From Anaerolineae bacterium (lineage in GTDB: Bacteria > Chloroflexota > Anaerolineae > Aggregatilineales > Phototrophicaceae): a stretch of 64,000 nt of DNA. This document shows positions 1-64,000 of the stretch, piece by piece. Position 1 is the stretch's first letter; each line of letters starts with the position of its first letter. The notes beneath the pieces were generated by a model. The model saw only the letters and a list, made by a program, of their open reading frames with translations. It was not told the DNA's origin and made no database searches. Position numbers and translations under genes: made by a program. The stretch lies in the NCBI GenBank assembly GCA_022843745.1, contig JALHNB010000028.1, forward strand, positions 1 through 64,000. The letters are read 5' to 3'.

Positions 1-1
1 G

Positions 2-97
2 GGCGTTAAAGTCCTGTGGCGCGGTTGGACACGCCTCCAGGACATTGCCCAAACTTGGTCTATTTTTCACCCTCCCCAAGATGTGGGTAATGTATAG
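2..97 (+). CDS. C-terminal fragment of an ORF entering from the left edge, possibly a transposase
   Basis: Frame 2 is open from the window edge to a TAG at 95-97 and gives about 31 residues containing LWRGWTRLQDIAQ. A short Trp/Arg-rich tail of the type WRGxxRLQDI resembles the C-terminus of some IS4-like transposases, but that is memory of a motif style, not a match I can test. The gene body lies outside the window, so length, start and domains are unknown. A G-rich repeat-like tract follows directly. It could equally be an unrelated protein tail. Confidence 0.3.
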   Translation, partial: GVKVLWRGWTRLQDIAQTWSIFHPPQDVGNV

Positions 98-106
98 CTG
101 CTTGCG

Positions 107-130
107 GAGAGGGGGTTGGGGGGTGAGGTT
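107..130. repeat. G-rich intergenic repeat-like tract
   Basis: A run of G blocks separated by TT and TGA (GAGAGGGGG, TTGGGGGG, TGAGG) lies between two converging gene ends. G-rich tracts of this shape recur between genes in many Chloroflexota and cyanobacteria. Only one copy is seen here, so its status as a repeat is inference. Confidence 0.25.
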
Positions 131-140
131 GAGCAAATAT

Positions 141-935
141 TCAAACAGGTTTTAAACCGCCTTTCACCCATTCAAGCGCGAGTCGCAGTTCGTCTGTCGG
201 ATCATGGTCGAAAGTATGATTCTCGACACTGATGTCGTGCGGATAACCGATTTCCTTGAGCGCGTTTAAGCAGCGGTCAATCGGCACGATACCCTTGCCG
301 TAGCCGCAGTTAATGTGTTCGCCTGCCAGCACGTCCTTGAGATGGATGTGTAGCAGGTGATCTTTCAGGTCGTAAATCGCCTGCGCTGCGTCATAACCCT
401 GCGTGGCGTACCAGCCGGTGTCGATAGATGTGCCGATGCGTCCTTCTGCGCCATCGCCAATTTTTTCAAGCATCTCGGTGGGGTGTCGTTCCGGGTGGTT
501 TTCAATCGCTAGCCCGAGATCGTAGTCACGTAATTTTTCGACTACATAAGCGCGATCTGTGAATAATAACGGTAATGTGCCACTCAGCAAGGAGGTGTTG
601 ATCCCAAGCGCCAGCCGACAAGCGCTCTCAAATTCTTCGCGTGTTTGCCCAAATTCACCGCTGAGACTCGTCACCGTAAAATCGTATTTTTCCAGCAGAT
701 TTTTAGCGATGGCAATGTGTTCCGGCGTTGCCCATGCCCAATTAAGCTGTCCTGCCGTCCAGATGTCCAACGCCGAGAAACCAAGCGCCTGTACCCCTTG
801 AAGCATCTTCTCGAAGCGATCCGCAAAGGTGTCCAATGTCTTGTAATATTCGTTGACTGTCGCGACACTCTGCGACCAATTTTTCTGATAACCCACCTGT
901 TGACCGACGAGGCTTGAGCCATTTAATGAGATCAT
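141..935 (-). CDS. Sugar phosphate isomerase/epimerase family TIM-barrel protein
   Basis: A 264-residue protein of the xylose-isomerase-like (AP endonuclease 2) TIM-barrel superfamily. Visible metal-site style motifs are AIENHPE (around residue 143), SIDTGW (around 168), HLLHIHLKD (around 193-201) and SVENHTF near the end, matching the Glu/Asp/His ligands these enzymes use for a divalent metal. Such proteins are cytosolic isomerases, epimerases or dehydratases acting on sugars or keto-acids such as inosose; the substrate cannot be read. The ATG overlaps the stop of the upstream oxidoreductase by four bases (932-935), so the two are translationally coupled. It is the last gene of the operon that begins at 6189. 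Confidence 0.85.
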   Translation of the reverse strand: MISLNGSSLVGQQVGYQKNWSQSVATVNEYYKTLDTFADRFEKMLQGVQALGFSALDIWTAGQLNWAWATPEHIAIAKNLLEKYDFTVTSLSGEFGQTREEFESACRLALGINTSLLSGTLPLLFTDRAYVVEKLRDYDLGLAIENHPERHPTEMLEKIGDGAEGRIGTSIDTGWYATQGYDAAQAIYDLKDHLLHIHLKDVLAGEHINCGYGKGIVPIDRCLNALKEIGYPHDISVENHTFDHDPTDELRLALEWVKGGLKPV

Positions 936-2062
936 CTGAGGCTTTGGGCGGCTTCACCGCTGAGGCCGTTGGGTTGGAATTTGGCGAAAACACGCTGTAA
1001 CCACACGATGTCCTGCCGCGCATCGGCCACACTGGTCAGGGGTTCGCGATCCTCGACCACACAGGCGCGAAACGCCAGAAGCTCCTCGCAAAAGGCTTCG
1101 TTGTAGGACGCGATAATGCGTTTTTCGAAGGATGCGCCATTCTCCATGCCCTGAAACACAATAGGCGTTGGGAAATGTCGCAAGTAAGGCGATGGGAATT
1201 GAATGCGCAGGCGGTTCGCCGATGACATGAGCGCGATTTCTTCAAAATAGTCAACGAGTTTTTCCAGAAATGTCCAGGTAAGGACGACGCGGGTGCGCTC
1301 CCCATAGGACAGAATGGTCGTAACCGATGGGCCGTCTTCTCCGGCAGGCCAGATATCGGTGAACAAAACGTTGCTAGGTTCGCCCAAAAGTCCACGCAGG
1401 GCATTCATATCATGAACTATACTGCCGAGCACAACACCGCCATAAATTCTGCGCAGGTTGGTCGATACGGCGCTGCCAACAGCCTCGTCAAAGAGCGAAT
1501 TTTCCGCTTCCGAAAGTCGTGCCAACACATCTGCTGGAATATCGTTGAAGCGTAGGATGCCATGAATGGCGAGGTAATCGTCTTCGGCGGGATGCAGCGT
1601 GTTGATCTGGACATAGCGCACATCGTCCATGCCCTTCAACAGTTCTTGCGCGGTGCGGTAGCCGGGGTCGTAGCGCTTCATGTAGGCGATCATGACCTTG
1701 ACGTTCGCTTTTTTCGCGGCTGCTGCGATCTCGTCGGCCTCGCGCAGCGTGAAGCACAGCGGTTTTTCGACCATAACGTGTTTTCCGGCCTGAACTGCGG
1801 CAAGCACTTGCGGCGCGTGAGTCCCTCCGGTCAACACCAGCACTGCGTCCAAATCCTGCTGGACCAGATCGTGATAATCCGTAAAGCGCCCATTTTCAGG
1901 AACATCGTAGCGTTCGCCAATGGCTTTTAACAAACTGGGGGATAAATCGCTGATGGCATCAATTTTGAAAAACGCTGGAAGACTGCGCACAAAGGGCAGG
2001 TGCATCATTTGCGCGATGCCACCACAGCCGATCACGCCAACTCGTAGTATTTGCTCTGCCAT
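932..2062 (-). CDS. Gfo/Idh/MocA family oxidoreductase
   Basis: A 376-residue NAD(P)-dependent dehydrogenase. The N-terminal Rossmann motif is GVIGCGGIAQ (residues 9-18) and the family EKP motif falls at 99-101, followed by the C-terminal alpha/beta domain. Family members oxidise sugars, inositols or sugar nucleotides in the cytosol. It lies 32 bases downstream of the transporter ATPase and overlaps the next TIM-barrel gene by four bases, so a dehydrogenase plus isomerase handling the imported compound is the natural reading. The substrate is not identifiable from sequence alone. Confidence 0.87.
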   Translation of the reverse strand: MAEQILRVGVIGCGGIAQMMHLPFVRSLPAFFKIDAISDLSPSLLKAIGERYDVPENGRFTDYHDLVQQDLDAVLVLTGGTHAPQVLAAVQAGKHVMVEKPLCFTLREADEIAAAAKKANVKVMIAYMKRYDPGYRTAQELLKGMDDVRYVQINTLHPAEDDYLAIHGILRFNDIPADVLARLSEAENSLFDEAVGSAVSTNLRRIYGGVVLGSIVHDMNALRGLLGEPSNVLFTDIWPAGEDGPSVTTILSYGERTRVVLTWTFLEKLVDYFEEIALMSSANRLRIQFPSPYLRHFPTPIVFQGMENGASFEKRIIASYNEAFCEELLAFRACVVEDREPLTSVADARQDIVWLQRVFAKFQPNGLSGEAAQSLR

Positions 2063-2094
2063 GAAAATGAGCCTTTCGGGAAACAGTCAAAAAA

Positions 2095-3168
2095 TTAAGT
2101 AAGCGCTGCCGCTGGACGATTGACCTCGATAGGCGCAGCGTCGTTCTGATAGATCAGATAGCGGATAGGCAGCAGCGATACCCGATCCCCCTCGTTGACG
2201 GTCATTGATTTTGTGACATAAACTTTCAGTTCGCCGACATCCGGCACATCGACCAGAATTTTTCGATAGTGACCGAGATCCATCACCTGATCGACCTGTG
2301 CTTTCCAGGCATCGGGTGTGCCATCAGGCACGATCATCAGGTCTTCAGGTCGCAACGCGATGGTGATTTTATCGCTGGATTGGATACCGTTTGGTGCGGT
2401 AAGCTGTTTTCCTCCCAGTCGCAGTACGCCGTCCTGTGCCGACGCTTTCAACAAATTCATCGCGCCAATAAAATCGGCCACAAACAAAGTCTGCGGATTG
2501 GCGTAGATCGTGCTGGGGTGGTCAATCTGCTCGATCTGCCCACCACTCATGACCGCGATGCGATCCGCCAGTGAGAGCGCTTCTTCCTGATCGTGCGTCA
2601 CGAAAATGGCGGTAATTTTCAAACGCCGCTGGATACGTTTGAGTTCTTCACGTAGACGCACGCGTAAAATCGCGTCCAGACTGGAAAATGGCTCGTCCAG
2701 CAGCAAAATTTTCGGTTCAAGGACGATAGCCCTCGCTAACGCTACACGCTGCTGCTGCCCGCCGGAAAGCTGCGCCGGATAGCGCGTTTCGTACCCTGAC
2801 AGGCTGACAAGTGCCAGTGAATCGTGAACTTTCTGGTCGATGACCGCGCGGGATAGTCCACGCAATCCTAAACCGAAAGCGATATTTTCATAAACGGTCA
2901 TGTGAGGCCAGAGCGTGTATTTCTGGAAAACCATCGCGGTTGGACGTTTATTAGGCGGCAGTGCTGTAACCGATTCGCCATCGATTTGCATATCTCCGCT
3001 GGTTGGCGCTTCAAACCCGGCAATCATGCGCAAAAGAGTCGATTTGCCGCAGCCGGATGGCCCCAGAATGCACATAAATTCGCTGTCCTGCACCGTGAAT
3101 CCGGCATCATTGACGGCGAGTACATTCCCAAATTGTTTGGTCAGATGAATAATGTCGAGCCTTGCCAT
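2095..3168 (-). CDS. ABC transporter ATP-binding protein with C-terminal TOBE domain
   Basis: A 357-residue importer ATPase of the spermidine/iron/sugar (PotA/FbpC/UgpC) group. Walker A is GPSGCGKST at residues 36-44, the Q-loop region is VFQKYTLWPH, the signature is LSGGQQQR, and Walker B is ILLLDEPFSSLD, followed by the switch His in VTHDQEE. From about residue 240 the chain becomes a TOBE-type regulatory beta-barrel (ALRPEDLMI). It energises the two permeases encoded just upstream; the gap to the nearer permease is three bases. Confidence 0.93.
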   Translation of the reverse strand: MARLDIIHLTKQFGNVLAVNDAGFTVQDSEFMCILGPSGCGKSTLLRMIAGFEAPTSGDMQIDGESVTALPPNKRPTAMVFQKYTLWPHMTVYENIAFGLGLRGLSRAVIDQKVHDSLALVSLSGYETRYPAQLSGGQQQRVALARAIVLEPKILLLDEPFSSLDAILRVRLREELKRIQRRLKITAIFVTHDQEEALSLADRIAVMSGGQIEQIDHPSTIYANPQTLFVADFIGAMNLLKASAQDGVLRLGGKQLTAPNGIQSSDKITIALRPEDLMIVPDGTPDAWKAQVDQVMDLGHYRKILVDVPDVGELKVYVTKSMTVNEGDRVSLLPIRYLIYQNDAAPIEVNRPAAALT

Positions 3169-3171
3169 ACG

Positions 3172-4041
3172 TTAAACCCCAAATCCTGCGGTCAGATAGC
3201 CGCCGCGCAGCAGTTTTTGCGCCACCAGCAGCAGGAGCAGCGATGGCAGCCATAAAACAAATGAGACAATCGCGCCGTACTGCGTGACCAGTTGGCTGTT
3301 GATGAGCGAGTACATTAGCACAGGCATGGTGACGATGCGCGGCAAGCCGATGAGCAGTGCGCCCTGCGCCTCATAAAATGTATTGACGAAAGTCAGCAGC
3401 AGCGCGGCGCTCAAGGCGGGCATGACCATCGGCAGCGTGATCTGTATGAATACCCGCAGTGGCGATGCACCCACATCCAAAGCGGCTTCTTCCAACGAGC
3501 GATCTATACCCTGGAACGCGGCTGTCGGAATCCAGATCATCAAAAGCAGCGTGTTCACCAGTTGGATCATAATCACGCCGGGAACCGTACCGATGAGGTT
3601 CAGGCGGAAGAAAATCACGGCGATACTGATGTACAGGCCGAAGCGTGGGAAAGCATTCGTCGCCAGAAACGAGAGCAGCAGTGCTTGCCGTCCACGAAAA
3701 CGCATCCGCGCAAAGGCATACGACGCGGGCAGACAGATCAACGCTGACAGCGCGGTAACGACGAGCGACAAGACGATGCTGAAGGGTAGGGCAGCGGCAA
3801 TATCCGCGCGGGAAAAAGTCTGCTCCCAGAATTTAAAGCCAAATTCTGTGGGGATCAGCGACGGATAACGCCAACGTTCCGCGAATGCCCACAGGACGAC
3901 GGAATATAACGGACCGAGAATGACCAACGCCAGTACGACTAATGCCAGGAGGCCGAATCCATCACGGCGAATCATCGCGGTGAAGCTGCGCCGGGTCGTG
4001 CGCCAAAAATCATTTGAAACGGGAGGCTGCGCAGAGGTCAT
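3172..4041 (-). CDS. ABC transporter permease (PotC/FbpB type)
   Basis: A 289-residue inner-membrane permease with about six hydrophobic segments and the EAA loop (EEAALDVGASPLRVFIQITLP) that docks on the ATPase. An upstream ATG at 4107 is possible, but the start MTSAQPPV at 4041 is chosen because it overlaps the stop of the preceding permease as ATGA. The N-terminal 30 residues are cytosolic and basic. It forms the translocation pore with its neighbour; the transported compound is unknown. Confidence 0.9.
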   Translation of the reverse strand: MTSAQPPVSNDFWRTTRRSFTAMIRRDGFGLLALVVLALVILGPLYSVVLWAFAERWRYPSLIPTEFGFKFWEQTFSRADIAAALPFSIVLSLVVTALSALICLPASYAFARMRFRGRQALLLSFLATNAFPRFGLYISIAVIFFRLNLIGTVPGVIMIQLVNTLLLMIWIPTAAFQGIDRSLEEAALDVGASPLRVFIQITLPMVMPALSAALLLTFVNTFYEAQGALLIGLPRIVTMPVLMYSLINSQLVTQYGAIVSFVLWLPSLLLLLVAQKLLRGGYLTAGFGV

Positions 4042-4928
4042 TCGTCCTCCTGCTGGATACGCTGGCTGGCGACTGTTCGCACATAAAGCAGGCCGACCAG
4101 TGAACAAATCAAAAATGTGATGACTGCTTGTGTTTCGGCATCATCCGGGCGGCGGTACTGCCCAAAGGTCTGCTGCATAAAAACGCCCATCATCTGCGGC
4201 GCGGCGGGGCCAAGCAGATAGGGAACGGTATAGCTGCCAAAAATGCCCAGAAAATTGAGCGAAAAAGCGATTAATACTGGACGTGTAATAAGTGGCAGGA
4301 TGATGCGCCGGAAAATCGTCCAGTCACCCGCGCCGACATCCCGCGCACTCTCGATCAGCGAGTCGCTGATTTGTCGCAGCCCTGCGGTGAGAACGAGGAC
4401 GGTAAAGGGGATCGATTCCCATACGAGGCCGATAATAATCGCATCGGGCTTGAGGTAGGGCGTGCGATATTCCGTGACTCCAAAAATGCTCAAAACGGTG
4501 TCGAGTGTGCCGCGTGTGCCAAGGAAGCGTATGAGCGCGTAGCACAGGATAATCCCCGGTACAAATAATGGAAATAGCACCAGAATTTGCACCGCCGCCG
4601 CGATTCGCCCCTGTGCGAAACGCAAATAGATCGCCAGCGGAAAACAAACGATAAAAATGATGATGAGCGTCAGAAAAACAATCTGGAACGTAAAAACGAG
4701 GTTGGAAACGCTGATCGGGTCATTAAAAAAGGCGACATAGCGCGAGAACGAAAAACCGGACTGGCCTTCGACATCAATCGTCAACGTTCGGACGATGGAT
4801 TGCAGCGCCGGGATGAAAATTAACAGAACCATCAACAGAAGCGGCGGCGCAACCAGCACATAGGCCAGAATCGCACCCCGCCATCGGCTCCAGGCTGAGG
4901 AAGGTGGGGAAGTTTGTAAGGTCGTCAT
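4038..4928 (-). CDS. ABC transporter permease (PotB type)
   Basis: A 296-residue integral membrane protein with about six membrane segments and a clear EAA loop (ESARDVGAGDWTIFRRIILP). It is the first permease after the binding protein, separated from it by 112 bases that contain a strong hairpin, and overlaps the second permease by four bases. The pairing of two different permeases with one TOBE-type ATPase is the usual layout of the PotABCD/FbpABC class. Confidence 0.9.
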   Translation of the reverse strand: MTTLQTSPPSSAWSRWRGAILAYVLVAPPLLLMVLLIFIPALQSIVRTLTIDVEGQSGFSFSRYVAFFNDPISVSNLVFTFQIVFLTLIIIFIVCFPLAIYLRFAQGRIAAAVQILVLFPLFVPGIILCYALIRFLGTRGTLDTVLSIFGVTEYRTPYLKPDAIIIGLVWESIPFTVLVLTAGLRQISDSLIESARDVGAGDWTIFRRIILPLITRPVLIAFSLNFLGIFGSYTVPYLLGPAAPQMMGVFMQQTFGQYRRPDDAETQAVITFLICSLVGLLYVRTVASQRIQQEDE

Positions 4929-4970
4929 AGATGAACCAAGAAATTCGGAAATAGCGTGATAGAGAAAACA

Positions 4971-4993
4971 GGGCGCGGCAGCATACCGCGCCC
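4971..4993 (-). terminator. Intra-operon hairpin between binding protein and permease genes
   Basis: GGGCGCGG and CCGCGCCC form a perfect 8-bp stem with a 7-base loop. On the minus strand it is followed by TGTTTTCTC, a weak T-run. Such a partial terminator or 3' stabilising hairpin after a binding-protein gene commonly gives higher expression of the binding protein than of the permeases. Confidence 0.7.
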
Positions 4994-5040
4994 TTATGAT
5001 TATTCTTTACTTACGATGTTTGTGCCTTGCCGACTTAATT

Positions 5041-6189
5041 TTAGTCACTGGCCGGGTCGATATTGGTCGCAACATTGTTGTACCAGCCTTCGACCATCGC
5101 CGCGCCATAATCGCCACCCGGCCATGTCGGTACAGTTTCCGTAATCACATCGCTGAACTGCGTCTGCAACTCGGCAGGCAGACCTTCCCAACTAATGGCC
5201 GGGAAGCCGCCGATTGATTCGACAACTGCTTCCTGAACTTCCGGGCTTAACACATAGTTCGCCAGTGCCAGCGCACCTTCGACGTTGCCCGCGTTCGATG
5301 GGATCGCTGAATAGGCATAACCACCCGTAAACGGCAGGTCTTGAAGCTGAGTCAACTTGGTGGTTTCTGGCAGCAAGCCGTTGTTCATGGCCTGAAGTGC
5401 CTGATCTGACCATGCGGTAATCATGTGAACCGAGCCATTGGCGAACAATTCCAGAACTGGGGTATTGCCCGCCGGATACGAACCTTCTTCATAGATGGAT
5501 TCGTGGATGCTGCCCAGCAATTCCCACGCCTTCGGAAATTGATCGACCAGTTCAGCTTCAAACTCACCGGGTACGAACAGAGAAGGGTCTTGCCCAGTGA
5601 CTTCGAAAATCGCGCGTGTAACCATTGCCGCACCGCTGCCACCGCGATCCGGGCGGTTGTAAACGAACTCGCCAGGGTGGGCATTAATCCACTCGATCAA
5701 TTCGGCATAGGTGGTCGGAACTTCGTCTTCAGCGACAAATTCGCTATCATAGGCCAGAAGCACCTGCGAACCGCGATACGGGATTTCCTGTGGCAGGCGG
5801 TTGGTCGCCTCAACCACATTGGCGATATTCGGGACATTTTCTTCGGTGATTTCGAGGAACAGGCCAGCATCGACCCATTCTTTAACCGAATCGACACCGA
5901 TGGTTTCAAAGTAATCGACCTGTGGGTCATCGCCAGTTTCCAGCGCTGCTAATGCACGACCTGCAAGATCGGCATTGCCCCCGCCCACACCACGCACGAT
6001 GGTCAGGACGACATCATATTCTGGATGTGCTGCTTCAAAGCCGGGGATGATGACGTTCGTCCACCAATCGCTGATGTTGGTATCTGAATCGGTGTAAACG
6101 TAGATTTCCTTGCGCTGTTCCTGCGCGACACTGACACCAACGACGATCAACAGTAACAAACATATCGAAACAATTCTAAGATTACGCAT
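5041..6189 (-). CDS. Extracellular solute-binding protein of an ABC importer
   Basis: A 382-residue secreted binding protein. Residues 1-22 are a signal peptide (basic MRNLR, a run of Leu/Val/Ile, then a GVSVAQ end). No lipobox Cys is evident at the cleavage point. The mature part begins IYVYTDSDTN and has the two-lobe pattern of family 1/8 solute-binding proteins (for example GGYAYSAIPSNAGN and LANYVLSPEVQEAV). It is the promoter-proximal gene of the operon running to 141. The AAGGGAGAT tract seven bases before the ATG is a strong ribosome site. The ligand is unknown; a sugar or sugar acid fits the downstream enzymes. Confidence 0.88.
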   Translation of the reverse strand: MRNLRIVSICLLLLIVVGVSVAQEQRKEIYVYTDSDTNISDWWTNVIIPGFEAAHPEYDVVLTIVRGVGGGNADLAGRALAALETGDDPQVDYFETIGVDSVKEWVDAGLFLEITEENVPNIANVVEATNRLPQEIPYRGSQVLLAYDSEFVAEDEVPTTYAELIEWINAHPGEFVYNRPDRGGSGAAMVTRAIFEVTGQDPSLFVPGEFEAELVDQFPKAWELLGSIHESIYEEGSYPAGNTPVLELFANGSVHMITAWSDQALQAMNNGLLPETTKLTQLQDLPFTGGYAYSAIPSNAGNVEGALALANYVLSPEVQEAVVESIGGFPAISWEGLPAELQTQFSDVITETVPTWPGGDYGAAMVEGWYNNVATNIDPASD

Positions 6190-6321
6190 TCCTATCTCCC
6201 TTATTAAATATTCTCCACGATGTCCGGTATGGTACTCGTTTCCCGTTCATCGCAGATTAAGACAAAAAAGCAATTTTGTTAAATTTTATCGACAGTTTTC
6301 AAATATGCACTAAAGTGATGT

Positions 6322-6349
6322 TTTACACAAACCGAACCCCGTATACAAT
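6322..6349 (+). promoter_or_regulatory. Candidate promoter for the GDPD gene
   Basis: TTTACA (6322-6327) and TACAAT (6344-6349) are 16 bases apart. The -10 overlaps an upstream in-frame ATG at 6348, which argues that the real start is the ATG at 6402. The core contains GTATAC, half of the palindrome seen at 55117. Confidence 0.45.
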
Positions 6350-6401
6350 GAAAATATTTCATTTAGAGAGCCTAACTTTTACGCGAGAGAGCATAAATCC
6401 T

Positions 6402-7298
6402 ATGGCATTTCAAATTGTTCATCATATGGCGGCGCAGGATGGCTTTCCCAACCCGCCAAATTCGCTCGGCGCGGTAGAGGCGTGTCTGGCAGCCGACGCC
6501 GCTGTGATCGAAGTCGATATTACACCGCTGGGTGGCGACGATTTTCTGCTGGTTCATGACCCCGATCTGGAATCGGAAACAACGGGAAGCGGCAAAGTTG
6601 GAGAATGTCCGCCGGAGCAGGCCAAAACCTATAAGCTGAAACATCGCGGTGTGGCGACGGAACATCCGCCAGCGCTGTTGAGTGAGGTCGTCGCGGCATT
6701 TCTGGCGCAGGGCAGGGCAACCCGTTTACAGCTTGATTATAAAGCGGTGTTTCCTTCGGTCAGCGATGAAGCGCTGCGCCGTGTTGTTCGCCTGATCGAG
6801 CCGCTTGGAGATCGGGTCATTATCAGCAGCGGCGCGGACTGGCATTTGCGCAAACTGCGGCGGTTGGCCTCTTGGCTCGACCTGGGCTTCGACATTGGCT
6901 TCTATCTGGATTGGCGCGACCCATCGTGGGAAACTGATCCGCGAATGCCACCCTACCTGCGCGGTGCATACGATTATCACGACGATCATCTGCTGGCAAA
7001 AATGGCGCTGCTCCCAAAATCGGCTTATCTGGCTGAACGGTGCGAAATGCTGTTGGGGCAGTTACCCGATGCAAGTACCTGGTATGTCAGCCATCATGTT
7101 ATTGCGCGGTGTCTGGACGACGGATTTAATATGACAGCCTGGCTGCATGATAACAACGTCAAAATGGATGCCTGGACGCTCGACACGGATAAACCCGCCG
7201 CAGTTGCCAATGCGCCGCGCCTGCTCGACGCGGGAGTCGATTTATTTACAACCAATACGCCGACTGCAATGGCGGCACTGCTCAATGGGGGAAATTGA
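6402..7298 (+). CDS. Glycerophosphodiester phosphodiesterase family protein
   Basis: A 298-residue TIM-barrel phosphodiesterase by family resemblance: HHMAAQDG...PPNS near the start, EVDI, then VHDPDLESETTGSG, which correspond to the His, Glu-x-Asp and His-Asp catalytic/metal positions of GDPD enzymes. The first His is followed by His rather than the usual Arg, so the canonical HRG is altered. The family hydrolyses deacylated phospholipids to an alcohol and glycerol-3-phosphate. No signal peptide is visible, suggesting a cytosolic enzyme. Several upstream starts exist (6276, 6348); 6402 is preferred because the candidate promoter ends at 6349. The stop overlaps the start of the next gene by one base. 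Confidence 0.75.
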   Translation: MAFQIVHHMAAQDGFPNPPNSLGAVEACLAADAAVIEVDITPLGGDDFLLVHDPDLESETTGSGKVGECPPEQAKTYKLKHRGVATEHPPALLSEVVAAFLAQGRATRLQLDYKAVFPSVSDEALRRVVRLIEPLGDRVIISSGADWHLRKLRRLASWLDLGFDIGFYLDWRDPSWETDPRMPPYLRGAYDYHDDHLLAKMALLPKSAYLAERCEMLLGQLPDASTWYVSHHVIARCLDDGFNMTAWLHDNNVKMDAWTLDTDKPAAVANAPRLLDAGVDLFTTNTPTAMAALLNGGN

Positions 7299-8008
7299 TG
7301 CGCCTGTATATTATTCGTCACGCCGATCCGGACTACGAACGCGATACGCTCACCGCTGCTGGATTTCAGGAAGCAGCCGCGCTGGGGAAACGGCTGGCAG
7401 CACATGGCCTGGACGCGATTTACGCTTCGCCGATGCCCCGTGCGAATATCACCGCGCAGTTCGCCGCTGATTTGCTTAAGCTGCCTGTGACCATTCACAA
7501 CTGGGCGATGGAAATTCAGGGTTGGAGCTATGATCAGATCGTTGAGGAAGGCGAGGCCATTCCCGTTTGGGACATTCCAGGTCATATTTTGCGGGCTGAT
7601 CCGGCGCTTTTTGACCTCGAACGATGGTATCACACGCCGCCGCTGGATTCGCAGCGCATCCGTGATGATTACGCGGCGTTGTCTGCCTCACTGGATGGAT
7701 TAATCGAGAAGCATGGGTATCGCCGGAATGGACGGCACTATGAGGTTGTTGAAAGCAATGAGCAGCAAATCGCGCTGTTTTGTCACAACGGGACGGCACT
7801 GGCGATGTTGGCGCATCTTTTGTGTGCGCCGCCACCGTTGATATGGTGCAGTTTCTGGCACGCGCCCAGTTCGGTGACAACGGTTCTTTTCGAGGAACGC
7901 GGCGATTCGTTAGCGATTCCCCGTGCGTTGAGTGTGGGCGATGTCTCGCACCTTTACGAAGCACGATTGCCCGTACAGCCGCGCGGCATTCGTGGCAATT
8001 ATTGGTAG
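7298..8008 (+). CDS. Histidine phosphatase (phosphoglycerate mutase-like) protein
   Basis: A 236-residue cytosolic phosphatase. The N-terminal LYIIRHADPDYE supplies the phosphorylated His of the RHG/RHA motif; the second catalytic His lies in FCHNGTALAM late in the protein. About 55 residues between them (EEGEAIPVWDIPGH) carry acid residues typical of the family. Start: an in-frame TTG at 7295 is possible, but the ATG at 7298 follows GGGGGAAAT and overlaps the preceding stop as TGATG. It is probably coexpressed with the GDPD-type enzyme; the substrate is unknown. Confidence 0.85.
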   Translation: MRLYIIRHADPDYERDTLTAAGFQEAAALGKRLAAHGLDAIYASPMPRANITAQFAADLLKLPVTIHNWAMEIQGWSYDQIVEEGEAIPVWDIPGHILRADPALFDLERWYHTPPLDSQRIRDDYAALSASLDGLIEKHGYRRNGRHYEVVESNEQQIALFCHNGTALAMLAHLLCAPPPLIWCSFWHAPSSVTTVLFEERGDSLAIPRALSVGDVSHLYEARLPVQPRGIRGNYW

Positions 8009-8030
8009 GTATCTGCGAGATATTGCGAAG

Positions 8031-8062
8031 TTGACGGGATGACTCGCGAGTCATCCCGTCAA
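8031..8062. terminator. Perfect palindromic bidirectional terminator
   Basis: Two 16-base arms (TTGACGGGATGACTCG and its exact complement) meet with no spacer at 8046/8047. The hairpin lies between convergent genes and is followed by AAAATATTT on the plus side, so it can end transcripts from both sides. Confidence 0.8.
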
Positions 8063-8079
8063 AATATTTCAGATATATT

Positions 8080-9321
8080 TTAAGTGGCTTCAGGTTGCAG
8101 TTGGGGGCGTGTGAGCCAATAAACCAGCGTAATCAGTGTACAGGTCAGCACAATACCTGCCACGCTGATGGCTGCATAACCGCCTGTCGCGAACAATGGG
8201 CCAGCGCTCAGGCTGCCAATCCCCGCCACGAAGAACACTAATGTGTCGTTAATTCCCTGTACGCGAGCGCGTTCTGTGCCTTGCAGCGCATCCGCCAGCA
8301 GCGATGATCCCGCCACATAGCCAAAATTCCACCCTAGCCCCAGCAGGAAAAGCGCAAAGGCGATGACAAACTCGTTGGTGGAAATGGGCGCTATAACCGC
8401 TGCGGCGATCAAGGTCAATCCGGCGACGATCAGCATCGGAATACGCCCCAGGCGATCAATCAAATATCCAGTCAGGGCAGAGAGGCCGAACATGCCCAAT
8501 GTGTGCGCTGAAATGACCAGCGAGATGTCGTTTCGCGTGTGATGCAAATGATCCATATGCAGTGGGGTCATGACCATCAGCACGACCATCACGGTCTGGC
8601 TGACGAGCATCGCCAGAATTGCCAGTTGGACGGTTGGCAGCGTAAAAAGCGTTTGGAGTGAACGGGCAGGTAGTTGAGGTTGAGATTCCTGAGATTTGGC
8701 TTCAGAGGCAGTCACCATTTTGGCGATTGCCATCGGATCGGGGCGAAGGAAAAAAAGCGTGATGAGTGCCGCCAGCGAACAGAGGCCAAAGGCTGCTGCC
8801 CAGGGGCCGAGATCAGGATTCAGCCCAAATGATTCTAAAAATTGACCGCTGGGCGAAACCAGTATCGGGCCAGCAACCGCGCCGATTGTCCCGGCAAAAA
8901 CGATGCGCCCGATCATCCGCGCACGTTCGGCCTGGGGGAACATTTCGCCTGCTACGAATCGACTCTGCTCGCCGCTGGCACGTCCCACGCCGATCAGTAT
9001 CGCACTGAGCAGCAGTAATGGAAACGAATTTTGCGTAATCGCGATCATCCCGATGAGGCCGCCTATCGCACCCAGCGCATATCCCAATGTCAGGCCGATC
9101 CGCCGCCCAAATCGTCCCATAATCATTGCCGCAGGGAGCGCCGCAAATGCTTGCGAGAATGTCAACGTAGAGGATGGCAGCCCGGATGCGCTTTCTGAAC
9201 CACTAAGACGTGTCGCAACAATGGCGATCAGCGTAAAAATTGCAATTTGTGAGGCGGAAAACAGGCTTTGGGTGGCAAACAGGATATAGAGTAAACGTTT
9301 GCTCTGGGCGCTGTTATACAT
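8080..9321 (-). CDS. MFS transporter
   Basis: A 413-residue polytopic membrane protein with about 12 hydrophobic segments in two halves, separated by a charged loop near residues 205-225 (TASEAKSQESQPQ). The cytoplasmic loop signature after TM2 is MGRFGRRIGLTLGY, a form of the MFS GxxxDRxGRR motif; a second copy in the other half is LIDRLGRIPMLI. Transported substrate cannot be told; drug-efflux and sugar-efflux types both fit. It is transcribed alone toward the histidine phosphatase gene. Confidence 0.88.
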   Translation of the reverse strand: MYNSAQSKRLLYILFATQSLFSASQIAIFTLIAIVATRLSGSESASGLPSSTLTFSQAFAALPAAMIMGRFGRRIGLTLGYALGAIGGLIGMIAITQNSFPLLLLSAILIGVGRASGEQSRFVAGEMFPQAERARMIGRIVFAGTIGAVAGPILVSPSGQFLESFGLNPDLGPWAAAFGLCSLAALITLFFLRPDPMAIAKMVTASEAKSQESQPQLPARSLQTLFTLPTVQLAILAMLVSQTVMVVLMVMTPLHMDHLHHTRNDISLVISAHTLGMFGLSALTGYLIDRLGRIPMLIVAGLTLIAAAVIAPISTNEFVIAFALFLLGLGWNFGYVAGSSLLADALQGTERARVQGINDTLVFFVAGIGSLSAGPLFATGGYAAISVAGIVLTCTLITLVYWLTRPQLQPEAT

Positions 9322-9361
9322 AACGATCTAACCTTCTCATGGTGGTAGTTTATTTGAAAAA

Positions 9362-9367
9362 ATTATA
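9362..9367 (-). promoter_or_regulatory. Candidate -10 box for the MFS gene
   Basis: TATAAT reads on the minus strand about 40 bases upstream of the MFS ATG at 9321. No good -35 hexamer is visible, so activity is uncertain. Confidence 0.35.
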
Positions 9368-9453
9368 CCGCTTAAAGACATTTAAACTATGTGAAAAATG
9401 TGCCTTAAAGCGGCAAATGCACCAGAATTTTCAATATGTATTTTAAAATCCGT

Positions 9454-9482
9454 TTGATTTTAGTCTGTGGTCGCGTCAATAT
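9454..9482 (+). promoter_or_regulatory. Candidate promoter of the siroheme operon
   Basis: TTGATT (9454-9459) and CAATAT (9477-9482) are spaced by 17 bases, 27 bases before the ATG at 9509. Confidence 0.4.
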
Positions 9483-9508
9483 TCCGAGCGAAATTTTAGA
9501 GGTTGTAT

Positions 9509-10162
9509 ATGGATGAGTTTTATCCGGTGATGCTGCGCTTAAAAGGGCGCATCTGTGTGATCGTCGGCGGTGGCAGCGTTGGTGCGCGGAAGGCGGCAAG
9601 TTTGCTGGAGGCTGGCGCAGTCGTACACGTCATTAGCCCGATTTTGCATCCCAAGCTTCAGGATTTGGCTGATACAGGTGTGATTACGGTACACATCGCA
9701 TCGTATACATCTGGTGATTTGGTTGAACTACACCCAATGTTGGTTTTTGCAGCAACCTGGGATGCCCAGGTCAATCGACAGGTCGCGGAAGAAGCGCGTG
9801 CTTTGGGTGCATGGGTTGACCTGGCTGATTCCGGTGCTGAGAGTGATTTTCTGAGCATGTCCACTTTTCAGCGCGGCTCGGTGACAGTTGCCGTTTCATC
9901 CGGCGGCGTGTCCTCATCATTAGCTGTCCATCTGCGGATGCAATTGGAGCAGGTGATCGGCGATGAGGTTACGATACTGGCTGGCTGGATGGCCGAAACG
10001 AAGCCGCACGTTCGCGAAAAAATTCATTCGCAAGTTGGGCGTTCTCGATTATGGAAGTCGATTGTAGAATCATCGGTTCTGGATGATTTGCGCCGGGGGG
10101 ATAATGCCGGGGCGAGGGCATTATTTGATCGGTTGGTAACGGAAGCAATCGAGAATCAATGA
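9509..10162 (+). CDS. Precorrin-2 dehydrogenase / siroheme synthase N-terminal domain protein
   Basis: A 217-residue protein like the SirC/Met8/CysG-N family. The Rossmann motif is VIVGGGSVGARKA near residue 18, followed by the family AATWDAQVNRQV stretch and a Met8-type central helix region (SVTVAVSSGGVSSSLAVHLRMQLE). It oxidises precorrin-2 to sirohydrochlorin with NAD+ in the cytosol; some homologues also insert iron. A TTG at 9503 begins the longest frame, but ATG 9509 with AGAGG about seven bases upstream is the better start. The stop overlaps the next ATG by four bases, giving a coupled siroheme operon with the chelatase and methyltransferase. Confidence 0.88.
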   Translation: MDEFYPVMLRLKGRICVIVGGGSVGARKAASLLEAGAVVHVISPILHPKLQDLADTGVITVHIASYTSGDLVELHPMLVFAATWDAQVNRQVAEEARALGAWVDLADSGAESDFLSMSTFQRGSVTVAVSSGGVSSSLAVHLRMQLEQVIGDEVTILAGWMAETKPHVREKIHSQVGRSRLWKSIVESSVLDDLRRGDNAGARALFDRLVTEAIENQ

Positions 10163-11487
10163 AAATGAGAAAAAAGGCGCTCGTGTTAGCTGGACATGGT
10201 TCACACATCAGTCCGCAAACGGCTGAAGTGGTCTGGAAGCATGTTGACGCGCTGCGAGCGATGGGAGTCGCGGATGAAATCGCGGCGGCTTTTTGGAAAG
10301 AAATGCCTTCCTTTCATACCGTTCTCTCGACCCTTACCGCCGATGATGTGACGATTATTCCGCTGTTCACCGCACAGGGCTATTTCACGCAAACGGTGAT
10401 CCCTGCGGAAATGGGCCTGGATGGTGCGCTGACGCGGCGCGAAGGGCGGTTAATTCGCTATACACGCACTCTGAGCGAACATCCCTATCTTTCGCAGGTT
10501 GTTCGCCAGCGTGTTGAGGATGCCATCCGGCTTATGGGCTGCCCAACTGATGAAACGGCGGTTGCGATCATCGGTCACAGCACACGCCGCAACCCGGAAA
10601 GCCGCAAAGCGACTGAAGCGCAGGCCGCCCAGATTCGAGCGTTAGGGATTGTCGCCCAGGTCGAAGCCGTATATCTGGATGATGCACCGGAAATTTCCAG
10701 AATTTATGAGTTGACCAGTGCGCCAAATCTGATCGCCGTACCCTATTTTTTAGCATCAGGTTCGCATACAACGCTGGACGTGCCAGGTGAACTCGGATTA
10801 GAGCTAGGTCAAACACACGCGCAGATCAAGGGGCGTAATGTCTATTACACGTCTCCGGTTGGTATTGACGAAACGCTGCTTGAAGCGCTACTGGAACTGG
10901 CACGCGAGGCGGGTGCGCCGCTATCTGAATCGAAAAGCGGCTCATCGTGGGATTGTTTTCCATCTGCTGGCTTTGGCGAATTCGTGCAAGCGGTTCAGCA
11001 GGCAGGAGTGATGAAATTCGGGCAACTGCGCGTCACGCTTTCTGAAATTCGCCTGTGGGGGGATGAAAAAGCAGACCAGGTTTTCCGTGATCCAGAAGCA
11101 CTGCGGGCGCGAGTCCGCGAAAATCCCTTTCGCTCGCTGGCAACTTCTGCCGATTTGCCGGAGGGCTGGCGAGTCCCTGTATCCAGCGCCGATCAACTCT
11201 GTGCAGCAGTCGAGACAGTTTACCCTGGCGCAATCGCCAATTGGGCCGCGAATAAGCAGGGTAGATTGGAAATCAACACGCTTGAAATGACACTTCAGCG
11301 GCAAACAGGGAATTATCAAAAATTGAAAGCACTTGATGAGTCGCAAAAATTGGAAATTGTAGGCGCTGTTTGCGGTGGTTGTGTCCAGCATCCTGTGTGG
11401 CTTGACGGACAATCGCCTGTTGGGTGTCTTCCTTGCCCCGAAGTCTGCAATCATTGGTTATCACACGCGCTGGAGAAAATGACATAA
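10159..11487 (+). CDS. CbiX-type sirohydrochlorin chelatase with C-terminal Fe-S domain (DR2241-like)
   Basis: A 442-residue protein. Residues about 1-125 and 130-250 form two CbiX half-domains: LAGHGSHIS and IGHSTRRNPES carry the metal-binding His of each half. After about residue 255 comes an extra domain, ending with a Cys-rich stretch CGGC...GCLPCPEVC at about residues 404-428, which has enough Cys for a [4Fe-4S] cluster. This order is that of the Deinococcus DR2241-type protein (CbiX plus stabilising and Fe-S domains). The likely reaction is insertion of iron (siroheme) or cobalt into sirohydrochlorin; the neighbours favour siroheme. Start and stop overlap both neighbours (ATGA, TAATG). 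Confidence 0.82.
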   Translation: MKMRKKALVLAGHGSHISPQTAEVVWKHVDALRAMGVADEIAAAFWKEMPSFHTVLSTLTADDVTIIPLFTAQGYFTQTVIPAEMGLDGALTRREGRLIRYTRTLSEHPYLSQVVRQRVEDAIRLMGCPTDETAVAIIGHSTRRNPESRKATEAQAAQIRALGIVAQVEAVYLDDAPEISRIYELTSAPNLIAVPYFLASGSHTTLDVPGELGLELGQTHAQIKGRNVYYTSPVGIDETLLEALLELAREAGAPLSESKSGSSWDCFPSAGFGEFVQAVQQAGVMKFGQLRVTLSEIRLWGDEKADQVFRDPEALRARVRENPFRSLATSADLPEGWRVPVSSADQLCAAVETVYPGAIANWAANKQGRLEINTLEMTLQRQTGNYQKLKALDESQKLEIVGAVCGGCVQHPVWLDGQSPVGCLPCPEVCNHWLSHALEKMT

Positions 11488-12242
11488 TGGCTGTCGGTAC
11501 AGTTTATCTGGTGGGCGCTGGTCCCGGCGACCCTGGCCTTATCACCGTTAAGGGCTTAAATCTGCTTAAACGTGCGGATGTGATCCTGTATGATCGCCTC
11601 ATTCCGATGGCGCTGTTAGATGAAACGCGCCCGGATGCAACAAAAATCGATGTGGGCAAACTGCCGCAAAAATATCGTTTCGCTCAAGGTGAAATTAATA
11701 ACCTCCTGGTTGAACATGCGCAAAAAGGCCAGATGGTGGTGCGCTTGAAAGGTGGCGACCCATTTGTTTTCGGACGAGGTGGTGAGGAAGCGCTGGCTTG
11801 TGAGGCTGCTGGCATACCGTTTGAAGTCGTGCCAGGGGTTTCGAGCGCCATTGCCGTACCCGCCTACGCAGGCATTCCGGTCACGCATCGTCAGGTCGCC
11901 AGCGCATTCACGGTGTTTACGGGGCATGAAGACCCCACCAAGAGCGAATCCAGCATTGATTACGCGGCACTGGCAGCGGCATCGCGACTAGGAACATTGG
12001 TGTTGTTAATGGGCGTTTCCCATCTTCCACAAATTTTGCAGAAGTTGATCGCTGCCGGGGTGGATCAGAATACACCAGCCATTTGTATCGAATGGGGGAC
12101 GACACCGCAGCAGCGTATTGTGGAGGGGACGGTGGCGACACTGGCCGATAATGCCTTAAAAGAGGGGCTGCAACCCCCCGCGCTGACCGTTGTTGGAAAA
12201 GTGGTCGAACTGCGCTCGATGGGACTCAATTGGTTTGGGTAA
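11487..12242 (+). CDS. cobA: Uroporphyrinogen-III C-methyltransferase
   Basis: A 251-residue SAM-dependent enzyme that methylates uroporphyrinogen III at C-2 and C-7 to give precorrin-2, the entry to siroheme and cobalamin. Family motifs are plain: VYLVGAGPGDPGLITVKG at the N-terminus, VVRLKGGDPFVFGRGGEE near residues 75-95, VVPGVSSAIAVPAYAGIPVTHR, and a late PPALTVVGKVV. Length fits the stand-alone CobA/SUMT form (no fused uroporphyrinogen synthase). The ATG at 11487 shares one base with the previous stop, and GGAG lies 11 bases upstream. It closes the operon. Confidence 0.95.
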   Translation: MAVGTVYLVGAGPGDPGLITVKGLNLLKRADVILYDRLIPMALLDETRPDATKIDVGKLPQKYRFAQGEINNLLVEHAQKGQMVVRLKGGDPFVFGRGGEEALACEAAGIPFEVVPGVSSAIAVPAYAGIPVTHRQVASAFTVFTGHEDPTKSESSIDYAALAAASRLGTLVLLMGVSHLPQILQKLIAAGVDQNTPAICIEWGTTPQQRIVEGTVATLADNALKEGLQPPALTVVGKVVELRSMGLNWFG

Positions 12243-12283
12243 AAAATACAGGATTGTTTGGTAACTCTCACAAGTCCAATTCC

Positions 12284-12310
12284 TTGACAAAACCACCAAT
12301 TAAATATAAC
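12284..12310 (+). promoter_or_regulatory. Promoter for the cysH-cysC leader
   Basis: TTGACA (12284-12289) is a perfect -35; TATAAC (12305-12310) follows after 15 bases, or TAACTT (12307-12312) after 17. Transcription would begin near 12317, giving a leader of about 345 bases before the APS reductase ATG at 12663. Confidence 0.65.
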
Positions 12311-12365
12311 TTTTAGGAGTGTAGCTGAATTTGGAATCAACAAACCTGTGAAACCTTCATTGTCG

Positions 12366-12419
12366 ATGTGTCTTTGTTGTATGTGTTGTCACACTACTGC
12401 TCAAATGGGCTGTGGATAG
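12366..12419 (+). CDS. Cysteine-rich leader peptide 1
   Basis: ATG to TAG encodes MCLCCMCCHTTAQMGCG: six Cys in 17 residues, clustered at codons 2, 4, 5, 7 and 8, all as TGT. A GTG six codons earlier in the same frame could also start it; neither start has a strong ribosome site. The stop codon abuts the 5' arm of a hairpin that competes with the terminator at 12458. This is the form expected of a leader peptide on which ribosomes slow when charged Cys-tRNA is scarce. No such peptide is recalled from a named family. Confidence 0.6.
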   Translation: MCLCCMCCHTTAQMGCG

Positions 12420-12461
12420 GGTTTGTATTCAGAAGTAATCTGTGAAGAATGTGAATACCCT
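12419..12461 (+). promoter_or_regulatory. Candidate antiterminator hairpin 1
   Basis: GTATTC (12425-12430) pairs exactly with GAATAC (12453-12458), and GG (12420-12421) with CC (12459-12460) across a TTT bulge, plus a G-T pair. This uses bases 12457-12461 of the terminator's left arm, so only one of the two structures can form. The left arm lies just past leader stop 1, where a terminating ribosome would cover it. Confidence 0.5.
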
Positions 12462-12483
12462 GGCCTACAGCGCCGGGGTTTTT
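12458..12483 (+). terminator. Rho-independent terminator/attenuator 1
   Basis: CCCTGGC (12458-12464) and GCCGGGG (12472-12478) form a 7-bp stem, extendable by A12457-T12479, with a 7-base loop, followed by TTTTTG. It could end leader transcripts, or partly serve as the end of the upstream siroheme unit. Confidence 0.65.
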
Positions 12484-12507
12484 GTTTGTTAAGGCATAGG
12501 ATGCAGA

Positions 12508-12558
12508 ATGCACTCTAAAATAAACATGTGTTGTTGTCCCTGTACCAAGACTACTTGA
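12508..12558 (+). CDS. Cysteine-rich leader peptide 2
   Basis: ATG to TGA encodes MHSKINMCCCPCTKTT: four Cys in 16 residues, all TGT, as CCCPC at codons 8-12. AGGA at 12498-12501 sits six bases before the ATG, a usable ribosome site. A stalled ribosome on the Cys block would leave 12565 onward free, whereas a ribosome at the stop would cover it. The geometry matches classical amino-acid attenuation for the sulfur-assimilation gene downstream. Confidence 0.7.
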   Translation: MHSKINMCCCPCTKTT

Positions 12559-12564
12559 ACCATA

Positions 12565-12610
12565 GTCCGTTTTGGCGCGTATAACACGCCTCAGAAAAAG
12601 CGCCCCGGAC
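12565..12610 (+). promoter_or_regulatory. Candidate antiterminator hairpin 2
   Basis: GTCCG (12565-12569) pairs with CGGAC (12606-12610), and GGCGC (12574-12578) with GCGCC (12600-12604), with a TTTT/C internal loop. The right arm consumes GCCCCG of the terminator stem (12602-12607), so the two structures are mutually exclusive. Confidence 0.6.
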
Positions 12611-12627
12611 ACTGTCGGGGCTTTTTT
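12602..12627 (+). terminator. Rho-independent terminator/attenuator 2
   Basis: GCCCCG (12602-12607) and CGGGGC (12616-12621) form a strong GC stem with an 8-base loop, followed directly by TTTTTT. It ends only 36 bases before the APS reductase ATG and so must be read through for expression, which is the mark of an attenuator. Confidence 0.85.
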
Positions 12628-12662
12628 ATTGATGTAGGGCAGCACAACCAGGACAAAATCAC

Positions 12663-13985
12663 ATGACCGTATTCGAAGATCAACTCTCTGAACTCAACGC
12701 CTCTTTTGAGGATGCTTATCCGCAGGAAGTGCTGCGTTGGGCAGCCGAAAGCTTTGGGGATCGGCTGGCTGTGGTGACAAGTTTTCAGCCTACAGGCATC
12801 GTCACCATGCACATGCTCAGTGAGATTGCGCCAAAAACGACAGTCTTGACCCTCGACACAGGCCTGCTTTTCCCGGAAACTTATGCACTGATGGATGAGC
12901 TGGAACAGCGCCTCAATTTGCGCTTAATTCGTGTCCGGCCCAATCAAACTGTTGAGCAGCAAAGCCGCACACATGGCGCGAATCTTTGGGAACATGACCC
13001 GGACAAATGCTGCAATATGCGGAAGACTATTCCGCTAGGGCGGGTGTTGGGCGGGTATGATGCCTGGATTACCGGGCTGCGGCGCGATCAATCGAATGGT
13101 CGCCGCGCAACCCCGATGGTGAGCTGGGACAGCAAGAACGGAAAAGTCAAGTTGTCACCGTTGGCGACCTGGAATGAGGAAATGATCTGGGCTTATATCC
13201 ATGCCCATGAGCTGCCATACAATCCACTGCACGATCAGAACTATTCAAGTATTGGTTGCTATCCATGCACCCAACCTGTTGCGCCGGATTCGCCAGATAA
13301 ACGGGCAGGGCGCTGGTCGGGACATGTTAAAACAGAATGCGGTATTCACGTTGCCACTGAAAACAGCGGTACTCACGTTACCACCGAAAATAGCGATATT
13401 CACATGACCACCGAAAATAAAGGAGATACTATCGTGGCTGAACGCCAACAAGGTTTTACCCTCTGGCTGACCGGTTTATCCGGGGCTGGCAAAACGACCA
13501 TCAGCGTGGCGCTTGAACAAGAACTGCGCGCCCGTGAGGTTTACATCGAACGGCTGGACGGTGATACAGTGCGCGAAGGTCTGACACGCGACCTGGGTTT
13601 TAGTAAAGAAGACCGTGATAAAAATATCGAGCGCGTGACCTACGTCGCCAAACTGCTTTCACGTAATGGTGTCGGTGTTGTCGCGGCGTTTATTTCTCCC
13701 TATCGCGAAGCACGTCAGAAAGCTCGTGAGCAGATCAACAATTTCATCGAAGTTTATGTCGATGCTTCACTGGAAGTTTGCGCAGGACGCGATGTCAAAG
13801 GCTTGTATGCCAAAGCCTTCGCTGGTGAACTCAAAGGTTTTACGGGTGTTGATGACCCCTATGAAGCGCCAGAATCACCCGAACTCGTTATTCACAGCGG
13901 GCAGGAAACGCTTGAAGAAAGCGTCGGCAGAATTCTGCAATATCTGGAACAACGCGCACTGATCCCCGCTGCTGTTACTGCCTGA
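12663..13985 (+). CDS. cysHC: Fused APS reductase (CysH) - APS kinase (CysC)
   Basis: A 440-residue fusion. Residues 1-226 are a CysH-type reductase: CC at 116-117 and CYPC at 199-202 give the four-Cys [4Fe-4S] signature of adenylyl-sulfate (APS) reductases, and KTEC226GIH carries the catalytic Cys. Residues 227-253 are three 9-residue repeats (G/D-I/T-H-V/M-A/T-TEN-S/K). Residues 258-440 are APS kinase with P-loop GLSGAGKT (271-278), DGDTVREGLTRDLGFS and FISPYREAR. The first half reduces APS to sulfite, the second phosphorylates APS to PAPS; both are cytosolic. AGGA lies nine bases before the ATG. An internal ribosome site before a GTG at 13434 could also make free CysC. ATP sulfurylase and sulfite reductase are not in the window. 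Confidence 0.88.
   Translation: MTVFEDQLSELNASFEDAYPQEVLRWAAESFGDRLAVVTSFQPTGIVTMHMLSEIAPKTTVLTLDTGLLFPETYALMDELEQRLNLRLIRVRPNQTVEQQSRTHGANLWEHDPDKCCNMRKTIPLGRVLGGYDAWITGLRRDQSNGRRATPMVSWDSKNGKVKLSPLATWNEEMIWAYIHAHELPYNPLHDQNYSSIGCYPCTQPVAPDSPDKRAGRWSGHVKTECGIHVATENSGTHVTTENSDIHMTTENKGDTIVAERQQGFTLWLTGLSGAGKTTISVALEQELRAREVYIERLDGDTVREGLTRDLGFSKEDRDKNIERVTYVAKLLSRNGVGVVAAFISPYREARQKAREQINNFIEVYVDASLEVCAGRDVKGLYAKAFAGELKGFTGVDDPYEAPESPELVIHSGQETLEESVGRILQYLEQRALIPAAVTA
13341..13421 (+). repeat. Three tandem 27-base repeats in the CysH-CysC linker
   Basis: Units at 13341-13367, 13368-13394 and 13395-13421 encode GIHVATENS, GTHVTTENS and DIHMTTENK. The first unit starts inside the catalytic ECGIH motif, so the array looks like duplications of the CysH tail that bridged two separate reading frames. 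Confidence 0.85.
13418..13436 (+). promoter_or_regulatory. Internal ribosome binding site and GTG start for CysC
   Basis: TAAAGGAG (13418-13425) is followed after eight bases by GTG GCT GAA CGC at 13434, exactly where stand-alone APS kinases begin (xAERQQGFTLW). The site is in frame with the fusion, so separate CysC may be made beside the fused form. Confidence 0.6.
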
Positions 13986-14038
13986 TATTTGCAAGTAACT
14001 CACGCAGTTTTCACCTTCTAAACTGGCAATTATTCCTC

Positions 14039-14066
14039 GTAGGGGCAGGTCTTGGACTTGCCTCTA
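14039..14066. repeat. GTAGGGGC-type palindromic intergenic element, copy 1
   Basis: An imperfect inverted repeat with arms GTAGGGGCAGGTC and GGACTTGCCTCTA (G-T pairs tolerated) lies between the cysHC gene and the SDR. It resembles the perfect copy at 32859 and the variant at 62748 in its GTAGGGGC-like ends. Confidence 0.5.
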
Positions 14067-14182
14067 TGTTTGTATTGATGGCGCTCTGCCGAAGCCTGAT
14101 CCCCCAAACGTATCAAATTGCGATAACGCCCCTCGTTGTTTAAAATACCAACCCTGTTAACCTGGCATAAAATAAGGAATTT

Positions 14183-14995
14183 ATGGTGAAAAAATTTGAG
14201 GGAAAATCCGTCGTTGTGACCGGGGCTGGTCTCGGCATCGGTTACGGCCTGTGCCGCGCTTTTGCCAGCGAAGGCGCAACTGTCGCACTGAATGATATAG
14301 ACGGGAATCTTGCGCAAGAGGGTGCGAATCGCATCAACCAGGAAATCGGCAGCGAACAAGTCCACGCATATGGTTGTGACGTAGCGGATGTCGAATCGGT
14401 GCAGCGCATGTTTGCTGATTTCGTGGCGAAAACAGGCAGCGTGGACATCGCGATTGCTAACGCGGGTATCACCAATTACGGCGAATTTCTGGACTTTACG
14501 CCGCAGGCATTTGACCGTCTGACGGGTGTGAATCTGCGAGGGACATTTTTTACAGCGCAGACGGCGGCTAAATGGATGATCGAGAAAAAGACTGCGGGGC
14601 GCATTTTGTTGATGTCTTCGGTGACAGGCGTTCAAGGTTTTCTCAACCTTGCGGCTTATGGCATGACCAAAGCGGCTATTCGGATGCTGGCGCGGACGAT
14701 TACAGTGGAAATTGGCAAATATGGGATCACGGTCAATGCCATCTGCCCAGGCGCGATTTTAACGGAACGAACCCTGCTGGACGACCCCAATTATGAGTCG
14801 AATTGGGCAGGCGTGACTCCAGATGGGCGTGTCGGCTACGTCGAGGATATTGTCGCTGCCGCACTTTTTCTCGCCTCCCCGGAAGCGCGACATGTTACAG
14901 GACAAACGATTATTGTTGATGGAGGATGGTCGGTGCAAAGCCCACTGCCGGAAGATCATCCTGATAAGCCGGAGTTTTCGTCCCAGCTTCGTTGA
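14183..14995 (+). CDS. SDR family oxidoreductase
   Basis: A 270-residue classical short-chain dehydrogenase. The cofactor motif is TGAGLGIGYG (residues 12-21), NAGI near 93 is the NNAG equivalent, and the catalytic set is Ser in LLMSSVTG, then YGMTK (Tyr-x-x-x-Lys). A late GQTIIVDGGW is the common SDR ending. The enzyme is cytosolic and NAD(P)-dependent; likely substrates are sugars, sugar acids or polyols. The ATG follows AATAAGGAATTT. A separate promoter upstream of the ribokinase gene suggests it is a single-gene unit. Confidence 0.88.
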   Translation: MVKKFEGKSVVVTGAGLGIGYGLCRAFASEGATVALNDIDGNLAQEGANRINQEIGSEQVHAYGCDVADVESVQRMFADFVAKTGSVDIAIANAGITNYGEFLDFTPQAFDRLTGVNLRGTFFTAQTAAKWMIEKKTAGRILLMSSVTGVQGFLNLAAYGMTKAAIRMLARTITVEIGKYGITVNAICPGAILTERTLLDDPNYESNWAGVTPDGRVGYVEDIVAAALFLASPEARHVTGQTIIVDGGWSVQSPLPEDHPDKPEFSSQLR

Positions 14996-15016
14996 TCGCA
15001 TCGACTAGGATATAAT
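14988..15016 (+). promoter_or_regulatory. Candidate promoter of the ribokinase-RuMP operon
   Basis: TTCGTT (14988-14993) and a consensus TATAAT (15011-15016) are 17 bases apart, 45 bases before the ribokinase ATG. Confidence 0.55.
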
Positions 15017-15060
15017 CGCTGGCAAAGTTTGATACTTTTGATATTGAAGGAAATAAATTT

Positions 15061-15972
15061 ATGCCTGCCAAAATTGTTGTCGTCGGCAGTTTTAATATGG
15101 ATTTGACCGCCTATATGGAACGCCTCCCACGACCCGGCGAAACGCTGAACGGGCGGCAGTTTGTCACTGGCCCCGGTGGTAAAGGCTCGAATCAGGCGGT
15201 TGCAGCGGCGCGTTTGGGCGCGGAAGTGACGTTTATCGGGCGCGTTGGTCATGATGTTTTCGCCGACTCAGCGCTCAACATCTGGAAACAAGAGCGTATC
15301 AACACCGAATATGTTGTTCGTGATCCTGAATATGCGACAGGAGTCGCACCGATCTGGGTGGATGCGCAGGGCGAAAACAGTATCGTGGTTGTCCTGGGCG
15401 CGAATCTGGCAGTCAGTCCCGCTGATATTGATCGCGCTGCGGATGTGATCGCTGAAGCGGATATTCTGGTCACGCAGCTTGAGATTAATTATGACGCTGC
15501 TGCTTATGCGCTCAAAATCGCAAAGGAAAAAGGTATTGTCACGATTTTGAATCCTGCCCCGGCGGGCAAACTCGCTCCCGAAGTTCTGGCGCTGGCGGAT
15601 TATTTAACGCCGAACGAAACTGAACTTGAAGTGCTGACTGGAAAAACAGGTGTTTCGGTTGAGGCAGCGGCGCGTTCACTGCTGACTCGCGATGGTCAAA
15701 CAGTTGTCGTGACATTGGGGGCGCAAGGGGCGCAGTGGGTCAATCAATCTGGCACAGGGCAGATTCCGACATTTCCGGTCAAAGTGGTCGATTCGACGGG
15801 CGCAGGTGATGCTTTTAACGCTGGCTTGGCGGTTGCGCTAGCCGAGGGTAAAAATCTGACTGATGCGATCACATTTGCCAATGCGACGGCAGGATTGTGC
15901 GTAACCAAACCCGGCACGACATTGAGTATGCCACGCCGCGATGAGGTCGAAGCGCTCTTGAAACGTAATTAG
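15061..15972 (+). CDS. rbsK: Ribokinase (PfkB family)
   Basis: A 303-residue carbohydrate kinase. PfkB signature 1 appears as GPGGKGSNQAVAAARLG (residues 38-54) and signature 2 as DSTGAGDAFNAGLAVA near residue 242, with the catalytic Asp in GAGD. The N-terminus VVGSFNMDLTAYMERLPRPGET is typical of ribokinases. It phosphorylates ribose (or a related sugar) with ATP in the cytosol. AAGGA precedes the ATG by ten bases. It is followed after three bases by hexulose-phosphate synthase, placing ribose-5-phosphate supply beside ribulose-monophosphate chemistry. Confidence 0.88.
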   Translation: MPAKIVVVGSFNMDLTAYMERLPRPGETLNGRQFVTGPGGKGSNQAVAAARLGAEVTFIGRVGHDVFADSALNIWKQERINTEYVVRDPEYATGVAPIWVDAQGENSIVVVLGANLAVSPADIDRAADVIAEADILVTQLEINYDAAAYALKIAKEKGIVTILNPAPAGKLAPEVLALADYLTPNETELEVLTGKTGVSVEAAARSLLTRDGQTVVVTLGAQGAQWVNQSGTGQIPTFPVKVVDSTGAGDAFNAGLAVALAEGKNLTDAITFANATAGLCVTKPGTTLSMPRRDEVEALLKRN

Positions 15973-15975
15973 CGC

Positions 15976-16599
15976 ATGAAATTACAACTGGCTCTGGATG
16001 GTAATTTGCAGGATAGCCTCGCGATTTTGGAGGCGGTATCTGGCATTGTCGATGTTGCGGAGATCGGCACACCGCTGATTTATCGCGAGGGCATGAACGC
16101 CGTCCGAAAAATTCGTGAGCGATTCCCGACATTAACATTATTGGCTGACTTCAAGATTATGGACGCAGGCGAAGAGGAAGCGATTATTGCCTTTGATGCA
16201 GGCTGCGATTTTGTCACCGTACTGGGCGTGACGCAGGATTCGACTATTCGCGGTGCAGTTGCCGCTGCCCGGCGTTTTGGCAAACAGATCGTCGCTGATT
16301 TGATGCAGGTGGGCGACCCTGTGAAACGGGGGCGAGAACTTCTAAACCTCGGCTGTGATTATCTGTGCGCACATACCGCTTATGATTTGCAGAAAGCAGG
16401 CGAGTCGCCATTGAAGACACTGAAATCGCTGCGTCAGGAACTCGATCACGCGCCTTTGGCTGTTGCCGGTGGGATTAGCTTGTCCACGATAGACGCAATT
16501 GTCACGCTCCAGCCGGATATTCTGATTGTGGGCGGAGCGATTACTCGTGCATCTAACCCCTCTCAAGCCGCATTAGCGCTGCGCGAGAGGATACGATGA
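15976..16599 (+). CDS. hxlA: 3-hexulose-6-phosphate synthase
   Basis: A 207-residue (beta/alpha)8 enzyme of the orotidine-monophosphate decarboxylase suprafamily. LALD near the start, EIGTPL, the DxKxxD motif as DFKIMD (residues 56-61), HTAYDLQ and a late GGAIT phosphate site are all seen. The same fold includes 3-keto-L-gulonate-6-phosphate decarboxylase, but the overlapping downstream isomerase makes hexulose-phosphate synthase far more likely: formaldehyde plus ribulose-5-phosphate to 3-hexulose-6-phosphate, reversible. Its end overlaps the next ATG by four bases. Confidence 0.82.
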   Translation: MKLQLALDGNLQDSLAILEAVSGIVDVAEIGTPLIYREGMNAVRKIRERFPTLTLLADFKIMDAGEEEAIIAFDAGCDFVTVLGVTQDSTIRGAVAAARRFGKQIVADLMQVGDPVKRGRELLNLGCDYLCAHTAYDLQKAGESPLKTLKSLRQELDHAPLAVAGGISLSTIDAIVTLQPDILIVGGAITRASNPSQAALALRERIR

Positions 16600-17159
16600 G
16601 CGATTATCAACAGCTTACGCAGGCCATTCTGAAGGAAATTGACGACTCTTTGCGCTCCGTGTCGCCGGATTCGCTGGATACTTTGCGACAGATGATTAGT
16701 AGCGCGGCGCATATTTACATCGCGGGAAAAGGACGCTCAGGTTTGTATATGCGGGCTTTTGCCATGCGCCTGATGCACCTGGGCTTGAATGTCCATGTGA
16801 TTGATGACGTGACAACGCCGGGAATCCGCGAAGACGACCTGCTGATTATCGGCTCTGGGTCTGGCGGGACGGCCTCGCTGGTAAATTACGCCGAAAAAGC
16901 GAAAAAAATCGGTGCTCAGGTGGCGCTCGTTACCGCTGCGAAAACGTCGCTGATTGGGAATAGTGCCGATCATGTCGTTTATATTTCCGCGCCAACGCCG
17001 AAGACCCCAACCGCCGCTGGCAAAACCTCGATTCAGCCGATGGCAAACTTATTTGAGCAGACGTTGGCGCTGCTTCTCGACGTGGTGACGATCCAGTTGA
17101 TGACTGATCTGGACATGAATAGTGAACAGATGTTTACGCGCCACGCGAATTTGGAATAG
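16596..17159 (+). CDS. hxlB: 6-phospho-3-hexuloisomerase
   Basis: A 187-residue SIS-domain isomerase. IYIAGKGRSGLYMRAFAMRLMHLG (from about residue 37) and IGSGSGGTASL are the sugar-phosphate-binding turns, and PMANLFEQTLALLLD near the end matches the family (usual P-x-G-T-x-F-E region). It converts 3-hexulose-6-phosphate to fructose-6-phosphate, the partner step to HxlA. The ATGA overlap with hxlA means coupled translation. Operon role: formaldehyde fixation/detoxification, or in reverse pentose-phosphate supply. Confidence 0.87.
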   Translation: MSDYQQLTQAILKEIDDSLRSVSPDSLDTLRQMISSAAHIYIAGKGRSGLYMRAFAMRLMHLGLNVHVIDDVTTPGIREDDLLIIGSGSGGTASLVNYAEKAKKIGAQVALVTAAKTSLIGNSADHVVYISAPTPKTPTAAGKTSIQPMANLFEQTLALLLDVVTIQLMTDLDMNSEQMFTRHANLE

Positions 17160-17312
17160 CCGGGGCGAAAATCGTGGGTAAATGAACCAGATCGCGGAAA
17201 CGCTTCAGCCGAACCTTGCGGAACAGGCTGTGTATGAGAAAATTCACCTGAATACTTGAAGCTAGTTTTATCATTAACTGGTACCGATTGATGAGATGAT
17301 TGCTGAGGCAGA

Positions 17313-18242
17313 ATGAAGTTGCAGACTGTAACCGGCCTGATTCCGGTTGAAAACGTAAAATTAGCCGATGGACACGCGCACATTTGGATTAACCCGCCGC
17401 CAGACGCGGATTATGATGTGCCGATCCTGGATGATACCGATGCGATTCTGACCGAACTACACGAGATTCGCGAGGCAGGCGTGACGACGGTGATTGACTG
17501 CCAGCCGGGAGGCTGTGGACGCGATGCACGGATGCTGGTGCGGCTTTCGCAGGCAACGGATTTGCAGGTGGCTGCCGTGACCGGATTTCATCGGCAGAAA
17601 TATTATCCGCCGAAAAGTTGGTTGTGGACAGCACCGCCGGAACTGGCTGCCGATTATTTTATCGGTGAGCTGGAAGATGGGATGAATGAAACAGGCGGCA
17701 CGATTCCTGCGACGGTGGTCAAAGTCGGTTATGAAGGGGTGATTGACGGGCAGACGAAAGCGTTGATGGAAGCTGCCTCCGAAGCGTCGCGTCAAACCGG
17801 GGCAGCCATTTTGTTTCATACTGAAGCAGGCGAAAACGTCGAAGCGCTGCTGCCATTTTTCACCGATTACAAGATTTCACCTGGGCGTTTGTACCTGTGC
17901 CACATGGATAAGCGTCCCGACCTCGGTTTGCATCGTGAATTGGCGCAGGCAGGCGTTTTGCTCGGCTACGACACATTTCTGCGCCCTCAATATGAGCCGG
18001 AGCAAAACCTATGGCCTCTGCTCAAGGGCATGGTCGCGGCGGGTTTGGGCGGGCAGATCGCGCTGGGGTTGGATGCAGCGAAGCCGACGATGTGGGCGCA
18101 GATGGGCGCGGAATTCGGCCTTTTGGCGCTGCCACGTTTGATCGTGCCACGCCTGCGTGACGAAGGTATAGATAAAGCGACGGTTGCAGGTTTGACCGGG
18201 CAAAATGTGGCGCGGTTTTTGGTGCGGCAGCCCGTCGCGTGA
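17313..18242 (+). CDS. Phosphotriesterase-family metal-dependent hydrolase
   Basis: A 309-residue amidohydrolase-superfamily protein. Metal-ligand motifs in order: DGHAHIW (His-x-His, residues 19-25), VVKVGYEG (the Lys that is carboxylated in this family), LFHTEAGE, LCHMDKRPD, and LGLDAAKPTMW (Asp). This layout is that of phosphotriesterase-like lactonases and PHP proteins, which hydrolyse lactones or phosphate esters. It is separated from hxlB by 153 bases and is transcribed in the same direction; a sugar-lactone hydrolase would fit the surroundings. The true substrate is unknown. Confidence 0.8.
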   Translation: MKLQTVTGLIPVENVKLADGHAHIWINPPPDADYDVPILDDTDAILTELHEIREAGVTTVIDCQPGGCGRDARMLVRLSQATDLQVAAVTGFHRQKYYPPKSWLWTAPPELAADYFIGELEDGMNETGGTIPATVVKVGYEGVIDGQTKALMEAASEASRQTGAAILFHTEAGENVEALLPFFTDYKISPGRLYLCHMDKRPDLGLHRELAQAGVLLGYDTFLRPQYEPEQNLWPLLKGMVAAGLGGQIALGLDAAKPTMWAQMGAEFGLLALPRLIVPRLRDEGIDKATVAGLTGQNVARFLVRQPVA

Positions 18243-18267
18243 TTTTTGAACCTTGTCGCGTTTCAAC

Positions 18268-18309
18268 CGAATTGTTCGCACGACTTAACGAAGCCGCGCG
18301 AACAATTCG
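18268..18309. terminator. Long hairpin between convergent genes
   Basis: CGAATTGTTCGC (18268-18279) and GCGAACAATTCG (18298-18309) form a perfect 12-bp stem around an 18-base loop. It lies between the convergent hydrolase and beta-helix genes. No strong T-run follows, so termination is inferred from position. Confidence 0.6.
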
Positions 18310-18322
18310 ATCAATCAGGCCT

Positions 18323-20446
18323 TTATTTGCGCGGCCCAACCTTGCTCATATCAATTGGGATGAAGCCCAACGCCAGCGCGGGCGAGTCCGGCGCTAGTGT
18401 GAAATCCCCCGCCTCAATATTTTTGAATTTCGGATCAGCGATGATCGAGTGATGGTCGTAACCGAGCGCCTGCCATGCCGACCATGCGAGGCTGGGTTTG
18501 GCCTTCGGGGCATGATGGGTTCCGGTGTTTATCAGAACAGGGTCGCCCGTTACGCTCCAATACAGATTCAGATCGCAAAATAAGTTGCCCATGCTGTAGT
18601 CGTTGGCGTATCCACCCATCCAGAAGGGCTGATCGCGGCTGATGGTAATATTGCGCTCGAATGTCAGCGCAATTCGCTCTTTTTCGATGCGGCTGATGGA
18701 AAGCTGCGCATGTGCGCCGAACGCCCAGATATTATTGCGGATGATATTTTCGCGCCCATAATGCTGGTGAAATGCCTGATGGCTGGTGTTATAACCGATA
18801 TTGTTCTCGACAATGATATGTGAACTGCCCTCATCGGTGTAAATTGCCCAGCCGCCATAGGTATCGCTGGTAATATCATGAACGAGGTTGCCGCGAATCA
18901 CCGTTCCCGGTTGAACACCGAGCGTGTAAATGCCGCCCATATCGTCCAGCCACGCGAACCCAAGATCATGGATATGATTGTGCTCGATATGGTTATCGCG
19001 GCTGACATTTTCGATAAAGCCCCACACCCAGCCAGACGAAATACCGCTGTAAAACAGGTGGTGAATGTGATTATGGGAGATCGTATTGCCGAAGCTGTGC
19101 CGCGCCAGAACGCCGACTCCGCTGTGAAACACGAGTCCAGAATCATAAATCTCGTTGTCAGTGATCTGATTATTGCCTGTCTGAGTTGCGCGCGGGGCAG
19201 ACGCATCACCGCCATTGATTTTGAAACCGCCAGCGCCCAAATCCGTAAGCGTATTGCCGACGAATCGGTTGCCCAAACAGCCGTCATCAATTTCAACCCC
19301 ATACCAGCCTGCGTGCTGAATGGTGCAATTTTCGAACGAGCAGTAATGCGCGAAATTGAGATAAACCACGCCGGGTATGCCCACCGCGCCTTGCGGATAA
19401 GCCGCAAATTCCCAATCAGGGAGTGCTAGGTAGTCATGATCTGCAACCGTTTCAGACAGCCAGCCACCTCTGGGTAGCTCCCATTCACCGTGTTCAAAAA
19501 TCAGGCCTTCGAATTTCAGATATTCAACCGGGCGCTCAGCAGTACCGATCAATTTCAGCAGTTGGGTCAGGCGGGGCGCGAAAACTTCGGCGGTTTCCGG
19601 TGTTTCGCCGGGCAGGGGGATGTAATACAATTTCCCTGTCGCACGTTCCAGATACCACTCACCTGGCTCAGTCAGACCTTCAAAAACGTTATCAATGTAA
19701 TAACGTGAACCGTCATTGTCGATCTGCATTTCGGGTGAAACGGTCAACGCCAGCCGAAACATGCTGCATCGTGATGAGGTGGCAAGGTTCGCCTCAGCGT
19801 CGAAATTGGTGATCGGCATTCGCTCCTCGATCCAGCGATGCAGGGCGACGACCTCGACATCTTCCAGATTTTGCCAGTTTTGCATTTCGCCGGGTCTGGT
19901 ATAAAACTGGAATGAGCCGATCTGATAATCCGGAATTTTGTTGCCGGGTACGTGATAGGCTGGCCCTGGAACACCCGTGATGCGATAAAAATCTTCGGGT
20001 GTCGAGTCGCGCGTCACTTTGGGCAAGCGGGCGCGTGTCCGGCGCTGACCGTTGACGAATAACTGCCGAAAATACCAACTGCCGTTAGCGACTTCAGGAA
20101 CGATGGTCGTCCACACAGCCTGACCGTTAAGCATTTCAATCTGCCAGGCTGTGATGGGCGAGCCACCGTCGAAAATCGGCTGTTCGCCGGGATAGGCCAT
20201 GTAACGCACTGGGGCAGAGTCCTCTGGACGAAACACCAGTGGATCAATCATGTGGTAGCGACCTCCCCGAATCTGGAAGGTGATTACCCCGGCAATCTGC
20301 CCAGTCTGTTTGAGATAGCGCACATGATCGCGGGCTTTAAGAATAGTTGCGAAGGGGCCATCGGTTTTAGCGGTATTGGGTTCGGGTAGAGTCCCTGACC
20401 AGCCATCATTACCGTTTGTTGCGACGAAGAAAGTTTGTTCACTCAT
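18323..20446 (-). CDS. Right-handed parallel beta-helix repeat protein
   Basis: A 706-residue protein. The N-terminus FFVATNGNDGWSGTLPEPN leads into GPFATILKARDHVR, a typical pectate-lyase-like beginning. From about residue 330 to 600 short repeats rich in Asn, Gly and His (NRFVGNTLTDLGAGG, NQITDNEIYDSG, NTISHNHIHHLFYSG, NHIEHNHIHDLGFAW, TVIRGNLVHDITSDT) form the rungs of a parallel beta-helix. Such domains occur in polysaccharide lyases, epimerases and glycosidases. The start at 20446 (AGGGAT upstream) is preferred to 20527. No signal peptide is visible, which is odd for an enzyme expected to meet polymers. Confidence 0.83.
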   Translation of the reverse strand: MSEQTFFVATNGNDGWSGTLPEPNTAKTDGPFATILKARDHVRYLKQTGQIAGVITFQIRGGRYHMIDPLVFRPEDSAPVRYMAYPGEQPIFDGGSPITAWQIEMLNGQAVWTTIVPEVANGSWYFRQLFVNGQRRTRARLPKVTRDSTPEDFYRITGVPGPAYHVPGNKIPDYQIGSFQFYTRPGEMQNWQNLEDVEVVALHRWIEERMPITNFDAEANLATSSRCSMFRLALTVSPEMQIDNDGSRYYIDNVFEGLTEPGEWYLERATGKLYYIPLPGETPETAEVFAPRLTQLLKLIGTAERPVEYLKFEGLIFEHGEWELPRGGWLSETVADHDYLALPDWEFAAYPQGAVGIPGVVYLNFAHYCSFENCTIQHAGWYGVEIDDGCLGNRFVGNTLTDLGAGGFKINGGDASAPRATQTGNNQITDNEIYDSGLVFHSGVGVLARHSFGNTISHNHIHHLFYSGISSGWVWGFIENVSRDNHIEHNHIHDLGFAWLDDMGGIYTLGVQPGTVIRGNLVHDITSDTYGGWAIYTDEGSSHIIVENNIGYNTSHQAFHQHYGRENIIRNNIWAFGAHAQLSISRIEKERIALTFERNITISRDQPFWMGGYANDYSMGNLFCDLNLYWSVTGDPVLINTGTHHAPKAKPSLAWSAWQALGYDHHSIIADPKFKNIEAGDFTLAPDSPALALGFIPIDMSKVGPRK

Positions 20447-20585
20447 TTTAATATCCCTAATGTTGTTTTCGCACGTATAGGGATTATAGCTAGCAGGAAT
20501 TGCTCGGATAGATTGATCTAGTGCCAAGTGTTGGTATCAGATAAATGTCTTTTGAGATCCTACAGATTCTACAGAAAGCTGGTCG

Positions 20586-21629
20586 TTAAAATTCTGACCC
20601 ATGAGGCTGCAAAATTGTTTTGATGCCACTTTTGCTTTCGAATCCCTCAAACGCCTGCTGCCAATCCGTCACATCATAAATGTGCGTAATCAACGGCTTG
20701 GTCTGCACCATGCCGCTTTTCAGGAGTTGCAGCGCACGAATCCACGAAGGTGGCGTGCTGGCGTTGCTGCCTGTCATGACAAGTTCCTTGTAGCAAATCT
20801 GATCCATATCCCAGGCAATCGACTTGCCGAAAAGTCCGATTTGCACGTAGCGTCCACGCCGCCGCACCAGAGTCAGCAGTTGAACAGCGGCAGCACCCGC
20901 GCCGGAACATTCGTAAACGACATCCGCGCCCAAACCTTCCGGCGTGAGATCGCGAATCAGCGTTTCCGGCTCATCGCGCTGCACATTAATGGTATAGTCC
21001 GCGCCCAGACTGCGGGCCAGTTCAAGCCGATGTTCGTCGCCATTCTTACCAAGAACGACAGCTATAGCACCCGCCGCCTTGACAACTTGAAGCGTAAGCA
21101 GGCCAATCGCACCCGGCCCCGCGATGACGGCAATGTCACCCGGCAAAACGGTTGGCGTATCGAGAACGCCATGCACGACGCAAGCCAGCGGCTCAGTGAG
21201 TGCGCCGGATTGAAAATCGACGTTTTCCGGCAGCAGGTGAATATTTTTCGCCGGAACAATGACATAATTCGTGAATCCGCCGTTCACCGCCGAGCCAATC
21301 GAGCGACGGTTCAGGCACAGATTGCTCTGTCCATTGCGGCAATATCGGCAAACGCCGCAGGTCGAAAAATAGGTTTCTGTCGTCACACGACTACCGATTT
21401 CGAGTCCAGTCACACCTGCACCAAACCCAACTATTTCGCCAGCGACTTCATGCCCCAGCACGACAGGCGGAAACGAGCGAAATTCGTCTTTGTAGATGTG
21501 CAAATCTGTCCCGCAGATGCCCGCCGCAGCGATGCGAATTTTGACCTGACCGCTTTCCGGCATCGGTTCGGGGATGTCGCGCAGCTCGACGTTGCCGACT
21601 CCACGCGCGATTTTCATGACTGCTTTCAC
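20586..21629 (-). CDS. Zinc-dependent medium-chain alcohol/polyol dehydrogenase
   Basis: A 347-residue MDR enzyme. The catalytic zinc site begins with [10 protein letters not shown] (Cys about 39) and [10 protein letters not shown]; the structural zinc set is [16 protein letters not shown] (around residues 91-106); the cofactor loop is [14 protein letters not shown]. The family covers sorbitol, threonine and galactitol dehydrogenases; here a sugar alcohol or sugar acid oxidation is likely. ATG 21629 follows AAAGGAGTTTTCCG. It lies downstream of a TIM-barrel isomerase gene, separated by an inverted heptamer array. Confidence 0.9.
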
Positions 21630-21640
21630 GGAAAACTCCT

Positions 21641-21682
21641 TTAGCTGTTAGTCGTTAGTCGCTAGTCATTAGCTCTTAGCTA
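21641..21682 (+). repeat. Tandem heptamer array (left arm)
   Basis: Six successive 7-mers of pattern YTAGYYR (TTAGCTG, TTAGTCG, TTAGTCG, CTAGTCA, TTAGCTC, TTAGCTA) run without a break. Confidence 0.75.
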
Positions 21683-21725
21683 AAAACCTAGAATTTGATA
21701 TATAAGCTATCTATACGATAACCAT

Positions 21726-21757
21726 CTAGCAGCTAATGACTATGGACTAATGACTTA
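21726..21757 (-). repeat. Tandem heptamer array (inverted right arm)
   Basis: The complement strand reads TTAGTCC, ATAGTCA, TTAGCTG as successive heptamers, an inverted partner of the array at 21641. It touches the 3' end of the isomerase gene. Confidence 0.65.
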
Positions 21758-22663
21758 ATACATAAACTGTTCGAGATAGCGCTTTGATTGGGTTAACGCA
21801 CGTTTGCGATCATCGAGCGAGTCTTCGTAAGCGCGATCTTCGACCTCGATACACACCGGGCCACGATAACCCACGTCTGTCAGTGCGGAGAAATATTGCC
21901 CCCAATTGACATCGCCCAATCCTGGCAGCTTAGGCACATGCCACGCCAGCATGAGAATGCCGCGATCATAGAGCGCATCCGGCACGATTTTTTCGTCTTT
22001 GGCATGGACGTGAATAAATTTGTGACCGAACTCGTGGATGCAACGCACATAGTCGATTTGCTGCCAGATGAGGTGCGAAGGATCAAAATTCAGGCCAAAG
22101 TGATCGCTGGGGATCGCCTCGAACATGCGCCGCCAGATGGAAGGCGAAATCGCGAGATTTTTCCCACCTGGCCACTCGTCCAGGCTGAACAGCATCGGGC
22201 AGTTTTCGATACCGACTTTGACATTTTGCGACTCGGCAAAAGCGATGATTGGCTTCCATGTTTGTTCGAACTGCGGCCAATTATCTTCAATGGATTTCGA
22301 TGGATCGCGCCCGATAAAGGTGTTCATGACGTTTACGCCGAGTAGTGCCGAGGCAGCGATTACTTTTTTGATGTGTTCGACATAAATGGCGCTTTCGGCA
22401 GCATCGGCAGCAAGCGGATTTGGATAATAGCCGAGGCCGGAAATCTGAACACCATATTTTGCTTGCAGGTCTTTGATTCGGGCGGCATCGGCAGCGGTGA
22501 AATTATGGACATCAATATGCGTAACCCCGGCGTAACGGCGCTCTGCCTTGCCAGCGGGCCAGCACATCACTTCGACACAGCCGAATCCCTGCTGCGCGGC
22601 GAAGGCCAACACCTCCTCCAGTGATAAATCTGGCAAAATGGCGCTCACAAATCCAAGTTGCAT
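21755..22663 (-). CDS. Sugar phosphate isomerase/epimerase family TIM-barrel protein
   Basis: A 302-residue xylose-isomerase-like TIM barrel. Ligand-type motifs: VGIENCPM (Glu, about residue 151), [10 protein letters not shown] (Asp/His, about 194-203), HVHAKDEK (His, about 219) and a late VCIEVEDR (Glu). The D-x-S-H and H-x-H-x-K-D pattern is that of inosose dehydratase/hydroxypyruvate isomerase-like enzymes. It is cytosolic. Transcribed toward the zinc dehydrogenase with the heptamer array between them. The substrate is not identified. Confidence 0.85.
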
Positions 22664-22836
22664 GATTCGTATCCTTTTAAAATGTTTATTGATCGGCGGC
22701 TGTTTTGAAAACGCCGTGATTGTAATAGTTAAGCCTTCAATTTGACCATTATATCGCTAATGAAATTCGCCTACGAAAATAGGTTTGCGGTACAATGACG
22801 TAAGTTTTAGAAATAATGTATCATTAGGAGTTTCGA

Positions 22837-23958
22837 ATGAAAATCGTTGAAGTGCGCGGTATCCCGTTGCGAGGCCGCATCCAAGAGGCCGGATGGGAAG
22901 ATGACATCGCGCGCGAAGACAATATGCAGACGATTATCGAGATTGTGACGGACGAAGGCTTGCGCGGTTATGGCAGTTCGTACACCAGTCTCGCATTGGT
23001 AGAAGGCTCACTACGGCTGCTGCGGCGCTGGATCGTCGGTCAAACGGCAATAGAGCCTGAACGTATCTCTGAAACACTGCATCAAAAAACTTTTTGGCAG
23101 GGACGTGGTGGCGCGGTCACACACACGATCAGCGGAGTCGATATTGCGCTGTGGGATTTGTTCGGGAAGATCACCGGGCAGCCCGTTGCGCGTTTGCTTG
23201 GCGGTTATTATCGTGACCGCATTAAACCCTATGGCTCAATTCTTTTTGATGAGCCGGATAAACTGCGGGATAAGCTGCTGGCTGTGAAAGGGCGGGGTTT
23301 CCGCGCGATCAAAATTGGCTGGGGGCCATTTGGACGTGTCAATAGCAAATTGGATGAGCTGCTGGTGCGGACTGCGCGTGAAACGGTTGGGCCGGATGTT
23401 GAACTCATGATTGATGCCGGAGCAAGTGATGAATTCTGGCCGCATTCCTTGAAGTGGGCGCTGGAAACAGCCCGGATGCTGGCAGATTATGATATTACCT
23501 GGTTTGAGGAAGCGCTCCCTCCCGACGATATTGATGATTTCGTGAAGCTGCGGGAGCTTTCGCCAGTACGCATTTCGGGCGGTGAAGTGCTGACACGTCG
23601 CCAGAGTTACATTCCCTGGATGGAGCGACGTGCATTTGACATTGTTCAGCCGGATTGCATCAAAGTCGGCGGCTTATCGGAAGCACGACGTATCGGATGG
23701 ATGGCGAACGATCATCAGATTTTGCTTGTGCCACACGGTTGGAATAATGCGGTGGGTTTAGCGGCGGATTTGCATCTGGTCGCGGCGATGCCGATCGCAG
23801 GCTGGGTAGAATATCTGACACCCTCGCAATTCATCGAAGACATTCTTGTGACCCCCTTTCAATTAGACGCTGATGGGATGCTGCCAATCCCCACCGGGCC
23901 GGGGCTGGGAATTGAACTGGATATGCAGGCCTTAGAAAGAATCGCACATTTGTCATAG
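22837..23958 (+). CDS. Mandelate racemase/muconate lactonizing enzyme superfamily protein
   Basis: A 373-residue enolase-superfamily enzyme. The N-terminal capping domain (MKIVEVRGIPL, TDEGLRGYG) precedes a barrel with general base Lys in IKIGWG, metal ligands in MIDAGAS (Asp), WFEEALP (Glu) and SGGEVL (Glu), and a catalytic His in PHGWNNAV. The His plus Lys arrangement fits the mandelate-racemase subgroup, mainly acid-sugar dehydratases. It abstracts the proton alpha to a carboxylate in a Mg2+-dependent way. TTAGGAG precedes the ATG by seven bases. It is divergent from the preceding isomerase gene. Confidence 0.88.
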   Translation: MKIVEVRGIPLRGRIQEAGWEDDIAREDNMQTIIEIVTDEGLRGYGSSYTSLALVEGSLRLLRRWIVGQTAIEPERISETLHQKTFWQGRGGAVTHTISGVDIALWDLFGKITGQPVARLLGGYYRDRIKPYGSILFDEPDKLRDKLLAVKGRGFRAIKIGWGPFGRVNSKLDELLVRTARETVGPDVELMIDAGASDEFWPHSLKWALETARMLADYDITWFEEALPPDDIDDFVKLRELSPVRISGGEVLTRRQSYIPWMERRAFDIVQPDCIKVGGLSEARRIGWMANDHQILLVPHGWNNAVGLAADLHLVAAMPIAGWVEYLTPSQFIEDILVTPFQLDADGMLPIPTGPGLGIELDMQALERIAHLS

Positions 23959-23965
23959 CGAGTAG

Positions 23966-23993
23966 TTGTGAAAAGCCAGTAACAAGATAGAAT
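23966..23993 (+). promoter_or_regulatory. Candidate promoter of the kinase-ATPase-TPR gene
   Basis: TTGTGA (23966-23971) and TAGAAT (23988-23993) are 16 bases apart, 33 bases before the ATG at 24027. Confidence 0.5.
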
Positions 23994-24026
23994 CATCGCT
24001 TCCTAAACTGTAAGTGGAGACCGAGC

Positions 24027-27000
24027 ATGGATGCTGTCGGCGGTCAATCGATTGGAAATCGTTATATTATTGTGGATAAAGTCGGCGAAGGCGGTATGGG
24101 TACCGTCTATCGTGCGCTCGATGGCCTGACCGGGCAAACCATTGCTCTCAAACGAGTCGCTATTCCTCATACATTTCAGCAGCCAAATGATGAAACCAAT
24201 GGCATGAGGATGGCGCTGGCGCAGGAATTTCGTACCCTTGCCACGCTGCGTCACCCACACGTTATCGGCGTACTGGATTATGGCTTTGATGAACATCGGC
24301 AGCCTTTTTTCACGATGGATTATCTAGAAGGCGCTCAAACACTTTTGGATGCCGGACGACAGCAGCCGCTTGAGGGTCGTATCGAACTGGTACTTCAGAT
24401 GCTTCAAGCGGTTGCTTATCTTCATCGACGTGGCATTATCCACCGCGATCTGAAACCAGCAAATGTTCTCGTCTCCAATGGTCAGGTGAAAGTTCTCGAT
24501 TTTGGTCTCTCGATATTTTATGAGCAGGCTGAGACACCGGAAGATGAGATCGCCGGGACGCTGGCCTATCTCGCACCAGAAGTGATACGCGGCGAACGCC
24601 CGTCGGAAAGCGCCGATTTATATGCGATTGGGGTCATGATCTATGAACTGTTGACTGGACATCACCCGTTTGACAGCGGGAATGTCAACCAATTGGTTTC
24701 TGATGTGCTTATGAGTAGGCCAGACCTCGCTCCGCTTTATAGCCTGCTTCCCACCACTAAAATTGATACCGTCTCATTCCTGAGCGATTTGCAAATTGAT
24801 ACCGATCATCTTTCTGAGACGGATTCAACGGATTTTATTGTCCTCGAACCGTTTGAGGCTGAATTATCGGTTGACGAACCAATCCATAGTGAAAATACCA
24901 ACCTGTTTTGGGAAGACGATGGCGATAACCCATCGCTGGTCAATATTGTAGACCGTCTGCTTGCCAAGACTCCGGCGGCGCGTTACCTGACCGCAAACGA
25001 GGTGATTGAGCGTCTTTGTTTGGCGATTGGACAATCTGCTCCTGTCGAGAGTGCGGCAATCCGTGAAAGCTATTTGCAGGCTGCACGTTTTGTTGGACGT
25101 GAAAATGAACTGAGCCGCCTTGAAGAAGCACTCGCACTGGCGGTACAAGGGAAAGGCAGTTCGTGGCTGGTTGGTGGCGAAAGCGGAGTCGGGAAGTCAC
25201 GCTTGTTAGATGAACTAAGAGTACGCGCTTTGGTGGATGGCTGCCTGGTTTTGCGCGGTCAGACCATTGAAGAAGGCGGCATACCGTATCAGTTATGGCG
25301 CGAACCTTTACGCAGAATGGCGCTCACAATCCCTTTGAGTGACCTGGATGCGGGTATTCTCAAAGATATTGTTCCCGACATTGACCGTCTGCAACGGCGT
25401 GAAATACCCGATGTCACGGAACTGGAAGGCAGTGCTTATCGCCAGCGCCTCATGGGTACAATCGCCTCGCTGTTTCAGCAGCATCAACAGCCCAGCCTGA
25501 TCCTTTTAGAAGATTTGCAGTGGTCGAAAGAGCGTCTGGACGTTCTAAAATTGATTAACGGTCTGGTCGCTGATCTGCCGCTCTTGATAGTGGCGACCTA
25601 TCGTGACGAGGAAAGCCCAAATCTGACAGAGTCCTTGCCTGAAATGAATCTCATGAAGCTCGAACGGCTGACGCCTCAGAATATCGCTGCATTGAGCGTT
25701 TCGATGCTGGGTGAAGCCGGAGCGCAGCCGCATATCGTAAACTTTTTGCATCGTGAAACCGAAGGCAACGTTTACTTTATGGTGGAAGTGGTGCGTGTGC
25801 TGGCGGAAGAAGCCGGACAGCTTGGAAAGGTCACTCGTTTTACATTACCCCAGCAGGTTGCAGCCGGTGGTATTCGCAGTGTGATGCAGCGGCGTTTGAG
25901 TCGCATACCCGAAGATGGGATGCCTCTCTTGCGTTTAGCCGCTGTTGCAGGTCGCGAATTGCAATTAGAGCTTTTGGAGCAGGTAAAAGGCGCGATCAAT
26001 CTGGAAGAATGGTTGACAACGTGCGCCAACTGCGCGGTGATTGAAGTGCAGGAAGGCGTCTGGCGCTTCTCGCACGATAAACTGCGCGACGCGACGCAGG
26101 AGACGATCTCGGCTGAATCCCGCCCGCTGTTGCACAAGCAAATTGCAGAAGGTATCGAAGCGGTTCATGGCGCAGACCCCGATCAGGCGGCTATCCTGGC
26201 ACAGCATTGGCATAGCGCTGGTGATATGCTGAAAGAACGCATCTATTTGCAGCAGGCAGGCGAACACGCGCTCTCAATCAGCGCCTTCTCCGATGCGGTG
26301 ACGCATTTGGAGCGTGCCTTAGAACTGCTTCCCACGACAACACCACCCTCTGCCGACCCACGTCCGATTCGCGCGCATTTGTTACTCAAACTTGGTGAAG
26401 CCCTGAAGTATATGGGTGAATATGTCACCGCGACGACTCACATTGAAGAGGCGTTGGGGCTGCAACGCGAAGCTGGTGATAAGGAATCGATTGCCGAGGC
26501 GTTGGTTGAGCTGGGTGATCTCCTGAATTATCAGGGTGAATATGCGCGTGCCAGTCAGGTTTGCGAGGAGAGCTTACAGATTTATCGGGAGATCAATCAT
26601 GTTCCTGGCATGGCCTGGGCGCTGGATCGCGCAGGGCTGATTGTCTTTCAGCAAGGTGATTATGCGGGCGCGACGAAATTTTGCGAAGAAGCTTTAGCAT
26701 TGGGACGCTCGATTAATGATTCGAAAGTGCTTGCCAGTTCGTTCAACAACCTGGGCATGGCAGCTTTCGTTCAAGGTGACTACCCGACAGCAACGGGCTA
26801 TTTTGGCGAAACATTAGCGCTTTCCCGTGCCAATGGCGAGAGTCGCCGTGCGGCTGCCGCGCTTCTCAATCTGGGCAGCGCCGCCGGAGAACAACGCGAT
26901 TATGACGCAGCTAATCGTTGTTTTGAAGAATCTTTAGAGATTTTCCGCCGTATTGGCGAACGACGTGGTGTGGGTTTGGCGTTGGAAAACCTGGGTGTGA

Positions 27001-27461
27001 TCGCTCAATTTCAGGAAGATTATGACCGCGCGACGTATTACATGGAAGAAAGCCTGACTGTGGCGCGGGCCATTGGTAATCGTGGCGGCATTGCCAACAC
27101 GCTTGTCAATCTGGGTAATACGGCGCGTACCCAGGGGCAAACCGAACATGCGAAGAATCTTTATCATCAGGCCTTATATTACGCGCAAGAGATTGAAGCT
27201 GTATCTTTGATGCTGGAAGTTCTAACCGAGCTTGCCGCCTTGAATAGCGACGATGTACAGGCGTTGAAATGGCTGGGACTGATTATGAATCACCCATCCG
27301 CATTTGAGCGTACTCGTCAGGTCGCTACGCCCGTGCTGGACAAGCTGAAGCTTCGGTTAACAAGTGAAGAAGTTGAAGCCAATCTGGAACAGGGCAAAGG
27401 GCTGGATCTGAAAACGGTCATTGCCGACATGTTGCGCGATTTCCCAACCCCCCAGGCATAA
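24027..27461 (+). CDS. Serine/threonine kinase - AAA/STAND ATPase - TPR protein
   Basis: A 1144-residue regulator. Residues about 12-340 are a Hanks kinase: GEGGMGTVY, ALKRV, HRDLKPANVLV (catalytic Asp about 140), LDFGLS and GTLAYLAPEV. An acidic insert of roughly 80 residues (PLYSLLPTTKID to FWEDDGD) splits the C-lobe. From about 353, FVGRENELSRLEEAL and the P-loop GGESGVGKS (about 383) with LILLEDLQW (Walker B) form an ATPase of the AAA_16/STAND kind. Residues about 780-1080 hold TPR-like repeats (YVTATTHIEEAL, YARASQVCEESLQIY, YAGATKFCEEALAL and more). No transmembrane segment or DNA-binding domain is seen. It probably senses and relays a signal through phosphorylation and protein assembly. 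Confidence 0.9.
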   Translation: MDAVGGQSIGNRYIIVDKVGEGGMGTVYRALDGLTGQTIALKRVAIPHTFQQPNDETNGMRMALAQEFRTLATLRHPHVIGVLDYGFDEHRQPFFTMDYLEGAQTLLDAGRQQPLEGRIELVLQMLQAVAYLHRRGIIHRDLKPANVLVSNGQVKVLDFGLSIFYEQAETPEDEIAGTLAYLAPEVIRGERPSESADLYAIGVMIYELLTGHHPFDSGNVNQLVSDVLMSRPDLAPLYSLLPTTKIDTVSFLSDLQIDTDHLSETDSTDFIVLEPFEAELSVDEPIHSENTNLFWEDDGDNPSLVNIVDRLLAKTPAARYLTANEVIERLCLAIGQSAPVESAAIRESYLQAARFVGRENELSRLEEALALAVQGKGSSWLVGGESGVGKSRLLDELRVRALVDGCLVLRGQTIEEGGIPYQLWREPLRRMALTIPLSDLDAGILKDIVPDIDRLQRREIPDVTELEGSAYRQRLMGTIASLFQQHQQPSLILLEDLQWSKERLDVLKLINGLVADLPLLIVATYRDEESPNLTESLPEMNLMKLERLTPQNIAALSVSMLGEAGAQPHIVNFLHRETEGNVYFMVEVVRVLAEEAGQLGKVTRFTLPQQVAAGGIRSVMQRRLSRIPEDGMPLLRLAAVAGRELQLELLEQVKGAINLEEWLTTCANCAVIEVQEGVWRFSHDKLRDATQETISAESRPLLHKQIAEGIEAVHGADPDQAAILAQHWHSAGDMLKERIYLQQAGEHALSISAFSDAVTHLERALELLPTTTPPSADPRPIRAHLLLKLGEALKYMGEYVTATTHIEEALGLQREAGDKESIAEALVELGDLLNYQGEYARASQVCEESLQIYREINHVPGMAWALDRAGLIVFQQGDYAGATKFCEEALALGRSINDSKVLASSFNNLGMAAFVQGDYPTATGYFGETLALSRANGESRRAAAALLNLGSAAGEQRDYDAANRCFEESLEIFRRIGERRGVGLALENLGVIAQFQEDYDRATYYMEESLTVARAIGNRGGIANTLVNLGNTARTQGQTEHAKNLYHQALYYAQEIEAVSLMLEVLTELAALNSDDVQALKWLGLIMNHPSAFERTRQVATPVLDKLKLRLTSEEVEANLEQGKGLDLKTVIADMLRDFPTPQA

Positions 27462-27511
27462 CAAGCTTAAATTCAATAGCCTGACAATAAATAAGCAACT
27501 TCACATGAAAT

Positions 27512-27544
27512 AAAAAGGGACGACCACTGTGGCCGTCCCTTTTT
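27512..27544. terminator. Bidirectional rho-independent terminator
   Basis: AAAAAGGGACG and CGTCCCTTTTT pair around a short CCACTGTGG top, giving A- and T-runs on both sides. It lies between the convergent kinase and subtilase genes. Confidence 0.9.
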
Positions 27545-27560
27545 CATTTAGAGCAGGTGA

Positions 27561-30500
27561 TTACGCCCCCGAACCTTCGTCGCAGACATCACCGATGCCG
27601 TTTACATCACTATCAACCTGATCGGTATTTGCGATGATCGGGCAATTATCAATTTCATCGGCTACAGTGTCATTGTCGTCGTCGCTGTCACAGGCGTTAC
27701 CGGCACTGTCACCATCGCTATCAGTCTGATCGTCATTTGGAACAGACGAGCAGTTGTCAACTTCGTTGGCGATGCCGTCATTGTCGCCATCGCCGTCGCA
27801 GGCATCTCCAATGGCATCACCATCGCTATCAGTCTGATCGTCATTTGGAACAGACGAGCAGTTGTCAACTTCGTTGGCGATGCCGTCATTGTCACCATCG
27901 TTGTCGCAGGCGTTACCAATGGCATCACCATCACTATCAGCCTGATCGCCATTCGATACCGACGGGCAGTTATCAACGGGGTCGCTGACACCATCGCCAT
28001 CTGTGTCGCTGGCTGGCGCGGCGATGACGGTTGTTGTGACGCTCGCACTGTTGTTGTTCGGATTGCCTTTGGGGCCTTCAAGTGACGTGATAGAGGCCAC
28101 ATTCGTGATTATGCCTGGTTGAGTCGCGATTACGTCAACCGGGAAGACCGTATGGGATCCACCATTAATGCTACCGATGGGGCAGGTGATAACATTGGCA
28201 CTATCGGCGGTACACGTTGGCGGGATTGAAACCAGAGACAGTCCTGCTGGGAGCGCATCCGTGAGGACGACATTCTGTACAGTGGTTGTGCTGGGGTTGC
28301 CGACTGCTAACTCATAGCGGAAGGCCTGACCAACAGTCACCTGGCTGACCGGATTGAAGACCACAACACCCACATCTGCACAAGAACGGAATCTTTCCTT
28401 ATCGGCTGTTGCGTAGTTCCCGTCCAATTTCCAGAACAGAATATTGCCGTCAAAGTCAACATAGAAGGCATCGAACTGTCGGCCTGGGAGCAGGGTTAAG
28501 GGTTGACCGCGATTTTCCGGTGCGGGCTGGATACGATTTTTAATGCCAACCGGAATAGTAACCGGGACGCTGTTGGGGTTATCGTAGCCGAAGTAGGCGC
28601 GGTAAACGCCATTTCCAAAGTTGGTCACGCATTCGGTAATCGGGACAACGGGTAGCAGTTGTATGGCATTGATAGTCGTACCTGCGGCACCACTGTTGTT
28701 GGCATTATTCGGGTCAGACGTGGTGGATACCACACTGGCCGTATTGTTAATGCTTCCTGCTGTCGCCGGGGCGACGATGACCAGATTGATCGTAACCGTC
28801 TGTCCGGGTGCTACATTACCGAGATTGCAGATCGGGCCAGTGCAGCTACCTTGATTTGTTGAAGCTGATTTGAAGGTTGTTCCTGCTGGAAGCGTGTCGG
28901 TGACGACGACGTTGTTAGCAATTGATGGGCCGTTGTTCGTAACCGTGAGCGTATAAGCAACATCACCACCCACGTTCACCGGGTCATACACGTCAGCTTT
29001 AGTCAGCACAAGGTCTGCGCTTGCTACGACAGGCTTTGCGCACGCCAATCTTGAAGGAGTTCCCACACGCGAAATCGCGTTGGCATTTTTGGAGGATGCA
29101 GCAGATACTACTGGCGGCAGACCATTGCCATAGGTACAGGCATCCGGGTAAGTCAGCCAGAGCGCCGAGAGCATACTGATAAACGGTGCTGAGAAGGATG
29201 TACCAGCGCCAATCTGGGTGGGGTTGCCAGCCGCATCAAATGCGAATGGATAACCAGCGCCCGGTGCGGTTAAGTTGCCATCCTGCGATAGAACCCAGAG
29301 TGGCCCGAAGTCGCCCAAAGTCGCAGAGGCGGCAATGCTTTCGGGGAAATTCGCAGGTGAAAGCGCGTTCGCCCCGAACAGATTTCGAGAATTACCGCTT
29401 GAAGCGACGGGGATCACTGCGAAAATCGTATTCGGATTTCCATCGGTGTCTTCGGTGTAGGTTCGTTGTAAAAGGCTTTTAAGCAGCGGTTGCAGTCCAT
29501 TAATCGGGTCTTCTTCAACCGATGTCGCCAGATGCTCCATGTATTCGTCAACGAAGTTTTCGGGAACTCCCAGAGACGACGTGACATAATCGGTGATACC
29601 GAAGCCAACCGGAGCGATAGCACCCAACTGGGTTGGTGGGGTAATCCCCTTGCTCGCGCAGCTCAGGTTGGGGCTTGAACTTGCGGTTGCGGTGCGGATT
29701 TTGTGATCGGGTCCTTTGAGAATCCACGATAGCGGGAAGCCATCGAAATTCACCTTAAACACAAATTCCTGACGACCTGGGCCAAACGTTTCTGGCTGAC
29801 CACGACCATGACCACCAATCAGGAAGAAATTCCTCAAGCCAATGGGTATCTCTACTGAAACAGGATTGTCACTGCGATAGCCGAAGTAAGCGGTGTACGA
29901 TTTATGGCCATTCTTAACGACGCATTCCAAAATCGGTACGACGGCTTTCTTTGAAGCGGTTGGTGCGAGAACCTGGCTTTGGCGATTTTCAAAAGCATCA
30001 TAACTGAAATCGTTGGTCACGTTAAATGTCTGACCAGACTCGCTATCAACCAGTGTGACATTTTCCGTACTGTTGCAGGGGATCACACCGAAGCTCATGT
30101 TGATGACGAAATGTTTGTAACCCTGACCTGACAGCAGATTAATCCGGTCACGAATGCTCGAGGCGATACCAACAGTCTGGAAGCCAATGACGGGATCGCC
30201 AATGTTGATATTTTCCAGCCGGATATTGGGGCTGTTGTTTAAGGTGCTATCATCGGCAGTATCAAGGGCGCGGTAAAGATCGTCAAAAACTTTGCGCACC
30301 TCGGAGCCGTGACCGTCTGGCCTGCTGAAATCGTCCACGATCAGCGCGACAGTGGGCGTTCCATTATAACCAGGCCCTCCGTTGACATCCGGCAGCAGGC
30401 TTGTGAGCCATGCGGGTGTCACCGGGTTGTTTACAATGTCGGCGACGATCTGTTCAGGGGTTGTATTCAATCCCGTGATGTTCAGACCCAAACCGGTAAT

Positions 30501-30731
30501 GGATAAACCAAGACCCGTAATATTGAGACCCAACCCCGTGATATTCAGGCCGAGACCCGTGATGTTCAGGCCTTGCCCATCTAACTGATCGGGCGTGACA
30601 GCGCAGCCTGTTTGAACGTTGTTAGTGGCCTCAACTGTTGAGAGGTCAAAATGAGGGGCAAGGATTAAAAAGATAAACAAGAAAATTGGGATTAATAACC
30701 CCTTTTTGAACAGGGCGCTAAGATGGGGCAT
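27561..30731 (-). CDS. Secreted subtilase (S8) with DUF11 and thrombospondin type 3 repeats
   Basis: A 1056-residue exported protein. Residues 1-36 are a signal peptide. Residues about 53-88 are heptapeptides (LNITGLG). The S8 protease follows: Asp in ALIVDDFS, His in DGHGSEV only about eight residues later, Asn in VASSGNS, Ser in GTSFSAP. Between NMSFGV and the Asn lies a roughly 90-residue domain ([30 protein letters not shown]) that recurs near residue 690 ([30 protein letters not shown]). Two DUF11 domains ([41 protein letters not shown]) and C-terminal Ca2+-binding DxDxD TSP3 repeats complete it. No LPXTG-like anchor is visible. It is likely an extracellular or cell-surface protease. Confidence 0.88.
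27711..27926 (-). repeat. Two 108-base direct repeats encoding TSP3 units
   Basis: Copies at 27711-27818 and 27819-27926 are almost identical, with a third diverged partial copy after 27927. Each encodes 36 residues with [18 protein letters not shown] and acidic DSDGD runs. Confidence 0.85.
30475..30572 (-). repeat. 21-base tandem repeats encoding LNITGLG heptapeptides
   Basis: Units at 30475, 30496, 30517, 30538 and a partial one at 30559 vary at third codon positions while keeping G-L-N/S-I-T-G-L. Selection on protein sequence rather than fresh duplication is implied. Confidence 0.8.
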
Positions 30732-30941
30732 GTCACGTTTCTCCGATGCTGTTTTGATAAAAATCTATAGATTAGCTAGAATCGTCTTCTATCCTTACCG
30801 TAGATTATCAAAGCAAGCACCTAACAACATCCTAAATATGTAAAGTAGTTAACGATAAAGTTGGAAAACTTAAATGAAATGTTGCGAAATTAAAACGATT
30901 TTTTAGGAACTATTCGTAAAATCTACCTTTGAAGGCTTTAT

Positions 30942-31757
30942 ATGACGAAATTGGGAATCGGCAGCTATGCTTTTGCGTGGTCGATTGGCATCGCAGGTTA
31001 TCCGGTGGAAAAGCGGATGGACGTTTTGTCGTTTGTCCAACGTGCTTCTGAAATGGGCGTAAATCTCGTTCAGATCGCGGATAATCTGCCGCTGGATCGA
31101 TTATCAGCCGCCGAGTTTGACTCGCTGATTCATGAGACTCGACGTTTAGGGATCGCCGTCGAGGTCGGCACGCGCGGGATCGCCCATGACCATCTGCGAA
31201 CGTATTTACAGATCGCGCTGCGTTTTCAATCGCCGATTTTGCGGGTCGTGATTGACACCAAAGATCACCAGCCAGACTCCGACGAAGTTATCCGAAGTAT
31301 CAAAGCGATCATGCCAGAATTCGAGCAAGCCGGGGTCACGCTGGCAATTGAGAATCATGATCGTTTCAAGGTGCGGACTCTGGCGCACATTATTGAAGCT
31401 ATCGACAGCCCCTCCGTTGGAATATGCCTGGATACGGTTAATTCTCTTGGCGCGATGGAAACATCGGATGTGGTGGTCGATGTGTTAGGCCCTTATGTCG
31501 TCAATTTACACGTCAAGGATTTTTCAATTCGACGCGCCGATCATAATCTCGGTTTTGTTGTTGAAGGCACTCCAGCCGGAAGTGGAGCGCTGAATATACC
31601 AGGGCTATTGAAACGGCTGAATGATTTTGGTCGCGATTTTAATGCCATTTTGGAGCTATGGCCTTCCCCTGAATCGAATATACAGGCTACTATCGACAAG
31701 GAAGCGGCGTGGGTTAGCCAGAGTATTTCTTATTTACGAACAATCATAAAGGAATGA
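30942..31757 (+). CDS. TIM-barrel sugar-acid enzyme, candidate 3-oxo-isoapionate decarboxylase
   Basis: A 271-residue xylose-isomerase-like barrel. GIGSYAFAWSIGIAGYP at the start, VQIADNLPL, LAIENHDRF (Glu, about residue 136), GICLDTVNSLG (Asp, about 164), VNLHVKDFSI (His, about 184) and ILELWPSPE (Glu) mark the metal site. From memory of the family, the GIGSY...AWSIG start and DNLPL motif resemble OiaC of D-apiose catabolism, which decarboxylates 3-oxo-isoapionate to L-erythrulose; this is a tentative match. The overlapping next gene resembles D-apiose dehydrogenase, which supports the idea. AAGG lies before the ATG. Isomerase or epimerase roles remain possible. Confidence 0.6.
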   Translation: MTKLGIGSYAFAWSIGIAGYPVEKRMDVLSFVQRASEMGVNLVQIADNLPLDRLSAAEFDSLIHETRRLGIAVEVGTRGIAHDHLRTYLQIALRFQSPILRVVIDTKDHQPDSDEVIRSIKAIMPEFEQAGVTLAIENHDRFKVRTLAHIIEAIDSPSVGICLDTVNSLGAMETSDVVVDVLGPYVVNLHVKDFSIRRADHNLGFVVEGTPAGSGALNIPGLLKRLNDFGRDFNAILELWPSPESNIQATIDKEAAWVSQSISYLRTIIKE

Positions 31758-31762
31758 TATTG

Positions 31763-32785
31763 ATGAATAAGCTGCGTTTTGCGATGTTCGGGTCGGGCTT
31801 CTGGTCGCGCTATCAGCTTGCAGGGTGGGTGGAAACGGGCGGCGTGGAATGTGTCGCGATCTGCGACCCTATCCGCGAAAAAGCTGAAGCACGGGGGCGT
31901 GACTACGGAATCACAACGATCTACACGGATCCTGAAGAACTTTTCAAAAAAGAGAAACTCGATTTTGTCGATATTGTCAGCAGTATCGAGACACATACCC
32001 AACTTACACGTATGGCTGCCGCGCACAAGCTGCCTGTTGTGTGCCAGAAGCCGCTGGCAACGACTCTTGAGGGAGCAAAAGAAATTGTTGCTTTCTGTCA
32101 GGAAGCGGGTGTCCCTTTATTTGTGAACGAAAATTGGCGCTGGCAGCACGCCATTCGCCAGTTCAAGCACATGCTCGACGAGGGACGTATTGGCACACCG
32201 TTTCGTGGACGTATTAATTTTTGCAACAGTTACCCGGTTTTTGACAATCAACCGACGCTTAAAAATCTCGAACAATTTATTCTGAGCGATATGGGCAGCC
32301 ACATTCTCGATATGGCGCGATTCCTGTTTGGAGAAGCCCACAGCGTCTATTGTCAAAATCGACGTATTCATACGGACATCAAAGGCGAAGATGTCTCAAC
32401 CGTGATGATGACGATGGGTGAGGCGCACACGACAGTGATTTGCGAGATGAGCTTCGCCAGCCGCATGGAAAATGAACGCTTTCCAGAAACCTATGCGTAT
32501 GTTGAAGGCGATAAGGGATTTTTGGAGCTAGGGCCGGATTTCTGGATTCGTGAGACGACTGATGCCGGAACGCTGGCTAAACGCTATGCACCGCCGAACT
32601 ACCCCTGGGCAAATCCTGATTATGCCGTTGTTCATTCGAGTATCGTGAATTGCCAGGGAAATTTTGTCGATGCACTGCAAGGTTATGGACAGGCCGAAAC
32701 GACAGGCGCGGATAATCTGAAGACGCTCCAGTTGATTTTCGATGCTTACGAGTCAATGAAAACAGGTCAGGCGATTACTTACTAA
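31763..32785 (+). CDS. Gfo/Idh/MocA oxidoreductase, candidate D-apiose dehydrogenase
   Basis: A 340-residue NAD(P)-dependent dehydrogenase. Rossmann motif FGSGFWSRYQL is near the N-terminus, QKPLAT replaces the usual EKP, then NENWRWQHAIRQ and FDNQPTLKNLEQFILSDMGSHILDMARFLFGE, a stretch I associate with D-apiose dehydrogenase (ApsD), which oxidises D-apiose to D-apionolactone. Start: ATG 31754 overlaps the previous stop, but ATG 31763 has AAGGA ten bases upstream and is preferred. Gene pairing with the OiaC-like enzyme and the ApnL/ApnO-like genes at 55 kb favour the apiose reading, but another sugar is possible. Confidence 0.65.
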   Translation: MNKLRFAMFGSGFWSRYQLAGWVETGGVECVAICDPIREKAEARGRDYGITTIYTDPEELFKKEKLDFVDIVSSIETHTQLTRMAAAHKLPVVCQKPLATTLEGAKEIVAFCQEAGVPLFVNENWRWQHAIRQFKHMLDEGRIGTPFRGRINFCNSYPVFDNQPTLKNLEQFILSDMGSHILDMARFLFGEAHSVYCQNRRIHTDIKGEDVSTVMMTMGEAHTTVICEMSFASRMENERFPETYAYVEGDKGFLELGPDFWIRETTDAGTLAKRYAPPNYPWANPDYAVVHSSIVNCQGNFVDALQGYGQAETTGADNLKTLQLIFDAYESMKTGQAITY

Positions 32786-32858
32786 CCTGACCCAACAACT
32801 GGACAACTTGACGCGATAGCAGGATTTTATTGGGCGATTATATACTTACGGCAGGTTC

Positions 32859-32886
32859 GTAGGGGCGAGGCATGCCTCGCCCCTAC
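32859..32886. repeat. GTAGGGGC-type palindromic intergenic element, copy 2
   Basis: A perfect 28-base palindrome: GTAGGGGCGAGGCA followed by its exact reverse complement. It lies between convergent genes and can fold in transcripts from either side, so it may also act as a terminator. Confidence 0.7.
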
Positions 32887-32910
32887 AGAGATGTGATAAT
32901 CCCTTTTTAT

Positions 32911-33699
32911 TTATTGCGTGGATGTGATGCCGCCGTCAACATACAAAATCTGCCCGGTGATGAAATCCGAGGCAGGCGAGACGAAATACAGTACCGCGCT
33001 CATGACTTCCTCGGGTTCGGCGACGCGCCCCAGGGGAATGCGCGCGGTCAATGCGCTGTAAAAATTCGGATCAGCCAGCATATCGGCGACAAGCTCGGTG
33101 CGCGTGAAGGTCGGCGCGACCACATTGACGTTAATTTTGTGGGGTGCCCACTCGGCGGCAAGCTGCTTGCTCATCGTACCCAGGCCGCCTTTTGCAGCGG
33201 TATATGCGGCATAACCCCGGCCACGCAGCGCCAGCATCGTCCGCACCGAGCCGATTTGCACCTGCTTGCCGCCATCACCTTGCTCGATCATGTACTTCGC
33301 CGAACTCTGCGCCAGGAACAGGGCCGATTTCAGATTGGCAGTGTAGACGTAATCGAAATTCTCCTCGGTCACTTCAGTGGCTTTTTCTTCGCGGTTGAGT
33401 CCCACGCAGTTGACCATAATGTCGATGCGCCCATAATGCTTGGCGACTTCATCAGTCATGCTGCGAATTTCCGCGACGGAGGCTGCATCAAATGTGGCAG
33501 CGTAGGTATCATAGCCTTCGCTTTTCATGCTGTCAGCCAGCGCATGAGCTTTGTCGGTGTTATGTCCGGCGATGGCGACTTTCGCACCGACAGCCGCCAG
33601 CCCTCGGCAAACCGCCTCGCCGATGCCGCCATAACCCCCCGGCACGAGCGCGACTTTGCCGTCTAAACGAAATAATTTTGAAAGTAAGTCAGTTGTCAC
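32911..33699 (-). CDS. SDR family oxidoreductase
   Basis: A 262-residue short-chain dehydrogenase. The cofactor motif is altered to VPGGYGGIGEAV, the central motif is NCVGLN, and the catalytic pair is YTAAK (Tyr-x-x-x-Lys). GQILYVDGGIT closes the chain, as in gluconate 5-dehydrogenase-like enzymes. The longest frame begins with a TTG at 33729, but GTG 33699 is chosen because AAAAAAGGAT sits about ten bases upstream of it. It is the last gene of the operon starting at 38824 and likely reduces or oxidises a keto-sugar acid. Confidence 0.85.
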   Translation of the reverse strand: MTTDLLSKLFRLDGKVALVPGGYGGIGEAVCRGLAAVGAKVAIAGHNTDKAHALADSMKSEGYDTYAATFDAASVAEIRSMTDEVAKHYGRIDIMVNCVGLNREEKATEVTEENFDYVYTANLKSALFLAQSSAKYMIEQGDGGKQVQIGSVRTMLALRGRGYAAYTAAKGGLGTMSKQLAAEWAPHKINVNVVAPTFTRTELVADMLADPNFYSALTARIPLGRVAEPEEVMSAVLYFVSPASDFITGQILYVDGGITSTQ

Positions 33700-33793
33700 C
33701 AATCCATTATCCTTTTTTAAATAGGCCAATCATAAATTGTTCTGGCCCAGAACAATTGTTCTGTTGATTTGCTTTCTAGCCGCAAGCTGTCAG

Positions 33794-34819
33794 CTATCGA
33801 AATCGCGGTGCGACCTGCTCGGCGAACAGGCGTAGGCCGTCCTCGCGCGGCATATCCACGAACCACAGCATAAAATGCGTGAAATCCATGTCCAGGTAGC
33901 GCTGAATCTGCGCGCTGACTTCATCTGGCGTGCCGATGATCCAGCTATCAGCAATTTCCGCTGGGAGCGCATCGGTTGCGCCAGATAGGAAGGGACGCAG
34001 CAGTTCAGGCGCTTCACTATTGGCATGAGACAACATTTCGGTGAAGCGCTGCCGTAATCCATCACGAGAGTCCGCGATCAGAATTTGAATTTCCAGCGTC
34101 TTTTCGATCTGGTCGTATGGCCTCCCCACTTCCTGACAAGCCGACTTCAGCGCTTCGAGCCGTTGTTCAAGTTCTTTCATCGGTACAGGCGTGGTATTCC
34201 AGCCCTGCGCATGGCGGGCAGCGGCTTTTAACATCTCCGGGTGCGCTTCGCCAAACCAGATTGGCGGGTGCGGCTTTTGTAGCGGACGCGGCGTACAGAC
34301 CGCATCGACAGCATGATAATGACGCGCATGAAAATTGACAGGTTCGTCACTTTGCCAGAGTTTCAGCGTGAGTTCCAGACCTTCAAGCGTGATCGCAAGC
34401 CGTTCTTCAAACGTGTAAGGATGCGGCAAGCCGTAAGCAAGATGTTCCGAAGCGCGTGTGCCGCCGTCGATAAAATAGATGAAACGCCCACCGGAAATCT
34501 GGTCGAGCGTCGCGATCATTTTAGCGGAGAGGGCAGGGTTGCGGAAAAAGTGAGCCTGATGGATGATGCCCAATTTCGCATGACGAGTCGAACCCGCCAG
34601 CGCCGCCAGTGTTGTCCAGCCTTCCATAATCGCATCATCTTTGCCGAGCATGAGATGGTCAGCGACCCACAGCGAGTCATAGCCAAGATCATCGGCTAAA
34701 TGCGACACACGCATGGTGGTCGGCACGTCGAGCGCGGGATAATTCGGCGTTCGAAAGAAGTAATTGCCGGGGGCGGCGAAAATTGGTACACAAAAACCAA
34801 ATTGAATCGGATAACTCAT
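33794..34819 (-). CDS. LLM class flavin-dependent oxidoreductase
   Basis: A 341-residue luciferase-like TIM barrel. SYPIQFGFCVPIF, HLADDLGYDSLWVADHLMLG, TLAALAGSTRHAKLGI and AKMIATLDQISGGRFIYFIDGG are the usual LLM (F420/FMN-dependent) signatures. The substrate is unknown. A monooxygenase inside a sugar-acid operon is unexpected; members of the family also include F420-dependent dehydrogenases. It is six bases from the preceding gene, so it is cotranscribed. Confidence 0.88.
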   Translation of the reverse strand: MSYPIQFGFCVPIFAAPGNYFFRTPNYPALDVPTTMRVSHLADDLGYDSLWVADHLMLGKDDAIMEGWTTLAALAGSTRHAKLGIIHQAHFFRNPALSAKMIATLDQISGGRFIYFIDGGTRASEHLAYGLPHPYTFEERLAITLEGLELTLKLWQSDEPVNFHARHYHAVDAVCTPRPLQKPHPPIWFGEAHPEMLKAAARHAQGWNTTPVPMKELEQRLEALKSACQEVGRPYDQIEKTLEIQILIADSRDGLRQRFTEMLSHANSEAPELLRPFLSGATDALPAEIADSWIIGTPDEVSAQIQRYLDMDFTHFMLWFVDMPREDGLRLFAEQVAPRFR

Positions 34820-34825
34820 TTTCGC

Positions 34826-35884
34826 CTACCAATCCGAAACTTTATATTCAATCGGTTCACCGCGCAGTGTTCGCAACACGTTGAACCAGATATTTTGCGA
34901 ATCGCGTACCCACGTCCAGGGGCCTTGCCACGCGGAATGCGGTGTCAGCGCGACGTTATAGCTCAAATCCTCGTGCAGCGCGTGCAGCGGATCATCAACC
35001 GGAATCGGTTCTTCGAACATCACATCCAGCCCCGCGCCGCCGATTTTGTGATTTTTGAGCGCTTCTACCAGCGCAGGCTGATCGACCAGTTTGCCACGTG
35101 CCGTATTGACGAAGAACGAATGCGGTTTCATCAGTCCAATTTCACGCGCACCGATAATTTTAGTCGTCTCCGGCTTGATCGGCAGGTGGACGCTCAAAAT
35201 ATCGGATCGGCTGAAAATTTCATCCCATGAGACATATTCGATGCCATATTCTTTTTCAAGTTCGGGGAAACGAACTGCATCCCAATAGATAGCCTTCATG
35301 CCGAATGCTTGGGCATAACGCGCCATCGGGCGGGCGATCTCACCAAAGCCGAGCAATCCCAGTGTTTGATCCCATGCCAAACGGATGCCTGGTTGGACGA
35401 TAATCGGCCCCCAATTGGTTTTAGCATAGGCACGTGATTCCATATGGACGCGGTACTGCGGAATCTGCTTCATATAATCGAGAATGAGCGCCCAGCTATG
35501 TTCGGCGACAGCGACGTAATTAATCAGCGGCGTGGCGGCGACTGGAATGCCAAGCTCCCGCGCAGCATCCATCGGCACACCACGATAGTCCTGACCAAGA
35601 TGCTGCACAAGGCGCAATTTTTTGCCTTTTGCCAGAATTTCCGCTGGCACACGCTCTTTATGAATCACTAGAAAATCGGTATCCTCGATTAGCGGCTCAA
35701 GTTCCTCTAATTTATGGATTTGATGTAATTCTATTTCGTAACCTGCAAAAGCTTCTTCAAAAGTCGGCGCACCTTCGACGGCTGCCGGGTCGTCGTCGGT
35801 GAGCGCATAGGTATCCGTTGCTTTGCCCAGGCGCATACCGAGTAACACATTGCCAATATTGTCCCAAACGACAATTTTTATCAT
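34826..35884 (-). CDS. D-2-hydroxyacid dehydrogenase (NAD-binding) family protein
   Basis: A 352-residue enzyme. The cofactor loop is LGLLGFGEIARPMA, a Gly-x-Gly-x-x-Ala version of the motif; catalytic residues are Arg in NTARGKLVD, Glu in MFEEPIPVDD and His in LTPHSAWQG. The family interconverts 2-hydroxy acids and 2-keto acids using NAD(P)H. Its ATG overlaps the stop of the TIM-barrel gene upstream by four bases (35881-35884). Likely role: reduction or oxidation of a glycerate/glyoxylate-like product of the sugar-acid route. Confidence 0.88.
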   Translation of the reverse strand: MIKIVVWDNIGNVLLGMRLGKATDTYALTDDDPAAVEGAPTFEEAFAGYEIELHQIHKLEELEPLIEDTDFLVIHKERVPAEILAKGKKLRLVQHLGQDYRGVPMDAARELGIPVAATPLINYVAVAEHSWALILDYMKQIPQYRVHMESRAYAKTNWGPIIVQPGIRLAWDQTLGLLGFGEIARPMARYAQAFGMKAIYWDAVRFPELEKEYGIEYVSWDEIFSRSDILSVHLPIKPETTKIIGAREIGLMKPHSFFVNTARGKLVDQPALVEALKNHKIGGAGLDVMFEEPIPVDDPLHALHEDLSYNVALTPHSAWQGPWTWVRDSQNIWFNVLRTLRGEPIEYKVSDW

Positions 35885-36810
35885 GCCATAACCTCTGCCC
35901 AGGCGCGGGCGAATGTACGTTTGCCGTTGGCGAGGACGGCCTGTGGATTTTCGCCAGTATTCGTTTTTAGCTCCATCGTCAAAATCGGCTTGATGCCCAG
36001 ACGTTCACGCGCACGTTCCCAGTAATTGACCGCGTTAAGCTGATGCAGATAGTCGATCACTTCCGGCAGGTCGTTGCGCCCCAGCGGATGACCGAAGCGT
36101 GGGTGGAAATCGCCATACAGCGGCGAGTCCGGGTGGTCGATTACGCAGTTGCCGATGTGGGCATGGATGAGATGCGGCGCGGCGGTTTTCAGAGCATGTT
36201 CCGGCGTTTCATTGATGAGCGGCAGATGGCTCAGGTCAATCGTTAGGCCGAAATTGGTGCGATCAACCGCGTCCGCCATCGCAACGGCTTCGACAGTCGG
36301 GCCAATGACGCGCTTTTTCTCGATATCACGATCAAAGTTTTCGAACGTCAGGTGCAGCAGTTGTTTCGTCGATTTTGCGGATGCGTAGTCACAAAGCTGC
36401 TGAATATCCTCGACCAGCCGCGCGACCACGCCTTCACGTTGGTCAGCGCCGGGGTCAAGTGGGCCGGTTATCATCGCCATTGGAGAGTTGAAATCAATCG
36501 CTTCGTCAATGAGCGTGCGCAAGCGGGTTTGCGCGGCGGCGCGTTTGGTTTCATCCGCGCTGCCTAAGCCCAGATTTTCGATAATGATCGGCAGAATCGG
36601 CAGGTAAACGACCTGAATCGATGCCGTCGCCAGATACTCTTTTGCCTGCTGACGAATCGCCGGGTCGTTGATGGGCGCAATTTCGATAGCGCCAAAATCT
36701 GAGTCATTGACGATGATGGGCAGCGTTTCCATGATCGGTCCGCCACCACCGCGACATTCAAAATAGATAAGCGGGTGAACCACGCCAAAATCGGTTGTGG
36801 CCTGCCACAT
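35881..36810 (-). CDS. Sugar phosphate isomerase/epimerase family TIM-barrel protein
   Basis: A 309-residue xylose-isomerase-like barrel protein. LHLTFENFDRD (Glu), GLTIDLSHLPLI (Asp, His), IHAHIGN (His) and LTMELKT (Glu) mark the four ligand positions of the fold. DRDIEKKRVIGPT is a helix common in fructoselysine or tagatose-type epimerases. It lies between a Gfo/Idh/MocA gene and the hydroxyacid dehydrogenase in one operon, with a 4-base overlap downstream and a 3-base gap upstream. Confidence 0.82.
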   Translation of the reverse strand: MWQATTDFGVVHPLIYFECRGGGGPIMETLPIIVNDSDFGAIEIAPINDPAIRQQAKEYLATASIQVVYLPILPIIIENLGLGSADETKRAAAQTRLRTLIDEAIDFNSPMAMITGPLDPGADQREGVVARLVEDIQQLCDYASAKSTKQLLHLTFENFDRDIEKKRVIGPTVEAVAMADAVDRTNFGLTIDLSHLPLINETPEHALKTAAPHLIHAHIGNCVIDHPDSPLYGDFHPRFGHPLGRNDLPEVIDYLHQLNAVNYWERARERLGIKPILTMELKTNTGENPQAVLANGKRTFARAWAEVMA

Positions 36811-36813
36811 GAT

Positions 36814-38016
36814 TTAGCCCCCTTGCACGATTTGCGCCTGATAGGGCAAGTCGCTGCTTGTAAGCATTTCATCGGTGGTGACGATGCGCCCCAAAAGCTC
36901 GGATTCGAGGAAGCCGTAGGTGATTGCCAGGGAGCGCAACCCGTCTTCGCCCGTTACTTCCGGCTCACGATTATTCACAATCGCGTCGGCGAGATCAGCT
37001 TGCTCAATCGCCAGCAAATTGGCATCAATATCTTGCCATGCCAATTCATAGGATGAGAGGCGTTCGCTGCCGAAAAGTGCCGCCGTCACATCATCCAATT
37101 TGAATTCCGGCAGCAGCGCTAATTGATCGGTCTCGGAAATGGCCTCATCTTTGCCATTTTTGCGGATGCTTAACTTGAGAGGTTTCCCGCTGCGATCACC
37201 CGGAATCGAGAGTGAGCCGGATGTGCCGTAGATCGTTCGAGCGAACATACCCTCGCCACGTCCAGCCATGCTCAGGACATAATTAGCCAGTGCGCCGCTG
37301 CGATAGCGGGCAACGCCAATTGAGAGGTCTTCAGCGTCGGCAGGATGGGTGTTACCTTGTTGATCGACGCGCTGGGTATCGACGACTGCGTTCATGCCGA
37401 CCACGCTGTCGATGGGGCCGAGATAATATTCGAGCAGATCAGCGTAGTGAATGCCCATATCGACGATAATCCCGCCTCGGCTTTTCAGATGCCGCCAGGG
37501 TGTGATAATCACGTTCTCGCCCGCGCCGGATGACATCTGCACCGCCAGAAAGGGTCGTCCGATAACGCCGTCGTCAATCAGCGCTTTTGCCAGACGGTTG
37601 ATCGGATCACGTCGATAATTTTCGGCGACTGCTAACTTGAGTCCGGCATCGCGTCCTGCTTTGACGAGCTTCGCGCCTTCAGGAACGGTAAGCGTCATCG
37701 GCTTTTCGGCGAGGACGTGTATTCCGGCGGCGAAAGCTTCCATCGCGACATCAAGATGCGTTTCCGGCGTGGTCGTGACGACGATGCCGTCCAGATGCAG
37801 GGTGCGGATAGCTGAACCAAGATCGTTAAAAATTTGCGGACGTTTGCCGAGCAGTTCTTCGGCGAGGTTCGCGGCGCGTTCGGCATTTTCGCCAAAAATA
37901 TCGCAAACGGCGACCAGATCGAAAGGCAGGCGATTGACAGCCTGCAATTTTTTCATGCCTAAAATATGGCGGCGTCCCATCCCACCGCAGCCAACAAGAG
38001 CAAAACTTAAGGTCAT
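36814..38016 (-). CDS. Gfo/Idh/MocA family oxidoreductase
   Basis: A 400-residue dehydrogenase. LVGCGGMGRRHILGM (Rossmann, residues 7-21), LAEKPMTL (EKP near 96), YRRDPINRLAK and GGIIVDMGIHYADLLEYYLG (active-site His in the GxHxxD-like motif, with Tyr-Ala before the Asp) are seen. It would oxidise a cyclic sugar or inositol derivative with NAD(P)+. The operon also has two TIM-barrel isomerases, a hydroxyacid dehydrogenase and an SDR. Confidence 0.87.
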   Translation of the reverse strand: MTLSFALVGCGGMGRRHILGMKKLQAVNRLPFDLVAVCDIFGENAERAANLAEELLGKRPQIFNDLGSAIRTLHLDGIVVTTTPETHLDVAMEAFAAGIHVLAEKPMTLTVPEGAKLVKAGRDAGLKLAVAENYRRDPINRLAKALIDDGVIGRPFLAVQMSSGAGENVIITPWRHLKSRGGIIVDMGIHYADLLEYYLGPIDSVVGMNAVVDTQRVDQQGNTHPADAEDLSIGVARYRSGALANYVLSMAGRGEGMFARTIYGTSGSLSIPGDRSGKPLKLSIRKNGKDEAISETDQLALLPEFKLDDVTAALFGSERLSSYELAWQDIDANLLAIEQADLADAIVNNREPEVTGEDGLRSLAITYGFLESELLGRIVTTDEMLTSSDLPYQAQIVQGG

Positions 38017-38029
38017 TTTTTAAGTTCCT

Positions 38030-38824
38030 TTATGCCTTTTGCGGCAGTTCGATTGTATAGCCGAGATTGCGTAAATACTGTGCGTTGGCTTCGGCGCTGT
38101 GGGCGGGTGAAATATCGCTACGGCTGTGTTCGATGACGATCCAGCCGGGGAACTGCTGATCGACCAGTTCAGCCAGAATTGCCGCGAAATCCAGTCCAAT
38201 CGTCCCCTGACCCAACTCGACAAATTTGCCTCGCGCCCAGTCTTTCATATGAATGTAGCTGGTGCGCTCACGATATTTGCGGAGATGCGCGATGGAGTCT
38301 TCGTCAACGAGGTTGATATGCGATACATCCAGGCAGAGCGACATTACTTTGGTTTCGTTGAGCAGGATGTCGATTTCGTCCTCGGTTTCAATCGTGCAGC
38401 CAGTATGGGGATGATAGCCAATCGCAACGCCTTTGTCCTCACCATAGACTGCCAGTTCCTCGCAGGCAGCGGCGAGATCGGAATATTCGGCGGCAGTTGG
38501 CGGGCGCTGGCGCAGACGGCCTCCCCCGACTAGCCCGTAGGCTTCGGCGTGAAAGAGCGCCGCATAATCAATGCGCTGCTTGTGAATGGCGATTTCGTTG
38601 CGGTCAACAGGCACGGAAATCGAGCCAAAAAATGTAGCCGCTTCCAGGCCGCCGAGCAGGAACTTGAGTCGCTCCGGCGTTCCGAGCCAGTCGAGCGAGT
38701 GGTCAAAAAGCTCAACCGCGCCCCATCCACTCTGGCGGATTTCCGAAAACATTGTTGCAAGATCGCCGCGCGTTCCCCAATTGATCGTGCTGTAGGCAAA
38801 ACGTAAAGCGTGTGAGTTAGTCAT
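38030..38824 (-). CDS. Sugar phosphate isomerase/epimerase family TIM-barrel protein
   Basis: A 264-residue xylose-isomerase-like barrel. IGYHPHTGCTIETEDE (His-x-His), MSLCLDVSHINLV (Asp, Ser-His, about residue 160), YIHMKDWAR (His, Lys) and GWIVIEHSRSD (Glu) match the myo-inosose dehydratase/hydroxypyruvate isomerase group. It is the first gene of the six-gene operon. The HMKDWARGKFVELGQG stretch is close in style to 2-keto-myo-inositol dehydratases (IolE), but other inositol genes are absent, so a different sugar is possible. Confidence 0.83.
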   Translation of the reverse strand: MTNSHALRFAYSTINWGTRGDLATMFSEIRQSGWGAVELFDHSLDWLGTPERLKFLLGGLEAATFFGSISVPVDRNEIAIHKQRIDYAALFHAEAYGLVGGGRLRQRPPTAAEYSDLAAACEELAVYGEDKGVAIGYHPHTGCTIETEDEIDILLNETKVMSLCLDVSHINLVDEDSIAHLRKYRERTSYIHMKDWARGKFVELGQGTIGLDFAAILAELVDQQFPGWIVIEHSRSDISPAHSAEANAQYLRNLGYTIELPQKA

Positions 38825-38880
38825 TATCTTTTCCAGACTGAAACAAAATAAAAGGAATAGAAAGTAAAAATTCCTCGGTG

Positions 38881-38886
38881 ATTATA
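38881..38886 (-). promoter_or_regulatory. Candidate -10 box for the 38824 operon
   Basis: TATAAT on the minus strand, 57 bases upstream of the first ATG, sits in the loop of a small CGGTG/CACCG inverted repeat (38876-38892). No strong -35 is seen. Confidence 0.45.
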
Positions 38887-39009
38887 ACACCGGAGTCCGA
38901 GCTTGCCATTGATCGTTGGTCTATACGGATTCCAGAGCTTCGCTCATGAGCGATAGAATTCTATAACCCATCGGTCTTGCAAACATTAAGGCAGCTAAAA
39001 TTCCAATTA

Positions 39010-39018
39010 TGCTACAAT
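39010..39018 (+). promoter_or_regulatory. Extended -10 promoter for the WecA-like gene
   Basis: TG-C-TACAAT (39010-39018) is an extended -10 with no clear -35, about 70 bases before the TTG start at 39088. Confidence 0.45.
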
Positions 39019-39031
39019 TTCTGATTGAAGT

Positions 39032-39072
39032 GGCCTAACGAGGTCTAACACACTGCTGTAACGTGGTCTAAC
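39032..39072 (+). repeat. Three GGYCTAAC direct repeats in the 5' leader
   Basis: Copies at 39032-39039, 39042-39049 and 39065-39072 follow the -10 box and precede the AAGGA ribosome site. Spacings are 10 and 23 bases, close to one and two helical turns. Confidence 0.6.
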
Positions 39073-39087
39073 AAGGAATCCTCTCAC

Positions 39088-40113
39088 TTGGCGAATATTA
39101 TTTTGCTCATCATTGTTGCTGTGTTCGCATATGGATTTGTATACCTGATTCGCTTGTGGGCATATCGAAAAAAGATGCTGGATATTCCGAATGAGCGCAG
39201 TTCCCATAAGAATCCAACGGTGCGTGGCGGTGGACTGGCAATTTCCGCGCTGACGTTAATGGCCGCCCTGATCTATGTCTTATTTAGCCAAAATGCGAAC
39301 TTACAGGCTGACTTAGCCTATGTGATTGGTGGCGTACTTATTGCTGCGATAGGTTGGCTGGATGACCGATATAACCTCTCCTCAAGACAGCGATTTGCGG
39401 TGCAGTCAGTGAGCGCACTGATCGTCATTGGCGGAATTGGATATTGGCAGCGGGTGGCTTTACCACTTGTTGGGCAAATCGAATTGGGAATTCTTGGCCT
39501 GCCATTAACCATAATCTGGATTGTGGGCCTCGTGAATGCGTACAATTTTATGGATGGTATTGACGGCATTGCGGGCAGCACTGCCGTAATCGCTGCCTTG
39601 TTTTGGGCGCAAATGAGCGGTTCTAGCGATAATTTTGTAACCCTGTTGGCGATTATGATTGCCGGGAGCAGCCTGGGTTTTTTGGGTCACAACTGGTCGC
39701 CCGCCAAAATTTTTATGGGTGATGTAGGCAGTACGTTTTTAGGCTACTCCTTCGCAGTGATGCCTTTAATGTTTGCGCAGCGCGAACCGACAGCGATAGC
39801 GGGCGCTTTGATTGTATGGCCGTTTATCCTTGATACAAGCTTCACGATTATCCGGCGATGGCGACAAGGTGAAAATATTTTCCAACCGCATCGCTCTCAC
39901 CTCTATCAGCGGTTGGTGATCGCAGGATACAGCCATCGTTTCGTGACGATCATCTACATATTTTTTACGTTTATCGGCTGGTTGGCGGCGGCACTTTTTT
40001 TGAACAATCCAACCAATTACGGGTTTTATGCCTGTGTGGGGGTACTGCTGGCGTTCAGACTGTTTATAGGTTTTGTTCGCCATCAGGAAAATCTGGTTGC
40101 CAACCGTGTTTAG
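39088..40113 (+). CDS. Undecaprenyl-phosphate sugar-1-phosphate transferase (WecA/MraY family)
   Basis: A 341-residue polytopic membrane protein with about nine to ten hydrophobic segments. RSSHKNPTVRGGGLAI, GWLDDRYNLSSRQRF (DD motif), NAYNFMDGIDGIAGS and FMGDVGSTFLGY are the family's cytosolic catalytic loops, ending with HRSHLYQRL, the HxH-like loop. It transfers a sugar-1-phosphate from a UDP-sugar to undecaprenyl phosphate, beginning assembly of a surface glycan. Start is TTG 39088, with AAGGA ten bases upstream. Its end overlaps the convergent glycosyltransferase stop by four bases. Confidence 0.9.
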   Translation: MANIILLIIVAVFAYGFVYLIRLWAYRKKMLDIPNERSSHKNPTVRGGGLAISALTLMAALIYVLFSQNANLQADLAYVIGGVLIAAIGWLDDRYNLSSRQRFAVQSVSALIVIGGIGYWQRVALPLVGQIELGILGLPLTIIWIVGLVNAYNFMDGIDGIAGSTAVIAALFWAQMSGSSDNFVTLLAIMIAGSSLGFLGHNWSPAKIFMGDVGSTFLGYSFAVMPLMFAQREPTAIAGALIVWPFILDTSFTIIRRWRQGENIFQPHRSHLYQRLVIAGYSHRFVTIIYIFFTFIGWLAAALFLNNPTNYGFYACVGVLLAFRLFIGFVRHQENLVANRV

Positions 40114-41228
40114 TCGAGATTGACAATCGTCTCACGGATGCGATACCGAAAAATTTCTCGGCTGAACTTTTGAACATGATTTTGCAGCGATTGTCGCAGA
40201 GTCATGACATCTTCTGCACTTTTCCGCTGTAATTTCTGAAAAATTTCTACCGCTTCATCAATTGACCGAAAGCGCAGATCGCTATCCGGTACGATTTCAC
40301 GCTGTCCGCCGGAATCATGCGTAATGGCGATGCAGCCTGCGGCGATAGCCTCAACCGTGCTGATGCCGAAATGCTCATCATGTTTGCTGTGCAAAAAATA
40401 CAGTGATTCGTTTAGTGCTGCCTGCAACTGCGCATAAGGCATATCCGGGATCAGGCGCACGTTTCGCAGCCCTTCACGCTCGATAAAGCTTTGACATTGA
40501 TCGTAGTATTTTGACGACTTCGCTGCGCCAGCAATCCAGAACTCAATCTCCGGTAGCCGCTTTGCGATTTCCAGTTGATCGATCTGGCGCTTGTCCGAGG
40601 TAAAAGAGCCTGTAGACATGCAGCGGTTGACGCGCTTGGGGTTCGGCTCAAAAGGTTCATAAACCGATGGCGGATAGATAATTTGGATCGTGCTGGCGCT
40701 CTCAGGGTAGGCTCGAACGACAGCATCACGCGAAAATTCGGAGATTGCATAAATATTTCTGGACTCGACTTGTCCACTCAGCGATAGCAATGCGCCTAAA
40801 AATCGCCCATAGAGATAGCGGGGTAAAGTTTGACGATACTCCTGAAATTTTTCGAGTTCAGTCGAGTTGGTGGCGATCGGATAATAAATGTAGTGGAGAT
40901 ATTTGACGTTTGGGTTAAGGCCGTGCAGCGTATTGTTGGAGTTCAGTATCCAATCGTAGGCTTCTTGGTGCTGCCACGTCAGACGATTAATGAGCAAAAT
41001 CTGCCACAGCCAGCCGCGCGAAAATGGAATCGGCGCGATTTGCTTATAGCCAAAACGAAGATTCTTATATCCCAGAAGATCGCCAGCTTTGCGACCAACT
41101 TCTGGCGGGGTGAATGTCAGAATATCTGGCTCAATGCCCAGCTCGTTGAGCAGATCAATAACTTCACACATCACACGTGTGCGTCCACTCAAGCGAAATT
41201 GATTCTGTAAAATAGCGATTTTGCTCAT
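40110..41228 (-). CDS. Glycosyltransferase family 4 protein
   Basis: A 372-residue GT-B fold enzyme. The C-terminal domain has RVNRCMSTGSFTSDKRQIDQLE, FWIAGAAKSSKYYDQCQ, VRLIPDMPYAQLQAALNESLYFLHSKHDEHFGISTVEAIAAGCIAITHDSGGQREIV, the nucleotide-sugar motif with Glu-x7-Glu (EHFGISTVE). It resembles ALG11/mannosyltransferase-like proteins. Donor and acceptor sugars cannot be read. It is the last gene of the minus-strand glycan operon. Confidence 0.85.
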   Translation of the reverse strand: MSKIAILQNQFRLSGRTRVMCEVIDLLNELGIEPDILTFTPPEVGRKAGDLLGYKNLRFGYKQIAPIPFSRGWLWQILLINRLTWQHQEAYDWILNSNNTLHGLNPNVKYLHYIYYPIATNSTELEKFQEYRQTLPRYLYGRFLGALLSLSGQVESRNIYAISEFSRDAVVRAYPESASTIQIIYPPSVYEPFEPNPKRVNRCMSTGSFTSDKRQIDQLEIAKRLPEIEFWIAGAAKSSKYYDQCQSFIEREGLRNVRLIPDMPYAQLQAALNESLYFLHSKHDEHFGISTVEAIAAGCIAITHDSGGQREIVPDSDLRFRSIDEAVEIFQKLQRKSAEDVMTLRQSLQNHVQKFSREIFRYRIRETIVNLD

Positions 41229-41256
41229 ATTTCTGCCCGTTGGTTAACGATTTTGT

Positions 41257-42744
41257 TCATATTTCTGGCGTGTTGGCTAACCATGTCATAGCAATGGCGA
41301 GGCCAAAGATCATGAACATGATGGTCTGCATGTGAATTGTGCTCGCGAAAAAATGATCGAATAACCAGGCGGGGAGCATTCCGACGAGGCTGGCTTGCAG
41401 GCCAATTGCCAGCCATCGATACTCACTATCTTTAGCCGAATATTTTCCAGTTAGCGCAAATGCCGATAACCATATGCCGGTGAGAATGGCTGCGCTTATC
41501 AATCCCCGTTGATAAAAAGTCATGATAATCAGGCTGTGATTCTGGGTTCTGATAATTTCGGATTTGATCAGCTCATTACTCAATAAGCCCCGCAGCCATA
41601 AGTCATAGGTCGCAAAGCCACGCCCGACAAACAACCATTGCGGATTATCGATTAAAAACGCTGGCGCCTGGATATACGCTGCGGTTCGAGCGTTATTTCC
41701 ATAGTCAGTCGTAGGTGCTTCAGAAATGGTGGCAAAACGCGCCATGATAAAATCGAAATTGAAGAGTTCGGTGGACATAAAAACGGTCAAGCCTATCACT
41801 AGCGCAATGGCGAAACTGAATAAAATGCGCCCACGCTGGCCGGAGCTTTTGAAAAAATACCACAAAATAATGAGCGCAAAACCGAGATAAACGCTGCGTG
41901 TGTAGGTTGTAATCACGCCCAATGTTGAGACGAACAGCACGATACCCAGCATCAAACGACGCGGTTTGAAATGTCTGGAAATATACATGCTGAAAGCAAC
42001 ACTCCAACAGATGATGAGCAGCGTCCCCAGGTGATTGGGGCCGCCGATCAGTGCGCGTGCACGTACAACACCTGCGTTTTCCAGATAGTGTGCTTGAAAT
42101 GTTTGTAGATCAGCAGGCGTTTGTGAGTCCAGAAAAAGCAGGATGGGATGATTGATGGGCAAGAGCGAATTTATGAGGCTTAGAATGCTGCTCAAAATCA
42201 TGCCAATGCAAATGATCCATAGCAAGGTGTATAAGTTTCTTTTATTCTGAATAGTAGCGGGTATCAGGAAACAGATTGAAATACTGAGTAGTGTGCGCAC
42301 CAACATATAGAAGGTTTCCAGCCAGACGTTGGTCAGCGAAACCTCATAGAAGAAACTGAAAATAGAGGATGGTATCCAGAATATGACGACAAGCCAGAAC
42401 AATCTGCGAGCGTAAATCGTATGATTAGAAAAGTTTTCCCGGCTGAAAACCACTGAGATGAATAGAATGCCCAATAAGAGATCAACCAGATAGAGGGGTA
42501 TGTTGTTGATGACGATTCGCAGGGTGGGATGAAACAAAAGTACGAACAGGATTGCATTCAGGAGTACAGTACGCGCTTTGGGTGGGGATACCGACATCAG
42601 CCAAACGATGACAAAGAAAACAGCAATCCCCACGAGGATAAGCTCTGGCCTCACCAAGCCGCTGCCCGTAAGAAAGCCAATCGTGACGGCAACACCAATC
42701 GCAACCAGAATGATCGCTGAAATGCCAGTTAGTCGATTTTCCAA
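41257..42744 (-). CDS. O-antigen ligase/polymerase-like membrane protein
   Basis: A 495-residue protein with about 12 hydrophobic segments and a periplasmic-type loop near residues 330-400 (FATISEAPTTDYGNNARTAAYIQAPAFLIDNPQWLFVGRGFATYDLW). Wzy_C/O-antigen ligase family proteins have this layout: RARALIGGPNHLGTLLIICW and THTRS/YTRS-like loops are typical. It could polymerise repeat units or ligate a glycan to a carrier. With an ABC exporter in the same cluster, a polymerase would be unusual, so ligase or an unrelated function should stay open. Confidence 0.75.
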   Translation of the reverse strand: MENRLTGISAIILVAIGVAVTIGFLTGSGLVRPELILVGIAVFFVIVWLMSVSPPKARTVLLNAILFVLLFHPTLRIVINNIPLYLVDLLLGILFISVVFSRENFSNHTIYARRLFWLVVIFWIPSSIFSFFYEVSLTNVWLETFYMLVRTLLSISICFLIPATIQNKRNLYTLLWIICIGMILSSILSLINSLLPINHPILLFLDSQTPADLQTFQAHYLENAGVVRARALIGGPNHLGTLLIICWSVAFSMYISRHFKPRRLMLGIVLFVSTLGVITTYTRSVYLGFALIILWYFFKSSGQRGRILFSFAIALVIGLTVFMSTELFNFDFIMARFATISEAPTTDYGNNARTAAYIQAPAFLIDNPQWLFVGRGFATYDLWLRGLLSNELIKSEIIRTQNHSLIIMTFYQRGLISAAILTGIWLSAFALTGKYSAKDSEYRWLAIGLQASLVGMLPAWLFDHFFASTIHMQTIMFMIFGLAIAMTWLANTPEI

Positions 42745-42858
42745 GTCAACCTCATATGCCCTGTCTATTCTGTCATAAAGCCGATGTCAATCGCGGATGG
42801 ATGGAATCATGATTTCCATCTTTGAATAAGGATACTCCTGAGTCGCGATTCGAGTCAT

Positions 42859-43434
42859 TTAAACAGATCGCTGGTGAATCACTCTGGCGGGTACACCGAC
42901 GGCTACGCTGTAAGGGGGGATAGATTTTGTGACTACCGCACCGATCCCGATTACGCTTCCCTGGCCAATGGTCACGCCAGCCGTGATGCCGACGCGCGAA
43001 CCAATCCATACATCGTCTTCAATTGTTGTCGGTTTAATCTGCGTGGGTGCGTCGCGTATCGACATTGTGGTCTGGCGATAGTCGTGTTCCGTCGTCAAAA
43101 TCACAGCGCCAGACGCAATAGAAACATTGCTGCCGATGCTCAGACCGCCGAGCGCACCAATATCGCAAAACTCGCGAATACTGACGTGGTCACCGATGTC
43201 GCAGTTTTCGAGATAGGTCAGGAAGGTATACGCACCAATAAAAACGTTATTGCCGCAGGAACGCGCAAGGCTGCGAACGCAAATATAGCGTATCCCAACA
43301 CCGATTAAACCCGGTGTGCTTCGAAAAAGTGCCAGTATGCCATAACGAAAGCTGCGTGGGAGGCGCTGGAGCAGCCAGACGGCAGCATCAATAAGCGGTT
43401 TTGCCGCAGCGAAAATATCACGACCTCGTGCCAT
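42859..43434 (-). CDS. Left-handed beta-helix acyltransferase (WcaF/maltose acetyltransferase-like)
   Basis: A 191-residue protein with hexapeptide repeats: GNNVFIGAYTFLTYLENCDIGDHVSIREFCDIGALGGLSIGSNVSIASGAVILTTEHDYRQ, then IEDDVWIGSRVGITAGVTIGQGSVIGIGAVVTKSIPP. The His in TTEHDY is the usual catalytic base. It transfers an acyl group, most often acetyl from acetyl-CoA, onto a sugar hydroxyl. A 17-base overlap with the upstream glycosyltransferase gene suggests tight coupling. Confidence 0.85.
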   Translation of the reverse strand: MARGRDIFAAAKPLIDAAVWLLQRLPRSFRYGILALFRSTPGLIGVGIRYICVRSLARSCGNNVFIGAYTFLTYLENCDIGDHVSIREFCDIGALGGLSIGSNVSIASGAVILTTEHDYRQTTMSIRDAPTQIKPTTIEDDVWIGSRVGITAGVTIGQGSVIGIGAVVTKSIPPYSVAVGVPARVIHQRSV

Positions 43435-44569
43435 AAATTTGAACCTGCATCAGATTTTCGTATCGTTTTAAGGTTTGGGCAGCGGTGGAGCGCCATGTAA
43501 ACTGACTGGCCCAGGCGCGTGCTGGCTCGATAATGCCAGAGCGATAAACGCTGTCCGTGCTGACCTGTGTCATCATCTGCGCAAAACAGCTCGCATCTAT
43601 TGGCTCACACAGCAGCGCATAACCGCCTGCGATTTCGGGTATTGACCCACTGTGCGCAGCGATAACGGGCGTTCCGCATCGCATTGCCTCAAGAACGGGC
43701 AGCCCAAAGCCCTCGTAAAGGCTGGGATAGAGCAGTGCCACCGACCCGGAAATGACCATTGGGAGATCGTTGGCATCCACATATCCCGGCAAAATTACAT
43801 CATCTGTCAATCCCCGTTTTTTAATCTCCATCACTAAAGCGTCGCCGCCGAGTTCCATACGTCCGGCAATGACCAATCGAGTGTTTGTCGTGTCTGAACG
43901 TTTGAAGATTGTGTAGGCTTCGAGCGCTGTCGGCAGATTTTTGCGTTTGTGCATTGAACCGGAATAGAAGAAATATCGTTCAGGGAGTTTATATTTTTCC
44001 TGCATCTGCTGTTTGCGGGCTGTGTCGCTGGGGGTATAAAAATCGTCATCAACGCCCAGATGAATCGCATATATAGCATTTTTGTCGATAGAAAATAGCT
44101 TATTGAGATCGTCCGCAGTTTGTTGCGAGATAGTCGTGAAGTGGCTGCCTTGAGCTTTTAAGCACTGTACAGATCGCTGAAAAATCAAACGGCTGTGCCA
44201 GGGGTACATCTCTGGCATCAGCATCGGTGTTACATCGTAAATGGTCGTGAGCAGCGGCTTATCAGTTTGAATCGGCAGGGGCATCATCGCATGTACGAGA
44301 TCGACAGAATCGATCAATTTTGCCAAAGGATTCGGCAGTGGCAGAAATGCCCGCAAGTACAGGCTGCGCCGCGAGGTTGAAAGACCTTTGTGCCGGATAT
44401 TCGGCGGGGCATCCGGCAGTTGCAAGTCCGGGTCGCCAAATGAAACAACGGTGAAATTTATCTCCGGCGCGAGGCGCGGCAGCCAGTAGATCATTTTGTC
44501 GTAATAGAGGTCGATCCCTGTGCGGTGTGAGCGTGTCATGCGATCTGCGATGAGCAGAATATGGGTCAT
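43418..44569 (-). CDS. Glycosyltransferase family 4 (GT1 superfamily) protein
   Basis: A 383-residue GT-B enzyme. HILLIADRMTRSHRTGIDLYYDKM opens the acceptor domain; ERYFFYSGSMHKRKNLPTALEAY and LVIAGRMELGG start the donor domain; SLYEGFGLPVLEAMRCGTPVIAAHSGSIPEIAG holds the E-x7-E motif. It adds a hexose to the growing glycan in the cytosol. Stop and start overlap neighbours (ATGA at 44566-44569). Confidence 0.9.
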   Translation of the reverse strand: MTHILLIADRMTRSHRTGIDLYYDKMIYWLPRLAPEINFTVVSFGDPDLQLPDAPPNIRHKGLSTSRRSLYLRAFLPLPNPLAKLIDSVDLVHAMMPLPIQTDKPLLTTIYDVTPMLMPEMYPWHSRLIFQRSVQCLKAQGSHFTTISQQTADDLNKLFSIDKNAIYAIHLGVDDDFYTPSDTARKQQMQEKYKLPERYFFYSGSMHKRKNLPTALEAYTIFKRSDTTNTRLVIAGRMELGGDALVMEIKKRGLTDDVILPGYVDANDLPMVISGSVALLYPSLYEGFGLPVLEAMRCGTPVIAAHSGSIPEIAGGYALLCEPIDASCFAQMMTQVSTDSVYRSGIIEPARAWASQFTWRSTAAQTLKRYENLMQVQIYGTRS

Positions 44570-45363
44570 ACTGCTTTACCCGGCCTGTAAATTGCCCGCT
44601 GGATTATTTTCGATTCGGATTTTGCCTCGTTAAAAATTTCATCGGGACGCGCAAAGTAACCCAGCTTTGCAAAAAATTCTTCGACCTGTTGAGCGCTGTG
44701 TCCAAAAGCAGGCAGCTTATTTGGATGTATCTCGCAGGCGACGATGGTTTTTTGCTGCTTAAGCGTTTCGGCTGCCCCCTGCAAGGCGAGAAGCTCTGCG
44801 CCTTCGATGTCAATCTTAATGACATCCGGGAAGATGCCGGTTTCTGTTACATATTGGTCAATGGAGGTGACATCTACCTCAATGGTTTCGCTTGAGGGCG
44901 TATCCAATGCTTCTCCACGAAGCGAGCTTACCGAACTGATTCCGGCGACCCACATTTTGAGCTTGCCATTGGGCTGGTCGCTAACGGCTTTGGACACAAG
45001 GATCATATTCGAAAGATGATTAACCGCAATCGTTTCTTGCAGCAGCCGAACCGTATGGGGATTGGGTTCGAAGGCGATAATTTTGCCTGTATTGCCGACC
45101 TTGCCCAGAAACGCCAGCGAAAAATAGCCGCGATAAACGCCCACATCAAACACCGTCTGACCGGGCTGGATAGCGTCAAGAATATGCTTCAGGTATCCCA
45201 TCTCGGCTGGATCATTCAGCGCCGCATCGGATTTGCCGATCATTGTTTTCAGGGAGTAACCTTCCAACGGCAGCAGATATTCATGTCCATTGATGATTTT
45301 GCGCATGTAACGAACGTTCAATACTTTGAGAGCCGAGCGTAATAAAGACTTTAACCCACTCAT
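44566..45363 (-). CDS. FkbM family methyltransferase
   Basis: A 265-residue SAM methyltransferase. QTVFDVGVYRGYFSLAFLGKVG (SAM motif I, near residue 94), IIAFEPNPHTVRLLQETI, and the family mark VTSIDQYV...PDVIKIDIEGAELLALQGA are clear. Members O-methylate sugars of surface glycans. The gene sits between two glycosyltransferases with 4-base overlaps on both sides, so glycan methylation is the likely task. Confidence 0.9.
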   Translation of the reverse strand: MSGLKSLLRSALKVLNVRYMRKIINGHEYLLPLEGYSLKTMIGKSDAALNDPAEMGYLKHILDAIQPGQTVFDVGVYRGYFSLAFLGKVGNTGKIIAFEPNPHTVRLLQETIAVNHLSNMILVSKAVSDQPNGKLKMWVAGISSVSSLRGEALDTPSSETIEVDVTSIDQYVTETGIFPDVIKIDIEGAELLALQGAAETLKQQKTIVACEIHPNKLPAFGHSAQQVEEFFAKLGYFARPDEIFNEAKSESKIIQRAIYRPGKAV

Positions 45364-46163
45364 CGTTGCTCCTGGGGTGGAAATTCGTCATCCGGCTTGG
45401 GGAAATGACCGAGTTTATAGGCCGACCAGAGTTTAACGTAGCGCACGAAAACGCTGTAAGCACCGTCGAGGGACGAGAATAACCCTAAAACACCATGCTT
45501 GTAAGCGCCGCGATAAAAATAGGCTTTCAAAAATGACCGCGCTGGCTGCCACAGCATATCGCGTACCCGAAAGGGCTGCCCGTTCTGATACCAATGCGCT
45601 GCCATTGATTCGCTGTAGAGGTTTGTTTTCTCGATGCGCTCATAAATGCTGTCATAAGTGTAGTGATCGATATGACCTTTAAGCGTACCAAGTTCACCCG
45701 GTACGCTGATCGTCTGGTGAACACTTCCGCCAGGGAACTCGCCAAGCCCGTTACGGAAAAGTCGCAGGTGCTTCGTTGGCGGATGGATGACCTCTCCCAG
45801 CGCGTAATGATGGATCATGACATTCCATCCATTGTAAGCATTGTTGGGATCGCGGACTTTTGTTTGGAGATCAGCGATCAGATCGGGCGTTGGGATTTCG
45901 TCGGCATCCAGTGACAGAATCCACTCACGGCTTGCCAGTGTAAAAGCATAGTTTTTGTTGATGTCAAAATTGAGTTTATTAGTCACCTGATAAACTTTGC
46001 CCGTGTAGCGCCGCGCGATCTCGGATGTCTGATCGGTGCTGCCACTATCGACGACGATAATTTCGTCTGCCCACGACGTGACTGCATCAAACCAGCGCGG
46101 CAGTCGTTGGGCTTCATTACGCGCCAATAAAACGACGGATACACCCGGCTCGAAATGTGTCAT
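45360..46163 (-). CDS. Glycosyltransferase family 2 protein
   Basis: A 267-residue GT-A enzyme. VSVVLLARNEAQRLPRWFDAVTSW and EIIVVDSGSTDQTSEIARRY are the N-terminal motif; WILSLDADEIPT supplies the metal-binding Asp-x-Asp. The C-terminal part (KTNLYSESMAAHWYQNGQPF) resembles WaaE/KdtX-like heptosyl- or glucosyltransferases. Start 46163 (MTHFEPG) overlaps the upstream stop as ATGA and is preferred to an upstream ATG at 46262. Confidence 0.9.
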   Translation of the reverse strand: MTHFEPGVSVVLLARNEAQRLPRWFDAVTSWADEIIVVDSGSTDQTSEIARRYTGKVYQVTNKLNFDINKNYAFTLASREWILSLDADEIPTPDLIADLQTKVRDPNNAYNGWNVMIHHYALGEVIHPPTKHLRLFRNGLGEFPGGSVHQTISVPGELGTLKGHIDHYTYDSIYERIEKTNLYSESMAAHWYQNGQPFRVRDMLWQPARSFLKAYFYRGAYKHGVLGLFSSLDGAYSVFVRYVKLWSAYKLGHFPKPDDEFPPQEQR

Positions 46164-47335
46164 GATGGGCGCTCCAATAAGGGTTGGATATGCTCCAGCA
46201 ATCGTTCGAAAAGATGATCCCAGGAATTTTGCTGGGCAATCTGCCGTCGCTCGAAAGCACATTCGGGATTTTCTGCGTTGGTTAAAGCTGCTTCAACTTG
46301 AGCGACAAAATTGGCACCGGTGGCGATACTGACCAGATGGCGGCAAGGATCAAGCGCAGGCATATCGGTTGAAACAATCGGCTTGCCCGTTGCTAGATAT
46401 TCCCACATCTTTAACGGACTCATGGTCGCGGTTCGCTCGTAGATCAGAAATGGGACGATACACACATCCATCGCCTGGATATAGCCTGGGAGACTCGAAC
46501 GCTCGACAAAGCCGAGCCAGCGCACATTTTTGTTCTGGTTCGCTCGCGCCGCTTCAGAAGCTTTTACCGGGCCGATCACGACAATCTGACCCGGCCAGCG
46601 TTCGCTCAATGCAGCGAGGATGTCGTGGTCGAACCATTCTGCTACCAGGCCAACATAGCCGATGATGGGTTTGGGCATATCCGCGAGGGCAGGATTGATT
46701 TCCAGATGCCCGTTTCCAACCTGCGCGAATAACTCATAATCGACACCATTGGGGATATGGTGAATATTGGCATTATACGGACAGCGTGCTTCAACCAATA
46801 TTTTCGATGCGGCGAAAACGAGATCGACCTGATGTAGCAAATCACGCTCACGCCGTTCCGTTAACTGGCGAAATTTTGGCACAAACAAGCCGTAATCGTC
46901 GGTGATGTCATAAACGTTATGCGATGGGGCAGGTTGCAGACGGGGCAGGATATGCAAATTAAGCGGGACGCGATTCCAGGCGATATAGTTTCTCCAACCG
47001 CGCTTTCGCAGCTCGGCATTCACTGGATGAGCGATTTGAGCACCTACCACACGCGCCATCATTTCGCTGCGCATCGAGCCGGGTAAAACAGGCGGCAGAG
47101 TCATCACGTCCAGACCTTCGGCAACGGTGCGCACCTGCGGTTTAGCAAACGGCGCACGCCAATCACCGCTTCGGACACTCCCTGCCAGAGAACGCGGCGT
47201 TTCGACATAAAGAATTTCCGCGCCCAATTTTGCCAACCGCAGAGTGAAGTGATTCTGGCGTGTCCATACATGATCCCAGGGGGGCATATTGAGCCATAAT
47301 AATTTTTGCCCTTTGATGAACGCTGAATCGATCAT
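46160..47335 (-). CDS. Glycosyltransferase family 1 protein
   Basis: A 391-residue GT-B-type protein. LLWLNMPPWDHVWTRQNHF is an N-terminal start seen in surface-glycan glycosyltransferases. VYDITDDYGLFV, NIHHIPNGVDYELFAQ, IGYVGLVAEWFDHDILAAL, GPVKASEAARANQNKNVRWLGFV and TMSPLKMWEYLATGKPIVSTDMPALDPCRHLVSIA form the donor-binding half. Overlaps on both sides by four bases. The sugar is unknown. Confidence 0.86.
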   Translation of the reverse strand: MIDSAFIKGQKLLWLNMPPWDHVWTRQNHFTLRLAKLGAEILYVETPRSLAGSVRSGDWRAPFAKPQVRTVAEGLDVMTLPPVLPGSMRSEMMARVVGAQIAHPVNAELRKRGWRNYIAWNRVPLNLHILPRLQPAPSHNVYDITDDYGLFVPKFRQLTERRERDLLHQVDLVFAASKILVEARCPYNANIHHIPNGVDYELFAQVGNGHLEINPALADMPKPIIGYVGLVAEWFDHDILAALSERWPGQIVVIGPVKASEAARANQNKNVRWLGFVERSSLPGYIQAMDVCIVPFLIYERTATMSPLKMWEYLATGKPIVSTDMPALDPCRHLVSIATGANFVAQVEAALTNAENPECAFERRQIAQQNSWDHLFERLLEHIQPLLERPS

Positions 47336-48297
47336 TTTTCAACGCCCTCCAAATAGGCTTGCGCCATTTTTTCGATGCCTTCAGCAGCCGTAAAGGGTGG
47401 CGACCATTTCAGGTCTTTATAGGCCTTACTTGAATCGATGACAAGCGACCCCCAGAGTTGATCGACGATGTTTTCTTTGCCAATGATCTGCGCCAGGAGT
47501 CGTATCGGTGCTTCCGGCGCTGGAAACAGCCGAGCAGGGCGATTCATGGCGTTGGCGAGTAAGCGGATCAGTTCCGTTGTTGATAAATCCTGCTCATCGC
47601 TGACGATAAATGTCTGGTTGGCTGCGGCGGGTGAAACGACACAATGGATCAGGAAATCCGCCAGATTATCGACACCGATTAAGCTGCGACGGTTGCCCGT
47701 ACTCGCCAACGGGAGTGGAACGCCGCGATAGACCCACTTTAGCAAACGGCGCATGTTCCCCGGTGCGCCCGCGCCATGCACCAGCGGAGGACGCACGATG
47801 ACGATTTCGAATCCTGTTTCTGAGCGAACCTGCTGCAAGGCTTGTTCGGCTTCCCATTTGGCGATGGCATAATGGCTCCTGGGCGCTGGCACGGAATGTG
47901 TTGTGAATGGCTCACCAACTTGCGTACTGCTGCCGAGTACACCAATCGAACTGACGAAAATAAAGCGCTGGATACCAGATTGGGCTGCCTGCTGCGCCAG
48001 TTGTTTTGTACCTTCGACATTGACCGCGCGAAACGCTGCCAGAGGATCAGCGGTTTTATTATCCAGGATGTGCGCTCGTGCCGCCAGATGGATGACGACT
48101 TGAATCCTCTCCAGTGCGCCTGACCAATCGGTATCGCGTCCAATATCGCCCACTGCGATGACATCGGAATGCGCATCATCGGATTTTCGGATTGCTTCGC
48201 GCACCCAATAACCAGAATCACGCAGTTCGCGGCAAAGCGTTTTCCCGATAAAGCCGTTTGCGCCTGTGACCAGGACTCGCGCTTTTGCTGGTTTCAT
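47332..48297 (-). CDS. NAD-dependent epimerase/dehydratase (extended SDR)
   Basis: A 321-residue nucleotide-sugar enzyme. TGANGFIGKTL is the NAD loop, HLAARAHI follows strand 4, FVSSIGVLG contributes the Ser, and YAIAKWEAE gives Tyr-x-x-x-Lys. The HLAARxH motif and short C-terminus resemble WbpV/Gne-like UDP-GlcNAc C4-epimerases. Start 48297 (MKPAKAR) overlaps the preceding stop and is preferred to 48333. With the WecA-like initiator it may supply the first sugar. Confidence 0.88.
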   Translation of the reverse strand: MKPAKARVLVTGANGFIGKTLCRELRDSGYWVREAIRKSDDAHSDVIAVGDIGRDTDWSGALERIQVVIHLAARAHILDNKTADPLAAFRAVNVEGTKQLAQQAAQSGIQRFIFVSSIGVLGSSTQVGEPFTTHSVPAPRSHYAIAKWEAEQALQQVRSETGFEIVIVRPPLVHGAGAPGNMRRLLKWVYRGVPLPLASTGNRRSLIGVDNLADFLIHCVVSPAAANQTFIVSDEQDLSTTELIRLLANAMNRPARLFPAPEAPIRLLAQIIGKENIVDQLWGSLVIDSSKAYKDLKWSPPFTAAEGIEKMAQAYLEGVEK

Positions 48298-49475
48298 CGA
48301 GCTACCGCGCCTACAGAATGGACTTGCGCACAAACCGCGAGTGTTTGAGCGATAATGGTGGTGGTCGAAAACTCACTTTCCGCAATTTCTCGGCTGCGTC
48401 GTCCCATTTGGGTGCGCAATTCACGATCTTCGATCAGGCGACGCATTGCATCGGCTAAAGTCTGTGAATCGCGCACACGAACCAGTAAGCCATTTTCGCC
48501 ATCATAGACGATCTCCCGGCAGCCGGGTACATCCGTCGTGACTATTGGACGACCAGAAGCGGCAGCTTCGATAAGCGCTTTGGGAATGCCTTCACGATAA
48601 GACGGGAGACAGACGATATGCGCCTCTCGAAATATTTTCGGCATATTCTCGCACCACCCCCACCATTCGATCACACCGCTGTCGTGCCAGCGCTGTAATT
48701 GATCGCGCGAAATAGCCGCCGGGTTATCCGGATCGGTGTCACCCACCAACACAAAACGCGCCTCTATCCCTGCTTCTTTCAACTGTGTGGTGGCTTCGAC
48801 AAATTCGCCAACGCCTTTATCCCAGAGCATTCGCGATGGCAAAACGATGATCGGCACTCCATCGGGTTCGGGCGTGACGGAAAAATTTTGCATATCAACG
48901 CCAGAGCCTTTGATGACGGCGACTATCTCCGATTTAACTAACCCTTGCTCAATAAATACCTTAGAATCATCGCTGTTTTGAAACAACGTGCGCATATTCG
49001 GATGTCCAAGTGCCAAACGATAGGCTGACTTTACACCTGTGCGCAGCAAAGAGGCCTTGAGACCAGTCGCGAGAAAGACGTATCCCAGCCCTGTGACCGC
49101 GCTAATCACCGCCGGGACATGCGTCACCCGCGCAAGAATGCCACCGTAAAGCACAGGCTTAATCGTGGCGTGATAGACCAGATCGGGCTTGAGTGCTTTG
49201 TAAATTTGGTATAGCTGGATCATCACGCGCAATTCACCCAGTGGGTCGATGCTGCCGCGTTTGATCGAGATCGGATGGTAGTGAAAACCCAATGAACGAA
49301 TCGTGTCCGCAGCGTTGGCGACGACCATTTTTTCAAGCGCGTCTGCTTCGGCGGGAGCAGCGACATGCACTTCATAGCCAGCATCACGTATGGCCTGCAT
49401 CACAGGCAAACGATGTGTCAGAAAATATCCCGCGTGGTTGCCAACATATAAAAAACGAGGTGGATTGTTCAACAT
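48294..49475 (-). CDS. Glycosyltransferase family 4 protein (PglA/CapM-like)
   Basis: A 393-residue GT-B enzyme. FLYVGNHAGYFLTHRLPVMQAIRDAGYEVHVAAP and HATIKPVLYGGILARVTHVPAVISAVTGLGYVF are characteristic of CapM/PglA-like transferases. The donor site is LPSYREGIPKALIEAAASGRPIVTTDVPGCREIV. An ATG at 49502 extends the frame, but the candidate -10 at 49507 places the transcript start near 49500, so 49475 (MLNNPPRF) is more likely. It would add the second sugar to an undecaprenyl-linked primer. It is the first gene of the minus-strand glycan operon. Confidence 0.87.
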   Translation of the reverse strand: MLNNPPRFLYVGNHAGYFLTHRLPVMQAIRDAGYEVHVAAPAEADALEKMVVANAADTIRSLGFHYHPISIKRGSIDPLGELRVMIQLYQIYKALKPDLVYHATIKPVLYGGILARVTHVPAVISAVTGLGYVFLATGLKASLLRTGVKSAYRLALGHPNMRTLFQNSDDSKVFIEQGLVKSEIVAVIKGSGVDMQNFSVTPEPDGVPIIVLPSRMLWDKGVGEFVEATTQLKEAGIEARFVLVGDTDPDNPAAISRDQLQRWHDSGVIEWWGWCENMPKIFREAHIVCLPSYREGIPKALIEAAASGRPIVTTDVPGCREIVYDGENGLLVRVRDSQTLADAMRRLIEDRELRTQMGRRSREIAESEFSTTTIIAQTLAVCAQVHSVGAVAR

Positions 49476-49506
49476 GGTTGTATATCTGGTGCAATAACCC
49501 ATCGGC

Positions 49507-49515
49507 AGTATAGCA
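49507..49515 (-). promoter_or_regulatory. Extended -10 promoter of the minus-strand glycan operon
   Basis: TG-C-TATACT reads on the minus strand at 49515-49507, with transcription expected near 49500, 25 bases before ATG 49475. Confidence 0.55.
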
Positions 49516-49540
49516 TCAGGCAGATTTTCAGGATAGCAAT

Positions 49541-49610
49541 TTCACGACAACAAGATAGAGCACAAGATAGAGATCTTCACCACAACAATATAACGCCTTC
49601 ACGACGACAA
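49541..49610. repeat. Three direct repeats in the divergent promoter region
   Basis: TTCACGACAACAA (49541-49553), TTCACCACAACAA (49576-49588) and TTCACGACGACAA (49598-49610) lie between two divergent extended -10 boxes. ACAAGATAGAG also occurs twice, at 49550 and 49563. A shared regulator binding here is inference. Confidence 0.65.
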
Positions 49611-49621
49611 TTAAGGGATTG

Positions 49622-49630
49622 TGCTATATT
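49622..49630 (+). promoter_or_regulatory. Extended -10 promoter of the exporter operon
   Basis: TG-C-TATATT (49622-49630), the same TGC-linked form as the divergent promoter, 55 bases before the TTG start at 49685. Confidence 0.5.
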
Positions 49631-49684
49631 GGTACATGATAGGTGCATATACCAGCAACCGATGCTTGAGGAGATACAACGAGT

Positions 49685-50566
49685 TTGAGCAGCCCGATCC
49701 CAGTTGAGCAGATTATCGAGAAATCCCCTCAGCATTTGCAGGCTAAACCGCGACTGCGTCTAGCACCAACCAAAGGCTGGGTATCTCTCAATTTTCAGGA
49801 ATTGAAAGAATATCGCGAGCTGTTGTTTTTTATGACCTGGCGCGACATCAAGGTGCGCTATAAACAGACCGTGATTGGCGCACTCTGGGCGATTATTCAG
49901 CCTTTTCTGACGATGGTCGTTTTTAGCTTGTTTTTTGGTCGTCTTGCGGGCGTACCTTCAGACAATATTCCCTATCCGATTTTTACCTATGCCGCACTTG
50001 TGCCCTGGACTTTTTTCGCGAATGGGCTGACGAATTCTGCGAACAGCCTTGTTTCAAACGCGAATTTGATCAAAAAAGTCTATTTTCCACGCTTAATTCT
50101 GCCTGTATCCGCAATCATGTCCGGCGTGATTGATTTTTTTCTGGCGTTCGTGATTTTACTGGCGATGATGCTTTTTTACGGTATTGTGCCAACGGTCAAT
50201 GTGATATGGCTACCGGCTTTTTTACTGTTAGCAGTGGTCACATCGCTGGGGGTAGGTTTGTGGTTTGCCGCGATGAACGTTCAGTTCCGCGACGTGCGCT
50301 ATGCGATTCCGTTTCTGGTGCAGTTCTGGATGTTCGCGACTCCTGTTGCCTATCCAAGCTCGATGATTAAGAATGATCTTTTACGGGCGTTGTATGGGAT
50401 TAATCCGATGGCTGGCGTGATAGAGGGATTCCGCTGGGCGCTGCTTGGCACAGAAACCTCGCCGGGTGCAATTATTGTCGTATCGTCACTCGCAGCGTTA
50501 TTGATGCTGATCGGTGGATTGTACTATTTCAAGCGGCTGGAAAAGACCTTTGCGGATGTGGTGTAG
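49685..50566 (+). CDS. Polysaccharide ABC exporter permease (Wzm/TagG type)
   Basis: A 293-residue ABC2-type membrane protein with about six hydrophobic segments after a 50-residue cytosolic N-terminus. ELLFFMTWRDIKVRYKQTVIGALWAIIQPFLTM is the family's interfacial start; NLIKKVYFPRLILPVSAI is a conserved coupling region; NPMAGVIEGFRWAL ends the core. It exports lipid-linked glycan across the inner membrane with the ATPase encoded next. Start is TTG, with AGGAG 11 bases upstream. Confidence 0.92.
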   Translation: MSSPIPVEQIIEKSPQHLQAKPRLRLAPTKGWVSLNFQELKEYRELLFFMTWRDIKVRYKQTVIGALWAIIQPFLTMVVFSLFFGRLAGVPSDNIPYPIFTYAALVPWTFFANGLTNSANSLVSNANLIKKVYFPRLILPVSAIMSGVIDFFLAFVILLAMMLFYGIVPTVNVIWLPAFLLLAVVTSLGVGLWFAAMNVQFRDVRYAIPFLVQFWMFATPVAYPSSMIKNDLLRALYGINPMAGVIEGFRWALLGTETSPGAIIVVSSLAALLMLIGGLYYFKRLEKTFADVV

Positions 50567-50599
50567 TACGATGGTCGTAACAATCTGGTGTAATCCTTC

Positions 50600-51853
50600 A
50601 TGAGCGATATTGCAATTGATCTGCAAAATATTGGTAAGCAGTACAAGATTGGGGGTGAACGCCAACGCTACCGGGCGCTGCGGGATACGCTCACGGATAT
50701 TGTAAAGACCCCTGTGCGACGTGCGCGTAATATTTTGAGGGGACAGGCTTACGCAGCATCCGACATGAATGAGACATTTTGGGCGCTGCGTGATGTGAAC
50801 CTGCAAATCAAGGATGGCGAAGTCGTCGGTATTATTGGGCGCAATGGTGCGGGCAAAAGTACGCTGCTGAAAATTTTGTCGCGCATCACCGAGCCGAGTG
50901 AAGGTTATGCGGATATTTATGGGCGGGTCGGTGCGCTTCTCGAAGTCGGCACAGGCTTTCACCCGGAGCTAACCGGACGCGAGAATATTTTTCTCAACGG
51001 CGCGGTTTTGGGGATGCGGCGTGGCGAGATTCTGCGCAAATTTGATGAAATTATTGCCTTTGCTGAAGTCGAAAAATTCATTGACACGCCTGTGAAGCAT
51101 TATTCGAGTGGTATGGCGCTGCGATTGGGCTTTTCGGTGGCGGCACACCTCGAGCCAGAAATTTTGCTGGTCGATGAAGTGCTGGCGGTGGGTGATTTCG
51201 CATTTCAGAAAAAATGCCTGGGTAAAATGGATGATGTGGCGAAGTCCGGGCGGACGGTGCTGCTGGTCAGCCACAACATGGCGGCGATTGCCAATTTGTG
51301 TACGGCGACGGTGCTGCTGAATCGCGGTCAACTGGTCAATTATGGCCCGACGGCGGATATTATCGAGCAATATTTAAATATGGGAGATGTCGAAGATGAG
51401 ATAGATGAAGTTTTAAGGGATGGTCGATACGTTGAGAAAATAGAATGTCGCGATCATTTAAACAACCCGACACAGACTTACCGTGTTGGTGATCCGCTGG
51501 TTATTGATGTCACCCTTAAGAATCTGGATCAAATCGCGTCACCCAATTTAGGGCTACTGGTGTGCAATCATTTTGGGGATCGCTTAATCTTATTGTCTCC
51601 CCATGTTCAGTCAGAACTGGTTTTATCACGACTGGATCGAAAAACGTATCGTGTCATCACCGAACCGCTTAATTTACTGCCCGGATACTATACTTTTGAG
51701 ATTAGTATCGGCAGCGGTTATGAGACGGTTGAAAATTTTAAGAGCTTGCCGGGATTCACAATTGAGTACACTGATTACTTCAACACTGGCAAAATGCCAA
51801 TGGCTAAACAGGGTATCCTCGCGCAAAAAGCGACCTGGCAGATTATTGACTGA
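50600..51853 (+). CDS. Polysaccharide ABC exporter ATPase with glycan-binding C-terminal domain (Wzt type)
   Basis: A 417-residue protein. Residues 1-270 are the ATPase: GRNGAGKSTLLKI (Walker A), YSSGMALRLGFSVAAH (signature), EILLVDEVLAVGD (Walker B) and LLVSHNM. Residues about 280-415 (IECRDHLNNPTQTYRVGDPLVIDVTLKN and onward) form a beta-sandwich as in Wzt C-terminal domains, which recognise the modified non-reducing end of an O-polysaccharide. That domain implies the glycan is finished and capped before export, and the nearby methyl- and acyltransferases could make the cap. Confidence 0.93.
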   Translation: MSDIAIDLQNIGKQYKIGGERQRYRALRDTLTDIVKTPVRRARNILRGQAYAASDMNETFWALRDVNLQIKDGEVVGIIGRNGAGKSTLLKILSRITEPSEGYADIYGRVGALLEVGTGFHPELTGRENIFLNGAVLGMRRGEILRKFDEIIAFAEVEKFIDTPVKHYSSGMALRLGFSVAAHLEPEILLVDEVLAVGDFAFQKKCLGKMDDVAKSGRTVLLVSHNMAAIANLCTATVLLNRGQLVNYGPTADIIEQYLNMGDVEDEIDEVLRDGRYVEKIECRDHLNNPTQTYRVGDPLVIDVTLKNLDQIASPNLGLLVCNHFGDRLILLSPHVQSELVLSRLDRKTYRVITEPLNLLPGYYTFEISIGSGYETVENFKSLPGFTIEYTDYFNTGKMPMAKQGILAQKATWQIID

Positions 51854-51888
51854 AGATTACTTCACTGAAGACCAAATGAGACTATTTC

Positions 51889-52617
51889 ATGCGGCTGTTT
51901 AATCGGAATTGGAAAGAAATTGCACACTATGTCCGTTACAACCTGAAGGGTTTTCCGCTAGCATTTTCAATGTTAGCATCGAATTCTCAGCGAAAACATT
52001 TTGGAGAATGGCTGCGTTCGCATCAAAAAGGTTATCTCCTTAAGCGTCCGATGCCCTGGATTGCCTTTGATGCGTATGATTATCTTGCTGAAATGCTGCC
52101 GGAAAAGGCTCGTGTGTTTGAATATGGCAGCGGTGGCTCAACACTTTTCTGGTTAACTCGCAAAAATTGCCAATGTGTATCCATAGAACATAACCCACAA
52201 TGGTTTGCTATCGTCAATAAATACGTGGCTGGCCTGAGTAATCAAAAGGCTCTGGAATATCGTCTGGTCGAACCAGCAGTCTTTAAGAGCGATAGGCTGG
52301 ATGTGTACGATCCGACGAAATACCTGGACGATAAAATGCGCAATTTTTCGTTTGAAAAATATGTCAAACAGATTGATGAGTTCCCGGATGCCTACTTCGA
52401 TCTGGTCATGGTCGATGGCGAATCGCGTCCGGCGTGTATCGCTCACGGTTGCCGGAAGGTCAGATCAGGCGGTTTTTTGATTGTTGATAATGCTGAACGT
52501 CGCGACTACTTTAACCATGTGAAAGCCCTGCTTGAGCCGTTCGATGAAATTTCGTTTCGTGGCGTTGTTCCAGCGGCGATGATTATGTCGCAGACCAATA
52601 TTTATCGACGGCGATAA
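51889..52617 (+). CDS. Class I methyltransferase-like protein of a glycan cluster
   Basis: A 242-residue protein. ARVFEYGSGGSTLFWLTRK resembles SAM motif I, CVSIEHNPQWFAIVN the acidic end of strand 2, and FDLVMVDGESRPACI a post-II motif, suggesting a Rossmann methyltransferase. The rest is not recognised. It lies 35 bases after the exporter ATPase, in the same operon, so glycan modification (for example capping methylation) is plausible. Confidence 0.65.
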   Translation: MRLFNRNWKEIAHYVRYNLKGFPLAFSMLASNSQRKHFGEWLRSHQKGYLLKRPMPWIAFDAYDYLAEMLPEKARVFEYGSGGSTLFWLTRKNCQCVSIEHNPQWFAIVNKYVAGLSNQKALEYRLVEPAVFKSDRLDVYDPTKYLDDKMRNFSFEKYVKQIDEFPDAYFDLVMVDGESRPACIAHGCRKVRSGGFLIVDNAERRDYFNHVKALLEPFDEISFRGVVPAAMIMSQTNIYRRR

Positions 52618-52630
52618 GCGCAGAGGAATC

Positions 52631-53137
52631 ATGCTCAAGTCCATTTTGAGGCCAATCTATCGCCGCTTTTTCCCCGTGCTGGATGCTTTCCAGGTCGCGC
52701 AATACTGGCGTGATCGGGGGATGCAGATCGGTGAAGGCACAACGCTTTACAATGTCGTTTTCGGGCGTGGTGGGCGTGATCCCATTATCATCGGCAAAAA
52801 TTGCGTTCTCACGGGTTGCACGATTTTGGGACACGATGCTTCCACTAATGCGCGACTGGGTTTCAAAGTCGGCGAAGGCTCGATTATGCAACCAGTCGTT
52901 ATTGAGGACGACTGCTTTATTGGCGTAGGGGCGATTGTCCTGATGGGCGTTACGATTGGTAAAGGCTCGATTGTCGGCGCGGGGGCGGTTGTGACCAAAG
53001 ATGTACCCGCAGGGGTCGTGGTTGGTGGCAACCCGGCTCAAACGATTTGCAGTGTTGACGAACTGGTCGAAAAACGCCGTCAGCTTTATCGCGAACACCC
53101 GGAATATTTCCCGAAAAAGCCAACAGGCATTGATTGA
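52631..53137 (+). CDS. Acyltransferase with left-handed beta-helix repeats
   Basis: A 168-residue hexapeptide-repeat protein: IGEGTTLYNVVFGRGGRDPIIIGKNCVLTGCTILGHDAS, then VIEDDCFIGVGAIVLMGVTIGKGSIVGAGAVVTKDVPAGVVVGGNPA, the standard end of WbbJ/WcaF-type transferases. His in LGHDAS is the likely base. It transfers an acyl group to a sugar in the glycan. The gene is 13 bases after its neighbour. Confidence 0.86.
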   Translation: MLKSILRPIYRRFFPVLDAFQVAQYWRDRGMQIGEGTTLYNVVFGRGGRDPIIIGKNCVLTGCTILGHDASTNARLGFKVGEGSIMQPVVIEDDCFIGVGAIVLMGVTIGKGSIVGAGAVVTKDVPAGVVVGGNPAQTICSVDELVEKRRQLYREHPEYFPKKPTGID

Positions 53138-53153
53138 AAAGTATACTCCGTTT

Positions 53154-54350
53154 ATGAAAATCTTTGCCTATGGCTCAATCCCAAAAGACGGCGGTACGTT
53201 CACGTTTTATCAGAATTTGCGCGAAGGTTTGCGCCAATATGGTTGGGACATGCGCTGTATCACGGTTGGTCCGCACGAAAATGCGGGATGGGATGATAAA
53301 TTCGCTGACGACGGTTGCATAAGAATCGCGCCTCATGAAACGGATCTCAAGAAGCAGTCAACAGCGTTTGTCGAGTGGTGCAGGGATAACCATGTTTCAG
53401 TCGTGATGCCGATTAATTCGCGTGGGATTATCGCCGCGCTGCCGCATCTGCCGCCAGAGTCGCGTATTGTCACACGCTGCGCCGACAGCACCGATGAAGG
53501 TTATCGTCGCGCGACCTATGCGCAGGAGCGAATTGCACGGGTGGTCGCGGTCACACCCCGACACGTCGAAGATTTGCCCAAAAACTATGGCATCAATCGT
53601 GAGAAAATCACGCTTATTCCGCATGGAATTGACCTCACACCTTATGTGTCAATCCACCGACTGGCAAACGATACCCTGCGAATCGTGTTCGTCGGGCGGC
53701 TGCATGAGCAAAAAGGCATTCTTTATATCCCTGGAATTTTGCAGATTCTGGAAGAACGCGGAATTTCATATCATCTGACCGTTGCGGGATCGGGTATGCA
53801 CCAGGATATTTTGCAAGATAAGATGAAAACCTCGATTCAGGCCGGGCATGTGACGTTTTTGGGGACAATTCCACGCGCAGAGATTCCGACTGTACTGTCA
53901 AAGGCTGATATTTTGCTGTTTTTGTCGCACCATGAAGGTTTTGGTTTTGCGCTGATCGAAGGTATGGCAGCGGGTTGTGTGCCAGTCGCCTCGCTGCTCC
54001 CCGGCGTGACGGATTTTATCGTCGAAAACGGCAAGACGGGTTTTTTGAGTGCGGTGGGCGATGTACAGGGCTTCGCCGCGTCGATTATCGAACTTCATCA
54101 TGATCGCCAACGGTTGCGCGAGATGGGGGAGGCAGCGGCGAAGGCTGTCCGCCAACGTTTTAGCCGGGAGCGCATGGCTGCCGAATACGCGCGTTTGCTT
54201 GATTCGGTCATGGCGATGCCACCTATCGACCTGCCACCACGCCCCTGGGATCAATTTGTCGAACCATCGCTCGACCCACGCCGCTGGCACAGTTTCGTGC
54301 CGCGTTCATTCAAGCGCTTTGCTCGGCGACTCCTGCATCGACTTACATAA
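53154..54350 (+). CDS. Glycosyltransferase family 4 protein
   Basis: A 398-residue GT-B enzyme. MKIFAYGSIPKDGGTFTFYQNLREGL opens it; ITLIPHGIDLTPYVSI, RIVFVGRLHEQKGILYIPGIL, VTFLGTIPRAEIPTVLSKADILLFLSHHEGFGFALIEGMAAGCVPVASLLPGVTDFIV are the donor-site motifs. Start 53154 is chosen, because the longer frame from 53001 overlaps the acyltransferase gene by 137 bases. The 3' end overlaps the convergent RraA-like gene by eight bases. Confidence 0.88.
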   Translation: MKIFAYGSIPKDGGTFTFYQNLREGLRQYGWDMRCITVGPHENAGWDDKFADDGCIRIAPHETDLKKQSTAFVEWCRDNHVSVVMPINSRGIIAALPHLPPESRIVTRCADSTDEGYRRATYAQERIARVVAVTPRHVEDLPKNYGINREKITLIPHGIDLTPYVSIHRLANDTLRIVFVGRLHEQKGILYIPGILQILEERGISYHLTVAGSGMHQDILQDKMKTSIQAGHVTFLGTIPRAEIPTVLSKADILLFLSHHEGFGFALIEGMAAGCVPVASLLPGVTDFIVENGKTGFLSAVGDVQGFAASIIELHHDRQRLREMGEAAAKAVRQRFSRERMAAEYARLLDSVMAMPPIDLPPRPWDQFVEPSLDPRRWHSFVPRSFKRFARRLLHRLT

Positions 54351-55044
54351 TTCCAAATTTGGCGAAGGCCTCGACGGTACTCATGCCTTCTTCGATAGCT
54401 TTCCGCACCAGTTTCTCGCCCCGCGCTTTTTCGATAGCCTTGTTAAAAACTTCTTCTTCAGCAGCTTTGGGGATCACACATACGCCGTCGATGTCGCCAA
54501 AAACGATGTCCCCCGGCAGAATTTTGACACCGCCGATTTCCAACGGTACGCGAAAATCAATCACCTTACCGCGCACGCCCTGATCCTGGGCATAGCGCCC
54601 ATACGAAAATGTCGGAAATTTGAGATCGAGTATGCCTGGAGTATCCCGCGAATAGCCATCCAGAACTGCGCCTGCCGCGCCCAATTTGATCGCGCGGGTA
54701 CTCATTAACTCGCCCCAGAGTGCGTATTTGGGCGAACTGCCTGTGCAAATATAAACCTCATTGGGTTTCAGGTCATCCAGCGCTTCGAGCATGAGGCCAA
54801 ATGGCTTATTCATCAGCGGGTTCGCGCTATTGGAAACTTTGTCCGTGAAAACGTCAGCTTCTAACACGGGCATCGCGCGTCCAATCGCGACCATATCCGG
54901 CGAAAGTGCCTGAATTTGCGGCGGTAAGAATTGAAGCTGTAGGCCTAACTTATCCATCACATCGCCCACAACGGCTGTAAAAAGTTCCTGACGTGCCAGC
55001 TTGAAAAGTTCGTCATCTGATTGCCAAAGTTTTGCCAAGATCAT
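54343..55044 (-). CDS. RraA family protein / HMG-CHA aldolase-like
   Basis: A 233-residue RraA-fold protein. VVGDVMDKLGL, then GELMSTRAIKLGAAGAVLDGYSRDTPGI (Gly-Glu-Leu-x-Thr/Ser-x-x-x-x-x-x-Gly, the active site of the family), and ILPGDIVFGDIDGVCVIPKAAEEEV are clear. Homologues are divalent-metal aldolases (4-hydroxy-4-methyl-2-oxoglutarate/4-carboxy-4-hydroxy-2-oxoadipate) or RNase-E regulators, and several sit in sugar-acid operons. An aldolase for a keto-sugar acid is the most likely role here. It is transcribed divergently from the next gene. Confidence 0.86.
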   Translation of the reverse strand: MILAKLWQSDDELFKLARQELFTAVVGDVMDKLGLQLQFLPPQIQALSPDMVAIGRAMPVLEADVFTDKVSNSANPLMNKPFGLMLEALDDLKPNEVYICTGSSPKYALWGELMSTRAIKLGAAGAVLDGYSRDTPGILDLKFPTFSYGRYAQDQGVRGKVIDFRVPLEIGGVKILPGDIVFGDIDGVCVIPKAAEEEVFNKAIEKARGEKLVRKAIEEGMSTVEAFAKFGIM

Positions 55045-55100
55045 TTCTCCTGTTGCGATTATCCAAATTTGTAGAAGAGTTTAGCCAGCGATGGTAAAAT

Positions 55101-55128
55101 TTGACAGTCCATATGGATTGTATACAAT
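55101..55128 (+). promoter_or_regulatory. Strong promoter of the apnL-apnO-like operon
   Basis: TTGACA (55101-55106) and TACAAT (55123-55128) are 16 bases apart, 28 bases before ATG 55156. A 12-base palindrome overlaps the -10. Confidence 0.7.
55117..55128. promoter_or_regulatory. GntR-type operator-like palindrome
   Basis: ATTGTATACAAT is a perfect 12-base palindrome over the -10 box, matching the TNGTNNACNA style bound by FadR/FCD-subfamily GntR repressors. No GntR gene lies in the window, so the regulator is unknown. Confidence 0.55.
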
Positions 55129-55155
55129 ATGCAAGCGAAATCAGGAGCAGTTTAG

Positions 55156-57093
55156 ATGTCACTTACATCGCGAGAAATTTATTATGGTCAGGATGTGCCG
55201 CTGCCAGAGCAAATCATGCTGTCTGCTGGGCCGCTGTCACTGGCATTTGAGGACGGCAGTCTGCGGACGATAAAGGCCGGGAATGCGGAAGTCGTGCGGC
55301 AGATTTACAGTGCTGTACGCGATCAGGGTTGGGCAACAATCATCCCTCAGCTCACCATTCTTGAAAAACAAATTAATTCCGATTCATTTCATCTTCGATT
55401 CAAGGCTGAACACCTGCGCGGAGAAATTCATTTTGCCTGGATCGGAACGATTGACGGTACAGCAGATGGCATCGTGACTTTCGATCTGGATGGCGAAGTG
55501 CTTTCGACCTTCCAGCGCAACCGCATTGGTTTCTGCGTGCTGCATTCGATGGCCTATGGTGGGCAGGAATGTGTGGTTGAGCGAGTCGATGGCACAGAAA
55601 TCGTGGGGACATTTCCGCAGTTTATTTCACCCCACCAGCCATTTAAAGATATGCGGGCGATTCGCTATGTCGTCAGCCCCGGCGTGACGGCGGAAGTGCG
55701 CTTTGAAGGCGATACTTTTGAGACAGAAGATCAGCGTAACTGGACGGATGCCTCTTACAAGACCTACTGTACCCCACTTGAAGTTCCTTATCCGGTCACG
55801 GTGGAAAAAGGGACAAAAATTCATCAGCGCATTACCGTGCGATTGATCGAACAAGCGCCACAAGGCAAATCGAAACTGGAAGGTGCAGCGCTGCAATTTG
55901 CGGTTGGTGGGCGTACTTCGCCGCTGCCCAAAATTGGCTTGAGCGTTGCCAGTCATGGTCAGCCGCTTACGAATCTTGAAATCGAACGTTTGAAAGCGCT
56001 TAACCTATCCCACTTACGTGCGGAACTGCACTTCTCGAAGCCGGACGTAGAGGCCAAGCTGCGGCAGGCTGTCAATGAAGCCCGTGCCCTGAACATCGGT
56101 TTGGAGATCGCACTGTTCCTCTCAACTGACCCTGAGCGCGAATTGCGAATGTTGCGGGCAAGTCTGGATGTTGTAAAACCAACGATTGCCCGCTGGATGA
56201 TTTACCGCGACAAGGAATTTGTAACTTCCGAAAAGTGGATTCGACTCGCGCGTGAAATTCTTGGCGATTATGACTCTTCGGCGGGATTTGGCGGTGGGAC
56301 GGACGGGTTTTTCTCTGAACTGAACCGCAATCGTCCAACGCTCGAGGGCCTCGATACGGTAAATTATTCACTCAATCCCCAGGTTCATGCTTTTGATAAC
56401 GTGACGATGGTCGAAAATCTGGCAGCGCAGGCTGTGACGCTCGACAGCGCCCGACAGTTTTGTGGAGATATTCCGCTTACCGTCAGCCCGATTACACTCA
56501 GGATACGCTATAACCCTGTCGTTGCTACACCCGAAGCGCCTCCTCCTCCCGGTGAGCCGCCCTCACAGGTGGATGCGCGTCAAATGTCACTCTTCGGGGC
56601 TGGCTGGACGGTTGGCAGCGTCAAATATCTCGCTGAAAATGGCGTTTCAAGCCTGACCTATTACGAAACCACCGGCTGGAAAGGCGTTATGGAAACGACA
56701 CAGGGCACACCACTGCCCGAAAAATTCCATTCGATTCCCGGCTCGGTTTTCCCGACGTATCATGCGTTGGCGGATATTGGCGCATTTGCCGGGGGAGAAG
56801 TTGTTGCTAGCCAATCCAGCGCACCGGAACTCGTGGATGGTATTGCGTTGCGCAGGGGTGACAACGTCCGAGTGATTCTCGCGAATTTTGGCCCTGTAAC
56901 ACAGCGCGTGACACTTGAAGGGCTTGTCGGTGACCTAACGATGCAATCATTGGACGAGACGAATGCAGAAGAGGCGATGGTCAAACCGGAAGCATACCGC
57001 ACACTGGTCGGTGAAAAACATAATACGACTACTATTGAACTCAAGCCGTTCGCTATCGTGCGGCTGGACGGTCAACTAACAGGAGAAAATTAA
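55156..57093 (+). CDS. Candidate D-apionate lactonase
   Basis: A 645-residue protein of no ordinary domain layout. SAGPLSLAFEDGSLRTIKAGNAEVVRQIYSAVRDQGWATI, IGFCVLHSMAYGGQECVVERVDG, FPQFISPHQPFKDMRAIRYVVSPGVTAEVRFEGDTFETEDQRNWTDASYKTYCTPL are long stretches that I recall from the D-apionate lactonase family (ApnL), which opens D-apionolactone to D-apionate. The second half (KIGLSVASHGQPLTNLEIERLKALNLSHLRAELHF) looks like a TIM-barrel region. The next gene resembles the next enzyme of that route. The ATG has CAGGAG upstream. No signal peptide; cytosolic. Confidence 0.68.
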   Translation: MSLTSREIYYGQDVPLPEQIMLSAGPLSLAFEDGSLRTIKAGNAEVVRQIYSAVRDQGWATIIPQLTILEKQINSDSFHLRFKAEHLRGEIHFAWIGTIDGTADGIVTFDLDGEVLSTFQRNRIGFCVLHSMAYGGQECVVERVDGTEIVGTFPQFISPHQPFKDMRAIRYVVSPGVTAEVRFEGDTFETEDQRNWTDASYKTYCTPLEVPYPVTVEKGTKIHQRITVRLIEQAPQGKSKLEGAALQFAVGGRTSPLPKIGLSVASHGQPLTNLEIERLKALNLSHLRAELHFSKPDVEAKLRQAVNEARALNIGLEIALFLSTDPERELRMLRASLDVVKPTIARWMIYRDKEFVTSEKWIRLAREILGDYDSSAGFGGGTDGFFSELNRNRPTLEGLDTVNYSLNPQVHAFDNVTMVENLAAQAVTLDSARQFCGDIPLTVSPITLRIRYNPVVATPEAPPPPGEPPSQVDARQMSLFGAGWTVGSVKYLAENGVSSLTYYETTGWKGVMETTQGTPLPEKFHSIPGSVFPTYHALADIGAFAGGEVVASQSSAPELVDGIALRRGDNVRVILANFGPVTQRVTLEGLVGDLTMQSLDETNAEEAMVKPEAYRTLVGEKHNTTTIELKPFAIVRLDGQLTGEN

Positions 57094-57094
57094 C

Positions 57095-57940
57095 GTGACA
57101 AAAACAATCGCTCTTTTTGGGGCAGGGGGCAAAATCGGGTCGCGCATCGCCCGCTTACTCAGTCAGGATTCGGCCTATCGGACCTTATTTGTTGAGGGTG
57201 GAGAGGCAGGCAGGGCGCGTCTCCAGGAGATGAATCTGACACCAACACCCGCTGAAGACGCGATTGGCGATGCAGATGTTGTCATTCTGGCGGTGCCGGA
57301 TTTACTGATTGGCAAAATCGCCGGGGAAATTGTCCCGCATCTGAAATCTGGCTCAATGGTTATCGGACTCGACCCCGCTGCGCCATTCAGCGGAAAATTC
57401 CCGCCGCGCGAGGACATCAGCTATTTTGTGACGCACCCCTGTCACCCGCCTGTCTATAACGACGAAACCGACCCGACAGCGCGAATGGATTATTTCGGTG
57501 GTACGGCAAAACAAAATATTGTCTGTGCGATTATGCAGGGGACTGAATCGGACTATGCTCTGGGTGAGGAGATCGCCCGCAAAATGTTCGCGCCCGTGAT
57601 GAAAGCGCACCGCGTGACCGTCGAGCAAATGGCGATTCTGGAGCCAGCGCTGGTCGAGACGATCACGATTACCTGCATGACGGTTATCCGTGAGGCGATG
57701 GATGAAGCCATCAAGCGTGGCGTACCGCCGGAAGCTGCTCAGGATTTTTTGCTGGGGCATATCAACATTGATATCGCGATTTTGTTCGGGTTTTTAAACG
57801 CGCAGTTTTCCGATGGCGCGAAGATGGCCGTCAAACGGGGCATGGAGCAGATCATTCAGCCGGACTGGAAAAAAGTTTTTGAGCCGGAAAATGTGATGCG
57901 CGAGGTCAAGATCATTACCGAAGGCGTTCAAAACCGATAG
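57095..57940 (+). CDS. Candidate D-apionate oxidoisomerase (NAD-binding, 6PGDH-like)
   Basis: A 281-residue dehydrogenase with N-terminal ALFGAGGKIGSRIARLLS (NAD loop) and a helical C-terminal region (PALVETITITCMTVIREAMDEAIKRGVPPEAAQDFLLGHINIDIAILFGFL) like the phosphogluconate-dehydrogenase C-terminal domain. Such small proteins include D-apionate oxidoisomerase (ApnO), which forms 3-oxo-isoapionate. It is encoded one base after the ApnL-like gene, which is the main support; the fold alone would allow other 2-hydroxyacid dehydrogenases. Confidence 0.65.
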   Translation: MTKTIALFGAGGKIGSRIARLLSQDSAYRTLFVEGGEAGRARLQEMNLTPTPAEDAIGDADVVILAVPDLLIGKIAGEIVPHLKSGSMVIGLDPAAPFSGKFPPREDISYFVTHPCHPPVYNDETDPTARMDYFGGTAKQNIVCAIMQGTESDYALGEEIARKMFAPVMKAHRVTVEQMAILEPALVETITITCMTVIREAMDEAIKRGVPPEAAQDFLLGHINIDIAILFGFLNAQFSDGAKMAVKRGMEQIIQPDWKKVFEPENVMREVKIITEGVQNR

Positions 57941-57951
57941 TGACAAGAGAC

Positions 57952-57987
57952 AAGTGCTGAGTTCAGGAACATGTTGACTCAGCACTT
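57952..57987. terminator. Terminator hairpin after the apnO-like gene
   Basis: AAGTGCTGAGT (57952-57962) and ACTCAGCACTT (57977-57987) form a perfect 11-bp stem with a 14-base loop and TT after it. It lies between convergent genes and may serve both. Confidence 0.75.
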
Positions 57988-57997
57988 TTAGCCAACT

Positions 57998-58249
57998 TTA
58001 GGCTTCTATAATCTCGCATACCACCTCGCGGCGTTTCATCGCAGAAATCACAACCGCATATTTACTGCGGGGTATGGTCATGCGCTGACCAGCACTCAGA
58101 AAGATATCTTTTCCATCTAGCGTGATCCATGCACGCCCGGATACCACATAGAGAGTCTGCATTGCGCCTTGCAAGCTGAAAACTTCATCGTCACGAAGAC
58201 GGATCTCATATTGAGATAAGACAAAATGATGAGAAGGGATAGAAGTCAT
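57998..58249 (-). CDS. DUF2917-like small cupin-type protein
   Basis: An 83-residue protein: EIRLRDDEVFSLQGAMQTLYVVSGRAWITLDGKDIFLSAGQRMTIPRSKYAVVISAM. The pattern of a conserved V-x-G-R-A-W-I-T-L-D-G and A-G-Q-x-M-T-I-P matches the DUF2917 family, a small beta-barrel of unknown function. No signal peptide. It stands with a second small gene upstream of the kinase-LuxR regulator. Confidence 0.72.
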   Translation of the reverse strand: MTSIPSHHFVLSQYEIRLRDDEVFSLQGAMQTLYVVSGRAWITLDGKDIFLSAGQRMTIPRSKYAVVISAMKRREVVCEIIEA

Positions 58250-58299
58250 AACTTTAGATTCCTATAGCTGAAAAGTACAGATGGATGCCTGATATGCGC

Positions 58300-58560
58300 T
58301 TACACCTTGCTGAAAGTGGCAGTCGCTCTTTTCATAACGGGCTGGCTGATTGGCTCATCAATCATCATGACATCTGGCTGAACGCGGCTTGTCTGCAATA
58401 ATGCTGCCAGTGACACGGTCAGTCGTTTGAACAGTGTTGGCTGTGCGTCAATCTGGTAGGCTTGTTTACGCAGACTTGCCAGCTTCGCCTCATGTTGGAT
58501 TTCATGGATACGATAATTGGTTTCGAGAATAAGCGGGTGATTTGGGCCAATACTGTTCAT
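58300..58560 (-). CDS. Small hypothetical protein
   Basis: An 86-residue protein with a charged helical N-terminus (RIHEIQHEAKLASLRKQAYQIDAQ) and SLAALLQTSRVQPD. I do not recognise it. The start MNSIGPNHPLILETNYR at 58560 is chosen because GGAG lies eight bases upstream; the frame extends further to 58722, but that region has intergenic base use. It is directly upstream of the DUF2917-like gene and may be cotranscribed. Confidence 0.55.
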   Translation of the reverse strand: MNSIGPNHPLILETNYRIHEIQHEAKLASLRKQAYQIDAQPTLFKRLTVSLAALLQTSRVQPDVMMIDEPISQPVMKRATATFSKV

Positions 58561-58739
58561 TTTGTTTCTCCGACATCTGATTACGATTGACATTACCATA
58601 TCAAAAGATCGCATAGGCTGTCGTCCTACCAAAGTGGAATTGGCTAGGAGAATGGGGGTGAATCCACTGGAGTAGCCCAAAATAGGCAAAGAATGACCAG
58701 GGGATAGCGAAAATAGCCCCAAAAGAGTCGGAAAATGCT

Positions 58740-61700
58740 TTAAACGAGATGCAGTTCCTGAGCGCGGACGATCACCTGGGTGCGACTGGTGACACCGATT
58801 TTGTCGTAGATGTGGGTGATATGTTTTTTGATCGTGCTTTCGGCGACGACAAGGCGCTCGGCAATTTCACGATTGGATAAACCAGCCGCCAACAATACGA
58901 GAACTTCAAGCTCACGCTCGGAAAGTGGATTCACAAGCTTATTATTGATCGTCAGCGTTTGACTGGGAATTAAAGATGAAGGGGAATCTGCTGCGAGCGT
59001 TTTATCAATTTCGTTCAGCAGTATCCTTATGGTCGCTTCTAAGTCCAGCGCTTTGCCGCGTTCCCAGGCATCCGCAAATTCATCAAAGCCGAGATCGGCC
59101 TCTAAATCTGCCCGTAAGCGTATCAGCGGCGGCCATTTTTCGATAATCCCTTTAGCGCCGGCAGAGTGATGATATGCCAGAGAAAAAAGCGAAGTCGCAC
59201 GTTTTTTGTCATCTCTATGCCCTTGAATGAGCGCAACAATCAGCAAACACCAGGTTTTAATCATCGAACTGCGGTGGGTATGGTGCAGCATGTAGGTCAT
59301 ACGTTCCCATGCCGCGTCGTAATTTCCTGAGCCACAAACACACATCACCAGGGCAAGCTCACCGATAATGACGGGTACGAAGCCATACGCGCTTTCCGTT
59401 GCCTTACCCTGGTTAAAAAATGACTCCGCATTCGTGTAGTCTTCCTCGATAATACTGATGAGCGCCATGAGCACGAGTGCTGGCATTTTGTCACGCATAT
59501 GGGGCATTTGATTGATGAGAGGTACACACTCATCGGCGAGTTTTTTGGCGCGATCCATATCACCCCGCAAAAGAGCCATCACGCCTAGTTGGGCTGTATT
59601 CCAGACGATACCCCAGGCAGTCATCATCTCGCGAGTCAACAAGGCGGCTTCTTGGTACGACAGTTCGGCGACGGTGTATAAGCCTTTGAGGAGTGCGTTT
59701 TCGGCCAGCATCGAGAGCGACGTAGCCGTTCGCAGCGTGTCGCCCATTTCGCGGCTGAGTTCAAGCCCTTTGCGGTAGAACAGGATGGCATCACTCAGTT
59801 GTTCGAGGCGCGTTCGGCACAAGCCGAGATTGGTATAGACATCCGCCATCGCGAAACGGTTATCGAGTTGTTGATAATATTCCAGACTTTGCTCATATAG
59901 CTTGATTGCCGCCGTAAAATTGTGATCGTGGTCATAGGTCAGCCAGCCAAGTGTTTGCAGACTGATGGCGATTCCCAGATGGTCATCATACTGACGGGCA
60001 ATCGTGAGCGCTTTCTCAACATTCGCTTTAGGATCAGGTACATAAGGCCAGGTACGTGCTAACAGCCGACCATACACAGGATGGGGTTGCTCATGGTTTT
60101 TAGGAGTAAAGCTTGCCATCGCGCGGAGTGAAATATCTTTTGTTTCGTACCGAATGAAGCCAAACCAATAAAGGCTTTCCAGCATTTGATGAATGAAGTC
60201 ATAGTATTTATTGCTGATCGCCCAATCTGCCGCGAGAACAATATTTTTGAAATCCGTTTCGATCTCATCGAGTGCTCCTAACTGGCGGCGGCCTTTCAGA
60301 TCAGCTTCGCGTTCGTGCAAAAAGCTGGCGAAATATTGGCTGTGTGCGTGGCGGATGGTTTCACTCTCGCCGGATAATTCCAATTGTTCTTTAGCATACT
60401 GCCGCAGCAGATCGTGGATTTCGTAGCGGCCTTCCGGTGTGCGCGAAAGGAGCGATTTGTTCGCTAGGCCTGTAAGATCGCGCAGGGACGCATTGGCAAC
60501 TGCTTGGGCGGCTGGTCGCGTAAACCCATCTCGAAAAACGGACAATCTGGCAAAAACAGCCCGTTCCGCTTCCTTGAGCATATTCCACGAGTGTAAAAAT
60601 ACCGCCCGGATGCTCCGCTGGCGTTCGGGTACATCACGCATTTCGGTTGCCAGAAAATCAAAGCTGCGGCTGATCTCGTCGGCAATTTCCTCAAGTGAGA
60701 TCATTTCCAGCCAGGCTGCGGCCAGGAGAATGCCGAGGGGCATCCCCTGTACAAGGCGGCAGATGGCGACGATGTGCGGCAAATCTTCATGCCGTGCCTG
60801 AAAATCGGGCTGAACCCGGCGCGCCCGCTGTGCGAATAATTTGACGGCACTGGAATCGAGCGCTGCATCAATCGTTTCCGGGAAATCCATACCCGTCAGA
60901 TTGAAGATGGTTTCGTCACTCAGGTTGAGCCTTTCGCGCGAGGTCGTCACGATTTGTACCTGCGGCGCGGCTTCTAGCATCTCATGCGTAAGAGGGCTGC
61001 TGTCGATCAGATGCTCAAAATTGTCTAATACCAACAGCACCTTTTTGTCGTGAAGGTGATCCATCAAATGCAGCTTTGGCTCACGCTCATCAGACGGGAT
61101 TTTATAGCCAATCGCGTCAGCTATTGCGCTGATAATATTTTCGGCTGAACGTAGTGGCGCAAGGGCGACAAAATAAACCCCTTCGCTGAAATTTTCGATC
61201 TGGCGATTGGCAGCTTCCAGCGCAAGGCGTGTTTTGCCCATACCACCAGGGCCGAGAATCGTAATCAGGCGCGTTTCAGGCTGCTCTAACAACCTATTCA
61301 ACTCGATGAGTTCGTTCTCACGCCCGATAAACGCCGTCGTTTGAGCAGGTAAATTGTGTCTGGATGGACTCGTTAAATTCGCCTGACCGCTGATGTTGAT
61401 CGTAGAGGATGGTAATCGAGCGGCAGCCTTTGAAGATGTTCCTTGAATCACGGCCTCAAGTTCCGCGCCGACTAACCGCATACTGGGAATCCGAGCGTTA
61501 CGGTCTTTTTCGAGCATCCGATAGATCAGGTCGATCAGGCTGATCGGAATATCAGGCCGCAGTTTATCCAGGTCAGGCGGGGGATAGGAAGTGATTGCTA
61601 ACAGAATTTGGGCAACGCTGTTCCCTGTAAAGGGAATCTGCCCCGTTAACATCTCGTAGAGGGTAATGCCAAATGCCCAGATGTCGGAGCGTGTATCAAC

Positions 61701-62261
61701 TTGTTCCCCGTTTAAGACTTCCGGCGAGATATAACTAAACGTGCCGATGAACGCATTTTCCTGCGTCGTGTCTGTGCCTTTATTCTGGATCGTTGCCACG
61801 CCAAAATCTGTCAATCTTGGCGTACCATCGTCAGCGATCAGGATATTGCTCGGTTTGATGTCACGGTGGATGATTTTGAGATAATGTGCGCGGGTGAGCG
61901 CATCGGCGAGTTCAATACCGATTGTCAGGACACGCTCTAGTGAAAGATGGGACTCGGCCTCAATCATATCATCCAGCGAGCCACCGCCGATGAATTCCAT
62001 GACGAGGTAATGTTTGTCCGCTTCCTCAAAGGCATCCAATACTCGGACGATATTCGGGTGTTGAAGCTGGCGGAGAATGTCGGCCTCGCGTTTAAAGCGC
62101 TTGAGGATATTGGGGTCTTTGGTAACGATTTCTGGGCGCAATAATTTTACGGCAATCGGCTGCTGGGTTTGTAAATCCAGCCCATCATAGACTGTACCCA
62201 TGCTGCCTGAGCCAATTTCGTTGTGAAGTTGATACCGATCACCGATTATGCGCTGAGTCAT
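58740..62261 (-). CDS. Serine/threonine kinase - NB-ARC ATPase - TPR - LuxR HTH regulator
   Basis: A 1173-residue protein. Residues about 10-270: kinase with GSGSMGTVYDGL, AVKLLRPE, HRDIKPSNILI (catalytic Asp about 130), TDFGVATI, GTFSYISPEVLNG. From about 320: FIGRENELIELNRLL and P-loop GPGGMGKTR, with VLLVLDNFEHL (Walker B), an NB-ARC/STAND ATPase. Residues about 700-1080 hold TPR-like helices (NFTAAIKLYEQSLEYYQQL, LSDAILFYRKGLELSREM). The last 65 residues are a LuxR-type HTH (LSERELEVLVLLAAGLSNREIAERLVVAESTIKKHITHIYDKIG), so it can bind DNA. Start at 62261 with GGAGG about eight bases upstream. A one-chain signalling protein coupling kinase activity and transcription. Confidence 0.92.
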   Translation of the reverse strand: MTQRIIGDRYQLHNEIGSGSMGTVYDGLDLQTQQPIAVKLLRPEIVTKDPNILKRFKREADILRQLQHPNIVRVLDAFEEADKHYLVMEFIGGGSLDDMIEAESHLSLERVLTIGIELADALTRAHYLKIIHRDIKPSNILIADDGTPRLTDFGVATIQNKGTDTTQENAFIGTFSYISPEVLNGEQVDTRSDIWAFGITLYEMLTGQIPFTGNSVAQILLAITSYPPPDLDKLRPDIPISLIDLIYRMLEKDRNARIPSMRLVGAELEAVIQGTSSKAAARLPSSTINISGQANLTSPSRHNLPAQTTAFIGRENELIELNRLLEQPETRLITILGPGGMGKTRLALEAANRQIENFSEGVYFVALAPLRSAENIISAIADAIGYKIPSDEREPKLHLMDHLHDKKVLLVLDNFEHLIDSSPLTHEMLEAAPQVQIVTTSRERLNLSDETIFNLTGMDFPETIDAALDSSAVKLFAQRARRVQPDFQARHEDLPHIVAICRLVQGMPLGILLAAAWLEMISLEEIADEISRSFDFLATEMRDVPERQRSIRAVFLHSWNMLKEAERAVFARLSVFRDGFTRPAAQAVANASLRDLTGLANKSLLSRTPEGRYEIHDLLRQYAKEQLELSGESETIRHAHSQYFASFLHEREADLKGRRQLGALDEIETDFKNIVLAADWAISNKYYDFIHQMLESLYWFGFIRYETKDISLRAMASFTPKNHEQPHPVYGRLLARTWPYVPDPKANVEKALTIARQYDDHLGIAISLQTLGWLTYDHDHNFTAAIKLYEQSLEYYQQLDNRFAMADVYTNLGLCRTRLEQLSDAILFYRKGLELSREMGDTLRTATSLSMLAENALLKGLYTVAELSYQEAALLTREMMTAWGIVWNTAQLGVMALLRGDMDRAKKLADECVPLINQMPHMRDKMPALVLMALISIIEEDYTNAESFFNQGKATESAYGFVPVIIGELALVMCVCGSGNYDAAWERMTYMLHHTHRSSMIKTWCLLIVALIQGHRDDKKRATSLFSLAYHHSAGAKGIIEKWPPLIRLRADLEADLGFDEFADAWERGKALDLEATIRILLNEIDKTLAADSPSSLIPSQTLTINNKLVNPLSERELEVLVLLAAGLSNREIAERLVVAESTIKKHITHIYDKIGVTSRTQVIVRAQELHLV

Positions 62262-62282
62262 GCCCCACGCCCTCCGAACGTG

Positions 62283-62312
62283 ATTATGACAAATTTGTCC
62301 TAATTTGACCAA
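62283..62312 (-). promoter_or_regulatory. Promoter of the kinase-LuxR gene with palindromic spacer
   Basis: On the minus strand TTGGTC (62312-62307) and CATAAT (62288-62283) are 18 bases apart; the spacer holds the perfect palindrome GACAAATTTGTC (62288-62299), a candidate operator or autoregulatory site. Confidence 0.5.
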
Positions 62313-62343
62313 TAACGTCGAAGTGTCAGGCAGAAAATCTATT

Positions 62344-62721
62344 TTAGGTGCTGTTCAAAGCACGCATCGCATAAACGACATAGCCGATAAACACGATCAA
62401 TAGTACGAAAGCTAAAAAGATCGGCACGCCGAAATAATTATCCCAGATGAGGTAAAAGATGCCGTGCGCGATGTCAAACAGCAGCGCCCCGAGTGCCAGC
62501 GGAAAGAGCGATTTTGCCCAGGGTTTGCTGTTTTTGAGTCCCCAACCGGAGATAAAGCCAAGCGGCATGACCATCAGAAAATCGCAAATAATATAGGCTA
62601 GGCGTACCGGGCGTGAGACAATTTCGTCCCAGTTGGAGACTACGCCCCAGACCCAGCCCAGTGCTAACAAAATCAGCACGATAAAGAGTATATTGATCGA
62701 ATTGTTCAGTTGTTTGCTCAT
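62344..62721 (-). CDS. Small membrane protein of unknown function
   Basis: A 125-residue protein with about four hydrophobic segments (INILFIVLILLALGWVWGV, PVRLAYIICDFLMVMPLGFISGWGL, LFPLALGALLFDIAHGIFYLIW, IPIFLAFVLLIVFIGYVVYAM). The start MSKQLNN at 62721 is used rather than the longer frame to 62754. It resembles DUF-type small inner-membrane proteins without known function. It follows the palindromic element at 62748. Confidence 0.65.
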   Translation of the reverse strand: MSKQLNNSINILFIVLILLALGWVWGVVSNWDEIVSRPVRLAYIICDFLMVMPLGFISGWGLKNSKPWAKSLFPLALGALLFDIAHGIFYLIWDNYFGVPIFLAFVLLIVFIGYVVYAMRALNST

Positions 62722-62747
62722 ACGTGACCTTTCGCGAAGGGCGTTTG

Positions 62748-62765
62748 GGCGCACGGCTGTGCGCC
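62748..62765. repeat. GTAGGGGC-type palindromic element, variant copy 3
   Basis: GGCGCAC and GTGCGCC pair around GGCT; the outer CTCTAC end resembles the GTAGGGGC ends of copies at 14039 and 32859. The membership is suggestive only. Confidence 0.35.
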
Positions 62766-62777
62766 TCTACCGTAATT

Positions 62778-63464
62778 TTATGCAAGGGGTTCGGGCGCGG
62801 TCTTGAGCCGGAGGAGCAGGACACCGATGGCGATAATCCAGATCACCAACGGCAGCAAGCCGACCCCAAAGACAATATCACCCGTGCGCGAATTCAGAAC
62901 AATTTTCCCGATCAGAATACCGGCTGTAGATACGCCGCCGGAAGCAAGGCCGAGATTGCCCAACCAGCGTGGGAAGACATCCTCTTGCAGAATTGCGATC
63001 CCGAAGATAAAGGCGGCGACGAAAATCGCGACCAGATGGGCGACTTCGAGCGCGACACTCCAGGGCCAGAAGCCCTCATAAGTGAAAATAATTATTTGTT
63101 GTAGTGAAGGATCACTCGTCGCGACATACTGGTCAGCCAGATATTTAAAGAGCGTGAGGTGAGTCGAAATTTGCACCGCGCCAATGCCTGCGCCGACGAT
63201 CACCAGAACGGTGCCAATGCGTACCAGCGGCGATTTCCGGTCTTTGAATGCTGCCGACGCGCCGATGATAAACGGGATAAACATGAAATATGAAATGGTA
63301 ATGAGGACGTGAATGGCTGTCCAATAGCTTGTGCCACCGATCAGCGTGAGTGCCTCTCCTGTATCAAGTGGGATGGGTGGGTGGAGGCCGTTGCCGACAA
63401 TTTGCATCACCGCCACGATCAGGGCGAAATAGCCGCCTACTTTGATTAAACGTGTATCGCTCAT
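62778..63464 (-). CDS. DUF4386-like multispan membrane protein
   Basis: A 228-residue protein with about six membrane segments: GGYFALIVAVMQIVGNGLHPP, TAIHVLITISYFMFIPFIIGASAAF, IGTVLVIVGAGIGAVQI, ALEVAHLVAIFVAAFIFGIAIL and a final VGLLPLVIWIIAIGVLLL. The GLHP and ALEVAHL positions and overall layout are as in DUF4386 proteins. Function unknown. It lies between two other small membrane protein genes on the same strand. Confidence 0.68.
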   Translation of the reverse strand: MSDTRLIKVGGYFALIVAVMQIVGNGLHPPIPLDTGEALTLIGGTSYWTAIHVLITISYFMFIPFIIGASAAFKDRKSPLVRIGTVLVIVGAGIGAVQISTHLTLFKYLADQYVATSDPSLQQIIIFTYEGFWPWSVALEVAHLVAIFVAAFIFGIAILQEDVFPRWLGNLGLASGGVSTAGILIGKIVLNSRTGDIVFGVGLLPLVIWIIAIGVLLLRLKTAPEPLA

Positions 63465-63495
63465 GTTATTCTCCTATTTTGCCGATACTACAGTA

Positions 63496-63894
63496 TTATT
63501 TTTTCGATACTAAAGCACTATTTTGCCGATACCACAGAATAAACAGGCCAGCGATAAAATCGTAGCCAGCGGCTGCCAGCGCCCCGGATGCCAGTAAGCC
63601 GTTCAACACTGCCAGGACAACAGCCGCTGCGCCGAGCAGTTTTTGCAGGCTTGCCCAGAGCAGAATAATTGGATCGGGTTGATTGGAAAGAGCTGTATGG
63701 AGCAGTGCTGCGCCGAATAAACCTGTGAGAAGACTGACGATTCTGAAAAAATAGATTGTTTCACTGGCTGGGCTGATACCCATCGTGTTCAGGACGGTTT
63801 CTGGCAAGATGATCTGCATCAATCCGCTGAGGATCGTGATAATGGCAATCACGATGAGCAGCCAATCCGCCCAACTTCGACACTTTGTCACCAT
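63496..63894 (-). CDS. Small four-helix membrane protein
   Basis: A 132-residue protein with about four hydrophobic helices (LLIVIAIITILSGLMQIILP, YFFRIVSLLTGLFGAALLHTAL, LLWASLQKLLGAAAVVLAVLNGLLAS, GYDFIAGLFILWYR). ATG 63894 follows AAAGGTCTTC. Not recognised; the LLTGLFGAALLHTAL region is common in small DoxX/DUF-like proteins. It lies directly behind another membrane protein gene. Confidence 0.6.
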   Translation of the reverse strand: MVTKCRSWADWLLIVIAIITILSGLMQIILPETVLNTMGISPASETIYFFRIVSLLTGLFGAALLHTALSNQPDPIILLWASLQKLLGAAAVVLAVLNGLLASGALAAAGYDFIAGLFILWYRQNSALVSKK

Positions 63895-63903
63895 GAAGAC
63901 CTT

Positions 63904-64000
63904 TCAGGTGCTTTCTGTCAGGTTGAGTTTGGGGACGACCAGCCCTTTGATGAAACGTGAAGCGATCATCAACACGATTGCCGAGCCGATTGGGTAGGCG
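63904..64000 (-). CDS. C-terminal fragment of a membrane protein (runs off right edge)
   Basis: The minus frame reads AYPIGSAIVLMIASRFIKGLV ... to TGA at 63904-63906, about 31 residues. One hydrophobic segment followed by a polar VPKLNLTEST tail suggests the end of a membrane protein. It ends nine bases before the next start, so is probably in one operon with the small membrane proteins. Confidence 0.6.
   Translation of the reverse strand, partial: AYPIGSAIVLMIASRFIKGLVVPKLNLTEST

Follow-up and report, generated by a model that had tools for sequence, protein, structure and literature searches.

Scattered genes point to a variant of oxidative D-apiose breakdown in an Anaerolineae bacterium

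The gene pair and its predicted promoter

The window, a 64,000-nucleotide stretch from an Anaerolineae bacterium, carries on its forward strand two genes one base apart, as the initial annotation had said: both frames, 55156-57093 and 57095-57940, are open without internal stops, each has AGGAG a few bases ahead of its start, and the spacer is the single base 57094. The first (645 residues, ATG start) is predicted to encode an ApnL-like D-apionolactone lactonase, the second (281 residues, GTG start) an ApnO-like D-apionate oxidoisomerase. Ahead of apnL, a pattern scan finds a sigma-70-like promoter, TTGACA-16-TACAAT (55101-55128, forward strand, 11/12), in a region with no overall excess of such sites (five, against a shuffle mean of 3.2). 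Its -10 box is overlapped by a palindrome, ATTGTATACAAT, at 55117-55128. The RraA-like gene at 54343-55044, divergent from apnL, was rejected as a pathway member because no homologue at E 1e-12 occurs in 22 stretches from relatives, one Sinorhizobium locus, or the 80 ApnL-like loci collected.

NCBIfam model NF049900, D-apionate lactonase, matches the first product with an E-value of 1.2e-91. The profile comparison that the initial annotation called for thus finds the expected family, at 308 bits, but misses the curated 750-bit equivalog cut-off, and for this reason the protein is called only ApnL-like. The same model gives 1055 bits to a protein of Rhizobium whose locus has an annotated OiaX, and 357 bits, likewise below the cut-off, to the ApnL-like protein of a relative (G016), encoded within a run of genes that includes OiaK and OiaX. 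Residues that never vary across 62 family rows, nor in five proteins from proteobacteria, are kept in the window protein; they include R123, E189, E191, D192, R194, W196, D198, K202, H411, and R475. ApnL-like homologues occur in 17 of 101 genomes, the source genome included.

A sequence search of the PDB with this protein gave a best match of only E 0.23. Its predicted model (pLDDT 94.3) consists of a probable N-terminal beta-sandwich, about residues 1-240, followed at 242-640 by a barrel resembling glycoside hydrolase clan A plus a beta domain. Residues 242-640 match chains of GH79, GH51, and GH30 type with Z of 24.4-27.5 and rmsd of 3.0-4.4. Clan GH-A enzymes have a barrel fold with two catalytic glutamates, one following strand 4 and the other strand 7. 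In ApnL, with strands counted on the model, neither position has a conserved glutamate; E354, after strand 4, is present in 34 of the 62 family rows. The structure alignment of the family included 61 of the 80 ApnL-like loci. If the fold is right, this would be a lactonase related to glycoside hydrolases.

The resemblance of the second product to ApnO stands on its match to PF16896 (PGDH_C, E 1.9e-62), on nearly full-length matches to PDB entries 5T57 (E 1.4e-89) and 3C24 (E 1.1e-78), and on 53-54% identity to counterparts in Rhizobium, Shinella, and Sinorhizobium apiose loci; NCBIfam, on the other hand, returned no ApnO-named match for this protein or its G016 relative. Entry 5T57, which carries the PDB name "Semialdehyde dehydrogenase NAD-binding protein," has been linked to ApnO. 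Identity is 52% to a protein on an unannotated Cupriavidus plasmid and 35% to the ApnO-type protein of Pantoea plasmid pPAT9B04. Similarity is full-length, with the GAGGK dinucleotide motif, the PGDH_C domain, and the HPCHP motif all present, and the conserved positions, in an alignment made without L164 and L187, are G9, G12, K13, and H114-P115-C116-H117-P118.

Further candidate apiose genes in the window and in relatives

Two more candidate pathway genes lie on the forward strand 22 kb upstream of the pair. The first, at 30942-31757, encodes a xylose-isomerase-type TIM-barrel protein of 271 residues (PF01261, E 4.9e-23), which we propose as a candidate 3-oxo-isoapionate decarboxylase, OiaC-like. 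It shows 59% identity to the product of a gene adjoining ApnO in a relative (G028) and only 29% to the TIM-barrel protein, which we take to be OiaC, encoded beside the ApnO-type gene of pPAT9B04; it has no NCBIfam match. The second, at 31754-32785, encodes a Gfo/Idh/MocA dehydrogenase of 343 residues (PDB 5UHW, E 9.5e-76), proposed as a candidate D-apiose 1-dehydrogenase, ApsD-like; it is 60% identical to a cluster gene product of G028 and 38-39% identical to Gfo/Idh proteins of four proteobacterial apiose loci.

In G016, genes for ApsD-, OiaC-, and ApnO-like proteins, OiaK (511 bits), OiaX (446 bits), ApnL, a sugar ABC transporter, and a GntR regulator form a single cluster. In G028, a short contig of 3.8 kb carries the order ApnO-OiaC-ApsD-ApnL; that genome, 75% complete, has no OiaX match and an OiaK match of just 126 bits. 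Because homologues of both ApnL and ApnO co-occur in the loci of relatives, their pairing in the window is not due to chance. The source genome, 98.58% complete, has no match to OiaK or OiaX at E 0.001 in searches that were positive for relatives. The pathway version proposed here therefore appears to proceed without these two usual late enzymes, and an ending by the candidate OiaC-type decarboxylase is most likely.

Of the ten ApnL-like loci with an apiosidase, nine have another apiose gene; among the 70 that lack one, the count is 17 (p 1.1e-4). Among 61 genomes, ApnL is present in six of the seven with a strong apiosidase match, against 7 of the remaining 54 (p 1.9e-4). These apiosidase genes are our one indication that rhamnogalacturonan II may be the source of the apiose.

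An apiose label might still be borrowed, with the pair acting on some other lactone and hydroxy acid, branched or aldonic. The ApnL score below the cut-off would suit such a reading, as would the surroundings of the closest ApnL-like sequences. Fifty-four of the 80 ApnL-like loci, many on short contigs, have no ApnO, ApsD, OiaC, OiaK, or OiaX in the DNA examined, and these include the two sequences most similar to the window protein (L150 and L151, 54-55%). Both of those, together with L153, L163, and L206, show a module of 2-hydroxyacid dehydrogenase, HpaI-type aldolase, and ApnL. Against this, the window protein clusters with relatives that have OiaK and OiaX in their loci: in a tree built by a quick method, with the short piece L036 omitted, it falls within a supported set of 12 rows, made up of itself, eight rows with at least two apiose-pathway neighbors (one locus is represented twice, through two collections), and three rows with none. 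Results for ApnO, the ApsD-like protein, apiosidase, and the operator are likewise all consistent with apiose, and we regard action on another substrate as quite improbable.

A closer competitor accepts the apiose route but makes the OiaC-like protein a core step of isomerase or epimerase type, needed for either ending, with the ApnO product finished by an unrecognized enzyme. All 13 genomes with an ApnO match of at least 200 bits, among 101 searched, have an OiaC-like match of at least 280 bits, and 11 of them also carry OiaX. In two relatives (G016 and G050) and in other phyla (L164 and L203), the OiaC-like gene stands in the same gene runs as OiaK and OiaX, and since it is found together with both it may not be a replacement for them. 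Homologues at 35-36% identity also occur in rhizobial transketolase gene runs, with no PGDH_C gene in the stretch shown. However, seven loci (L180, L210, L213, L217, L225, L227, and L229, the last two nearly identical) combine ApnO with an OiaC-like gene and lack OiaK and OiaX in the DNA examined; in Pantoea the TIM-barrel gene stands directly before the ApnO-type gene, and their run includes a gene of the dihydroxyacetone-kinase family, as fits a stand-alone decarboxylase; and E137, D164, H190, and E238 are kept in 11 of 11 aligned proteins. We consider the core-step role unlikely and prefer the decarboxylase ending.

A predicted operator shared with apiose loci of relatives

The element ATTGTATACAAT is a perfect palindrome with no second exact copy in the 7.96 Mb genome. 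In relatives, 19 of 19 operator sites, from 15 loci picked after a look at 23 stretches, stand ahead of an apiose-cluster gene or at its start, where permuted controls average 0.1. Sites with at most one mismatch are absent from the other eight stretches (L021, L026, L028, L031, L033, L034, L123, and L234) and from five of the 15 (L024, L029, L035, L120, and L121). Among those five are the locus of G028 and that of G026, the latter nearest in ApnO. Within the window, the best score ahead of the OiaC-like gene is -2.2, against at least 16.0 for the 19 training sites, so that no operator is assigned there.

PMC4494728 gives GTM-N0-1-KAC as the consensus for GntR/FadR-type regulators, and the element upstream of apnL-apnO fits that form. 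It is predicted to be the site of a GntR/FCD regulator encoded on another contig, C59, next to an apiosidase gene. Compared with the GntR proteins from nine distinct apiose loci in relatives, this regulator shows 54-60% identity to eight and 48% to the remaining one. In this member of the Chloroflexota, the apiose genes appear to be dispersed and partly linked by a single DNA control signal.

A weaker site on C59 (L230, 15725) was left unused, because its score, 11.9, is no higher than the 11.9 reached by chance at 24945 in the window; it stands just ahead of a binding-protein gene. Elsewhere in the source genome there are 11 one-mismatch copies. Eight lie within mechanical ORFs and were dropped as regulon members. 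Three more were not counted: in L254 the copy runs over the start codon of a gene that matches ribulokinase best in the PDB, in L259 it touches the beginning of an unassigned ORF that precedes transporter permeases, and in L257 it lies 87 bases before a gene that is followed by transporter permeases.

That the four genes are a decaying remnant, no longer a working route after loss of OiaK, OiaX, and the transporter, would agree with the spread of the genes over separate loci and with the lack, in the source genome, of OiaK and OiaX matches and of any counterpart, at E 1e-10, of the relatives' binding protein (a search made without a positive control). The ABC genes on C59 are an importer candidate only. 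Yet none of the four frames is interrupted, their codon-position composition resembles that of six other genes of the window, and the operator is perfect and unique in its exact form. Decay seems to us very improbable beside a working pathway.

A proposed pathway and known apiose systems

We put at roughly 0.8 the probability that these two genes supply the lactonase and the oxidoisomerase for oxidative breakdown of D-apiose, in a variant ending with an OiaC-type decarboxylase. The initial annotation had proposed oxidative D-apiose breakdown. Support for it comes from family matches and conserved residues, from the gene context seen in relatives, from the operator, and from the further steps encoded in the same window. 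An apiosidase would release D-apiose from plant glycans; the ApsD-like dehydrogenase would convert it to D-apionolactone and ApnL would hydrolyze this to D-apionate; ApnO, with NAD, would oxidize D-apionate and move a hydroxymethyl group, giving 3-oxo-isoapionate; and the OiaC-like protein would yield L-erythrulose and CO2. The C59 regulator would repress apnL-apnO through the palindrome over the -10 box until an intermediate relieves repression. We infer these substrates, the OiaC reaction, the repression, and the fate of L-erythrulose, whereas the genes, their homology and co-occurrence, and the operator with its distribution are seen directly in the sequence; the reaction order follows the one reported by Carter et al. 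2018.

The oxidative pathway of Rhizobium and Agrobacterium (ApsD, ApnL, ApnO, OiaK, OiaX) shares ApsD-, ApnL-, and ApnO-like enzymes with the source bacterium, and relatives in the same family have this set with OiaK and OiaX. The source bacterium differs in having no OiaK or OiaX match, genes in at least three places, an ApnL about 30% identical to the Rhizobium/Agrobacterium type, and an OiaC-like protein. Pantoea sp. At-9b pPAT9B04 is alike in encoding TIM-barrel and ApnO-type proteins, in adjoining genes, with no OiaX in the stretch shown, but only there do genes of the dihydroxyacetone-kinase and triose-phosphate-isomerase families stand alongside. The Rhodobacteraceae strain LCG007 is described in PMC11747546 as growing on D-apiose as sole carbon source; it is similar in its annotated ApnL, ApsD, and ApnO, and differs in having OiaK and OiaX in a single cluster. 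The Pectobacterium/Escherichia cluster, given in PMC13001218 as MetaCyc PWY-8089 with a D-apiose isomerase in Pectobacterium, has the substrate in common with the system proposed here.

The remark that apiose use is little described in Chloroflexota held up in a search of the available library, in which no paper pairs apiose with Anaerolineae; in two of the papers that join apiose and Chloroflexota, the apiose passages name it solely as one role of form IV RuBisCO. A family of Anaerolineae may join the likely users of this branched plant sugar. Its genes score under the curated cut-offs for ApnL, OiaK, and OiaX, and automatic annotation may therefore miss them. At somewhat worse than even odds, we suggest the fuller picture of scattered loci under one GntR regulator, lacking OiaK, OiaX, and a Dak kinase, with last steps that would be undescribed, and a lactonase that has a GH clan-A-like scaffold without its usual pair of catalytic glutamates and whose conserved active site would be a different one, shared with the beta-sandwich domain.

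The operator offers a direct handle for finding the remaining genes, those for the importer and for the fate of the C4 product. In the OiaC branch, a Dak-type L-erythrulose kinase acts downstream. Model PF02733 (Dak1) has no match in the source genome, while the same search was positive in two of 11 genomes and three of 14 controls. The L254 kinase was rejected as an erythrulose kinase, its best match being ribulokinase 3QDK (E 2.5e-215); its gene adjoins an L-ribulose-5-phosphate-epimerase-like gene.

The probable lactonase-oxidoisomerase pair and its proposed pathway neighbors

This Chloroflexota genome probably encodes a genuine, working oxidative apiose route of the OiaC (3-oxo-isoapionate decarboxylase) type. 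Its genes occupy at least three loci, and a predicted GntR-type operator lies at both the gene pair described here and an apiosidase locus. It is a variant of an already known pathway; the variant itself is new. The pair consists of adjacent forward-strand genes with open frames, one base apart as the initial annotation stated: an ApnL-like (D-apionate lactonase) gene at 55156-57093 and an ApnO-like (D-apionate oxidoisomerase) gene at 57095-57940. The ApnL-like protein matches the NCBIfam D-apionate lactonase model with E 1.2e-91, but at 308 bits, below its cut-off of 750; the same model gives 1055 bits for a Rhizobium protein whose locus has an annotated OiaX (RuBisCO-like decarboxylase). The ApnO-like protein has a PGDH_C domain (PF16896), and PDB entries 5T57 and 3C24 align with nearly its full length. 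It shows 53-54% identity to PGDH_C proteins in Rhizobium, Shinella and Sinorhizobium apiose loci and 52% identity to a PGDH_C protein encoded on a Cupriavidus plasmid that lacks annotation; these are called ApnO after Carter et al. 2018.

When the genome was queried with the apiose cluster genes of a relative, G028, the best matches both fell within the same 64-kb window: an OiaC-like TIM-barrel protein (30942-31757, 59% identity) and a dehydrogenase resembling ApsD, D-apiose 1-dehydrogenase (31754-32785, 60%). Remaining matches to the G028 ApsD-like gene reached 24-28% identity; the top PDB match of the ApsD-like protein is 5UHW (E 9.5e-76). The genome, 98.58% complete, has no match to OiaX or to OiaK (3-oxo-isoapionate kinase), and none to Dak1 kinase; a search with the binding protein of the relatives, which had no positive control of its own, found nothing at E 1e-10. 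The ApnO tree agrees with this lack of OiaK and OiaX: the window protein groups with a copy in relative G026 (contig C356) that adjoins an OiaC-like gene, and with locus L180, an ApnO-OiaC-ApnL stretch containing no OiaX, apart from a 14-row family set that includes OiaX-linked copies. G026 carries both ApnO kinds.

Other genes of the window were also noted. A polysaccharide cluster (39088-54350) with glycosyltransferases, an O-antigen-ligase-like protein and a Wzm/Wzt-type ABC exporter (49685-51853) separates the two groups of apiose genes. A short way downstream of the OiaC/ApsD pair, a reverse-strand run (33794-38824) encodes a luciferase-like (F420/LLM-type) oxidoreductase, a D-2-hydroxyacid dehydrogenase (34% identity to its L156 counterpart), two xylose-isomerase-like TIM barrels plus another dehydrogenase of the Gfo/Idh/MocA type, perhaps a further sugar-acid route. 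A divergent TIM-barrel protein and an enolase-superfamily protein like galactonate-type dehydratases occupy 21755-23958. Large Ser/Thr kinase proteins that also contain ATPase and TPR repeats are encoded at 24027-27461 and 58740-62312, the latter ending in a LuxR-type DNA-binding domain.

Predicted operator and apiosidase

The exact palindrome ATTGTATACAAT (55117-55128) is a predicted GntR-type operator over the -10 hexamer of a promoter, TTGACA-16-TACAAT; promoter-like sites in the region number 5 against 3.2 expected, no excess. Its GTA-TAC form matches the FadR-subfamily consensus (PMC4494728). This is the only exact copy in the genome's 7,960,424 bases, where sites with at most one mismatch number 13 versus 3 for the reversed pattern. 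On contig C59, one of these stands about 30 bases ahead of a GntR/FCD gene, and the next gene encodes an apiosidase (PF13204; top PDB match 8T9W, 'Apiosidase', E 1.3e-27); epimerase-like, LacI-type and ABC sugar-transport genes lie upstream. Compared with the GntR proteins of nine distinct apiose loci in relatives, the C59 protein shows 54-60% identity to eight and 48% to the remaining one. Another one-mismatch copy (L257 3559; contig C31:36058) precedes by 87 bases a gene with a TAT-type signal; genes for transporter permeases come next, and this set is a candidate importer within the regulon.

Fifteen stretches (228 kb) from apiose loci in relatives, picked after the first look at the operator, contain 19 sites at no more than one mismatch, 8 of them exact, while 40 permuted palindromes gave a mean of 0.1 and a maximum of 2 on the same stretches. 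Sites occur in 10 of the 15, and each of the 19 either precedes or sits at the start of a gene for a GntR regulator, ApnL, a binding protein or OiaK; eight further stretches of relatives have none. No site precedes the OiaC-like gene in the window, and the regulon evidence therefore stops short of that half of the route.

Of at least 396 ApnL-like loci in named genomes, the 80 best were analyzed, and 10 of these carry an apiosidase. One or more of ApnO, ApsD, OiaC, OiaK and OiaX accompanied 9 of those 10, versus 17 of the 70 without apiosidase (Fisher p 1.1e-4, kinship ignored). A strong apiosidase match (at least 190 bits) occurs in 7 of 61 genomes, with ApnL present in 6 of these 7 versus 7 of the 54 others (p 1.9e-4). 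Two such strong matches are present in the genome studied here, one on C59 and one on C69. In an initial set of 16 ApnL stretches of relatives, no apiosidase lay nearby.

Distribution and the proposed role of the OiaC-like protein

Across 101 whole genomes (this one plus 100 relatives), an ApnL-like gene occurs in 17 and an ApnO match of at least 200 bits in 13; 46 have some ApnO match at E 0.001, those outside the strong 13 scoring at most 28 bits. At E 1e-40, ApnO was found in 3 of 400 genomes drawn from the phylum, this one included. The apiose genes are clustered in some relatives and dispersed across contigs or places in others. A single run in relative G016 holds ApsD-like, OiaC-like, DUF6786, ApnO-like, OiaK (511 bits, NF042436), OiaX (446 bits, NF042437) and ApnL-like genes, with a sugar ABC transporter, binding protein and GntR gene. 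In none of the 101 genomes does OiaK or OiaX exceed its cut-off of 700, and the gene set as a whole therefore diverges from the proteins on which those models were built.

All 13 genomes with a strong ApnO match carry an OiaC-like gene; OiaX is found in 11 of them as well (in one as a partial match), and the OiaC-like gene shares gene runs with it. Were OiaC and OiaK/OiaX strict alternatives, such co-occurrence would be odd; a different, core role for the OiaC-like protein was weighed, and we consider it rather unlikely. Residues E137, D164, H190 and E238, presumably the usual metal set of this TIM-barrel fold, are kept in 11 of 11 aligned proteins. A Pantoea TIM-barrel protein has only 29% identity to the window's, its gene sitting between a triose-phosphate-isomerase-family gene and an ApnO-type gene.

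The original reading of D-apiose catabolism is supported by family matches, pathway neighbors in the window, relatives' clusters, the operator and the apiosidase link. Its remark that apiose use is little described in Chloroflexota also fits the literature searched, in which no paper links apiose with Anaerolineae, few link it with Chloroflexota, and isoapionate and ApnL/ApnO terms are likewise rare. Growth on D-apiose, with an OiaK/OiaX-type cluster, is described for strain LCG007 (PMC11747546).

Predicted fold and other contexts of ApnL

In an AlphaFold2 model of ApnL from 62 sequences (pLDDT 94.3, pTM 0.94), residues 242-640 match clan GH-A-type hydrolase structures (bacterial heparanase, beta-glucuronidase, GH51 arabinofuranosidase, GH30 xylanase) with Z 24.4-27.5; the top Foldseek match is 3CLW (E 6.2e-14, 9% identity). 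By strand counting on the model, the clan's two catalytic glutamates are not conserved in the ApnL family, and a common fold is by itself no proof of function. Invariant residues include H411, R475 and positions within the N-domain stretch 185-202; this stretch may contribute to the active site.

Counting against an apiose role, 54 of the 80 top-ranking ApnL-like loci described above have none of ApnO, ApsD, OiaC, OiaK and OiaX in the DNA covered around them. In the sequences among these 80 most like the window's ApnL (L150 from Poribacteria, L151 from Latescibacterota), the ApnL-like gene directly follows genes for a 2-hydroxyacid dehydrogenase and an HpaI-type aldolase; the same holds for L153, L163 and L206 (module at L150 2206-3866, L151 3166-4808, L153 5018-6660, L163 4030-5681 and L206 4422-6109; aldolases 65-77% identical). 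This module, conserved across Poribacteria, Latescibacterota, Rokuibacteriota and Thermomicrobiales, may be an alternative path for apionate or for a different lactone. It could therefore be that ApnL-like proteins function in several pathways, or that apionate is broken down by a second one. Despite these contexts, the ApnL tree joins the window protein to family members in apiose contexts: its 12-row set (SH-aLRT 95, a quick method without bootstrap) comprises the window protein, eight with at least two apiose genes (two of them one locus) and three with none.

Elsewhere, in Chloroflexi genomes G077 and G095, the ApnL-like gene adjoins an M29 aminopeptidase-like gene (L033 2883-5915, L034 9066-12116) with no apiose genes nearby. 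A plasmid of Natrinema sp. SYSU A 869 (L134 9097-11543) carries a haloarchaeal ApnO-like gene, a four-carbon acid sugar kinase and a RuBisCO-like fragment, an apiose-type locus in an archaeon.
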